Assembly: GCF_019059575.1 (NCBI RefSeq)
Contig: NW_024881507.1
Coordinates: 1,736,001-1,800,000 of the forward strand
Length of the DNA: 64,000 nucleotides
Source: Amphibalanus amphitrite
Lineage: Eukaryota; Arthropoda; Thecostraca; Balanomorpha; Balanidae
Reading direction: 5' to 3'
Shown here: positions 1 to 64,000 of the stretch, one piece after another
How the letters are laid out: each line of letters opens with the position of its first letter
Numbering within the stretch: the stretch's first letter is position 1
The notes under the pieces: model-generated
The model's input: only the letters and a program-made list of their open reading frames with translations
What the model was told of the DNA's origin: nothing
Database searches by the model: none
Translations under genes and position numbers: made by a program

Positions 1-902
1 ACCTACCTAAAGCCACGGTGACTATCCTAAAGCCTGGATCGCCTGGATGTTGATGTATGGGGTTAGTGCTATCAGTTGCCGTCAGGCACCCACTTAATAT
101 TAACGTCCTAACGTTCAACATGTCTAGATCGGCGGTATTGCTCGGCAATTATTTTGAACGATGACATCTATCAATCAACCGCAATTGGTCATCCCCAACG
201 CATTACAACAAACGAACGAACGAACGAGCCAGCGAACGAACGAACGAACGAACGAACAAACAAACGAATGAACGAATGAACGAACGGGCGGAAGGACAGA
301 CGGACGGACGAATGGAGGAGTGAATGAATGAATGAATGAATGGATGGATGAACGAATGGCTGAAGGAATGGCGAAAGGGAAGAACGACCTACCAACACAC
401 GGACGGATAAGCGGATGGACAGAAGAACGAACGCACGAATGGACGAACGAATGAATGAACGGATGAACGAGTAAATGAACGAGCAAACCAACGAACGAAA
501 GAAGGAACGAACAAACGGCCCGATTGATGACTGAACGGGTGACGAGCTATATGAATGATAGAATGAATGAATGAATGAATGAATGCTATTTAAGTTACGT
601 AACCCGCAAACGCGTAGCTCCCAGCCAGCATTGAAATCATGACGTCTTGCACACTCATTCCTTTGCATAGTACCTCTCAAATCTCATACACCTGATGTCG
701 ACCCATTCTCAGCCTCAGCCGGGCACGAAATCCCACAAATTGCTTCCGTCGGCTTCCACGAAATACTCCAAACACTCACGACAAACTAAAACTGCAGCGC
801 AGTGCATCATAATAATCCTGCGGCTCGCTGTGCTGGCTGAGCTCTCCCTCCATTCGCCGGTGCGCGTCGTCACTGTAGTGATTGTTTGTACGTTTGTTGC
901 AG
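1..902. repeat. Tetranucleotide (GAAC/GAAT)n tract with flanking non-coding DNA
   Basis: Positions about 213-585 are built from imperfect GAAC, GAAT and GGAC tetramers. Long open frames on the opposite strand here (Ser/Phe/Val/His-rich) are artefacts of the repeat and are not genes. Positions 586-902 show no recognisable gene. They end in a pyrimidine- and G/T-rich stretch finishing ttgttgcag, which could be the acceptor for the possible exon at 903. Confidence 0.8.
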
Positions 903-1126
903 AGGTGGGCTGCGACCACGTCGAGGGAGGCGCCTACATCGGCCCAGAGTTCCAGCTCGGGCAGGTCTACGACGGCTCAATAGACCTCAGCGACGCCGTG
1001 GTCCTCTACCGGCCTGTTTACGTGTGCGTAAAGCCTCCGCACAGACAAAACGGCACGGGCGGTCAGAGGCCGGCGGCCCCGCAGCGCACGGCATCTGGCG
1101 GCAGCCACGCGCAGACTCGGTACTAG
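903..1126 (+). CDS. Possible terminal exon of an unrecognised gene
   Basis: I do not recognise this protein. The open frame follows a good 3' splice site (ttgttgcag|AGGTGG) and runs about 74 codons to a TAG at 1124-1126. Codons in its first half favour G or C at the third position, as in the host exons at 4-6 kb. The first 45 residues look like ordinary globular protein (short motifs GGAYIGPEF and VVLYRPVYVCVKP). The tail is Gly/Ala/Gln/Arg-rich and may be intron read-through, because a weak donor (GC|GTAAAG) lies near 1025. If real, this is a downstream exon of a plus-strand gene lying to the left of the window. No poly(A) signal was found close by. It could also be a chance open frame. Confidence 0.35.
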
Positions 1127-3132
1127 TCGCCGCCGCCAGAGGCGCTGGTGGCGCAATCAGGGCGGCCTGGCCGTCCGACCGGCGCGGCGGCCGGATGGTC
1201 CGTTCTGTTGTGTTTTGTGTGTGGGCGGGGCAGGGAACAGTCTTCGATGTATCTACACATGTAGCCGCGTCCGCGCGGGCCGCGCCGCCCGGGACAATGT
1301 GTGTGTCGATTGCTTGGGGGCCGCGCGGGAAGCATTTTTGATACTACGAGCCCTGACCATGTCGACATGCTACCACATACATTGACATATACATATGCTC
1401 TACATTGTAGGCGAACACGAGCACAAAGGTGTATATCTAATGTTGTCAAATGTAGTGTGGCCGATTGTTATGAGTGGCTTGCAGCGGGTGTGTATGAAGT
1501 CAGTCACAGGGGCGTGGGTTCATTCCTGTAGGTCAGCTAACGGCGGCTGCCTGCGCCGCGCCGCTGCTGCCGCCGCAGCATTGCCGTCCCTGGCCAGCGC
1601 TAGTCTATTTTCAGCCCGATTCGACGTCCGAAGGCCGTAACCCGCCGACGGCGTGTGCTCGCCGTGTGACGCGCCCTCCCCCAGGACCCATCAGCCCGGC
1701 ACTTCAGGCCGTCATTGGCCGCAGTGATCACACCGAAAATGAAATGCTGGTATTTCCGAGAGGGCGGATTTCCCTGGGGGAGAAGACCACGGTGCCGGTC
1801 CGGTCGGCTGAAAATAGGAGCCAGTTCTCATAGGGGCAGCTAAAGCTGCCGCTATAGAGGCCTTCAGAGCGCTGGGGAAAGGGTCACAAGGTGAGCTGGA
1901 GGACGGCCAATACCAAATACCCACCAATCGGCCAGGCCGTATGAACTCACTGAGGCACCAACGCATACTCGCGACGGTGACCAAGGAATTACTGTTAGAC
2001 ATTCTTTCAGACACCCCTTTAGCACTTGCAACTTATGCTGTACCAAAACAACAGCTTTCCTTTCAGCAAATCCTTGCCTCCCTTTCCCGAGGGACGCCCT
2101 CTTTGGATCTCATTGGACGCCCTCCCCTTCCCCCCAACATTTTGTCAGTTTGTCGCCACCGGTGGCCACAGGATTGGCTGTGCCAGCGTCAAACACCGCG
2201 CTACGGGCGGGACCCGGCAGCACGGCAGCCGTAGTTGGCCGTAGCTGCGCCCGCGCCGGGAGCCGTAGCGCTCCCCATGTCGCTCGGTCGCATCCATACA
2301 CAGTCAACGGCATTCCATAAATTTTGTATGCGTAGCTCTCTCCTCCCGTGTGCGTAGAGCTGTGCTCTCGGCGGCCGACGAGCGGCTTAGGCGGGTTTTA
2401 TAAGGCGTTCGTAGCGAGAGAGGACCACCTAATCAAAACAATGCCGGTCGCGCGCGCCCCTGCGCCGGTAGTGGTGAACTTGTTTAGCTCACTGTTGTTT
2501 GAATTGTGGCGTGGGGTCGACGGACGGACGGTGGGTGCGCAGAGGACAGGTCACACAGTGACCATCTGGCAGCCCTGTGGGACGTTCTGGCAGCTCTGGG
2601 GGCTGAGTACGGTGTGAACCGGGCTGCAGAGCGGACTGGGCGCGGTGCGCGCACGGGGGACTATTTTTGAGATGTGACTAGGGCGCACGTGCTGGCTCAC
2701 CAGGGGAGGGGGAGGGGGGATGACGCACTACCATGCTGGACATTGGTGAATGAGCTTAATAGGGTATGTTGGACGTTCCAAAAGCGTATTCGTTTAGTTT
2801 CTGGTTAAAAATGCATTGTGTTCGTATTCAGGCAGAAAATACACTTGTTAAACAGATTTTCGGAGAGTGTTCGTGTGGTGTTTGGCTTTTGTCCGCGCAA
2901 GATGAGTTGGCAGCACAGAATGGCTTGGCCGTCCCAGGATGACAAATCGAGACAATCAGAACAGAATATAGCTTTACTAACGCTACCCAAGTAAGCTGTC
3001 TTGTGGATGTGTAACCAGTGAACAGTGGAAATGAATCCCTACAATCACCACTATACTACTTAGCATATCGAGCATACGCGGCGCATGGAAGCACTAAGCA
3101 GCTGGCGGAACTACAATTACCAAAACGTCTCA
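1127..3132. other. No gene recognised
   Basis: Moderately GC-rich single-copy-looking DNA. Open frames on either strand are short, lack family motifs and have no convincing splice signals. I specifically looked on the minus strand for the GATA-type zinc finger that normally follows SANT in MTA proteins and saw none. Confidence 0.6.
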
Positions 3133-3138
3133 TTTATT
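3133..3138 (-). terminator. Candidate poly(A) signal of the transposase-ELM2-SANT gene
   Basis: TTTATT on the plus strand reads AATAAA on the minus strand. It lies about 475 bases downstream of the TAG/TGA-type stop at 3613-3615 and is the first canonical hexamer after it. It would give a 3' UTR of roughly 0.5 kb. This is a positional inference only. Confidence 0.4.
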
Positions 3139-3612
3139 GCAAAGGAATAATGAGCGAACACTGAACAGGCGTAATACAGAGCACAGCTCTACGAGAACAC
3201 TACGGGCGCTGCCGCCCCTAGACGGGGGCAGCTCAGCGACCTCCGAGGGATTCTCACCTCACTGCCCCGCGGCGTCCGGGCGACACGGCCTCTCCAGTCG
3301 GCTGGACCCTAAAACACCGTCTCCGTCCGTCTGTCTTCAGACACTGTACTGTCGCCGAGCAGGGCCGTTCCCAGCAGCACCCGGCGCCCATCCGCCGCCT
3401 CAGTCCACAGGTACAGACGGCCTCCTTAGAGTCAGAGGCGACACAACCTCACCGCCAGCAGCCGCCGCAGCTGCCAGCTGTCCTCACCAGCTGCTGGAGA
3501 ACCGTCACTCCTCTCACCAGCTGTCGCTCAGCCTCTCACCAGCTGTCGCTCAGCCTCTCACCGCTCACACTCTGACCGATCACATGTCCAGCCGTCCGCG
3601 TCCACCGCTCAG

Positions 3613-4068
3613 CTACCGACTGACGGGCACCGGCGTAATACTGCACTCGCCACTGAGCCGCACTCCGGCGCTCGGCTTGTCCGCGGCGCCCGCCCGGCCG
3701 CGCTGCTCCGGCGAGCGCCGAGAGCCGGCCGCCACCGGCTCGATGCTCACTGAGGTGCCCAGCGCGTTCAGCATCGGACTGAGCAGTGTGAGCGCGTCGT
3801 TCGCCGGTCCGGCCCGGCCGGCCGCCGCGGCCGCTGGTGACGGTGCCGGCGGGCTGGAGGTGCCCGACGCCGGAGCACTGCTGGCGCCCCCCTGCGGCGC
3901 GACACTGGCGCTCACCGGCGGAGCGGCGGAGTCGCGCGGTGAGGCCGCCGCCGCCAGCGCTGCCTGCCGGCGGGCGATGTGCTTGGCTCGTCGGCGCCGG
4001 ACGTAGCGGTCGGTGGTCTTCCACATGTAGTAATACTCGGTCAGCTGGGCGCTGGTCTTCCACGGAAG
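3613..4068 (-). CDS. Exon 6: end of SANT plus basic and Ala/Pro-rich tail
   Basis: After acceptor ttcccttgcag the exon begins LPWKTSAQLTEYYYMWKTTD, almost the MTA signature. Tyr and Lys of YYYMWK contact HDAC and inositol phosphate in the MTA1-HDAC1 structure. A dense basic patch follows (RRRRAKHIARRQ, likely a nuclear localisation signal), then Ala/Pro/Ser-rich sequence to a stop at 3613-3615. The tail is far shorter than in MTA1-3 and lacks the GATA-type Cys4 finger. A possible internal donor (CTCA|GTGAGC, at 3750) could splice the tail to undetected downstream exons, so the exact C-terminus is uncertain. Confidence 0.75.
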   Translation of the reverse strand, partial: LPWKTSAQLTEYYYMWKTTDRYVRRRRAKHIARRQAALAAAASPRDSAAPPVSASVAPQGGASSAPASGTSSPPAPSPAAAAAGRAGPANDALTLLSPMLNALGTSVSIEPVAAGSRRSPEQRGRAGAADKPSAGVRLSGECSITPVPVSR

Positions 4069-7000
4069 CTGCAAGGGAAACGGCCTATGAAAAACACCAA
4101 CAACTTATTGTGCCAAAGCATCGAACAAGCAAAACATTGCTTCGTAACACCTCAGAGCGCACATCAGACTCACTACGTCAAACTGCCGTGCAAAGGCAAA
4201 AACGACTAAATTAGGGTGACCTCTGACCTCTGGGTTAGGGTGACCTGACGTAACTCACCTCCTACCTGACGTAATCGCTTTTACCTTTGCACGGCATTAT
4301 ATTCTAATGCTCCGTTAGGACCGAGCAATGTACGACTACTTGCGCCCGATCAGCATTCCGCCCCCGCAATAAGAACTCACGTATTCCCGTCGGATCAGGT
4401 CGAACATTTTGCCGTGTCGGGCGATGGCCTCCTCAAAGAGGGCCGTCTCGTGGACGGACCAGTCCTCGAGTTCGTCGCGGCAGAGCACTGGGCCGCCCTC
4501 GGGCACCAATGACGTCAGAGCCTCGGCCAGCTGATAGTCGTGCCGGTGGAGCACGTCCATCGCGTGTGCCTGCCGGGACGGCCACCGGGCCGTGAACATG
4601 GGGACGCGGGCGGACACATCGGGTAGAGATATGTCACACAATGGGGAACATTCACTAAATGTTACCATTGTTTTAGGTTCATGATACCTATGCGATGCCA
4701 GTACGGCAGATCGATAAGATTGCATAATTGGCAAACGTGATGGATTGCGTTGCTTTCGTTTCCTCATACGCCGAAAATAGTAATTGCAGTAAACTCTTCA
4801 TTCCCTGTCGAGCGAATTGTGAAATCTAGATCTCCCCTTGGACACGCTCAGGCCACCAACGGCCGCAATACCCAGCACCCATAGAGCGAAAGTTCCCACA
4901 GCATTTCGCCACGGTCGGTTATCGGCTCAATCTTCCGTCCCTTCCCTCTCATCAGGTCTACCTGGGACACGAACCCCATTGGATGCTGTGACATACCACG
5001 ATACCTCATACAACATCGCAAATATAGAATACCATAGACCTCTGTACAGAAGACATCGTTTATCAGCAGAATTTACATTCCCTAACATGCAACAAAACAC
5101 ACGCCATTCGTTCACGGCGCCGGCGGTCCCACCCCAATAGTGCGCCGGCCTGGCTCAGGGTCGGCCGGTGACGTCACCCCACTCACTCGTGTGACGTCAC
5201 GCGAGGCATTGGCGGCCGCCACGTGGATGCCCGGCTGGGTGGCGGCCGAGCCGGCGTCGCAGGCGCGGGCGAACATCCCCACCGCTCTGTGGGCACACAT
5301 AGATCAGATCAGCACAGAGATCAGATCAGATCGGGCCGAGATAAGAGTACAACACCTGACTCCGAGATAGAGCCCTCGACTCCAAATATGAGAGGGTTGT
5401 TTTTGTAAGAACGTTTCTAACACGCACGATGAGAGGAAGGTAAAACAAAGGTGAAAATTAAGACGCGAAATCGTCCCTTAACAATATTCGACGCCAAATT
5501 ATATGATAGATAACAAACATTTACATACACAAACACGTCTGAATTTCACTGAAAAATATAACGTTTGCAATCATGAGATACCTAATCTAATTAACCGCCC
5601 ATTGATCACCATGTAGCAGTCTATGTCACCCCTGTTCGCAGCAGTCACCCCCGCTCCTCACCTGGTAAGCTGGACAAACTGGTTGATCTGCTGCTCTGTG
5701 AGTTTGTGCTCCGGCGTCCAGCGGACCTGCTGTTTGGCCGTGACCTCCGACTCGGTCTGACCGGTCACAGGAGCGGGGGCCACCTCGGCCTGGAACTGGG
5801 AGCCCACGCGGATGCCGCCCTTCCTAGGAGCCAGCAGGTCCGAGACGGCACGCACCGGCGGCGACGGCTGCCGGCAGCGGGGGGGGGGGGGGGGGCGTCA
5901 ACACAAACAGAAACATGAGCGTCAAAGAGAGGCGGCAGACACAGGGCGTCAGGGACGAGTGCTGACAGACACAGTAGGCCAGCGACCTGGAGGCACAGAC
6001 GTTCCATCCATTTTCCATCGAGGGGAATACAAGATCAAATATAATTCTTGCGAGAAAAAGGAAATGATGTCCCTCTAGACCAAATGCCCGCTTTCCAACA
6101 GTCACGCCTATAGGTAGCAGGAAAACGTTACTGCGTTGCGTGCTGCATTAGCCCAAGCCGATACGATCGTGTCGGATAATGTTGCCTCTGACAGCAATCG
6201 CCACAGATGTCGTGAGGGCTGACAATCGCAAAACCAAACCCGGAAATACCGCAGCACATCCATTTTCGAGACATGAAAAAGCAGAGTTTGTGTGTGGTTG
6301 CTGCCAGTTGCGTGTCAGCATCGGCTTGATAACGACGCTATATTGGCAGAGACATTGTTCTGAGCTGGCACGGGTGGTGCCAGCTCAGAGCTGCAGGTTC
6401 GCGTTCTCAGAGTATCGGCCATAGGCACTGGCCATTTTGCACGAAGGCACGAAAAGCTCTTCCTGGGTAACTCCACTGGTTAATGCAGTAACGTAGCCTA
6501 TAAATACGCGTAGCAGTAGCACCATGGAGCACGCTTCAACAATAACAGTCAATCAGACGACATCTGATAACACTGAACCACAATCAATATCCGATCAGCA
6601 CCGACCTGACACACGGAAATGGTTCAACGACACTTCTTGGCGGCAAATCCCAAAAACACGTCCCGTATGAGTCAAGTCAGGAAACGTCCTGTCATGTGGC
6701 ATTGGCCTTCGAGAGGCCACTATTTATTATATCTACCACCCACTACCCTCTACCATTAGTGCACAATGACTCACCTTTGCCTCTATCGACTCCTTTGAGC
6801 CATCTGGATCTGCATCGGGGTCTATATTGAGAATGGGCGACTCGAACTTCACATTTCCCAGAGTGTCGGACTTCTCCGTCTTCACCTCCTTCTTGAGCTT
6901 CAGCAGCCCGTCTGTAAACAGATAGAGCAAATAATGATGCACACATACACAGCATGCACTCATGATAGCCGGCCCGGGGTATATCGTAGGGCTTAGGAGA

Positions 7001-10000
7001 TAGACACGTAGGGCGTGGGAGACATTCCTGACATTCCCCACAATACGTTGCGCCCCACTTCACGGAGACCAATAGTGACCATCTGCATTTGCGAAGCAAT
7101 TGCAATGGTTTTGTCACATGGCAGGATTCAAAGGACCGTCAAATGTGGGAAATGTTAGAACATCCCAGTTCGCTGACATATCACCCAGCTGAGCAAACGA
7201 TCTCCCTCAAACAGCGAGCGTTAAATAGTAAGGTAAAAGTGTAGATATAGTGGCCAGATCAGCCCGTAAAACGGCGTGTCTCCGTTAGGCGGCGGGATTC
7301 ACGGTCGGCCGTGGTGGTCCGGACCGTTACTGATGGTCAGGTCTCACACTCCTATCCCAGCGAGATTCGCCAGACGCTCCGAAACCTTGGCGAAACGCCC
7401 CGAGCGAGCCTTCAGCGACCAAGGCCACGCGGACGCGTACCCAAAGCAACATAACAGACCACCAAACGCACAGACCTAAGGCCCGAGCGCACGTCCCGTG
7501 TAAATAGTCCTCTCGCAGTTGCTAGCAGCTGATAAAAATCTTACGGAGCAAGTAGTGGCCCGATGATAACGCGTAAATGCCTGACGTAGCACTGTAAAAC
7601 AGTTCTCACTTCTCAACGAGCATGTCCGGTGCAAACGAATCAGTTGTGTCGCCGGTCGAACGCACGGAAAACCCGGATAAATCCGGTGAGGTCGATGACA
7701 CTGCGTAGTGTTGGACAGTTGCCATACATGGGACGACATGGAGCGCAGAAGGAAAAGCGACCTAGTGAGTCAGCGCTCCCACCATCTTACAACTGAGCGT
7801 TACCATGGCCTCAGCGCCACATCCGCACGCTCGCAACCTTTATTTACCGGAGGAGTCGCTATACCTACTTGGTAAGCTGTAAGCAGCATGTGATCTCGTT
7901 TACAGCAAGTTAATTAGGTATGGAAGCTGTCTGTTACAGCGGGGAGGTGAAATGATAGCATCAGCACAACTTGCAGATCTGAGCTGCACCAATACTCCCG
8001 GCATGCTAACGGGCTGGTGCACGGTGCTCAGCAGTCGTGCTATCGTCATGAGCATCAATTAATGTGTCCAACATAGTTCGTTAATTAATCACATACACGA
8101 ACAACAGCGCGACGATTAATTTCCACTGGCGAAATACGGCACATGCTATTCTAACTTCAGGAATCCAAATATAAATATATGTAAAAATAGCTGGCATACC
8201 CCAGGGCATACCCGGCCTTGGGCATACCATGACAACAGCTTACAAATCAAACAATTCAATTCCGATCGGCTCCGGAGGACCGGCCGCCCACCGAGCTCTC
8301 CGGTCCGGGCTGCACCCAGCGACCCGGGCTGTGGCTGTCGGCGGACCCCGGACCGGGGCGGGGCGGCTGGAAACGGTACATGGCACCACAGCAGCCGTGG
8401 GAGTCACTGGAGCGCGGCGACCGCTCTCCTGCTCCCAGGGAAGCTCAATACTCTGCTCTTCTCCTCCCCGCGCTCTCTAAACACTCTGCTCTCCCTACCC
8501 CAATGTGGAGGCTCAGCGCTCCACTCTACCCTCTCCTCACTCTCTCCCAGAGCTCCGTCATGCTCCGTTCCGCATTCCGTTCGAGCTCCGTTTCCGGCCT
8601 CGTGACTGCGTACCTCGCATGAGTCTCTGCTACGATCAGTACATGCTGTGATAAACCAACAGTCCCGTATCATTTATCTTAATTGTTCGTGCTATCCGAT
8701 CTATCACACGGACACGCTGTTTTCTATTGTTCCAGGTTCATACAAAAGCATTTAGATAAGCCTGCATAATCGATTCAGTGGAGTGGGAAGCATTCTGCAG
8801 TCATGAACCCATATTCCACAAAATCCACAATTATACTGTCATGTGCATTGTGCATGTGCAATGCGCATCACCTCTAATCTCTCTGATCCGTTTAAAAGTC
8901 ATACTCCGACTCTCCCACCGTGGCCCCAGCCGCTCCTTCCTCCGAGCCGGCTCCCTCGGCAGCCTCTCCGTTCGGGTCCCGACGAACTGCACCTAGCCCC
9001 GAGCCGGGACATCTGGCGTGCCCGGCGGTCAGACGGGCTCGGCGCCGGTCGGGGCGGCCACCGCCGGCGGCACCTAACGGTACGCGGCCGGTCGCGTCGG
9101 CACGCCGCCGCCGACAGCGCCCGGCGACCGACAGCTCTGCCATCGGGAGCTCAGAGGCCGGCAGCTCTGCCACTGGGAGCTCAGAGGCCGACGAAGCCCA
9201 CCGCTACTGACTGCCCAGAGGCCAGAGGACGACCGCTTCCAGGCACTCTTGGATTGACGGCGTCCACAATCAACAGCTACCCTACAATGCAACATCTACA
9301 CCGCCGTTGCAGAATGACAGTACTGTTCTGTGCTATTTCACGAAACCTCGCAGCCATCCAGGCACATCACCAACCCATCACCACCAACTCAGCCACAGTT
9401 CAGCCTCTGGCTATCACCAACCAGCCAGTTCCCATCGTGTCCAACAGGCCCACAGTGCCCATCCCATCTCCGTGGTCTACCTGTCAGCCTGTGATCAGTC
9501 ACCTCGTGACGTCACGGCTGACGGGTGACGTCACACACCGCTGTGTCTCGCGGTCCGTCATCAGCCGTCACTCGTCTGTCGTCAGTGTCTACCGCGCGGG
9601 GCCCGAGGCGGCCCGTCTGACACTACTGGCGGGCGGAGACGCCGTCGTCCGACTCCCAGAACCGCCACCGCCGCTAAACGGCCGTCTCCAACGGTGTGGT
9701 GAATGAATGGCCGTATCAGCAGCGCGATGATGCAGCACAAAGGTAATATGCGATGTGATTATTCGTCTCACAAGTAGCCAGGCGATGCCGAGGAGCAATT
9801 ACCGAATGGAGCGTAAGCTTGGCAAGAGAGCGCATAGCTTCGTATCGATGCAATGCGGATCATATTCTATCTAACATTTAAATAGCAACAGATCAGCCTA
9901 AGGATGCTTGCATTCAACACTTCAAAACAGCCTAAAAAGCCGCATCTTCCAAACACACGACAGAGAGAAAGCGGAAAGTTGCCGCTTGCCAGTATCCTCC

Positions 10001-13000
10001 CGACGTCCTGAAAAACGCCCCGTGAAACCGCTCGCACCGACCGCGACACTCAAGGAGAAAGTTGCTGACATTTCCTTCATATGTGCTGGCCTGAAAGTCG
10101 CCGGCGCCCCTCCCCACCGCGGTATGAAAGTCGCCAGTACCCCTCCTCATTGCGCTATGCAAGTCGCCACGACAGCACCCCTCCCCTGGTCTGAAAGCCA
10201 CCTGCAGTGACCGATACCCCTGCCTATCGCGGTCTGAAAGTGGCCCCCACCCTGCCCACTGAAAGCTGCAGGGACAGGCGGTCTGACAGTCGCCGGCAGT
10301 GACCGGCGCCCCTGCCTGGCCTGCTGCCGGCCGCTCGCCAGTTTGTTGCCCCCGGCTCTCTCACGGCCGTCGCAGTGGTCAAACCAGTCTCCGCCGGCCA
10401 ACAACAGGCAGCGGCGGCGGCCGCGGTGCCGGGAAACAGGTCAGGGTAGGTGCCCCGTGTGGGGCGAGCCGGGCAGGTCAGGGTAGGTGCCCAGAGCGGG
10501 GCGAGCCGGGCAGGTCAGGGTAGGTGCCCAGAGCGGGGCGGGCGGCACAGGTCAGGGTAGGTGCCCAGAGCGGGGCGGGCGGCACAGGTCAGGGTAGGTG
10601 CCCAGAGCGGGGCGGGCTGTGCAGGTCAGAGCGGTACCCCGTGTTGGGGCGAGCGGCACACGTCAGAATTGTGTACCGAGGGACGAGCGGTACGCGTTAA
10701 AAAAGGGGTTGAGCGGTACCAACACGCGTTATAATGGGTTCCGTGAGTCGTATATGTCAGAGTGTGTACCGAAAATGTGAGGCAGGAGGTACAGATCAGA
10801 TGCATTCCCAGAGAGGAGTGACGGGGGTGCAGGTCACTGGTCAAGCGCCGGGGTGCAGAAGGCGAGAGCGACGTGGAGCATGGTAACCGGGCTGCGGACT
10901 GCAGACGAGCCGGTGACATTATCGAATATCGAATGTGAAGTTCACATATACAGTGCATGACAGGCCTTTAGCAGCTTGCAACTACAGCGCCAGACCGCAG
11001 CCTGGGTTATGATTAATTACTTCTTACGCACCAATATCGCTTAAAACCTTCAGGGAGCCTAATACAAATGATCTAGGCAGTATAAATAGTTTAAGGATTG
11101 TTGGTTGGTCATCCCTTTGCCGATTGTCGGTTGGTTCCCTGGTAACGACACGTCATGCTGACTCCATGTCAATTTATCTATAACCCGTTAAAGGGACTAT
11201 CCCACCTTCTAAAATGTTGTTAAAACCCGTTAAATTGTGCCCGACTTTATAGATTGGATGACCAGGAACACGGTTCTGGCATTTATTTTTCATTAAACAT
11301 CTTAGGCTTCCCATATTCCAAACACAAACTTTCAAATATGTGACGTCACAGCCCAAAATTACCTCCTTCCCCAGGCCACATTACTGTCATAAAGCTGATT
11401 CTTTTTACTCTGTAGGCACCACAACAAAGTTCAGACCAAGTTTTAAGCGATTTTTCAACGAACAAACCCATTTAAATCAGAATGACTAAACGAGGTGACG
11501 TCACACTAACGGTCGCTCCATGTTGAAGATAGGGCCTTGTACAAGGCCCATTTTCAAATGAAGGGAACGAATTCCTTCAACACCAAGAGGCCGCGGGGGT
11601 TGCAACCTAGATAGATAGTGGTTTCTGAACCTCGCCGCAAACTTGGCTATCTCAACTCAAACCCCATGTTAAAGGTGGGATAGTCCCTTTAAACCATCAA
11701 CCAACAATTAGCTGGCATGACCACAACAATATTGATCAGTGTGGGAGCATTTATTGGACTTTTAATATCAATCTCGAGGACCTAGCCGCGATAAAACCTA
11801 TAACGCGTTAAGTGCTTTCGACTGCTACCCCTGTCTTTACCGATCATTGTGCGTCGAGAGGTCCTTCTTGCGGTAAACCGAGTTCCGCTATAGATAACGA
11901 AACAGACGATATTTTACTCCACCGCGGTAATAATATGGCATACACCGGAAGAACATTCAATGCCTCCTAACTCATTTAACTCAAGGTGTCAGACTCGCAC
12001 CTTGCCCAATGAATATGAGTCGAATCTCGACACCAATAGTTCGCCCCTCACCAGCACGAGCACATCAACTATACGGGCCGGCCACTGGAGCGTATCAACA
12101 CAGTACCTCCACCGCATCGGCCGCCGGCCGACCCCCGACTGCCCCGGCTGCATGGACACCGCCTGCCCTGCCGCCCGGTGTCTGGTGTGCGGGGAGGAGG
12201 CGGACACCCCGCAGCACGTCTTGCTGCGCTGCCCGTGCCTGTGCGGGGCCCGCCTCCACGCACTAGGCAACATCTACGGCCAACCCCCCGACCTACGCCA
12301 GGACGACGTGGTGGCGGCCTTGGCCGCCGGCTTTCGCTCAATACCAGAGTCGGTCGACTACGCCCCGGTGACGGGGCCGAGGGGCACAACAACAACAGCA
12401 ACAGCGTCCAACGCTCCTCGCACTCAATGGCCCGATGGTCAACGAACGGGGGTGCGAGCTTTTCGAAAAGTATCAGCAGTGTGCTATTGCTGATTGTTGC
12501 TACAGGCTTCAGCCGTCAACGAACAAATCACATGAGGCACACCTTACGGTGCTGGCAAGTCATCAATCATAGAACAGGAGCATGATACCATGACTTGGCT
12601 AATCGGGATAATCAGCATGTCAGAATGGTGGTTACATGCTCCACCTAAACGCATCGATGCAATACAAGTGCGGGTGACAAAATGCAATGTCCACCTGCCT
12701 AAACAAATGAAAGGGGGCCTTGTCGAGATCAAAAGATGATGAGTTTGACAAATTCAGGAGCAAAAGAAAAAAGAAGGAAAAAGCAAACATCCTTTTATCG
12801 TTGGAATAGTAAACGAAAGGTCGACATTGCACATCAATGGTTGATGATGTGTCATACGACTTGACTGTGCACCATTCCTGGCCCACCTTCAACTGGTCCA
12901 ACTCGGGCGACCCAGTAGCAGTTGGGGAGGAGGAGGGGGAAGGGAGGGGTACAGGGGACTGGACTGACCGGTTCGGTGACCGGCAGGGTGGGGCACCTCT

Positions 13001-15430
13001 AACATGTCACAAGGTGACACAATCGACAGGTTAGACCGACGCACTGACATGTCAACGACACCGTTCACCACCTGATGTACGCGACAATGCCCTGTCGGGA
13101 CAAAGTGACCCAGAAACAGATGAAAAAATCGACTGGTCGAGACGTGAAGAGTGAGTGTGATTTAAATGACAAGAAATGTGAAAAGTTTTAGCTTGAACTT
13201 TTCATGTTAGCGTGTATCAAAAGCTGAAATACTCATATCACCTACGATATGCAATATTATGCATACGTATGACCAAAACGGTCACAAATACAACCAAAGC
13301 CTATGCACGTTGAGACGAATATTCAGCATTTCCGGACAGACTACGCCAACAATCCGACTTTTAACGGGGCCCCATCACCGGTACCTCGAGTATCAGAACT
13401 TGAAAACCGGCCTGACAGCCCACAGCCTCGCGTCTAACGGACAGGACAGGGGATATGGATCAACCAGACACAATCACACTTCCGATGGAAGCGATATGAA
13501 TGAAAAAAAAACTTCGTTAAATTTGCACTTCCACGAAGTCTTCTTCATGGAAAGAAGTCGCGACGGAGGTCGCGAAACTGAAGTTGTCATCAATGGCCAT
13601 TCTACGTGACAGATCGGCTGCACGTTAAACGTGCGGCTGTGGAGTTTTGTAGCCCAGAAACCAAGTTTGTGACGGATGCCTCAGTATTGGATAGAGCAAG
13701 TGCGCCACTGATAAAATCTCCCTTCCCAAATGCCTGAAATTGGGCTCCCCGTTCTCCCCTCCCTCGGACACCGCCCACCTGCCAAACCAACCCTGCCTTG
13801 TCCGACCCAGCGCGCCGGACACGATCTTCACCCACGACCCCTTCCCTCCCCGCCGTCCCCGGGACTTACTGTCATGTCGGCTCTCCTGCATCTGCATCCT
13901 GACGATCTTATCCTTCGTAAAGGCCACGAAGCTGAGGACCTCGTCCAGCTCCTCATCTGGCTCCCGTAGCTGGAAGAACTGCTGCAGCACCATGACCGCC
14001 TTGAGCGCCTCCTGGGAGGACGGCCTCCTCTTGCCGGCCGGCGAGCCCACTCTCTCCCCTCCAGTCCTCTCCCTTTTGACGGCGGGCGCTGGGGACAGGG
14101 CAGCGGCCTGCGGCGGGGACGGGCCCCGCTGGGGGGTCCGGCCGGCCGGCGGGCGTCCCCCGGCCCCCGCCACCGCGGGCACCGTCCACAGCAGCGCGTT
14201 GTCGGCAGTGGTGAACGACTCGAGGGTGCATCCCTCGGACGGCGCGAACTGCGAGCCGGCCAGGGCGGCCAGCTGGGCGGCGCCCTCGGCCGGAGGCGGC
14301 GCCGGCTGCCCGTTCACCTCGTCTCGCAGCAGGCCCACCGAGGCGTGGTAGCGGCGCACCACGGCCGAGCTCACGTCCTGCCACCAGGCGCGACTCAGCA
14401 TCTGCACGGCCTCGCCGGCGGCCGGGGGCCGGCCGTGCTCCACCAGAAACTCGGTCACCCGCCGCCGGTACTGGCGTTTGAGGGCGTGCAGCACACCGTC
14501 CGCGCTGAGCTGCTCCTGAGTCAGCGGGCTGGCCGGCATACAGGCCAGCTGGAGCGCCTCGCGGCCGCCGCCGCCCACCGCGTGCGCCGGCGACAGCTCG
14601 CACAGGAAGAGCGCCTTGCGGCCCTGGGCGGCCATCTCGCCGTCCCGCCTGCCCAGCCAGGCCGAGAAGTGCTGCGGCTGGATCCAGGCGGTCGGGTCGG
14701 CGTGATAGGCCACCCGGCCCGGCTGACTGGCGCCCGACACCGACCGCTCGCCCACAATCAGCAGCGGTAGCTTCTGAGAGCCGTCCGCACTGGCGGCCAC
14801 CACCACACTGAACCGGCGCGGCGCCAGCTCTGCGTCCGCACAGGCGCCCACACTAGCCTCGTTGGGCGTCAGGTCGAACACCAGGCCCATCTCGGCCACC
14901 ACAAACACCTCGGTGGCGGCGTAGTCGTCCAGCATGGCCGGCAGCTGGGTGAGCGGCACCGTGCCCTCGGGCGTGGTCTCTGGCCGCCAGCCGTCGGCCG
15001 AGTCGGGCCGGCCGGCCGCCGCCAGACCGTGCCGCTTGCGGAACCCGTCCAGCCACACGGAGCTCGTCTTGAAGTCGTCCACTCCCAGCTGCCTGGCCAG
15101 CTCCTGACTGCGCGCCAGCATCGTCTGGCCCGACACCGCCTGGTTGGCGGCCGCCTGCTCCTGCAGCCACGCGAACAGAGCTTCCTCCAGCTGCGGGTAG
15201 GCGCCGCGGCGCATGCGCACCCGCTTCCGCTGCGGGCCCAGCTCCTCCGAATCGGTCAGCTCCAGAATGCGCTCCTTCTCCTTCAGAATGGTCGACAGCG
15301 TACTCTTGGGAATGCGAAACTGCTCGGCGATCTGCGACTTGGTGCGTCCGTTGCTGTTCTCCACCTCCAAAATGACGGCTTTCTTCTCCTGAATGGTGAG
15401 CGGGTTCACTTTCCGTTTCGCGGCAGACAT
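3613..15430 (-). CDS. Six-exon fusion gene: inactivated pogo/CENP-B-like transposase joined to MTA-type ELM2-SANT
   Basis: Gene model: exons 15430-13870, 6911-6775, 5867-5662, 5286-5187, 4569-4381 and 4068-3613, about 882 residues. Residues 1-520 are transposase-derived: Psq-type HTH about 8-55, CENP-B/Tc5-type HTH about 78-136, degenerate DDE fold about 172-330. Residues 521-566 form an acidic linker. ELM2 spans about 583-690 and SANT about 690-760, followed by a basic and Ala/Pro-rich tail. Every junction is GT-AG and in phase: 1+2, 0, 2+1, 0, 0. In known proteins ELM2-SANT binds and activates HDAC1/2. By inference, the product is a nuclear sequence-specific repressor that targets HDAC through transposon-derived HTHs. 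The MTA BAH domain and GATA finger are not seen. The weakest join is exon 1 to exon 2, across a 7-kb intron that could hide further exons. The alternative is two separate genes. Confidence 0.6.
4069..4380 (-). other. Introns of the fusion gene
   Basis: Intron 5 is 312 bases, intron 4 (4570-5186) 617, intron 3 (5287-5661) 375 and intron 2 (5868-6774) 907. All are GT-AG. Intron 1 (6912-13869) is about 7 kb and carries a MITE, a LINE scrap and tandem repeats listed separately. Between 7120 and 10090 in intron 1, GC-rich patches on both strands give chance open frames without recognisable motifs. I looked for BAH-domain exons there and saw none. Confidence 0.6.
4381..4569 (-). CDS. Exon 5: ELM2-SANT junction and first SANT helices
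   Basis: 189 bases, phase 0 at both ends. The acceptor is gtcccggcag and the donor TAC|GTGAGT. It encodes HAMDVLHRHDYQLAEAL, then LVPEGGPVLCRDELEDW, then SANT helices 1 and 2 with ALFEEAIARHGKMFDLIRREY. The GGPVLCRDE block and WS..E..LFEEA are hallmarks of MTA proteins rather than RCOR, MIER or RERE. The open frame continues upstream to 4767 only because the intron happens to be open. Confidence 0.9.
5187..5286 (-). CDS. Exon 4: second half of the ELM2 domain (MTA-like)
   Basis: 100 bases between gtgcccacag and a GTGAGT donor. It encodes 33 residues including AVGMFARACD and HVAAANASRDVT, corresponding closely to AVGTFARALD and HMSAAAASRDIT of MTA1. It ends in phase 0. The CRE-like TGACGTCA overlapping the donor is probably fortuitous. 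Confidence 0.85.
5662..5867 (-). CDS. Exon 3: first half of the ELM2 domain (MTA-like)
   Basis: 206 bases. The acceptor is preceded by a remarkable run of 17 C (minus strand) and then gctgccggcag. The donor is CCAG|GTGAGG. The encoded KGGIRVGSQFQAEV matches the conserved ELM2 opening of MTA proteins (KGEIRVGNRYQADI in vertebrate MTA1). HKLTEQQINQFVQLT matches the helix before RAVG. ELM2 in MTA proteins wraps around HDAC1. The exon ends with two bases of an Arg codon that exon 4 completes, restoring the family RAVG motif. This supports both splice sites. Confidence 0.85.
6775..6911 (-). CDS. Exon 2: short acidic linker exon with SUMO-type motifs
   Basis: 137 bases between a strong acceptor (ctatctgtttacag) and a consensus donor (AAAG|GTGAGT). 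It starts with two bases that complete a codon begun at the end of exon 1 and ends in phase 0, matching exon 3. It encodes about 45 residues of charged, probably disordered sequence with three psi-K-x-E sumoylation-type motifs (LKKE, VKTE, VKFE) and an Asp-rich stretch (DPDADPD). I recognise no domain, and it does not resemble the BAH-to-ELM2 segment of canonical MTA proteins. It may be linker acquired with the transposase fusion. Confidence 0.65.
10090..10320. repeat. Degenerate tandem repeat (tgaaagtcgcc units)
   Basis: At least five diverged units of roughly 40 bases share (g)tctgaaagtcgcc followed by a C-rich segment. The array lies in intron 1 directly upstream of the cleaner 37-bp array. 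Confidence 0.6.
10437..10660. repeat. 37-bp minisatellite, about six units
   Basis: Units begin caggtcagggtaggtgccc at 10437, 10474, 10511, 10548 and 10585, with a degenerate one near 10622. Period 37. The unit is rich in GGGCGGGC. It lies in intron 1 of the fusion gene. Confidence 0.85.
11192..11688. mobile_element. TTAA-flanked MITE, copy 1 (AGGGAC-TATCCCACCTT family)
   Basis: A 497-bp element flanked by TTAA on both sides (11188-11191 and 11689-11692). The terminal inverted repeat AGGGACTATCCCACCTT is matched by aaggtgggatagtccct at the right end. The TTAA duplication suggests mobilisation by a piggyBac-type transposase. There is no coding capacity. It shares termini and the internal string ttggctatctcaactcaaa with the copy at 27445. 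Confidence 0.75.
12068..12358 (+). pseudogene. Fragment of a non-LTR retrotransposon ORF2 C-terminus
   Basis: The frame encodes RAGHWSVSTQYLHRIGRRP, a Cys-rich stretch and then EEADTPQHVLLRCPCL. This is the pattern found after the reverse transcriptase/RNase H region of arthropod R1/Jockey-type LINEs (GH...YLHRIG..., C..C, ETxxHvLLxCP). No RT core is present upstream and the frame decays downstream, so this is a truncated relic in intron 1, antisense to the host gene. An additional CMDTACPAARC insert between the two halves of the finger is unusual. Confidence 0.6.
12360..13869. other. Remainder of intron 1, no gene recognised
   Basis: AT-richer DNA with no recognisable exon. The frame of exon 1 stays open past its donor to 13625, but that extension has no family similarity and looks like intron translation. 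Confidence 0.6.
13870..15430 (-). CDS. Exon 1: domesticated pogo/Tigger/CENP-B-like transposase
   Basis: The start is ATG at 15430. An in-frame TGA lies just upstream and -3 is a purine, whereas the longer frame relies on GTG. Residues 8-55 form a Psq/CENP-B N-terminal HTH (LTIQEKK...KSQIAEQFRIPKSTLST). Residues 78-136 form the second HTH (FKTSSVWLDGFRKRHGL). The DDE_1-like fold follows, but all three catalytic positions are replaced: AEMGL at 179-183 instead of DE-type, CELSPAH at 277-283 with Glu for Asp and no following Asn, and SADGV at 309-313 with Ala at the third Asp position. The spacing of 99 then 32 residues is still that of the family. An Ala/Pro/Gly linker (about 375-470) holds VKRE and GKRR. 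The exon ends at a GTAAGT donor (13869). Transposase activity is not expected, while DNA binding is likely retained. An open single frame of this length argues for purifying selection. Confidence 0.85.
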
Positions 15431-16400
15431 ATCCGCGCGCGCCACCCCTCACCGCTCAACGCACACTGCGGCGGGTGCCGCGCGCCACGCAGCGGCCGCC
15501 GGCCGGCGACGCCGCCGCCGCGCGGCCCCTCGCAGTCAGCTGTTGGGACAGGCCCGGAGCCGCCGCCGCCGGCGCGGGGAGGGGTGCGGGGTCGGCTGCG
15601 GCCGCTGCCGCCGGCCACGTGGCCACTCCGCGGCCGGCCGCCGCTCGGCACCCGCTTCCGGTCCGCCCGCCGAGACGGAGCCGTGATTCGGCCGTGACGT
15701 CTGCGCCGGCCGTGAGCCCGTGACCTACCCCAATCAGAGCGCGCCGCCCTCCACCCATTCACGCATGTCGAGATTCGGCGCGGCGTCGCGTCGACGCCCG
15801 TCTCTGTCGGCCTGACGCCGCCCCTGCCGGCGCCGACCCGCCGGCCGCCGCCGCCGCCGCTAACTCGAACAGCTCGAAACAAAGACGGCGTCCGCCGCCG
15901 GCCGGGGAAATTCTTCCCGTGCAGAGGTGGTCACGTGACCGGCCCGGTACGGACACGTCAGCAGCCGCCAGCCGGGGCGCCGCCGGCGGTGACGCCACCT
16001 CACAAATAGACGCCCTCCCGCGACGGCAAGGCGCCCCGTTACGTGAATGGTCCAAAAGGGGCGAGGCGCGCCCTTGGTATCGATCGACGCGTGTGTGCAC
16101 GCCGAGCGGCCGTTTTATCTGTGGCCGCGTCATCCTCTCCGGCAGTGGGTGTAGTTTCAGCCACGGACCCGCGGCGCTCCGGCCGGTCGGTCCGCCGCCC
16201 GGGGCCAGGGGAGGGAGGGGAGGGGGAGGATCGGTCGGTCGGGGCACCGGCGGGCCCCGTCACCGACCGACGCCGGGCCCACCGCCCTCCGGGTCATATG
16301 ATGGCCGTTGCGACACGGGGCGACCGAACCGGCATGGAAAGGGCAGCAGCCGATAGCGGGGGCAGGCAGACCGATAACCGGCGACCACTGCTTTGTGTGC
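15431..16400 (-). promoter_or_regulatory. GC-rich putative promoter and 5' UTR region of the fusion gene
   Basis: The block immediately upstream of the ATG at 15430 is extremely GC- and CpG-rich, with Sp1-like GGGGAGGGGGAGG boxes near 16205-16230. No TATA box is evident. Open frames across it on all strands are composition artefacts (Arg/Ala/Pro/Gly only). Assignment as promoter rests on position and composition. Confidence 0.45.
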
Positions 16401-16741
16401 AATCGGCGGCGGCATGACGATGACTGATAGCTAACTAGTAAGGGGAGGGGGATGTTGCATTTATAGACCATTCACGAGTGCATTTTTATTTTCACGCGTC
16501 ACCATTGACCTATAATAATACTTATTATAGGTCAATGCGCGTCACACACGTGTCTTATTTCAAAGTTAGTCGCAGGAAATGATGCATAGATTTATCATTT
16601 ATCTTACCGTCTTCGTTCAAATATTGGTGATAGTCAACGTTGATGACTTCATCGCATTTCGTCCTCAGATTGTGCTATCAGCTATCGGGAATAAACCGGC
16701 TTCTGAACTCTACTTGGGCCAGGTTCTACTGCCGCGATGGT
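16401..16741. other. No gene recognised
   Basis: AT-rich DNA with a short near-perfect palindrome around 16511-16535 (ttgacctataataatacttattataggtcaa). No coding signal. Confidence 0.5.
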
Positions 16742-16749
16742 ATACCTAC

Positions 16750-17126
16750 TAGTGGTGTCAGTTTCAGAAAATGTATGTCCAATGTCCGTCCAATTTCCAA
16801 TGCTTGCGTCGATTGTCCGTCCAAAAATGTCCAAGCCAGCCATTTGTCCAAAGATGTCCGAAACATACGCAATAGTTTACACTCAACACTGTTATTTAAT
16901 TTGTTTTAAATGTACTATTACCAGCTTTAATGTGTTAATCATCTCAAAAGCTGAGCTTTCTATTCGCCAATCAGTGTTAAACACGATTGCTTTATAAAAA
17001 TGCTGAGGTGTAGCAAGTGAATGTCCAAAGTTGTCCAACGCCTGCCGTCATTGTCCAACCGAATTCCGAATCGGACATTGGACAAAATCGGAATTCCGAA
17101 GATTCAAGTTCCGATTGACACCACTA
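16750..17126. mobile_element. hAT-type MITE with perfect 8-bp target duplication
   Basis: A 377-bp element bounded by inverted repeats TAGTGGTGTCA at the left and TGACACCACTA at the right. It is flanked on both sides by ATACCTAC (16742-16749 and 17127-17134). An 8-bp duplication and this terminal sequence are typical of hAT elements. Subterminal regions carry many copies of TGTCCAA/GTCCGTCCAA in both orientations, probably transposase binding sites. No coding capacity. Confidence 0.85.
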
Positions 17127-17130
17127 ATAC

Positions 17131-17709
17131 CTACCGAATGTGGCAGCCAAGCCGGAGGGAGACAGGCGAGGCGACAGCTATACCGATGTTACGTGAGGAG
17201 AGTAAATGAGCATTATCACACGGCATGACAGACAACATTGCCGGTCGAGCGCAACAGAAAATCCGTCGGAAATGCGCATAGACTTGCTCATGTACAGCCC
17301 TCTGCAAACTGCGTGGTAGGTATTCTTTCTTCGACAAAACCGAGAATAACGCAGATACTATGCTATCAATGATTCTGCGCGATCCTGGTACCCAAAATTT
17401 ACTTTGAACTGCAGCCAAAGTTGCTTCAACGCCAGCATGAGTTTCATTGTGCACGTGAAGGATGTAAAGCTTCGTGAACCGATGATCACTGGGCAGGAGA
17501 ATGAATGAATCCGTGTTCCAGTTTTCCTTGAGCCATTTTGACATTCTCTGTCCAACGACAATCATGCCTATATCATTTAGGCTTGGTCCCAATCGTTTAA
17601 ATCGGGCTTTCCAGTCTATTTCTAACAACTGTTTTTGAGCCTGTTTGATCCATAGTATTTCAGCATCCGACAGCTGTTGGGCCGTCAGTGGTCGTCCTAT
17701 CGCCTTCAA
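17131..17709 (-). pseudogene. BEL/Pao integrase N-terminal remnant
   Basis: The frame keeps the region around the HHCC zinc-binding module (LHVHNETHAGVEATLAAVQSKFWVPG). The Cys pair expected next is already lost, and the DDE core is absent because the element is truncated. A stop lies at the junction with the hAT MITE target duplication. Confidence 0.65.
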
Positions 17710-18460
17710 AGTTTTTTTCTTCTGCGCATTGACTAATGCGAGCAGTAACTCGCAGTAACTTGACGTAACTGTTGAAATTGTCCAAATTTATCGACCCGCT
17801 GACATCGCCCGCGTCATCTCCTTGTTTTCCTTGCGCAATGTGTACTCGTATTCTATCTGGTAACTCATTCTCCTGTTGGTGAAACTCTTGGCTGATCGGC
17901 CACTTCTCTACCGGAAGATCGAAGAATTGCGGTCCTCGCTGCCAAATAGAATTGGCCCCGATTTGTGTCGGGCTGGCAATTCTGGTCACCATGTCGGCAG
18001 GATTATCGCCTGTGCCGATCCACCACCATTCATTGGGATCGGACTTATTTTGTATTTCTGCTATTCTTGTCGCAACAAATGATCCAAAACCGTATGACTC
18101 CTTTTGAATTTGCGTTCGCACTATCGCTGAGTCGACAATGTGAAATACTTTTTCGTACTTGTAATTCATTTCCTTCTGAATGGCTTCTCGTAGTCGGCAT
18201 CCAAGAACTGCCCCACAAAGCTCCAATCGAGGAACAGTCAGCTGTCTTGTTGGAGCTATCCGATTTTTTGCTGCGATGAGTCGAGCCTCAAAGTGGCCCG
18301 TTTCGAGCTCCCATCGGGCGTAGGCGCATGCCCCGTAGGCATGCATACTGGCATCCGAAAATATGATTAATATTGGGTCTCCTTTCGCTTCCTTTGGTTC
18401 AAACAACGAGAGAATGTCACATCTTGCAACTTGAGTAGTTCCAGAAAAAAGAACTTCCAA
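17660..18460 (-). pseudogene. BEL/Pao RNase H region in a shifted frame
   Basis: This frame overlaps the end of the gag-RT frame but lies in another phase. It contains the BEL RNase H-like landmarks FSDASMHAYGACAY, APTRQLTVPRLELCGAVLG and GTGDNPADMVTR. It ends at a stop at 17660-17662, after which the element continues in the original phase. Confidence 0.75.
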
Positions 18461-21400
18461 TCCATCCTGTCTTGATCTGATATAGGATCATCCCATCCAA
18501 TCGCTGAAGAGCCGTCTTGATTTTCAGTTCTCTGTCGTGTGACCAAATTTCGCAAGAGAATTTTTCCTTTCAACGTAACTGGTATGATCAACCCGAATGG
18601 ATCGTATAGGCGTGCCGCCTGGCTCAATACCATTCGCCGGGTAAGCCGTAAAGGGAAAATAGCATCGATGTTCGATTCTGTTAAATCGGGAGTGGCTGAC
18701 ACTTTGTTCCACTTCGACACAGAAAAGTTTATTCTGACTTGGAACAAAAAGTGATCGCCCTTTGGTACCCAACACATGCCGAGTATCTTCTCTTTGTCAA
18801 TGCTTAAGATTTGGATGCTGGGACAGATGCCCCCAGTATCATCTCCGGACATTATCCAGTGTTTGATCTCAAAACCTCCCTTGTGCAGTATATTTTGCAC
18901 GTTTTCAGCTAAGTGCAGTGCCATCTCCACGCTTGGAACTGATTGAATCAAGTCATCAACGTAACTGTTCTTGATTATCATTTCAGCAGCTTCTTCTGAT
19001 TCGTCTCTGTGCATTTCGGCGATTGATTTTAGAGCAACCATTGAGATAGTTCCGCTGGGTCTATCTCCAAACGCAACAGCTAATAAGATATGATGGTCAG
19101 GTTCTTGATGGATGTCCATATTGCGCCACAAGAAGCGATGTACATGTTGGTCCATTTCAGCCAGTTTGATGGAGTTATACATTTTGCTTATATCAGCAAC
19201 CAATCCAACCTGTTCTTCTCTAAAACGCAGCAAAATACCCAGTAGGTTATTTATCACATCCGGACCTTTCGCCCAATAGTCGTTGAGGACATGGCCCATA
19301 AAAGACGCTGAGGAATTGAATACAATCCTCAATGGAGTCGACGCAGAATCTGGCCTGAGTATTTCGTGGTGATGCAAATAATGAACCGGTCCTTCATAAC
19401 TTGCTATTTCCTTCTCCGACAATTTTCTGGCTACCTGTCGTCTAAGCATGTCTTGCATTTGATCATTGTATGCTTCTGCGTGTGGAGCGCCAATCTTGAT
19501 CAGCCTTCTTTCAGTGGCTCTTAATTTTGCTTCAGCGGCCTTAACATTGTTGGGAAGTTTCATCGGATCCCTGATCCAGGGATAATGAACGGTAAATTTG
19601 CGTTGCTCCGGGTCATATGTTAAGCCATTCTTAATGAGCGTCAGTTCTCGTTCCTCTTGCAAGGTGTAACTGCTACTACCCATTGCACATTTGCCGCATT
19701 TGTATCCGCCGCAGCGTGGTGTACAATGTGTGCCAAGATTTTCAATGACAAAATACTCGTCTAATTTCTGTGTTAAGCTTGTCATTGATTCGGCTCTCAT
19801 ATTGCTAATATCGGACACGACTATCCCGCAACCAATATCCACTGATTGTGTCTTGGGCGTTGAAGTACTATCCATTGGATCGTAGCAACCGCGAATACAG
19901 TAACCAAACTGATTTTTAAGAAGCTGTAGACTGCCCACCGTTTCGACTACGTCTGGCATCAGCACACAGCAGTCGATGCCGATCAGCATGTCAACTCTTC
20001 CGTGCGGCCTTTCGATTTCTTGCACCTTTGGTTCGTTAAAAATTGATGACAAGGAAGACAGATCACATTGCTCGATGTCAGACGTAATGTCTTCGATACC
20101 ATATGCATGGACCTGCCAGCATTTATCGTCCGTGTCTATAAGAGGAACAATATATCGTTTCGTGTTGAAGGCTTGTACCTGGTTTCCCACTTTTGTAATT
20201 GAAAGTTCAACTTCTTCACTGCATAAATTTAACCGGGATGCAGCCTTATGTGTAATCAAAGATATATTGGCGCCTGAATCCCATAACACTGTCAGCCGTT
20301 TGTCCTTGCAAATAACACCGCTCACCGCGAGCATTGATTTTCGCTTGTTATTTCTAGTTGAATGTATGGACGCGTTGTTTTCGTTTGGAGGCCGTTCAAA
20401 ATGCAGACACGAGTGGTGACGTTTTCCACATTTTTCATTCAAATGATTCCGTTTTTCACATTGATTTTCGTATGGGCATGATGAGGCTATATGTCCCTGT
20501 TGAAGACAATTGAAGCATGCTCCATTTTGTCGTAGAGTACACAATTTGTCTTCGCGAGTGGAATTGAGGAAAGCGTTGCATTTGAAAATTGAGTGAAAAT
20601 CCGTTTTGTGGATCCAGCAGCGACTATTCTCGATATCTATGTTATTCTTCTTTTTGCTACCTGTAAATTTCCTCGTGCTTGGGTTTTTTAACAGAGTTTC
20701 CATTCGGTCAGTCATGTTTTGAATTTGGTTGCATATTTTCACAACATCTGTTTGCGATGCATCGGTTGTCGTATCGAAATTCGTATCGGCAGATATCGAG
20801 TCGCTCGAATCGACTTGAAGACTATTTATTGCTGGATTTACATATTTTGAATTTGTACCGGTATAAGTTCGGACGTCGTCGTCCATATATTCGATGACCC
20901 TTTTTTCTTGTATTAAATAGGATAGTAAAGTACGAAAGGTAGAATCACAATTTTCACTGCTGTTTTTCAGTTCTTCCATTTTTGTTACCCATTCCCGCTT
21001 TTGAGTTCTTGGCAGTAATTTTTCGACCATGGTGACCATTGTGGTCGTGTCCATTTCTTGAGACATGCCCAATCTTTGAAGTTCCATCCAACTGCGCTCT
21101 ACCACTTCTACCATGGAAACAAACCTTTTGTTTTCGCCTTCTGGAATGGGCTTCAGTCTTTTGATATCAAGTATAATCGAATCGACTAATTTTCTCGTCT
21201 CTCCATATTTTAGATCTAACCTCCGAAACATCTCTTCGTAATCATCTTCTACGCCTTTCACTGTCTCCAGCGCAGCTCCTGACAAGCATTGTCGAAGTGC
21301 ATAAGAATCCTTACCGAACTGTTTGGTCATTAGTCGAAGATAATCCTGCTTGAAACTTGTATATTGTCTGATATTTCCCGAGAAACGCGGTGCATCTAAA

Positions 21401-21789
21401 GGTTTAACGTGAATTTCTGAAATTTTAACGTTTTCAGCCTTTGTCTTGATGGCAAATTTTGTTCGAATTTCATCCATGCTTGCCTCAACACCCATCATAT
21501 ATTCATCACATTCATCTAATAATTTGTCTATTAAATGGTGTGGTCCCGTTTCGTTTATCGCAGCGTTGACCAGATCATTGCATTTTTAAACTTGCCGATA
21601 TGCATCTTTGATATCTTCGAATTTATCCTTAATAGCAATAAATGGGCAATCGTTTTCGATCATGTCATGAAAACCAATAGTTTTTCTCGTAAATTTTCGT
21701 TTTGCGTTGGTTCGATCTTGTTTAGTCGTTCGTATTTCTTTCGTCATATCCAGCGGGAATCTCGAAGCCTGGTCTTCTTGCTTGCTCAT
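18367..21789 (-). pseudogene. BEL/Pao gag-protease-reverse transcriptase remnant
   Basis: From an ATG at 21789 the frame runs 67 codons to an in-frame TAA at 21586-21588 and then stays open in the same frame to 18367 (1043 codons from 21498). In order it shows a gag-like DUF1759 region (PRFSGNIRQYTSFKQDYLRL), a CCHC knuckle (CFNCLQQGHIASSC), a protease active site (VLWDSGANISLI), RT motifs (VADISKMYNSI, SYVDDLIQS) and the start of the connection region. The stop and the frame loss after about 18390 mean no full polyprotein can be made. Confidence 0.8.
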
Positions 21790-22389
21790 GATGAATAACT
21801 GCTAACTTACTTTATTTACATCAATGAAACAAGGAAAAGGAAAGAAAAGCTTAATGTTCAAGTTGGTTACGTTATGGCTTGAAGATGAAATGTTTTGTTA
21901 GCCTTAAATTCAAGTTGTAAACAAGGTATTTGTAGCTGCAATGCGATGTAATTTTATTCAAAAGAAAACAAACCAAGCTACATATACGTCAAGTTCAAGA
22001 GTAGAGAAAATTTCATCCTGAAACAAACAGGAGGTTGATGGTAAGGAAACGGCGATATAAACACGTATACTGAAAAGATACAAATATTTAAACAAACAAA
22101 AAACATTTAATTTGATACTCACTTCATTGCAGCCAAGGTTCTAAATTCAAATATTCAAATCGATATCTAAACGGAAAACACCGTGAACTAAATAAACCTA
22201 AACAAAACTCGTGGGAACAGATTCAGAGATCTTCGGCCAGAGATATTCGACTTCGAAATTCGGCCAGCGCGTCGAGATTTATCGCTGATCGTGACTTCGC
22301 GATACAAAACCCAAAAGTTTTTATTTGCCCCCAAAACAAACCTTTGCATTTTGTTGCCACACAAGGCATATACTTTGTTTAGTGATATG

Positions 22390-22560
22390 CCCAATCGAAG
22401 GAGTAGAGCATGGCGCCTCTATTTTCAGTGAGTTCCGACCGACTGACAACATAGTCTTTGAGTTATTACTGGTTTTGTCGAAAAAAAGAATACCTACCAC
22501 GCAGTCTGCTGAGGACTGTACATATTGCTTGTATTCTCTTTGCTCAATGCTCATGTATAA
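22390..22560 (+). pseudogene. Inverted scrap of a BEL/Pao integrase
   Basis: Plus-strand DNA at about 22435-22535 aligns by eye with the minus strand of 17380-17280, most clearly over ggttttgtcgaa and aaagaatacctaccacgcag. The encoded LLLVLSKKRIP corresponds to the integrase segment containing SVLSKKEYLP. It is therefore a fragment of a related element in opposite orientation, with nothing else of the element recognisable beside it. Confidence 0.6.
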
Positions 22561-22639
22561 AGTGTTGGTCCGTTTCGTATACAGCGGATGAGCAGTTCGC
22601 TCTGATTTAGATCCGTGTTCGTCGTTCATTTACACTGAC

Positions 22640-23664
22640 CGAGGCTCAGGCTAAGTGCTTTACAGTAGGCGCCGGGTGCAATCGGACCTTGCCCAAATTT
22701 CTTTCGAAAGCGTTGTTATTTGTGTCTGTATGCGAAAAATGACATTTGAGCCGGGTATCTCTCCCGTATCACACCGACGATTCTCCTGCTGACCGGTTGA
22801 CAGCTCTGAGATAATTCATTCAGCGGACAGACACAGGTCCGGCAGGGCAGGGGCCCCCACAGCACGGACCGGAAAGGTCACCGGTGGTCGTACTCCGGCC
22901 GATAGGTGCAATCAGAGATAGTTTATTATCTCTACAAGTCATCACACTAATCGAATAGGCCATTTGCACTAAACAGTCAGCCGCCCGTGGGGCGGACGGG
23001 CTAGGTACTCTCTGATATACTGAGAGGCGATGTGGACACATAGGCTCACCACGAAGTCCGAATCGTCGTTCCTCGTTCACCGTAAAACGGAACAACGTGC
23101 TGGTGGGATGAAATTTGGACAATGAACAGTGGATACATTACAAATCTGCATTAGTAAAGAGAAACGGCCATGAAACACATTTTGTAAGCACAGGAATGAT
23201 AAGATAATCTTCCTAGAACTCTCTCCAGTCAGTGGTAAGAGCCAATAAAAAGATGTGGGGTCGAAGAAAGCATGACGTGACCGACCGGCCGAATAGCTGA
23301 TTGCCAGTGCAACGCTCGGAGTTGCAAAAACTCACTGCGCCAATCGCGCGCTAGCGGGCTGGCAACAAACGTAACTCAAACCGCCAGTCGCCAATCGCAC
23401 AGCTTTGTAGTCTTTCCGAATGACATTTTTAATGAATGCATACCTATTATATGCTTCTGAAACAAGACCGCTTTCAGGCAGACCGATAAAGTGCAATTAT
23501 GTAGGTAGAGAACGGGTTAGCAAGACGGTCAGATTACAGATAAAAGCAGCGCCATCAGGACAGTGCGACTGCGAGAACCACACTACTGAAGGGGGGGGGG
23601 GTGAAACTTGAGCTGAAAAGTGCCTTGAACTGACTCCTGAGGACCCGCCAGGACACCTTTATTC
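22640..23664. other. No gene recognised
   Basis: Mixed-composition DNA with short frames only. A run of 10 G begins at about 23591. Confidence 0.5.
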
Positions 23665-24684
23665 TTAACCCTCGCCAGGCGAGGGCCTTTTCATAGCGCG
23701 GACGGCGAGGGGGGAGGGTATACGACGCCCACCCCCGGCGATTGGCTCATATGGCACTTACAAACGCCACATTTACAGGGTAGGTGGGCCCAGGGTAGGA
23801 GATCTCGCCTCTGTGCAAATTTGGTGACCCTAGATCAATATTAAGGTTTTTTTTTGGGGGGGGGTAAAAAATGTAAAAGTTAAGCTAAAACAGGTCAAAT
23901 GTTTTTCGCCTATAACGTTTGATCTGTTAAGCATAGCGCAAAAATAAAAACACCAATGAACTCAACACGTCAATGCGCATCGAATGGTATAATTTGTTAG
24001 CAGTTTACGTGAACTCTAAATTTTACTAAAATTAAGTGACATTCGACTCGGCTGATCATCATGAACAAAATGACACCATTTTTGAAGCTCTAGCCTCATT
24101 GTATGCCAAGTTATTAGCAGAAACGTAATTTGACCTCATTTGACCTCATTTGACCCGACCCTGGCAATTTTGCAGCAAGCAAACAGCGAATTCATCACGT
24201 ATTGATGTAAACTGAGGCATTACAAGACAAACACGTTGAAGTAAAGCACATTTTTACAATTTGAGTCATTCGGCGAAATTATATCAGAATTTGTCATGAC
24301 CTCTAGATGCCCTTAGGTCACCCGAATTTTAAAAACCGGAATGCAATCAGGTGAGATTAGCATATCCTGCCGGTTTGAATAGAATAGATGAACAACTTTA
24401 GATTTCATTAACAAAATAGTGTATTTTCAGTGCCATTTTGACCATGTACCGGCTTTGTGACCTTGTGACCTGAACTGAGGTCACTGGTGCTATCTGCCAC
24501 GGTTCTCACACTAATACCGCTCAACTATTCCAATTTTACCCTGACCTTGACCGGTTTTCGTAACCTTGTGACCTGACCAAATGACTGAGACCTGAAATTA
24601 TCAGGGAAGGTGCCAATAGGCTGCCCCAGAGGGTATGCCGGCAAATTGCGCCGCCGTTTTGACGCTATTAACGACAAACCTTAA
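23665..24684. mobile_element. TTAA-CCCTCGCC sequence, possible outer piggyBac-like element
   Basis: TTAA at 23665-23668 is followed by CCCTCGCCAGGCGAGGG, a small palindrome resembling the ends of the neighbouring TTAA element. A related palindrome (cctcgccgggcgagg) follows the right TTAA of that element at about 25655-25670. The interval is AT-rich and full of TGACCT/AGGTCA hexamers (24120-24600). It may be the left half of an older element into which the 24685 copy inserted, or simply the neighbouring relic. No coding capacity. Confidence 0.35.
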
Positions 24685-25630
24685 CCCTAGAACGCCTAGG
24701 GGGGGGGGGGGGGTTGTATCAACCCCCCCCCCTGAGGTTTTTTCAAAGTGCACGCTAAACGGCTTGTCGTAGCGGGCTGAAATTTTCAATACCCTCTGGG
24801 GCAACCTTTGCGCATCTTTTGCCGAAAAAAATTGATCGGGTCATGTCAGGTCACGGAGTTATGACGTCATAAGAGGTACAGCCTCCGGCCGGATTTTCAC
24901 AAACTGAGTGACAACGCCCGAGGTTTCCTGCCGGTGGTACGGACATCGGTTGATGGATCGTGATGAAACTTCCCATGCAAGTTGGGGCAAGTATTGGCTA
25001 TCATATGGTATAAGAAATTTGACCGGGTCAGGTCAGGTCACGGAGCTATGACGTCACAAGAGGAACAGCGTCCGGTACTATTTTTGAAAAGCGCCCGAAC
25101 CACTATTTTGCTAATTCTTGTCACCTCAATGGGAATATGCAGCAATATTAGCTTCTATAGGGAGCAAATGGACCTCTCAAATCCAAAAATACAATCAGAT
25201 TTCAAAAATTTAAATTTTGATTTTTCGAATTTCTGCCGCCGACTGTGACCTTGCCGACTTCCGGCGCTCCCAACGCGCCATTTTTAGAGCTAGGGAAACG
25301 AAATACATACCAAACGATAGAGAATTGATCAAGGAACACGATAGTGAAGGTTTCAAGTCGGTATCTCCCACCGTTTTGCCGCAATCGCCGCGGAAAGTTG
25401 AAAAAAGACTATTTTTCCGAAAATTTGACCTTTGACCGGTCAAAAGTAGGTCAAATGTTGACCTAGGACCAAAAAATATACCACCAATCGCGAGATCTCG
25501 TTGAGAGCAATCCGTTGGTTTTTTCCGCTAAGCTCTACGACCTTCCGTTTCGAAACGCCAGGGGGGGGGTCGTAACAACCCCCCCCCCCTGGTCGTTCGT
25601 GTTATGAGAAATGGCCTGGTCGTGCGAGGG
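24685..25630. mobile_element. Non-autonomous piggyBac-like element, copy 1
   Basis: A 946-bp element flanked by TTAA (24681-24684 and 25631-25634). It begins CCCTAGAACGCCTAGG and ends gaccacg-type sequence in inverted orientation (CGTGCGAGGG). The ends CCCT...AGGG with TTAA duplication match piggyBac. Each end also contains a G-run/C-run hairpin (24700-24732 and 25561-25590). Frames inside are short and not transposase-like. It is nearly identical to the copy at 40309. Confidence 0.8.
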
Positions 25631-25670
25631 TTAAGGGGGTGTATCAACCCCGCCCCCTCGCCGGGCGAGG

Positions 25671-26067
25671 CTTCAGTTCTGGCTCGACAGTCGACACTTC
25701 GAAAATCGAAACTGAAATGACACACCGGGCTGCATTTGTGTTTTCAAGACGGACACCACATTCTGAACCGCATTAATATTTCACACCACGCATGTCCAGG
25801 TGACTTTTATCACTTTGCCAACTTCTGCTGTGTCACATGGCAAATCAGATCAGAGGGTATATTGAGTAATTACCACTCACCAAGAGGGTATTGAGTAATT
25901 ACCACTCACCAATTAAAACACATCTCAATATCACATCTGATTAGCACAGCGCGCACGACACGGAGCTCATTGGGCCACGGACACGGGGAGCGTGTCTAGT
26001 ACCGACATCTAGTGGCCGCCCCACAGCCGTCTGGTGGTGACATCTTACAAGCTGAAGGGGAACCGTG
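25671..26067. other. No gene recognised
   Basis: Contains an imperfect duplication of agagggtat.gagtaattaccactcaccaa (about 25855-25912). Otherwise featureless. Confidence 0.5.
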
Positions 26068-26306
26068 GTACACTCGGGGGCAGATTGGCTCCCACTCGGG
26101 GGCAGATTGATGTTCCACCACTCCCTACCCATCGGGCTCCCATGGCTCCCGCACTGGCTGCTGTCAGTGGCAGGACTGGCAGCACTGGCATTGGCAGGCA
26201 GTGCTAAGCAGTGCTGAGGGCAGGCAACACTGGCAGCAGCCACTGCTGATCCATGAGAGCCCGATGGGTAGGGAGTGGTGGAACATCAATCTGCCCCCGA
26301 GTGTAC
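26068..26306. mobile_element. Foldback element with 46-bp perfect inverted arms
   Basis: 26094-26139 is the exact reverse complement of 26257-26302. The outermost part of the left arm (cactcgggggcagattgg) is tandemly duplicated. Outside the arms, TA is present on both sides of CACTCGGGGG, compatible with a Tc1/mariner-type target. The interior holds GCACTGGCA-type short repeats. No coding capacity. Confidence 0.7.
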
Positions 26307-26374
26307 TTCGGTAAACGGGCCGATCCGGTCATCGTCGCTTACAATTTATGACCTACCTAAGCTTGCTGAGGCAT

Positions 26375-27314
26375 CGGGGAAGCGGGGGTAACACCGCCCC
26401 CTAAGCTTTTCGCCAAAATGAGAGAATATGTGTGAAGTCTCTTGGTAGTTATTGTTTTGGTTACAATATTTAAACATTTTCTCACGTGTTTTAGGTACTT
26501 ATTTTGCATGCTCCTAAAAGGTTTTCATGTATCACGACTTTTAAAAATACCTTGCATATTTGCTGCCTACAAATTGTGTGGGTAACCTCGCCACCGGTGT
26601 TGATGTTAACCCAACCCATTCCTACGAAAGCTTTTAATTGTTCAGAGATCGTGTGCGATGAGTTTCCTGTCGGTAAGTGGTAATTTTCGCAAATAATCGG
26701 TAATGGACACCTAAATAGGTATAGGTTCATCAGCTGTTTGCCAGTTTTATACAGCTGGCAAGTGCTTGGTCGGGATGCATGAAAAATATAAAGTAAAAAA
26801 TCAAATAAGCTGCTTATTCCCGACTTAGGAACATCTACGAACATAAATACAGCGTGTCTTTGGAGTTTCATCACTTATCACGCTACAAACAGGAAACACC
26901 GCAACCTCAATTGGGGTAACACCGCCACGGGGTGGCGGTGTTCCCCAATAAGTGATCACAAGCAAAAATCGCCAGCGGTAAGAATGTACTACACGGTTCA
27001 AGCAAACTTATCTTACTGGACAAAGCCGATCAGTTATTTTTCGATGTAGGTAATCAAGTAAATCAAAATGAGTCTCTACTTAAAGACATTCAAAAGTGTT
27101 CCCAACTCATCGAATTTTTATAAGAGAATGTGCATTTTTCTTTAAATGCCCACATTGAGCTTCGATTACACTGAAACACCGGAACACAAATCAGAAGACG
27201 CTTACCTTCGTGCGGTCAATAGGAAATAACGGATTTTTACACTTCACATTTCATACTTTCGCCGCCAGATGGGGTGGCGGTGTTTCCCACAGTGGCGGTG
27301 TTACCCCCGCTTCC
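26375..27314. mobile_element. 940-bp element with GGGGAAGCGGGGGTAACACC inverted ends
   Basis: The left end 26375-26397 and right end 27292-27314 are inverted copies of a 23-bp repeat beginning GGGGAAGCGGGGGTAACACC. The core GGGGTAACACCGCC recurs inside as a hairpin at about 26914-26944 and near 27268-27285. A 127-residue minus-strand frame (26491-26874) starts with ATG but matches no family I know. No clear target duplication was found, so the superfamily is unassigned. Confidence 0.6.
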
Positions 27315-27444
27315 CCTCCAGTTTTCTGGCTAAGTATTAATCATTTAGGATCGCGGCTCCCAATTAAAACGGCAGATCGTTTAAGTCATTCTGAGCCAAA
27401 ATATTCAGGTAGATGTGCAACGATTCATCTTACGTTTCGTTTAA

Positions 27445-27910
27445 AGGGACCCTCCCACCTTCAAAAAAGTTAATGAATTGGCATGAAAGTGATGTCGCTA
27501 GGTTCAGAAAGAGCGAAAACGAATATCTACCAAATTTTATCGAAAAATATTCACCGGTTTTCAAAATATTAGACTTTTACTTTTGTTTACATTTTGGGAT
27601 CTCCGCTGTTCCTAGCGACTTTATTTGAAGGTGCGGCATTTGTTGCGCGCAAAGCAGCATATACCACCGCGTGCTACCAAACGTTTTAGTAAAAGATTTA
27701 AAAATCGTTAGATCTCCGCTGACGTCACACATTCAGAGGGGTATTCAAAAGCATTAGCCCCTCTGAATCAAAACGCTGCGATTTTGAAATTCAATATTTC
27801 CGATTTAAGGCATTTCTCGATGTTGTGAGTGCCGAAACCGGTAATTGTGAGCCAGGGATCCCATTTTGGCTATCTCAACTCAAATCTAATGTTAAGGTGG
27901 GAGGATCCCT
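27445..27910. mobile_element. TTAA-flanked MITE, copy 2 (AGGGAC family)
   Basis: A 466-bp element between TTAA at 27441-27444 and 27911-27914. Ends are AGGGACCCTCCCACCTT and aaggtgggaggatccct. It shares ends and ggctatctcaactcaaa near the right end with the copy at 11192 but is diverged internally. Confidence 0.75.
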
Positions 27911-27914
27911 TTAA

Positions 27915-30173
<2,259 letters not shown>

Positions 30174-30325
30174 GCACTAAGGCCCTAGTGACACTTGATT
30201 TCAAGTGTCACTAGGCGATTTCGGTTTGCGCTGAGCCACTAGCCGATTGGTGTAGAATGCCGCTTAGTGTCACTAACATCAAGTGTCACTTGGCCGCCTA
30301 GTCTTACTAGCTTCCTAGTGCGCCA
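30174..30325. repeat. Inverted-repeat cluster built on TAGTGACACTTG
   Basis: 30184-30198 and 30201-30215 are perfect 15-bp inverted arms separated by TT. Further copies of the same motif in both orientations (agtgtcacta, caagtgtcact, gtgcactaagg / cctagtgcgcc) extend to 30325. Probably a small foldback MITE. Confidence 0.6.
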
Positions 30326-31399
30326 TCTCGAATCGGCCCCTGAAAAGTGGTTTAAGAGCTGGTAAAGCAAAAATATACTTTAAAATAGATCAACCTTAAA
30401 CAATGCACCGTCAACATTTTGGCAATTTGCTGCCCCTGCTTGCTCTGTTTAACCCTCGCTAAACCTACCGGTTTTCTTCATACCAAGGGTAATATATGTG
30501 GGTTGGTGGAAACCCCTCGCCGTTTCGACCCTAAATGAGCTAAAGCCGGCAAGAAAAAAGAGCCTGTGCACTGTTACGAGATGCAGAGACTGGTATCCAT
30601 TTAAAAGACTCAGGTCACACTCACACAGCGAACCCTGAGGCACTGGCGGTCGCAGCCGCTAGCAAAAGGGGGGGGGGGCAAACTCACACTCGCGGGACAT
30701 AACATTTATCCGTCACCGGAGGGTGATCGGCTCATTTTTTACGCCCGCGAGGCGCCGCGCAGTTGGCCATACTTATGCTTCATTCATTCGTTCTTGCGTG
30801 GAATCTTTAAGCTCAATTTAAGGCAAAATCACCAGTACCTACCATTTCTCGTCCCACGGTGTTTCCACCGGTCGGGCCACTGCACCATGGCGACGGATCG
30901 GTGTAGCATATACTGGAAGGTCGGGCACGCGGATTCATGACGTTACCTTACCAGTATAAAACAATTCGGAAAAGTACAGATACCTACCTCTTGCTTTGAA
31001 CAAGCATGTGAAACCCAGAGAGCATTTTCAGACTATGACATTTACCCATATACGAGTAGTTGTGTGGCCGCGGCGGGAGAGAGAAGCTAGGTACACGGGC
31101 CGGTACACCGACCTCTGGTGACCAAAGGTTCCTGGCTTTCAAAATTGGCATCTGAGGGCCGCGCGCGACTCCTGTGGGCTTCGCAACGGCTCTATTGGGG
31201 CTCACTCAAATGCCTAGTCCTCATGCTAAGAAGACTGGCCCTGAGCCCTGAGGACTTCATCAGTCTCTGCCAGCCCCAGGACCCACAACGGCTCATGGGG
31301 TCCTGACGTCGAAATATGAGGGAATCTACGCGGGACCATCAGGACGTAAAGTGATCTCGATCAGGGCCAACGTAAGGCTGTGCAGGAGTCTGCGTAAGC
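30326..31399. other. No gene recognised; one TTAACCCTCGC end
   Basis: TTAACCCTCGCTAAACC at about 30449 resembles the termini of the TTAA elements at 23665 and 24685, but no matching second end was found. A 10-G run lies at about 30668. No coding signal. Confidence 0.4.
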
Positions 31400-31990
31400 C
31401 CTCTGAGCTTCAGAAGCCCATGCATATGTATGTTTTCACTTAGAGGCCAGTTTAAGGCCCTCAGAGACCAGTACAGGGCCTGCAAACTGCAAAGGCCAGT
31501 ATTTTGAGACCATCAGATACCGAGTTGGGCTCTCAGAGGCTAATGTGGGTCCTTACTCATTACAGGCCAACATGGGGCCCTCAGAGGTCAGCGTGGGGCT
31601 CTAAAAGACCGGCATGAGCCGTCGTTGGACCCCAGAGGCTAGCAGAGGGCCCTCAAAGGCCAAGATGGGCCTTCCTCAGAGGCCAATGCAGGCCCTTAGA
31701 GGCCGGCATCAGGTCTTTAGCAGCCGGTGCGGGGCCTCATTGGCACCTAAAGGTTCGTCTTGGGACGCCAGAGACAGAAATAAGGCCACCAGAGACCGGT
31801 GTGAGACGCTCAGACGCCGGTTGGGGCCCCTGAGGACGGTTAGGGGCCATCATAGGCCAGATGTGGGGCTTCAGAGGTCGATGTGGGCTCTAAGCGGCCA
31901 ACATGGGCGCTTGACCGCCACTGAAGTTCCCTCAGAGGTCACTCAAAGACCGGTGTGGGAGCTATATTGATAGCTGGGAGTGTTTTTTTA
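31400..31990. repeat. Degenerate minisatellite, ggccctcagaggcca units
   Basis: Many diverged units of roughly 30-40 bases of the form ggccctcagaggcca...tgggg follow one another. The plus-strand frame at 31614-31970 is a by-product of the repeat. Confidence 0.7.
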
Positions 31991-32690
31991 GGCCTCGTGA
32001 CGATCGAATAAGGGCCAGGGCCTCATACACCTATGGGGGCCCATCGGTTGTTTGAGGGGGGCAAATGATATGATAGCCCCCTTTATTGGCCTTTGGGGGG
32101 GCATGGCCCTGATGTCCCCCCCCCCGCGACCGCCACTGTGTACACATTACACACAGGCCTCTGAGATTGCATACCTACTAGCTCATGCAAACTCTATGCA
32201 GGCCCCGGAGGTCCCACGCTAATCCTTAAGAAACCAAGCCAGCATACGGCGTCACCACCGGGCTTCTGAGGTGAACAGCATCAACCCATGAGGTCTTACT
32301 TTAGCATGTCGAAGAGCCATGCTCATTTGGCAGGGCCCACCCGGCACTGCCGAAGAGGGTCTCATGCCAGCCATTGCTGGGCCTACGAGAGCCTCAAGTA
32401 AACCCATGCTGATATTCCATATAAGATCCAGCCATGCTCGTGAATCGGTGTCAGCGACGCTGACCGCCAAATTGACAGAATGCGAAACTGAGCCCACTCC
32501 ATGAGTGAAATTTACGTCCTTTGATGGCGCAAGAAAGAAAATGAAACATACAAAAAGCTTTCTAGGACTTTTGTTCGATCTGAAAGGTGGGGCCAAAAGA
32601 TAGTATGGCCCCACCTTTCAGCACCAAAGGGGGGAGGGGGGCCATGGCCCCCGTGGCCCCCCCCCCCTGGGACCGCCAGTGCCCTGAGGT
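31991..32690. repeat. G-run/C-run repeats (gcatggccc...ccgccactg) and unique DNA
   Basis: Two related blocks, 32091-32140 and 32625-32685, consist of ggggg(g)catggccc, a short spacer, a run of 10-13 C and gaccgcca(c/g)tg. A third related block lies at about 57965-58000. Between them no gene is recognised. Confidence 0.5.
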
Positions 32691-34160
32691 CAGGTCAAGT
32701 GTATCAAGATAGGTAACACATTTGGTTTTTGGGGTATAACTTCGTCAAAAAAGTACCAATAATGCGACTCTGGCGCATCGTGCTCGTCAGCTCACGCGCG
32801 TTGAATTATATGCTGTTTGTTTAGGCTAGGTCAACCTCAGGGAGTTGGTCCCGGGTCCAGGTCAGGTCAAAGTCACTCAAGTCATGAAGTTTGTCGAAAG
32901 GACTCATGTTGCTTATCATTTGATTCGATAGGTCTTTTTAAATTTATCTATCAATTGGTTCATTCATTCATTCATTCATTCATTCATTCATTCATTCATA
33001 CATACATACATTCATTCAACAATGCCATTCTTCTGATGTTAACCGAACGCAAATTACAATCATCCTACCCGTAGAAAGAAACTATTATTCTGCTACTGGC
33101 CTGCCCTCTGGAGACCAGAAGGCAGGTTTGTGGCAAGACTCACTATCGCTCGCTAGATGGCAGGAGTAACCCAATGGCGCGCTGAAGGTGGGCTCGGCTC
33201 CGACGTGTACTCGCACTCACATAACAGATTACAGTTTACCTATACGAGAAGATGTCTCACCGACAGAAGAGACCAGACCTCTTTGATCATAATTTTGGAT
33301 GATAGCCCATTCCCGCAGATCGTGGTGCGGGTGTTGGTCGCCTGGGCTGACCGGTGACAAGATCAGCTCCTGCCCCCTTCGAACCGTTTCGGCACTTGCA
33401 TTTTTTCCCGGATGGTATGACCTACTGGGGCCTGAAGGACCTAAGGAGGCATTTCATCTGAGGCTGTTCTCCCCAGAACATCCAAAATTTTGATAAAAGT
33501 TATCTAGCCAATGGTTTGGGAGCGGTCTCGGCCAATTAAATTAAACTGGCAACGGGCCGGGTGTTTCTGCGGTTTTTCGCAGATTTAATATTTATCAAAC
33601 ACGTCGTGCATCTTTTCCGCAAATGTTGAGAAAATTTTAGACCCAGGTCGCACAAGGTCAGGTCATCAGGTCACGTCCCGGTCCAGTGACCTATAGCCTC
33701 AACAAAATTTAGAATGATAGTCATAGCTACACCGACTGAACGATCGCCTTGAAACTTCTATCTATTGATAAGAGTAGCAGTATAGGTATCTACATGTATA
33801 TCTCGGAATTTTGATATCGGTTACCAAGGTCAGATCAATTTTGCGCCCTCTCCATTTTAAAGCCAATGGGAGGCACTTTGAAGGCGTCTCTTCTGATTGA
33901 ACGCCACTCTAGACACTTTCAAACATCGGGGTACATGTAAAATTGACATACTGAATAGGAAAGGTGCACCTGGGACCCTTCCTTACGTCCACGAGGTCAT
34001 CTCAGGTCATGAAAGACCCCCAACAGTCTTTTGGCAATAACTTTTGATAGAAACATGCTAGAGTGATGAAAACACCTCGGATGTTTTCAGGTCGGCGATA
34101 CGGATCGGCTGTTACGTAACATGAGCTTTCCCTGTCAGGTCATGACCTTGACCTTAAGTC
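32691..34160. repeat. AGGTCA-rich repetitive DNA with an (ATTC)n tract
   Basis: A simple (ATTC)n/(ATAC)n tract occupies about 32957-33016. Around it AGGTCA/TGACCT hexamers are strongly over-represented, for example near 32692, 32860, 33652-33700, 33990-34010 and 34135-34160. The texture resembles 24120-24600 and the interiors of the two piggyBac-like copies. No coding signal. Confidence 0.5.
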
Positions 34161-36130
34161 GAATTCTGAATATGACCTTTCAAAATCAAGTTATAGTTCA
34201 TTCGACGCGCCTCGACGACAAGAACACGATGCTGGCAAAATAAATGTCGCGCCTTTCTCGAGTCAAAAGTCATTACGTGCACGCACACACAAAATGTCGG
34301 CCCTACCTCTGTTGCAAGCTTTATTCGCTGCCGGAATGTGCAGAAATGCCATAGGTAACTGTTCGCGCGGTTGTTATCCGAGTTTTTAGCTGTTGTTGGC
34401 CGAGTTGCTCTACCTACATCGTTCCACTCGATGGATCGCAGATCCAACTCGTCGGGGCAATATTTCAGTATCTGCACAACTTCAGTTCGTTTCGCAGTTG
34501 AAACGAACTGAAGTTCGTTTTCAACTGCGAAGAATGCCTTGTAGCTATTTGACGTTCCGCCTAAATCACGATACCTGGCAGTCATAATCGAACACATGCC
34601 TTAGACGATGGGATATGGAGATAAATCAAACATCGTGCTCGGTCCGTGGAGTCACAGCTTCTTTTTGCGACGTCCCAAATGAGTATAGACTACGTGACGG
34701 CCCCCGAGAACCGTACACAACACAGGCCGGCACAGAGAAGGGAATGTCGACATTTACAGCGGCGGATAGGACACGTTCCGGCACGAGCGCTGACATATGG
34801 GCGCCAATAGAGGAAGTTATGCAGTATGCACCCCTTCAAAGATCAAAGATAGGAACAATGCCCTGCGATAAGTTAGTAGGAAAGAAGCAAATATAAATGC
34901 AAGCCAGTAATCTTCAAAGTCGAGTAGAGGAAATTTCATTCATCGATGTTCCAATGTGGTTTAAATGTAAATGGGCGAATGATATGATAATTCTAGAATC
35001 TAAGTGTCGCAGGAAATATTGGAGCCTATTCCGAGATGGGAATATCGAATCCAAAAAGTTTCTTTTCCTCTTTTAATTTAGTTCGTCGAACGTTGAAACG
35101 AACATTGTCGCGCATTACAACTGAGGTGAAGACCACATAAATAGGGCAAAATAACGTGAGACATTTTTCAAAAGTTCGTCAACGTGCAGACAAAGCTCAG
35201 GCTCTGAACGCGCAAACGATAACCATTGGTCGGCTATTCAGGCCCCAGCATTGGATAATCGCAACCTACTGAAGAGGATAATCGCAACCAACCCAATCCG
35301 CCGACTACCGCAACGACCACAACGTTGCTGCTACTGGACACACACAAAGTCGGAATTGGGCAAAGTGTTGCTTAATTTTGAGCATGAATATTCCATTGGC
35401 ACATTTCAGGCCGTTGAAAAATCCTGGAATATTGCGGCACTTTATCTGATCCTTACCAATCAACAATACCTATCATCCAGCGTGAACCTGTCAATAACCT
35501 TCAGTTAAACGCTATTCCCTCACCCGAGTACACGCATCAGCTCAATTTGGTGTTCAGCATTGAAAGTCACCGTCCTTTGGAAACCATTACGATCTCATGA
35601 GCACAGGCACCTGCGCCGGGGCGAGTTGTCTTGACTTTCTGCGCGACTGGTTTTTACCTGTCGCTTGGAGCCTACCCAGGGATTAATAAGAGTTTGGCAA
35701 TGCGATATGCTAACCACGACACAAAAGTGATCAGATCAAGTAGCACATAAATGGATTTTGCGGTTCATTCATTTGTATTGGGATTGCGGTTTAAATACTT
35801 TGCATTAGTAATCAATCATTGATTACGGAGGATGTTCTTTATTTTTGTAACGCTTTTGAAACCATATGATTCAGGCTATGGCAGAACGTTTGATATAACC
35901 ATATGCGTTATGCTTTTTGACATACAACTATATACTCAAGGTGCTTGTGACGGGCGGCTCAACAAAATGCTATGGGGTGTTTCAAAGGACATGCGTGGGA
36001 GTTGAGTTCGTTGCTCTCAAGGCCCTGGGCCGTCATGATAAGATGCTAATCCCTGGTTCTTGTCAAGATACCGGGGGGGGGGGCACGTGCCCCCCCCCCG
36101 GTGCACGCGTTCTCTCAGTGACCTTATCCA
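34161..36130. other. No gene recognised; compound hairpin at 34478-34531
   Basis: Apart from the inverted repeats at 34478-34531 and a G-run/C-run block at about 36071-36098, I see only AT-rich DNA with short frames. Confidence 0.5.
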
Positions 36131-36583
36131 TTGTTCGTGTCGTGTGGTGCGATATCACAACAGGATTTTGACATGGCGAGGGCTGCTGTCTGCGACTTTG
36201 ATCATCGCATAAATCCGAATGAAGTTGTTGACATCCATTCACTCCTTAGCCATGTGAATGGAGTAGCACACATTTGGGTAAAACATGGAGAAAATATTTC
36301 TCATGCGCGTAAAAATTCCTTGCTAAATCCACCTAGCAAGCAACGTTTTATGTATCATTTTATCAGATCCGTTGTCGGGTACAAAGCCCTCAAACTAATA
36401 GGCCACCGCTTGGTCATCCGCTGTCAATCATGGCGCACAAAGGCACTGCAATCCGTTCGATCTGCACAAATCGCGGGTGGATTTATCGGTTCTGACTTCC
36501 CGGTCCGAGGGGCGTCCTTCAGACGTGACGGGCCGCCACCCGTCCGCCTGGGCAGGCCGCCAGGGGTGCAGGTAAATGGCTAA
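36131..36583 (+). CDS. Unrecognised open frame, doubtful
   Basis: A 150-codon frame. Its middle (about residues 15-110, for example VDIHSLLSHVNGVAHIWVKH) has a protein-like composition. The tail is Gly/Pro/Arg-rich and ends near a possible donor (gtgcag|gtaaat at about 36570). I recognise no family. It may be a decayed exon or transposon fragment, or chance. Confidence 0.15.
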   Translation: MFVSCGAISQQDFDMARAAVCDFDHRINPNEVVDIHSLLSHVNGVAHIWVKHGENISHARKNSLLNPPSKQRFMYHFIRSVVGYKALKLIGHRLVIRCQSWRTKALQSVRSAQIAGGFIGSDFPVRGASFRRDGPPPVRLGRPPGVQVNG

Positions 36584-39500
36584 CCATAATTTTCACTATC
36601 CAATGGGGCTGTTGCTACGCGTCATTGACGGGAAACTCTTTATTCTATTTGAGAGTTCTTGCCGACGAAACTGAGTAAACCCTTTGCATGGTATCCGATG
36701 CATTTGAATTTTAATTTAAAATCGCATACCGTATTTTGCAGGAGGGGTTGTTAGTTGTTACAAAGTTATTCCGAGAGTAGTTGCTACATTCTGTTGAATA
36801 TTTGAACATGGCGGAATGTAGCGATAGCTTATTGCGAGCTACAAGTTTTGTCGGGAGGCTGCCCTCGGTTTGTTTAGGTAGTAGCTACTCCTATGTTATA
36901 TTTTCCTTGTTTACACTGCAAGTTGCAACTATTCTGTAAAATTTGTCTGGTATTGTAACCGCGACATTTCAGTGAAAAGCCTCTTCTTAAAATCGCCCGA
37001 TTGTTTGCTCCGATCATTGAAAGCAACAAAAACTAAATCCTATGGTAAGTAACATTACATCAGTTTCAGTTACTTGTTAACATATGCACGAAAGAAGCTA
37101 GATTTAGGCCAATCCCAGTTGTCACTATTCTCCCAACGACATACTACGGCACCTGTACTCGTACATACTCTGAAGCTTTTTGACAATGAAGTCAGGATGT
37201 TGTCAACATTTCCCGGAAAAATATACAATGCGCATAGGACCTTTCTCAAAGTGTCTTCATCACTGAGCTCAGTGAAATGTCGAGGCAGACGGGACGCGCT
37301 CGCCAATCAGCCGGGGGTGCTGTAGGGGTGCTGTCGGTTGCTGTCGCGCTCGGCGCTACTGTCGGCGGCGGCGCCGCGCCGGGCCCTGCCTGGCTGTCGG
37401 CCGCCGCGCCGGACCGGTCCTGTCCGGCCCAGGTGCCGCAGACCCGCCCGCCATTCAGCCCGGCCGGCCGGCGGCGCCGTCAGCCAAGGTCACCGGCACC
37501 GGCGGCCGCCACCTGCGACCCTCGGCCACCCCCGTGACCCGCCCCGAGGCGACTGTGACCTGGGGGCCGTGCCCCGCGCCCAGTGACCCGGTAACTGGCC
37601 GCCGGTCTGGCCCGGGGCGGGTCAGGTCGGCCGCGGGGGTGGCAGAAGGGGGTTCGGTGCGCCGGCCGGTGCAGCCGCAGGTCGTCTCTGAGTCAGGCCG
37701 GCCGCCCACCGCGCCGCTGAGCCGCGGGTCCGCCGCATGGAGGATCCTGAGTGCCGGAGCCGACTCCCGCCCGCCTGACGACGGGCTAAAACACCTGCCT
37801 GGGTGCGTTACTGGCTTACTTCAACGGACTTCGCTGGAAGCAAGGAGACTTACAACTGCGACCGAAGTGCCACGACGTTGAATAATCGATACCTACCAAA
37901 CAACTCAACTAGCAGTTTGACAGCACTTTAGTTCCGGGCCCGGAGCACCGTTTGCCGGGGACGATGTCTACTGTCCCCCACCCCCAGGTTATCTAAGGGA
38001 CCGGTCCCCGCTGAGTCCCGTGGTGAGCGGGTTATCTGACCCTGGTATGACCATCTCATCTCGATCTACTTGCAGATATCAGATGTATCCCGCTCTAAGA
38101 TCCTTATCGCGATCTGCCGCCGTAGCGGACGAGCGATCGGTGGGGCTCGTCTCTGACACAGAGGGGTCACTTATAAGGCCGGCTGCCTGCTTATGCAGGC
38201 TGCTGACGGTCGTGACGGTCGCAGTGACGGCCGACCCGACCCGGTCCGTCAGCACGGCGACCGCGGATGACGCAACCGTATCAACGAGGGCGGACTTTGG
38301 ACCTTGAAACCGCCGGCCAAAGATCGATGGCTGGGCCTGACAGACATTTAAAAATAGAGGGCTTGATAGCCAGAACGAGGCTTGAACACAACAAAGACGA
38401 TATCCGACCACTCATTTATCAAATTGTTTGATAAAATCGTATCACGATATCTAAAAATAAATAATTGGTATTCACGCGTTCAAAATAATGCAATGAAATT
38501 AAATGTCGAGACAAAACACGTTCACGACTTCACGAGTAAACGCTAGTTTGAATGAGTAGCGAACAGCCAAAAATAGCAGAACTTTAGGATTTTCGGTACC
38601 CGTTGGGAGTTCTACTTTCTGAATACGCCCAGTCCCTTGCCACTCATCACATTTTTTTTTCAAGGGCACCGCCGGGCGGCGGGCACCGTGTGCCGAGGCG
38701 GCGGGATCTGACCGCTGACCGCCCCCGGAGAGCACACCAAGGCCCCCGGCGGCCCTGTCGCATAGCTGGGCCGTGTTAACACCACCTCCGGTGCCGGGGG
38801 TGCTCCGTGCAGCGAGGGGAGGGAGGGCTGACGACCGGCCCGGGTCCGCCCGACAGACAGCTCTCCTCTCCGAGACAGCAGAGTGGGGCCCGCCGCCGGG
38901 CAGCGCTCGTGACCAGCGCGGTCCACCTCTGTTCAGACCGAGCTCACGACCGGGGCCGTCCTCCCTGGGCTGAGAGACATTCCAGGAAACGGCTGCTTAG
39001 AGAACACTGGCTGAGGGCTGACCCGTGTAAACCACGCCACCGTGGCTGCTGTGGGGAATGGATTTGTGTAAGTCCTGCTTCAGAAGCTGGGACAAAGACA
39101 TCACATCGCGGACCTGTCCAGGCGGTTAGCGAGACGATGCATGATTGAGGCAAGCGATCGACGCTCTTGTGGTTATGAATCCCTTGAATATTGTGCAAAA
39201 ATTGCGGTCAGCGTAATGCCGCTAAACACGATGATCGATGACGAGTGGGTTTGGCTTGTAGTCTTCACGAGTCTTGCAGCATACCCAATCGCTTATCAAA
39301 AATTACCACATTTGTGTGTCGGCTGAGCGAGCGAGCTGCATTTTTCACAGCTCCATGCAAAACAATGTTTCGGTAGTCTTTATGAAAGCAATACAAATGA
39401 TTGCAAAACGTTTACCTTGCATACTTCGTTGTTTTTTATCTATGGACATTTTACTGTTACCAAATCTTTTATAGCCTTTCCCATTGCATGATAATTTTCA

Positions 39501-40308
39501 CACAAACACAAAGCCGTTGTTGTTATCTTTCTTTTTGCCGTGGACGCGAGCCCAACACTGTCCCACGAACATCTCCAAATTCAACGGAACCCCTGCCTGA
39601 ACTACGACCACGGTACCACGGCACTCAACCACCGCATTCCAGACGATCCAGCATCTTCACTCGCGCCTCCCGGGGCTCCAAAACCGTCCCACCTCGGTCA
39701 CAGTCCCGTCTGCAGACATCCCTGGAGCGTCTGCGCGGCCCCTCGGCGGCTCTGTGTATCGGCGCACCAGTGAGGCCGCTATCTGAGGATTAGCGCCTCT
39801 CTGCACGGCTGGCTGGTGTCAACATAGACGCTCCGAGTCGCTCACGAACTGTCCCAGCCCGCTGCGCGGACACCGCCGCTCCCATGGCTGGAATCAGTGC
39901 AATCGGCTCGGTCTCGGGGAGCGGTGGTGTGTCGCGCCCGCCTCCGCCCGCCTCCGCCTGTGTGGCGACCGCCTCCGCCTACCCGCCTGTGTCCGCCCGC
40001 CTCAGAGTTGCGGATTTTGGTGAGTACGGCAAGCCAAAGACAGGGCTGATTAAACCGTCACAAAGGTGACACATGCAAATGTGCAGCAGATTGCTGTTGA
40101 TAGGCACGGCTGTGGGTATTCAGGACTGAGTGCATGCGTTCAGTAATGTGCTTTGTTTTTCCCCAGGCATTGTCCATTTCATATCACATGTTTAAATATT
40201 CATGCAGTGCACCTGTCCTCAGATCTCGGGTAGTTGATAACACAGGTGTGCTCCCAAAACACGACATATCATACCTTACAACTGGGACCGCCTTTGGTTG
40301 GTATTTAA
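36584..40308. other. No gene recognised; GC-rich islands
   Basis: GC/CpG-rich patches at about 37290-37770 and 38670-38960 give long composition-driven frames on both strands with no family motifs. They could be promoter-type islands of genes not identified here. The remainder is AT-rich. Confidence 0.4.
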
Positions 40309-41247
40309 CCCTAGAACGCCTAGGGGGGGGGGGTTGTATCAACCCCCCCCTGAGGTTTTTTCGAAGTGCACGCTAAACGGCTTGTCGTAGCGGGCTGAAA
40401 TTTTCAATACCCTCTGGGGCAACCTTTGCGCATCTTTTGCCGAAAAAAATTGATCGGGTCATGTCAGGTCACGGAGTTATGACGTCATAAGAGGTACAGC
40501 CTCCGGCCGGATTTTCACAAACTGAGTGCCAACGCCCGAGGTTTCCTGCCGGTGGTACGGACATCGGTTGATGGATCGTGATGAAACTTCCCATGCATGT
40601 TGGGGCAAGTATTGGCTATCATATGGTATAAGAAATTTGACCGGGTCAGGTCAGGTCACGGAGCTTGACGTCACAAGAGGAACAGCGTCCGGTACTATTT
40701 TTGAAAAGCGCCCGAACCACTATTTTGCTAATTCTTGTCACCTCAATGGGAATATGCAGCAATATTAGCTTCTATAGGGAGCAAATGGACCTCCCAAATC
40801 CAAAAGTACAATCAGATTTCAAAAATTTAAATTTTGATTTTTCGAATTTCTGCCGCCGACTGTGACCTTGCCGACTTCCGGCGCTCCCAACGCGCCATTT
40901 TTAGAGCTAGGGAAACGAAATACATACCAAACGATAGAGAATTGATCAAGGAACACGATAGTGAAGGTTTCAAGTCGATATCTCCCACCGTTTTGCCGCA
41001 ATCGCCGCCGAAAGTTGAAAAAAGTATATTTTTCCGAAAATTTGACCTTTGACCGGTCAAAAGTAGGTCAAATGTTGACCTAGGACCAAAAAATATACCA
41101 CCAATCGCGAGATCTCGTTGAGAGCAATCCGTTGGTTTTTTCCGCTAAGCTCTACGACCTTCCGTTTCGAAACGCCAGGGGGGGGGTCGTAACAACCCCC
41201 CCCCCCTGGTCGTTCGTGTTATGAGAAATGGCCTGGTCGTGCGAGGG
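40309..41247. mobile_element. Non-autonomous piggyBac-like element, copy 2
   Basis: A 939-bp element between TTAA at 40305-40308 and 41248-41251, in the same orientation as copy 1 and differing from it only by scattered substitutions and G/C-run lengths. It begins CCCTAGAACGCCTAGG and ends CGTGCGAGGG. Hairpins of G-run/C-run lie at 40322-40351 and 41178-41207. Confidence 0.85.
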
Positions 41248-41379
41248 TTAAACATCACTCCAACGCCCATTTCACTCCGTTTTTACTTTCGCATGCGAGT
41301 GACGCTGGAAATGAAACTCATGGTTCACGCCAGTCCGCGAAGGGACGAAGGGTCACGAAGGACGGAGTCTCCGATCCCA

Positions 41380-41680
41380 AAAGGACAGTCTCCAGTCCAC
41401 GCACGATTGGTTGACTGTCTCCTGTTTAAATGGAAGTATCCTATCCACGTCTCCAGTCAATAGACGGTGATCTCCCGTCCACACAGGGCGGTCCCCGGTA
41501 ATGGTCCATGGTCCCTGGCCGCACAGGACGGTCCCCAGTAATAGTCCATGGTCCGTCCACAAACGGTGATCTTTAGTCCACACAGGGGGGGGGCCTGTAA
41601 TGGTCCATGGTCCGTCCACAAACGGTGATCTTTGGTCCACACAGGGCGCTCCCCAGTAATGGTCCATGGTCCGTCCGCGG
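41380..41680. repeat. Minisatellite, ggtccatggtccgtccac units
   Basis: About four units of roughly 60-65 bases carry agtaatggtccatggtcc, gtccacaaacggtgatct and gtccacacaggg. Frames on the minus strand (repeated Trp/Thr/Gly motifs) are by-products. Confidence 0.75.
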
Positions 41681-41859
41681 AGCCACCTGGACCGGTCGGT
41701 GACGTCACGCTCGGTCCGTCTGTCTGGTCAGACGGCCCGGGGCGCTCCGCGTCTGCACCGCCGCCGCGGCGCTGCTGCACCTCTCTGTATCGGGGCGGCA
41801 CCGCGCCCTCACCTCCGCCGGCCCTCCGCCCTCAGTGCATGGTCTCCGCCGCCGCCGCC

Positions 41860-41890
<31 letters not shown>

Positions 41891-43193
41891 AGGGATGGCA
41901 TGCGCTGGTTGCAGTTTGAAAGAACGGGCGGCTGCTTCCAGGCACTGTTTGCAGGTGGAAGGGTATATAGGGCCTTGGGTGGAAGACTGGAAGGCTGACC
42001 ATGTTTTACATAGATCATCCCAATTGACGCCTATGCTAGTTTGCTAATAGAGAGTAAATCTTCCCGGCAAAATTAATTGGGAAATTGCTCGTAAGTCATA
42101 ACCGACATTGACACGCAACGACATTGACTCGACCGAAGCGCAGGATAGGTGGTCCTGAAGACGGCATCACTGGGTGTCTGCCATGACACTGTCACTGGTT
42201 TACATATTAGTCTCTACAATCTATCTAGCCCTATCGTGTCTTCGATCGAGGTCCACCGCCCAAAAAGTGACCGTTAGGCATCGACACCCCAGAATGCATC
42301 AAAGTCATGTAACATGCATGCTCCAGAGACTTTCGGAATGGACGGCACCAAAGGAATCTCAATCGGAGCATCATGTCAACGATAACTCCTCAGTCAATTC
42401 CTGGAGCTCTTTCGGAACTCTGATCCGAGCTGAGGCGACATAACGAAACGCCAACCGGCGCCTCTTAGCGCCTCGTCAGTCTGCCGAGGGCCCGCTCGTC
42501 CCACCTAAAACCCACACCAAATATGGCGTGTGGGAGGCTCCAACCGGCCCTGGAGGAGCTCAGGTGAGACAGCATGCAGCTGATTCACACCTCGACAGCC
42601 GACCCGCCGCCCGCTAACGCCTCTGATGACGTCAAAACTGCTGGAGGGCCCACCAGCCGGCGTCCCGGCCAAACGCACGCCGAGACGCGCGGCCGTTTGA
42701 ATCACGGGCCATTTCCTGTGCGCTGCCAGAGCGGGCGGACCTAACAGCGCAGCTCGCTAAGAGGACTAATTGGAGGATGATCTCAGTCCGACCAGGAAAA
42801 AGGCCCTCGGCGTCGGACGGGCGCAGTGTGCGCATACCGCCCGGCCATGTCGGAGTCCGGGGAATGCACAAAAGTCAACCGCTGCGGTGGGACGATACGA
42901 CCCTGGCCATGTGGCAATGGTCAGCAGGATGCTTCGACATTTGCACACAATGCGATGCGCGGCGATCATTGAATTTTTAGTAACAAGAAACAATTGCTGA
43001 TATGTTTGCATCCTTTTGGAGAATGCGCACATATGTGCAATATTGCAATGTAATGACGGTGAGTTACGCACGCCCAACTGCACTTGCAGGCTTACAGCTA
43101 AACGATAAAACCATGCAGTGGCAATGTTATCGATTTACGAACATGTTTCGGCATTGTCCATGCATAAGCAGAAATATTCAATTTATTCTAGTA
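41681..43193. other. GC-rich patch with (CCG)n, then no gene recognised
   Basis: 41690-41890 is GC-rich and ends in a (CCG)n tract at about 41844-41890. The rest shows no coding signal. Confidence 0.5.
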
Positions 43194-43610
43194 CAGGGTG
43201 TCCAGAAAAAACGGATACTATTATTTTTTGCTGTAATTCCGAAAATAAACACCTTACATTTTAAAATGGCACATGCTTGTATTCGCAAAAATATGGCAAA
43301 ACAGACAGCAGGTGCCACATGGCATGTAAACTCTTTGGTTAGTTGCGGCAGCTCCTCAAAGCAGATACTCAATGTGAGCGGCCTTACGGCGGATCAGCTC
43401 CAGCCTCCAGCACTAGCACAGTCTGCAGGTGACTGATGGTCATGTTGACCATCTCGGAGGGCAGGCAGACAACTTTCCAACGACGCATTACAGTGCTCAT
43501 GAGTTTTGCCAAATCTTGCACTATAAGCACATGAATTTGGAACAAAATCGGCACGTGCGTTAATGAATGCGACTTAATTTCCGTAGTATCTTTTTTTTTC
43601 TGGACACCTG
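43194..43610. mobile_element. Tc1/mariner-derived element with TA target duplication
   Basis: A 417-bp element with ends CAGGGTGTCCAGAAAAAA and its inverted counterpart, flanked by TA (43192-43193 and 43611-43612). On the minus strand 43410-43356 encodes a short stretch ending IRRKAAHIEYLL and a stop, the usual C-terminal pattern of IS630-Tc1-mariner transposases. The rest of the gene is deleted, so this is an internally deleted derivative. Confidence 0.75.
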
Positions 43611-43612
43611 TA

Positions 43613-46247
43613 GGCTGCAGCTACTGCTATTTCGATTTACACCAATGACAAAGAAGGCATACTGAATTCGATGCCAGTTCTACCAAGAGTAGGAACTTCA
43701 CTGTGCAATTCATAAGATTATCATTCTTGGGCCGAAGACATGATTTGTCTCCCACTGTGTCTCGATATTTTCCCATCTATGCAGCATTCATTTATTTGAC
43801 CAAAGGAGACGCTGAATACTAAAGCGTGACCTTCACATCCCTAGTAAAAAAATGAACAAATCAAGAATTACCAATGCCACTAAAAATAGGATTGAAAGCC
43901 AAACACGTTGAAAAAGTCACGCCTAAAATAACCATGATGGTCTATAGCACTACACGACGCTCATCAGCGACCGCCGGGCGCGCGGCGCCATTGTTATGCG
44001 ACCTGCTGGTCTATGGAAAGATGCACAGGCGGCATACTGAGTGACCCGGCTCCTTGTTTGGCCGGTTTGCGACGTAGGTCCGATCAACAGCGACCTGGCA
44101 CTCACGGATGTGGTTGCTCCGGCCGGGAGCGCAAGACTTCGGCAAGGAATGTTACCCAACCGTTTGACTAGCTTCTATTTTCAACTTTAAAATACCGTTG
44201 CAAGATGAGAACCCTGAGAATGAGATGTCAGCTTTTTTTTAAAGATTGATTTATTTGGGAAATCAGAGTTTAGTTAAAGTAGAAGCCATCCGTTGAAACC
44301 CTACTTTAGGATACGCTTCATCTCCTCGTTACACCCCTGCGTTGGAATGTTAACTTTGTTTGCGAACCATTTTACTCGCACATCATAAAAGCGAATGAGG
44401 CGTCGACTCCCACATTAAAACCAACACTGACGTAGAGAGCTAACACGCTCAAACTGCGGAGAAACTGTGCGGCTGTCGCGCGGCGCTGTTGACATAAGCC
44501 CGGTGTAGCGTCTCATTGTTAGTCAGCTCGGTGTCCGACAGGCGGGCTTTCACGGGAGCTGTCCCGGCGTTCGCAGACGTCCCACTCGTACGGACCGGGG
44601 CGTCACGACAAAACGTGACGATGTGGAGAGGTGTTGGCGTTACGCCGCCCCGGAGATGGTGACTGAAATATTCCACAAAATTTGCTTTCTTTGCTGCGCC
44701 CTGCACTAAATAGAAATACTGTTTTTCTCTATGGCCGTATGGCGACTAAGGACGATGGTCCACAGGCATTGCACTTTATCGCGCTCGCCTACGGGACCCA
44801 GTTTGTTGGCTTGCTACGGGACCTTCTGTGGGATTATTGAACCGCGGTCCATGATCCGATCACACACTGACTCATTGGCACATCCATTGTTGTTGACTAG
44901 TTATATCTTTTTTTACTGAATATCTGACTTCAATCGATCGGGCTTCCACTGGCAAGTTTTAACGGAACCACATGACGTAAGGAGCACGACTGCACTCGCT
45001 CTCAGTCTACATTCTATCAGTCAACAGTAACTAGGAATGTATTTAGGATCTTGAGTCTTGACGACAAATAAACTGTATTTTTATCCTGAAATATTCATTC
45101 GACACAACTGCTAATCAATAATGTCGAGTTTGAGGCCAAACGTGACGCGGAAATTGCCGAGAGTGCGCATGATTCCCTTTTTTATCGTATTTAGGAAGCC
45201 TTCACCTGATTTCGGTCACGGTGACTCAGCATCCGACACCTCTAGCGACGAAGACGTCTGTATCGCTGGCCATAATAGCCTGACGTTTTATCCCAGCTTG
45301 TCATCATGAGGATATGACGCACGGTTACCTCGCTGAAGGCTCCGCTTTGAACTCTGGAGTGTTAAGTTTACTGAGCAGCCAACGGAAGGATTTATTCATT
45401 TCCGTACGGTCTTGAGACGAATTTAGGGAGGTAACAGAAGATAACATATCATATCTGAACAGTAGCACGCACATACGCTGTTGAGACTGCTGATCATAAG
45501 GGTCCTAGAAGTTTGCTCAAGTTTGCTCAGAGGTCGTTTGACGTCCTCAACGACCTTGTTATCAACAAACAGATAGGACAGAGCTTCTGTAAAGCTTCTG
45601 AAGGGTCGGTACCTGTGGCCACTGGCCATGAGATGTTTTGTGTCGCTACTTGTTTTCAGTTATGTTCAAGCAGGGGGCGGTTTTCGGTGACCACATGCTA
45701 ACCCGGTAGATTGTCATCTGTTATTTGACGTCAGGCAGTATGTTTTGCAAAATGTGAATCATTTTTGTTTGATTATAAAATAACACCAACATTCTGCACT
45801 TAATTAATCCAATTCAATACAGACAACTGGATCAATGTCGATCTGCTTTGCTGGGTCAATTTTGTTAAAAAAGTAAAAACGCAAAAACTTACAGCACACA
45901 GCTATATTATCCATGATTATAATAAATATCTCAAGTCGCCGCCAGCTCCCCGATCATCAGCCACTAGCCAGCACAGTCAGCAGTCGGCCGCCAGCCGTCA
46001 GCGCTTCGGTCGGCGGTCAGCGGTCAGCGGCCTCTGGCTCTGACTGAGTCGGCCAGTGCGTGGCCACCTGTTCTCTCCGTGTCCTGAAGAGTGGGGTGCC
46101 TACCCACGTGGCCAGAGTATCCTGTAACACCCAGCTGCTCCCCTCCCTGCCTGACGGCCAAGAACGTGAGGCGGTCGGTGTCCATTTCACACGGAACGGA
46201 TTACCAATCATACCAATGCAAAGGAGTAGGATCTGAATCATAGGAGT
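43613..46247. other. No gene recognised
   Basis: Only short frames without motifs. A 62-codon frame at 45121-45309 starts with ATG but shows nothing identifiable. Confidence 0.5.
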
Positions 46248-46474
46248 TGTTATGGATTTTTATTTAGTTGTCTGTTACTGTCGAAAAGTAGCAGTGTTTT
46301 AGCTCGGTTTCGCTTAATTGCGTCGCTTTTCGTATGAAATGCGTCAGTTTGTGTTCGGCGTGGTCTTTTCGGTTTTTGGTCTTACGCAGGATTTTTGTTG
46401 TACGTTGTTCGATGGAAGATGGTCGCACATGGCAAAATAGACTCTTGCTGAGGATTAGGAGTTTATTTGGAACA
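46248..46474 (+). repeat. 5' LTR of the BEL/Pao element
   Basis: 227 bp, beginning TGTTATGG and ending GGAACA. It should contain the element promoter and polyadenylation signals, but I could not place a TATA box with confidence. Confidence 0.95.
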
Positions 46475-46478
46475 ATTT

Positions 46479-46496
46479 TGGTGCCGAAACCCGGGA
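46479..46496 (+). other. Primer binding site, tRNA-Phe
   Basis: TGGTGCCGAAACCCGGGA, 4 bases after the LTR, is complementary to the 3' end of metazoan tRNA-Phe including CCA. It would prime minus-strand DNA synthesis. Confidence 0.85.
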
Positions 46497-46552
46497 CCAG
46501 GAACCTTTTGATTTATTGATGTGATTAGACTGGAGTGGTTCCATTTCCGATA

Positions 46553-49500
46553 ATGAGTGCAGAGCTACTAAGGAAGAGGGCGGCAGCGCGAGGATGGGTA
46601 AGTCGCTGCCGCCGTAAACTGGAAGAGCTTTTAGAGTGCAAGGACTTGAACATTGAAGCCGTTCAGGCTGCAAAGGCTGACTGTGAGAAAAGACTGAATA
46701 TTTTAGATGAAGTCCAGTCAGAAGTTGAACTGAGTTTTCCCTCTGAGGCAGAGATGATGTCTGACATTGAGAGCGCTGCCGTACTAAGAGAGGGAATTTC
46801 TGAAGTGCTTTGCAAAGCCAATGCTGCCCTGAATGTAAAGGCACCAAGCTCTGTGGGCTCATCAGGTCACCTGCAGCTCCCTAAATTAGAATTGCCCAAG
46901 TTTGATGGAAATGTTCTCCAGTGGCAGTCTTTTTGGGAATCTTTCGAAGCTGCAGTGCATTGCTCTGACTTGCCTGATGTGTCTAAGTTTGCCTATCTCA
47001 GGTCATTCCTGATTGGTGAGGCCAAAGAGAGTGTTGCTGGTCTGCCACTGACTGGGACCAACTACAAAAGTGCCTGTGAGTTGCTGAAGGCGCGTTTTGG
47101 AAGGACGGAGATGGTGATTTTCTCCCACATTCAAGAACTCCTCTCTGTTCCAGATGCCTCGTCCTCTGAAGTCCAATCCCTCCGAGAGCTGCAAGATCGC
47201 CTCCTTGTCCACATCCGAAGCCTGGCATCGTTGGACGTCGACGGTGACAGGTATGGCATTATTCTTGTTCCTATGATCCTTTCCAAGCTGACCCCTGACA
47301 TTCGTCTAGAGTGGGCCCGTGAGGGCTCAGGCAGGGAAGCAGACCTGGACTGGCTGCTGAGCTTCTTGTCGAAGGAGATCAGCCGCAGGGAGCGATCCTC
47401 CGCATTCAGCAAGCTCCAGGTGGCTTCAGCTCAACAGACAACTGCATCTGGTGAAAGTCGAACAAAGGCCACAAGCGGTCCTCAGCATAGGAGGAAGAGG
47501 GAACAGCGAGAGAGGATGCCAGCAGCTGCAGCTCTGCAGACAGGTGCAAGGCCTGTATGTGCTTTCTGTGGACAGGCCCATCACCCTGAGGTATGTGTGA
47601 AGCTGCAGCCCCTGACAGTACCAGACCGCAGAGACATGATCAGGCAGGCAGGACTTTGCTTCCGCTGCCTGCGTGCGGGTCACGTCGCCCGTAGATGTAG
47701 TACAGTGTGTGCTGAGTGTGGTGGGCGACATAATGTGGTGTGCTGCTTCAGGATTCATGGAGGGGGTGTGCAGCATGAGCATGATGGTGCTGCAGGTGGC
47801 AGCGACAGCATGCTCCGCAGCAGTGACTCTAACCCAGTGCAGCGCCCATCACTGGCTTGTCAGAGTGGTGGACATGAGAGGAGCTGTACTGTGCTGCCTA
47901 CTGCCCAAGTAACTGTGCTAGGTCAGGATGGAAGGCGTGTCCAAGCCACAGTGCTTTTTGATTCAGGCAGTGACAGAACTTACATTAGTGATAAGCTCGT
48001 AAAGGCAGCTGAACCTGTGTGGGTAGGCTCGGAGGCTGTGTCCTATGCTGCTTTTGGAGGGACCGGCTCATCCTCTAAGCACAGGGACGTGTACCATGTG
48101 AACATGATTGGCTCTAATGTGACCTTTCCATCTGTCCACTCTGTCCAGGCTATCAGAGTTCCAGTCATCTGCCTGCCTCTGCAGCGCCCGCTCTTGCCTC
48201 CTGATGTCCTCCAGTCCTTCAGCCATCTGGAGTTGGCTGATCCTCCGTCCGACAGGCAGCTGTCTGTGGACCTGCTGGTAGGGCTGGACAGCTACTGGGA
48301 CTTCATCCGACAAGGTGAGATCAGGCTGAGCGGGGGACCCGTGGCTCAGGAAACCTCCCTGGGGTGGGTCATCTCAGGCAAGGTAAGTGGTCAGTCGTCT
48401 GGTGGCGTCACCAGTCAGCTACTATGTCTCGGAGACATTCACGAGCACTCTCTTCGCCGGCTGTGGTCTCTCGAGGGCATCGGCGTCTGTGACTCGGATG
48501 ATGCAGAGCAGGACCAGGTTTTGAAGGAGTTCAGCTCCTCGGTGGTGAAGGCTGATGGCAGGTATCAGGTCGCCCTGCCGTGGAAGGCAGGTGCCGCCGA
48601 GCACCTGATGGACAACCGACCCGCCGCCGAGGCGCGTCTGCAGGGTCTGTCGCGCCGCTTGGCGAGGGATCCGGAGCTTGGGGCAGCATATTCTGAGGCG
48701 CTGCAGGAAATGGAGAGCGCGGGCGTCATTGAGGAGGTGCCCAGTCACCAGCTGGACGTCTCGCGCCCGACGTTCTATCTGCCACATCGCCCTGTCGTTA
48801 AAGAGTCTAGCGAGTCGACAAGGGTGAGGCCGGTTTTTGATGCTTCCGCTGCCGGTCCCAATGGCGTCTCCCTCAATGAGTGTCTGGAGGTGGGGCCTTG
48901 TCTCATTCCGTCGTTAGTGGATGTGCTGCTGAGATTCAGACGCTGGCAGGTCGCAGTGACTGCAGACATCTCTAAGGCTTTCCTCCAGCTAAGTCTCAAA
49001 GTGGAAGACAGGGACGTCCACAGGTTTCTGTGGGTCCACGAGGGAAGAACACGTGTGATGCGCTTTCGCAGGGTAACGTTCGGCGTGAGGAGCAGCCCGT
49101 TCCTGCTAAACGCTACTATCCGGCATCACCTGTCCAAGAGCGCTCCGTCCAGGGCTGTACGTGAGATGGCCGAGAACTTTTACGTCGACGATCTGCTGTC
49201 TGGGGCCGATTCCGAGGAGGAGGCTAGCTTGCTGCTTAGTCAGGCTCAGGACGTGATGGCTGGAGCGGGAATGACTTTGACAAAGTGTGTCTCCAACAGC
49301 GCAGTTGTATTTGACAAGACTCACGCCGCTAACGGCTCTGGCGAGCGTGAGAGCTCCAAGGTTCTGGGAGTCATGTGGCGCAGCGGTGAGGACGTGTTCT
49401 CGTACGAGGGCCTCACCGTCTCCGCTGATGTAACGCCGACCAAACGTGTGGTGCTCAGTTGTATTGCCCGGCTTTTCGACCCGCTGGGGTTCGTGGCTCC

Positions 49501-49810
49501 GTTTGTGATGGTGGCCAAGAGTCTGTTCCAAGAGCTTTGGCAACTGGGGCTCGCCTGGGATCAGGTCATCCCGGCGGACCGTAGTCAAATCTTTTCAGAT
49601 TGGCTGAGAGGTGTTGACTCGCTGAAGCAGCTGCGGATACCGCGCTGCTACTCGACTTCCGGCTGGCGACACGGTGAGGGTGTTCCCTACACGCCTTCGG
49701 TGACGCTTCTCCCAGAGGGTACGGAGCGGTTGTGTACCTCCGTACAGCCAGGCCTGATGGTTCCGGCGAGGTCAGACTGGTGCTGGCAAAGGCGCGGCTC
49801 GCGCCGTTGA
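46553..49810 (+). pseudogene. BEL/Pao gag-protease-RT frame, interrupted
   Basis: The start is the ATG at 46553 (the frame is open from a GTG at 46535). It runs 1085 codons. In order: a DUF1759 gag-like region from about 46870 (LPKFDGNVLQWQSFWESF), Cys/His knuckles from about 47558 (CAFCGQAHHPEVC, CFRCLRAGHVARRC), a protease with DSGS at 47960, RT with VTADISKAFLQLSL and YVDD at 49181, and then the connection region. The last 40 or so residues are out of frame, because RNase H continues in another phase from about 49680. That frame change, with the later stop, prevents a complete polyprotein unless one lesion is a sequencing error. Confidence 0.9.
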
Positions 49811-50115
49811 AGCGAGTGACGGTGCCGCGACTCGAGCTGCTGGGCAGCCTACTGGCAGCTCGCCTCGTCGCTCTCGTGCGCCAGGCACTGAGACTTCCCG
49901 AGGACACGGTAATCAGGTGCTGGTCGGACTCGATGATTGCGCTGGGCTGGATAAGGGGAGATCCACAGCGCTGGAAGCAGTTTGTGGCCAACAGAGTGCG
50001 TTCCATTCAGAGTCTGACGACTCCGTCCGACTGGGGCCACTGTCCGGGGGATGAGAACCCTGCTGACTTGACGACTCGAGGGGTGTCGGCTGCGGAACTG
50101 CTTGAATCCGAGTAG
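49690..50115 (+). pseudogene. BEL/Pao RNase H region in shifted frame
   Basis: The frame beginning at about 49690 carries FGDASPRGYGAVVY, APLKRVTVPRLELLGSLL and GHCPGDENPADLTTRG, the standard BEL RNase H landmarks. It ends at an in-frame TAG (50113-50115), after which the same frame continues into integrase. Confidence 0.85.
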
Positions 50116-51729
50116 TGGTGGAGCGGCCCGAGCTGGTTGGCCTCTCCTCGGGCTCGGCCCGACAGTGGCGAGGCTTGTGATGAGCCGACTGAGTCTGGTC
50201 AGGTGACTAGTGTCCCAGTGGAGGTCAGATCAGAGACAGCGGAGGCCGTTGGCGGCAGCTGTCTGGTGGCTGGTACAGGTGAGCAGCCTGTGTTCTGCAC
50301 GACCCGCTGGTCGTCTTTATCGAAGGCGGTCAGAGTCGTGGGCTGGGTGCGCAGATTTTGTAACAACGCGCGAAACGCGCGTCAGAAGTGCGCCCTTCCC
50401 GACCTGTCCTCTGATGAGGTCGTGTCTGCCCGGCTGGTGCTGCTACGGGAGGAGCAGCGGCTGGCGTTCGCTGCTGAGCTGAAAGCGCTGCAGCAAGGCA
50501 AAGAGGTTGCGAGGAGCTCGAGCGTGCACTCGCTGACTCCATTCCTCGATGGTGATGGACTTCTGCGGATCAGAGGCCGGCTGCAGCAGTCCGACTTGTC
50601 CTATGATGAGCGGCATCCGATTCTGCTTCCCAAGGGATGGGTCGCCGAGCTGCTGGTTCGGGACCAGCACCGCCTGATGAATCACTGCGGTGTATCTACG
50701 CTCATCTCCGCTGTCCGAGCAGCGTACTGGATAGTGGGTCTGCGCTGCCTCGCTAAGCGAGTCAAGCGCTTCTGTGTTAGTTGTAAGCGGCAGGATGCTC
50801 TAGCCTGCAACAAACCGGCGGCGCCGCTGCCGCGTGACAGAGTGACCCGAGCGCCACCGTTCGCCGTCACAGGGGTGGACTTTGCGGGGCCCATTTTCGC
50901 TGTAGATTTTCCGCGTCGCAAGTTTTATGTGTGCCTCTTTACCTGCGCTGTGACGCGCGCGGTTCATCTTGAGCTCACAGCATCTTTGTGCCAAGCAGAG
51001 TTCTTGATGGCCCTCAGGCGGTTTGCGGCCCGAAGGGGACTCCCGTCCGTTATTTACTCCGATAACGCGCGGACGTTTTGTGGAGCCGACGCGATGCTGA
51101 CGCGCTACTTTGGACACCTCGCTCCCAAGTGGAAATTCATTGTGCCGCGCTCACCGTGGTGGGGCGGCTGGTGGGAGCGACTGGTTCGCACGGTGAAGGT
51201 GGGTCTGCGGAAGTCGTGCGGCTCCAGGTGTCTCTCTCGCACCGAGCTGGAGACGGTGCTCCTTGAGGTTGAGGCCTGCATCAATTCCCGACCGCTCACT
51301 CCGGTGACCGACTCATTGGAGGGTGACAGTCCGCTGACGCCCTCCCATTTTTTGACGGGACGCGGCACAGGCTTTCAGTCGAGAGTGCTCGAGGATCCGG
51401 AGGCAGTGAACGCCAAGATGCTTTGTGACAGAGCGCGTGTGAGGGAGAGACGGCTGAACCGCTTTTGGTCTGTTTGGCAGACTGAATACCTGCGGACCCT
51501 CCCTCAGTCGGTCCGTAGGTTCAGAGAGCACGGTGAGTTACGGGAGGGTTCAGTAGTACTGATCAGAGAGGACAACCTTCCCCGTATGAAGTGGATGATC
51601 GGGGTGGTAACTAAACTGTTTCCGGGCAGGGACGGTCTAGCTAGGTCTGCCCAGATCAGGACTCAGGGGGGACAAGTGAAGACCCGAGCCGTCCAGCGAT
51701 TGCATGATATGGAGGTATATGACCCGTGA
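50116..51729 (+). pseudogene. BEL/Pao integrase region
   Basis: Same phase as the RNase H segment, open from the TAG to a TGA at 51727-51729. It shows the HHCC zinc-binding module (H at 50668, CVSCKRQD), the catalytic DDE residues at codons 50878 (GVDFAGP), 51061 (YSDNARTF) and 51175 (WWGGWWERL), and a C-terminal DUF5641-like domain (FWSVWQTEYL, GSVVLIREDN). All three acidic residues are intact, so the break lies upstream of this module and not in it. Confidence 0.9.
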
Positions 51730-51866
51730 ATGTACCCACCTGACACTACCTGTCTTGCCGCCTGGTCACGAGTTTGCCATGGAAATGCTCCTGTGTTCCT
51801 CCCTCTGCCTGGTAGGTCACACCAGTTAGAGCAGCGTTGTATGTTTGTTTGGATGGTGTTACATCC

Positions 51867-51880
51867 AAAGGCGGGGAGGA
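51867..51880 (+). other. Polypurine tract of the BEL/Pao element
   Basis: AAAGGCGGGGAGGA directly precedes the 3' LTR and would prime plus-strand synthesis. Confidence 0.75.
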
Positions 51881-52107
51881 TGTTATGGATTTTTATTTAG
51901 TTGTCTGTTACTGTCGAAAAGTAGCAGTGTTTTAGCTCGGTTTCGCTTAATTGCGTCGCTTTTCGTATGAAATACGTCAGTTTGTGTTCGGCGTGGTCTT
52001 TTCGGTTTTTGGTCTTACGCAGGATTTTTGTTGTACGTTGTTCGATGGAAGATGGTCGCACATGGCAAAATAGACTCTTGCTGAGGATTAGGAGTTTATT
52101 TGGAACA
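51881..52107 (+). repeat. 3' LTR of the BEL/Pao element
   Basis: 227 bp, identical to the 5' LTR except at one base. Confidence 0.95.
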
Positions 52108-52112
52108 GGAGT

Positions 52113-55100
52113 AGCATCTGAATCTGCCATAGAACCGGAATAGCGCGATCGGAGGGTAGAGGGCAGGGTCAACGCAACAAGCCTCGCTTAGCGGGGACTC
52201 TGTCCTTGTGAATCCTTCCATTAAAAGGTTCGGACTAAATTTATTTTTTTTAAAAACTTAACTTACTTACGAACGCCTAAGGTTTAGCACACACCCTTTC
52301 GAGAACAAGGAAAATACTTTTCACAAGGCATTCCCGCTTTCCTATAAACCTTTGCGTCAGTTCACCTAATCTTCACGCCATTTCCAGCTAAACCCCACCC
52401 TATACAGATCAAATCAGCCAGCTAATGACGTCACTGGCCCAGTGACGTCACCGCTACCGACCCATCGGCAGTCCGATCGGCGATGGTGCTCGGCACCTCA
52501 CGGCTATCGCCGCCGTCCGCTGACGGGCCCATCGAGCATTGTCGCGCGCCCCTCCCTCCCGGCCGTGGAGCAATCAGATCCGGTCTCCAGGGTTATCCCA
52601 GTCCATCAGATATAACCGACACTTCCTCCTTCGTCTCGCCATCTGGTCCCGGGGGGGGGGGGGGGGGTGACGATCGGGTCGGAGCGGTCACGGTCGCCGG
52701 ACCGGCCCGTGTCTGCCCGTATCGCTCACCAAAGGGCAGCCTAAACTCAGCCACCGACTACGAGTATTGCGTGAGTTGGGAAAATCGGCGCAATCAGTGC
52801 ATCCGAGTGGCAGCAAGGTGTCGAAACGGCCACCATATCAACTGATTGAGATCGCCACGGTCTATAGCAGCGACAATGTCGCCGCCTGTCCACACCTGAA
52901 GCGGTTCAGACGCCAGACGTGCCGATTCGATTACGTGCCTCGATTACGAGGCTGCGCTCGCCGGTCTCGCGGCTCGTGCGAAAACGCCCGTTCCGGTGGC
53001 GGCGGAATGGGGTCGTCATTTGTTTGACGGCCGATCTGGATTGGATGAGTAGTCGGAGAGGTTTTTACGCGGCGCAGATCGTGCAGGGTGCGTGATCAGG
53101 AGGCATGTGCCACCGGCTGGGTAAGGGGAGGGGGGTGTGCCCCATTACCTACCTGGAGATGACCGAGGCTGCGGTGCTCATCTCCCCCAGCTGCAACAGG
53201 GCGAGAAAGAGCGTCAGAGGGAAGTCGGAGAGATTTGGATGGAATTCAGAATATTGCAGTGCGAGAGGGAGTATCTGGCAAGACATAGGTACACTGAATA
53301 CCGTATAAAATTTAGTCCAATCCCTCACAATTCATCCAACCCTCAAACCAAACACATGCGTAGTTCAGCCGGTTCGTTTCGTACCCGCTCGCTGTTCCCG
53401 TCCATTACCTTCCTAAAATCATCATCCGTCACGTTTTCAAGAAGTCTATACCATGACAGACCCCACCATCGAACCATCCGTCCGGTATATTGTCAACGGG
53501 AACAGACTCAGCAAATTGTTTGGGGTCGTATCCACGGGAACTGACAGAGTAGGTGACAAACGAACCGTGCCGTCAACAGGTCATCCACCCGGGGTCACCG
53601 CATCCCTACCTCGGTAACAGCCGATACATTGAGATCCGGCCGAGGTGACAGCAGAGTAGATATCGGGTACGGTGAAATGTGAATCTTGCGAACACTGACA
53701 TCAGTCAGCACTCAGCAGCTCCGGAAGCAGGCCCATTGCGTCCACTCCAGAGCAGCCCACACGGGTCATGGAGTCTTGTACATAGAGCCCACACAAGGTT
53801 CCGATGCTCTGAGCAGTGAGCACTTGAACAGCCCACGCAGCCCTCGTGAGGTCTTGATCGAACAGTGACGGCTCAACATTTATCTGGTTTATGTAAGGAG
53901 GCGAAATAGGTTTGTGGCTCAGAAGCGGGTCTCTCCCCGTTGCTGCGTTATCAATGGATATTCTCATTCAAAAGCACTGGTATAGCTGCCACCAAATGGC
54001 GTGAATTTTACATCGGTGCCGAAATCGGTCACTTGTGTAACCGACTGCGTCATAATAGCCCGATGGAAAACTGACAGTGAAACTGTTAGACTGAACCGGT
54101 ACGTAATTGCTCGTTCGTGGTTTTGTTAACATACCATAGGAGGGCCATTTCGCGGCCACACTATTGTTTGACCGGCTGGACGGCCGTGCGTCACGGCCAG
54201 GGCATTGAGAACGTGACAACGCGGCGAAAACGACGCCTCGTTCTATGGCGCTACAATCGTGACTGGGTACAACTGAACGGTGCAGCAAACAGTGAAGTTA
54301 GTGATTGAGAGACGATACAGGCTGCTACAAGTAAAACTACGTAATGGAAGGTTTTACAGGCTTCTGGAAAAATATTTAAGATCACCGAAACATTAAACGT
54401 TGCACTCGACCGAGTGCCAGCGATATCAAATGTCTCTTATAAGTTTGCGCAACGTAACGTAGCACGCACACGTAGGTTACCGTAATTCGACCAATAAGAC
54501 CCAGTAGAAAGGCGATAAAGCTCTCCCCGTTCACTCGGAGTTAGATTGACATGCCTCAATGGTTCGAGCGCCTCCCGGCTGGACGTTCACCCGGCCGTCG
54601 GACCGACCAGTCCTCCACGCGCCGGCGTCCCACGCGCCCACGGACAGGCCCGATGGTCCGGTCAGTGGCAGGTCGCCACTGATAGGAACGCCGTACGATG
54701 GCGTCTCGACAGCAAAGCTGGATAGAGTGACGCCCTTTCAATGATTGCATCTTCAGTGTTCACTCGTGAGCACGTGCAGCGACTGGTAGTACGGTGGGAT
54801 GGCTAGAACGCACACGCTCAACGCGCACCTTTCGCTGCGGAATGAAAGGTGTTTGTGACATTTCGTGTCATTCCCCCGCTTGACCGAGTGACCGAGTGGT
54901 AAGGTCGTGAATTCCACTCACTAGGCAACTGTGCTGCACATCGTATGATTCCCAGTCCTGATTGTTCCGCAGGCATGAGAACGTCCACGGTCCAAGCACG
55001 GTTACAACACGGCAACAGCATGGCCACGGCGCCACACGGAACGGCGTGGTTAGGTATAAGGGTTAGCGACGAATGAGGCGACGAGCATAAAACTGAAAGC

Positions 55101-57224
55101 CTGAAAGCCGAAGCCCAATGGTTAGAGGAAAATAAACAGCAAATAGCTCGGTATGGATTGGCAAGTCCTAATGTCTCAAAGACTGGTTCTGCCGGCCAAC
55201 GCTCTCATTTTAATCGACGTACTTGGAAGCTAGCAAGCGGTGCATTCACAATATAACCGACAGAGCGCTGCCACGGTACCTAGTACGAGTATGCAGTCAA
55301 GTCACGAATCTTTCAATGAATGTTGAGTGCAAACATTTGTCAGATTGTAAACTACTTCCATTCCAGCAATAGAGCTGCTCTGAGCGCCTTCGTTGGAGCT
55401 GCATTACCGAATGCCCGACCAAGCGCTCGACTGTGTGGCGATGATGAGCCGATAATACACCGATGGGAAAATCAGGCAGTCCGATGGGAAAATTGAGCAC
55501 ACCCCGACCGTTGCAGACAACTGTACTCTCCCTGCAGACCTGCGATTTCATGGAATCGCGTCCCGGCATACGTATGCAACAGTTATCAGATATTCTGGCA
55601 CAATTTTCCCGTAAGTCGTGTGTGACTCACCCAAACGATAATATGGGAGCTAGTTTAATGAAAGTGGGACTTTTTTGCACGGCCTAACCCTCGTCACGAG
55701 TAACAATAAACAGGCATCATCGCGGGCACGGGCATACATAATTGTGTCGTCAATTTGCATGTCTCTGGTTGCTAGTATCTCCAGATATGGTTTTGCTGAC
55801 ACAATGAGAGTGTCCATCCACGGAACTACATGGGAAGACTAAAAAGCGTCTATATGATATTATTGAGTGTTTACTCTTGCAATCATACGTGGAGAAATGT
55901 AAGAAACTGTGGGTGTTGGGGCATCGCAAATCCGCCGGCCGAGCGCGGGTGACCTTGACCTCCGCCGTCTGCTGCGGCCCCAAAGCCGAGCCGACGCGCT
56001 GATGCGGGGGAATTTGCGTTGCCCGAACACCCACACCCCTTTACAAGTCTCCACCTATGTTTGCAAGTAATCTTCATGGTGCCAGCCTGATAAATTGGGC
56101 TATTTGTGATTCCGACAAAGAAACGGATTGTTTCGTAGCTTAAACGCATAATACCGGGAATCTGCAGCTGTTCACGGGACAAGATATAGATAAGATTCAA
56201 TAGAAGTAACTGATAAGCAAAGCCGAGCGCAATGCGCGGCAGCAGCAGAACTACATACGACTGAGGGCTTAGCTTGAGCTTGCCCACTATCAGTCTAATC
56301 CGCATATCTCCTATCAGCCGCGGACTGATACCGTTCGCGAAGTGTCGCTGTCGTCAGATGACCGGCAGAGTGTCGAGAGCGGCGCGGACCGTAGGTCACG
56401 ATCGGGCCGTTGTGGTGCCCTGAGGAGGAGCCCTGAGGTATCCCGTGTAGAGGCGCAGTGTCCTTAGGTAACACCAGCTGAGAGGCGCAGCGGCGAAGGT
56501 ATGTGATGACCTGAACGGCAAGGGAAACTTGGCGTCGTCGTACTTATGCACAATATAGTTCTGCTGGATGCAGAGCTATATCGATGAAGTTAACATCCAA
56601 TGCCATCCTATGTCATTAGCCTGCGTATAAGTAATAATTTGTTAGGCCGATGAATGACGATGCAGGTATATTATCGCATATGGCAGTCTGAAGCCTAGAG
56701 CGCTGTGCGGTGAATATCTATGCTGTTGTTTTGGTATATACTAAAACAACAAAGGTTACATCAATCGTTCGCATGTCCCTGAATTATACTTTATTTTGTT
56801 ATAATTTGATCGTTGGAAATTTCCATTTAGTCCAATCCTGAGAAACGCGTGCTAAAACCTACCCAAGTTCGTTCTACCCAAGTGACAAGAAGCGTAACAA
56901 GCTTGACTGATTTTGGCATTGCGAACATTCTGAACAGCTGCCGAATGAAGCGTACAAACCCTGGGAAAACACTAGGATACGATCTATAGGTACCCCGCGC
57001 TCCCCAATTACCCGCAGTGTCCGCCCGTCTGGTGGGTCAAGGAGCCGGGGTCGCGCGTGATTAGACGGCTTCGGAGGACATTTTCCCACACCTCGGCCAG
57101 TAACTGAGCGAGAATTCCACAAGATCAAGGCTTTGCACAGATAGTATCCTGCAAATTAGTACCAGCAGCGACCAATTAGGAATAATCCCTGTTCAAGAAC
57201 GGCAATCAGATGGTTGTAACAAAT
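52113..57224. other. No gene recognised
   Basis: A 17-G run lies at about 52651-52667. A few GC-rich patches (52440-53030, 54550-54700, 55930-56010) give chance frames. No family motif or convincing exon was found on either strand. Confidence 0.45.
54876..54960 (+). repeat. Possible tRNA-derived SINE head
   Basis: TGACCGAGTGGTAAGG resembles the A box of a tRNA-Ser/Leu gene and GTATGATTCC, about 45 bases on, is a degenerate B box. The cloverleaf does not close well, so it is not a functional tRNA. It may be a tRNA-derived SINE or coincidence. Confidence 0.3.
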
Positions 57225-58589
57225 GTGTAGACCAGGGCATATTTTAAGGATTTTTCACTGCGTCCCAAAGGTGGCATAGGGCACACGCTTTGATCGAAAA
57301 GGGCACATTGCAAGCGAAATAGTATATAATGCAAGTGAGATAATGTACAGATACATTGTGTAGTGTGCTGGTGGAGGGGCACTGCAAGCGGGATGTTGGG
57401 AGCGGGCTGTGATTGCTTTTGGCCAGTCTCGAAATTCGCCAAGTCGTAGTGCGTTCTTTATCCGCATTCAAAGGGCGGACCGGCGACTTAAAATGACATT
57501 TACATTGTTGTTAGTCACTCGTTTTCCTGAACGGCGTTGGGCGTGTTTGACCTCCCTTGACGCACTAAATTGTACCTATGCTTATAGAATAAAAATGAAT
57601 ATGCACATGATTAAAATGTGATACATACGTCTCTTCATGCGTTTTTCACCCTTATCAATCGATTCAAAATAGAGGTTGACGTGTGAAACATGGCCAATTT
57701 GCATTGAAGATACTATGTATTTGAAATAATTAGATGACGTAAGGTCAAACAGTACCCACCTAAGTTGTGACAAAAAATCATCGGATTTTAAAGCTACATA
57801 AAAAATCCATCATAGATTAATGCTTTGGATGAACGGATGCTTTGGATGCTTCGGATTTCGCTTCCTTACTGCCTATCATGTAATATAACCCAAACTTTTC
57901 CCAATGGAAGTTCCTTTGCTTAATTATTATGCCCAGAAATGTGTCGATTTTGTGCCAGTTCCGGGCGCTTTGGGGGGGGAGCATGGACCCGTGGCCCCCT
58001 CTATATCCTCCTATGGCCAGACGGCAATGACGGCCCTGATCTGACCGTATGCCATCAAATGTCAAACTTCGCAATGATGCGAAATTTTTTTTTCGGAAAA
58101 CGTGCCGGTATCTCAAAAACTATGATAGCTAGGAGGGCGCAATCGACAGGAGAAAAGCAATCAATATATCTTGAACAGCTCTTTCGTCAATATTTCGTCA
58201 GGATTGAGTTCAGATCAACCGTTCAGGCTCCATAGCCAAAAACGGGTAAAATTACAATTTTTGTCAATATAGGTTTCATGAAAAGCTTTTGAACTAAAAA
58301 GGGTAGAGAATTTTCGTTTGCCAAAATCATTCTTCTCTCATTTTTACCTCGAAATGTCAAGGTCAGAAGAACTTGACCTCACATTAAGGTCATTTCGTGA
58401 CCAAGATAGATCATGTCGCATATCAGTCGATGCGTTTCGATGAGGTACCTCAAAACAATGATACAATCCACTGTGCATGCAAAAGCCCTGTAGGGCCGGA
58501 TTTTAGGCCAGGCTCCGGGCCTGCGGGCTCCAACTTGACATCTCTAAACAGGACTTTAGGGAAGGCAGGACACAGAGTCTGAGCCCTAA

Positions 58590-59900
58590 GGACAGGGCAG
58601 GCACAGGCCATGAAGCTAAGCTAAGACGGATACTTGAGGGCTGGGTAGGATGCAGGGTCCGAGGGCAAGGCAAGGCGCGGGTCTGAGGCTATCATTACAC
58701 AAGGCTGGAGAGTAGTGCAAGACACAGGGCCTTAGAACACCTGATGATCAACACACCTGATGGCAGGGCAACACGCAGGATCTTAGAGCAGGGCAAGAAA
58801 TAGTACCTAAAGGTAGAGCAAGACATAAGACACAGGTATGGCACAAGGCCCGAAACACCGCCCACGTCTTGTCATACCTTCGGGCCCCGAAGGTATGACA
58901 AGACGTGGGCGGTGCTTCACGGACGCTGCTATCAAATTCCGCGAGCTGACGTCATACTTGTGGTAGTGTTTGAGCAATGGGCCTGTTGATGTCTCCATGG
59001 AAACCCAATTTGACACGTGTAATTGCGGCGTGCTGCTATCACCGGTGAAACAGGGCCAGGGTATGGGGCCTGAGGGCAGGGCAAGGCTCAGGGCATGGAG
59101 GCAGAACAAAGCACGGGTTCTGAGGACAGGTAAGGGCACGGGGCATGAGGACGGGAAACGGCACGGGACCTGAGGGCGGGAGACACCACAGGGCCTGATG
59201 ACAGGGCAGGGCACAGCGCCTGAGAGCGGGCATGGGACACGAGACCTTAGGGCAATGCAGAATACAGGGCTTGAGGGCAGAGTAGGACACAGGGTCTGAT
59301 GGCATGGGACGGCACAAGGCCTGACGACAGGGCAGAGCACAGCAACTTAGGGCGAGGCAGGGCACGGGCCTGAGGGCGATACAACGCATAAGGCTTAATG
59401 GCAGAATAGGACACAGGGTCTAATGGCAGGGCAATGTTTATGAGGCCTGGAAGCAGAACAGGACAGGACAGGGCCTGAGACAGGGCAAGGCATTAGGCTC
59501 GAGGATGGGCGCGGGGCCGGGGCATGAGGACATGGGAAGGCACAAGGCCTGATGGCAGGGCAGGGCACATTACCTGAAGACAAGGCAGCGGCACGGGGTC
59601 TGATGGCAGGACGTGTCACAAGGCTTGAGGGCAGCGAAGGGCACGGGGCCTCAAACTAGGGTAGGGCAGGGCACGGGGCCAAAAGACGGGAAGGCAGCGC
59701 ATCAAATTTCTAGGCAGAATATATAAAGTATCGTGTTTGAGGGCAGGGCAGAGCGGGGCACAGGGCCTGAAGAAAGGGCAGGGCAAGGTACAAGACCTAA
59801 GGACAGGGCACTGGGCAGGGCACATATCCTAGGGGTATAGTAGGGAAGAACATAATAAGGTGTATGACCAAGGGTAGGGCAGGGCACAAGGACTGGAGAG
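58590..59900. repeat. Degenerate minisatellite, gggcctgagggcagggca units
   Basis: About 1.3 kb of diverged units of roughly 30 bases, consensus near gggcctgagggcagggcarggcac, inside the hAT-like element. Minus-strand Pro/Cys/Leu-rich frames here are by-products. Confidence 0.85.
58856..58914. repeat. Perfect 28-bp inverted repeat with 3-base loop
   Basis: 58856-58883 is the exact reverse complement of 58887-58914, around the centre gcc. It would extrude as a cruciform or form a stable RNA hairpin. The loop is too short for a typical pre-miRNA. Confidence 0.95.
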
Positions 59901-60142
59901 GGCATGTATGTGCTTAGGTACATAGTAAATCAGGCCACAAAGCAATCGGAAAGCCAACATCTTTTACACAGTAAAAGACCGAGGCATGTTACTTATTTTT
60001 GCTCGCACTTTTCGGCTGAAACCGTGGCATTTCAGTGTGGGACGCAGTGGTCCAAATTTCGCGAGGGCTACGTCCCAAAGGCAGGGGGCTGCGTCCCAAA
60101 ATGGGACGCAGTCAGTATGTTAAAATATGCCCTGGTGTAGAC

Positions 60143-63587
<3,445 letters not shown>

Positions 63588-63679
63588 CTCCCCACTCTGC
63601 TGCCGATCGGGACTCTGTCTCCCTCTGTCAATGTCTCCGCTGAGCGACGGAGAGCCGTCTGTCTCTGTCCGTCTCTGTC

Positions 63680-63986
63680 ACTCCCTACCAACTGAGACAA
63701 CCGAGAGACATTCATATAGCCCACCGCCCACCGCTCCAAAGCGGCAGCGGCGGCAAGAGAGGAAAGCAAGAGATGGGCTGCTGCCATCGCCAAACGCCTG
63801 TTGATCACCGCCTGGTGGCAACAGCTCCTTGTCAATGTGAGCGACTGGACCAGCGGCGCCGGAGATTCTCTCGCGCCCGGCGCTGAACTGTGTCAGGGTT
63901 CCGGCAGACTGGGTCAAATCCTCCGCCACCAGGGGGGCGAGAGGGGGCCTGTCTCGAATGTCGGCTGAATCACGTACGGACGCGGC
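63680..63986 (-). CDS. Possible partial exon of an unrecognised gene
   Basis: On the minus strand a possible acceptor (gtgattcag) is followed by a frame with G/C-ending codons, including LVAEDLTQSAGTLTQ and HIDKELLPPGGDQQ. The first 55 or so residues look protein-like and the rest becomes Cys/Arg/Gly-rich. A donor is not clear (several GT around 63800-63815). No family is recognised. It could be an exon of a minus-strand gene entering from the right edge, or chance. Confidence 0.25.
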
Positions 63987-64000
63987 CGGGGTGCATGTGC

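Follow-up and report, generated by a model that had tools for sequence, protein, structure and literature searches.

A probable fusion gene of thoracican barnacles in which a degenerate pogo-type transposase is joined to the ELM2-SANT module of a duplicated MTA gene

The window analyzed here is a stretch of 64,000 nucleotides from the barnacle Amphibalanus amphitrite (C10:1736001-1800000 of the assembly). Six exons lie on its minus strand between 15430 and 3613, at the coordinates claimed in the preliminary description, and their joined frame encodes 882 amino acids followed by a stop codon, with no frameshift or early stop. The domain order of the predicted protein is CENP-B_N, HTH_Tnp_Tc5, a degenerate pogo DDE fold, a linker, ELM2 and SANT. 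The features of the locus are as follows:

13870..15430, minus strand: exon 1 (1561 nt, residues 1–520), pogo/CENP-B-like DNA-binding part and degenerate transposase, with the donor GTAAGT
15260..15418, minus strand: CENP-B_N helix-turn-helix, residues 5–57 (Pfam 4.2e-9; CENP-B, PDB 1hlv, E 4.4e-20)
15020..15199, minus strand: HTH_Tnp_Tc5, the second DNA-binding domain, residues 78–137 (Pfam 8.8e-13)
14315..14908, minus strand: degenerate DDE domain, about residues 175–372 (Pfam DDE_1 1.5e-14)
13871..14041, minus strand: conserved C-terminal helices of the transposase part, residues 464–520
6912..13869, minus strand: intron 1 (6958 nt)
6775..6911, minus strand: exon 2, linker with psi-K-x-E motifs
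5662..5867, minus strand: exon 3, ELM2 (Pfam match at 5667-5813)
5187..5286, minus strand: exon 4, C-terminal helices of ELM2 (RAVGMFARA...ASRDVTR)
4381..4569, minus strand: exon 5, link helices and, from about 4461, the first half of SANT, with the equivalent of MTA1 K305
3613..4068, minus strand: exon 6, stop included; second half of SANT (4003-4068) with the equivalents of MTA1 Y327, Y328 and K331, then a basic tail, a low-complexity stretch and the conserved C-terminus ...ECSITPVPVSR before the stop
3133..3138, minus strand: candidate poly(A) signal AATAAA

All five introns are of the GT-AG type with a running phase of 1, 0, 2, 0 and 0, and the RAVG motif is restored at the join of exons 3 and 4 (AG|A GCG GTG GGG), both as previously claimed. 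The GC3 of exon 1 (0.89) resembles that of exons 3–6 (0.83–0.85), which was counted in favor of a fusion gene; the values for exon 2 and for the retrotransposon frame located upstream were 0.70 and 0.43, respectively. The psi-K-x-E motifs of exon 2 (LKKE, VKTE and VKFE) are SUMO-consensus-like, and the first and the last of them have the counterparts VKKE and IKFE in a homologue from the barnacle Pollicipes pollicipes (P0001, see below). These motifs could mediate SUMO attachment and so provide a further repressive route.

Other elements were seen in and around the gene. A 37-bp minisatellite of about 6 copies is placed within intron 1 (10436-10667). Upstream of the gene, BEL/Pao-type retrotransposon frames extend over 17131-21585 on the minus strand, with DUF1759, DUF1758, RVT_1 (below the cut-off) and Peptidase_A17 in a 1072-aa frame. 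Two long open frames of 1093 and 537 codons, the first of which starts BEL/Pao-like as judged by eye, occupy 46529-51726 on the plus strand. A CT dinucleotide array at 62471-63585 (1.1 kb, 561.5 copies, 98% match) accounts for the extremely skewed base composition with which the window ends.

Exon 1 carries the two helix-turn-helix (HTH) domains that had been reported from the sequence, each with a Pfam match, and the double HTH matches the DNA-bound structure of CENP-B (1hlv) and, weakly, that of fission-yeast Abp1 (1iuf, 1.9e-4). The AlphaFold model of exon 1, based on four sequences, had a mean pLDDT of 45.5 and is unusable beyond the HTHs. In the model of the Pollicipes protein most ten-residue blocks of the HTHs reached pLDDT values of 85–95, the rest being mixed and the SANT domain of low confidence; the pTM was below 0.3 in both models. 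At E<=0.001, a Foldseek search with the Pollicipes model retrieved three MTA1:HDAC1 entries and the CENP-B:DNA complex.

The state of the transposase was assessed by aligning exon 1 with the open frames of the 12 best DDE_1 loci in the genome. Aspartate is found at the first catalytic column in 11 of these 12 resident pogo-type frames (the remaining one does not reach the column) and at the second and third columns in 12 of 12, as opposed to A179, E278 and A310 in the window protein, where none of the three is an aspartate. Since E278 is acidic and A310 is adjoined by D311, the predicted catalytic loss rests mainly on A179, where the change from D to A leaves no doubt. With this caveat, the dead DDE fold of the preliminary description stands. 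The equivalent columns hold A, E and P in the database protein P0121, S, E and P in P0122, and A and E at the two columns covered by the model of P0001.

Throughout the 807.55-Mb assembly (2644 contigs) a single strong match to exon 1 was found, namely its own copy (1142 bits), and the next two matches were 25% identical and placed on two contigs with equal frames. A multi-copy transposon is rejected on the grounds of this single full-strength copy. Terminal inverted repeats around exon 1 were also sought: the region 12000-17500 contains 33 inverted pairs, most of them GC-rich and inside or near exon 1, and nothing convincing was seen among the 25 listed of these 33, the pair I23 that flanks the exon (16 nt, 81%, arms at 12122 and 15493) looking like chance.

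The genome contains at least 100 DDE_1 matches on many contigs. Some of them form sets of equally scoring copies whose open frames measure about 519, 759 and 902 aa, and the pogo-type transposons of A. amphitrite seem to be young or recently active, which would provide potential targets for a repressor that binds pogo elements. A second pogo-like gene (G000:C2134, about 23188-24279, and C2209, minus strand) presents an 824-aa open frame with DDE_1 and HTH_Tnp_Tc5, equal on the two contigs. Its first catalytic motif is GEF instead of DET, and its C-terminal tail, which ends in ...DSK plus four residues, resembles that of exon 1 by eye; it is possibly another domesticated pogo gene. A second fusion at this locus was rejected, as the 20 kb on the 3' side of the C2134 copy gave a single tblastn match up to E 0.1 (E 0.010, 31% identical, opposite strand), which was taken for chance.

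The remaining exons encode an ELM2-SANT module of the MTA type, in agreement with the earlier assignment. ELM2 is recognized in exon 3 (Pfam 1.7e-9), and a PDB search with the frame of exon 5 retrieved MTA1 (1.1e-19). The SANT domain is split by an intron and its single-exon Pfam score falls below the cut-off; a value of 1.1e-6 was obtained with the Myb/SANT model on the joined protein of Pollicipes. Four residues, which we take to be the inositol-phosphate pocket residues K305, Y327, Y328 and K331 of MTA1 (the numbers agree with the PDB chain numbering, K305 being counted by hand), have equivalents in both the window and the Pollicipes protein. The MTA1 side of this pocket is formed by two lysines and two tyrosines (PMC4244562).

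The previously noted absence of BAH and GATA domains was borne out by tblastn of the 64-kb window with the MTA queries P0120 and P0115 at E<=1, in which the matches cover only query residues from 143 on and neither domain was found, and by Pfam analysis of P0001, where both are equally missing. An upstream BAH exon that could be joined to exon 2 is therefore rejected within the window.

A separate canonical MTA gene, the existence of which had been left to be checked, is present elsewhere in the genome (L001/L002). Within the 10-kb stretch inspected (L009), which lacks the first BAH exons, its later BAH part, ELM2 and SANT are 61–94% identical to other arthropods and its GATA-like and C-terminal pieces about 38–49%. 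A second, divergent MTA (L008) lies in the stretch L010 (G000:C254:586501-596500, with an equal-scoring match on C1021) and has both BAH pieces, ELM2, SANT and a GATA-like piece; its ELM2-SANT is 57% (102/180) identical to that of the canonical barnacle MTA, and it is perhaps an ohnolog from the genome duplication reported in barnacles. Altogether, ELM2 matches were found at 12 places in the genome, several of them in pairs resembling two haplotypes; among the others, L003 looks RCOR-like and L004–L007 look like other ELM2-SANT proteins. The last exon of the fusion gene is single copy, its four other matches (40–43%) corresponding to the two MTA genes and their pairs.

The three introns within the ELM2-SANT module have the same place and phase in the canonical barnacle MTA, and two of the three are present in the second paralog. 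From this coincidence with the canonical gene it follows that the copy arose by DNA duplication and not via RNA. The window ELM2-SANT is 94/179 (52.5%) identical to that of the canonical barnacle MTA and 83/177 to that of the second paralog, as compared with 142/179 between the canonical barnacle MTA and a prawn MTA. The identity to the MTA domains retrieved from the databases ranges from 47.8 to 56.2%, against 66–100% among a sample of 15 MTAs.

Trees were used to ask whether the copy may have originated within barnacles. When L010 is included the four barnacle sequences group together (94/82), a grouping that leans on long branches; when it is left out the grouping is neither recovered nor rejected (p-AU 0.475). 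The pairing of the window with the Pollicipes sequence is supported in both trees (100/99 and 100/100). An ancient genome duplication has been reported in barnacles (PMC11331182), and its link with the fusion gene is only a possibility.

The same domain order was sought, as the preliminary description had proposed for arthropod proteomes, and it is present in a gene model of Pollicipes pollicipes, the predicted 'uncharacterized protein LOC119092144' (P0001, 713 aa), in which Pfam recognizes CENP-B_N, HTH_Tnp_Tc5, ELM2 and Myb/SANT. The fusion protein is thus already deposited in public databases as an uncharacterized prediction. In a search of 5.8 billion proteins with the window ELM2-SANT (7987 candidates scored, 1322 at E<=0.001, the best 120 listed), P0001 was the best match, with 377 bits against 257 for the next one, and it was also retrieved with the transposase part. 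Among the best 120 of the 1322 matches, the 119 besides P0001 have ELM2 together with BAH, as judged by eye, and many are named MTA.

The alignment of the window protein with P0001 runs from the start (MSAAKRK) to the end (...GECSITPVP) and is colinear across all five joins, which makes the fusion more than chance. Identity amounts to 54/57 in CENP-B_N, 62/79 in the linker and second HTH, 103/152 in the first DDE part, 46/57 in the C-terminal helices, 142/179 in ELM2-SANT and 77/104 in the C-terminus, with a moderate conservation (28/46) in the exon-2 linker. The model of P0001 lacks the residues corresponding to about 290–463, which reflects either a real deletion or a fault of the prediction. 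The Pollicipes annotation was produced by the NCBI pipeline with RNA-Seq among its inputs, on a chromosome-level assembly (PMC8917513). Four barnacle species including A. amphitrite and P. pollicipes are estimated to have diverged ~247 million years ago (PMC11331182), and an ELM2-SANT identity of 79% maintained over this time points to purifying selection on this part of the predicted protein.

With a profile of three exon-1 sequences, a search that finds relatives sharing short words and may let distant ones escape, 4 of 7997 scored candidates were retrieved at E<=1: P0121 (554 aa, source ena), P0122 (537 aa, source lgn, from a 4-kb contig), P0123 and P0001. The transposase part thus appears limited, in this search, to these four proteins, the two named ones being from barnacles. 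The first HTH is 93–100% identical between the window and three relatives. P0123 is the GenBank record for A. amphitrite 'Tigger transposable element-derived protein 4'; it presents exon 1 as a protein of its own (414 aa), which agrees with residues 1–414 of exon 1 at 412/414 positions. Since no conservation is seen beyond the donor, and the Pollicipes model extends past this point, we take P0123 to be a truncated model of the fusion gene, and the stand-alone TIGD4-like gene of the annotation is rejected.

Beyond the donor of exon 1, give or take three residues, the window, P0121 and P0122 no longer resemble each other. Reading past this donor (A|GT AAG), the window continues from RHD with S-K and 79 other residues (81 codons in total). 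P0121 matches exon 1 up to RHD and goes on with S-K and an unlike 25-residue tail, and P0122 matches up to E-T, three residues before RHD, followed by S-K and a stop. We infer that the S-K of P0121 and P0122 marks a conserved splice donor. The reading of the locus that we regard as probable is a fusion gene of thoracican barnacles, composed of a degenerate pogo transposase and the ELM2-SANT of a duplicated MTA, with a likely role as a tethered HDAC repressor.

The same donor region bears on two alternatives. In the first, which is unlikely, alternative processing would yield, besides the fused repressor, a DNA-binding protein made of the transposase part alone, and this short form would compete for the same sites. 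The open frame past the donor (81 codons in the window, 27 in P0121, two and a stop in P0122) and the deposition of P0121 and P0122 as transposase-only ORFs, the latter from a short contig, speak for it; the tails, however, are unrelated in sequence and length, as expected for an intron.

A slightly weaker alternative considers two neighboring genes: exon 1 would be a TIGD4-like gene without introns, and the ELM2-SANT part, devoid of BAH, would be a second gene that starts independently. It draws on the GenBank label of exon 1, on the 81-codon extension beyond the donor, on the length of intron 1 (7 kb) and on an in-frame ATG at 6961-6963, located about 50 bases before exon 2 with no intervening stop. 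However, the Pollicipes model joins both parts at the identical point, and the end of the window/P0121/P0122 similarity at the donor implies that the read-through tail is not a conserved protein. In addition, the codon at the exon 1–2 join encodes Asn in the window and also in Pollicipes (RHD-N-G), whereas the unspliced reading gives Asp in the window. Two separate genes are therefore improbable, and expression of the fusion gene as one protein in A. amphitrite is what these comparisons predict.

In the proposed fusion protein, a single-copy, catalytically degenerate pogo transposase with a retained CENP-B-type DNA-binding domain would have been spliced to ELM2-SANT exons donated by a duplicated MTA gene, without its BAH domain, GATA finger and C-terminal part. 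The two HTH domains would bind a specific DNA sequence and the ELM2-SANT, by analogy with MTA1, would hold a class I HDAC on the DNA and activate it with inositol phosphate. In MTA1 this module is responsible both for the recruitment of HDAC1 and for its activation with inositol phosphate (PMC4244562). Such a DNA-bound HDAC scaffold would create local repressive chromatin and act as a one-piece sequence-specific repressor; it may, as the preliminary description suggested, bring a deacetylase to old transposon ends. HDAC binding, DNA target and repression are all predictions made from the sequence.

It is also conceivable, at rather long odds, that the fusion is real and its main role is not repression: the protein might, for example, draw HDAC off from NuRD, or have an architectural function at centromeres or satellites. 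In favor of this reading are the CENP-B-like nature of the DNA-binding part and the absence of two segments of MTA, BAH and the C-terminal part, to which contacts with chromatin or with further NuRD subunits have been ascribed (PMC4244562); nevertheless, a conserved DNA-binding module combined with kept HDAC and inositol-phosphate residues best fits a tethered recruiter. That the gene is an artefact of the gene model or the assembly, or a pseudogene in decay, might be argued from the haplotig-like duplicates of the assembly, but it is extremely improbable in view of the same architecture in the gene model from the independent chromosome-level assembly of Pollicipes pollicipes, the near-identical first HTH in three relatives and the uninterrupted joined frame.

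In the tethered repressor, which belongs to an invertebrate lineage, a captured DNA-binding domain would be coupled to the core scaffold by which class I HDACs are held and activated. The fusion appears to have lasted for ~247 million years. It offers a natural and testable design of a one-piece repressor, and an example of an MTA duplication in which the extra copy found a new use alongside the retained canonical MTA. More speculatively, and with considerable doubt, the protein may form a barnacle-specific chromatin complex that predates the thoracican radiation, in which a pogo-derived, CENP-B-like protein with its own HDAC-activating scaffold would act independently of NuRD to silence defined repeats, either resident transposons or satellite DNA, as a covalent and independently reached version of the Abp1–HDAC arrangement.

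New regulators are known to arise by transposase capture, the best-known cases being vertebrate ones with KRAB-like or SET-type modules, of which KRAB works via other cofactors. The transposases of KRABINER, SETMAR and CSB-PGBD3 belong to the mariner and piggyBac superfamilies and are placed downstream of the host exons, whereas the transposase is upstream in the barnacle fusion. In these fusions the DNA-binding part of a transposase has become attached to a regulatory or chromatin protein of the host (PMC12062965), and the host modules differ from the ELM2-SANT found here. Among vertebrate pogo chimeras, CENPB, POGK (with KRAB) and POGZ (with zinc fingers) have been described (PMC7386202). 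The order CENP-B_N/HTH_Tnp_Tc5/DDE_1 is common to CENPB and barnacle exon 1, and POGK likewise adds a functional domain, KRAB, to a pogo transposase. The three are nonetheless vertebrate proteins that arose in separate events, and ELM2-SANT does not appear in the domain table of that work. No description of a pogo-ELM2-SANT fusion was found in the literature searched, which consisted mostly of titles and abstract openings and lay largely outside subscription journals, and the terms 'ELM2' and 'barnacle' are absent from the main text of a survey of animal transposon-derived transcription factors (PMC10027918; term search). Within these sources, pogo chimeras and host-transposase fusions are already known and the pogo-ELM2-SANT combination appears to be new.

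With MTA1/2/3 of NuRD the barnacle fusion shares the ELM2-SANT (~52% identity to the barnacle canonical MTA), the intron positions and the inositol-phosphate residues; it differs in the lack of BAH, GATA finger and MTA C-terminal region and in the gain of a DNA-binding domain. In Schizosaccharomyces pombe, the CENP-B homologues Abp1, Cbh1 and Cbh2 are reported to localize to Tf2 LTRs, where HDACs of classes I and II are recruited through them (PMC4981269). These domesticated pogo-type proteins resemble the barnacle fusion in the CENP-B-type double HTH, in their transposase origin and in bringing HDACs to DNA, a property that is predicted in the barnacle. In the yeast the HDACs are separate recruited proteins, whereas the barnacle chain itself includes the HDAC-binding scaffold. 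The two domestications are likely independent, and HDAC recruitment by Abp1, Cbh1 and Cbh2 would represent, by analogy, the closest working parallel to the barnacle fusion.
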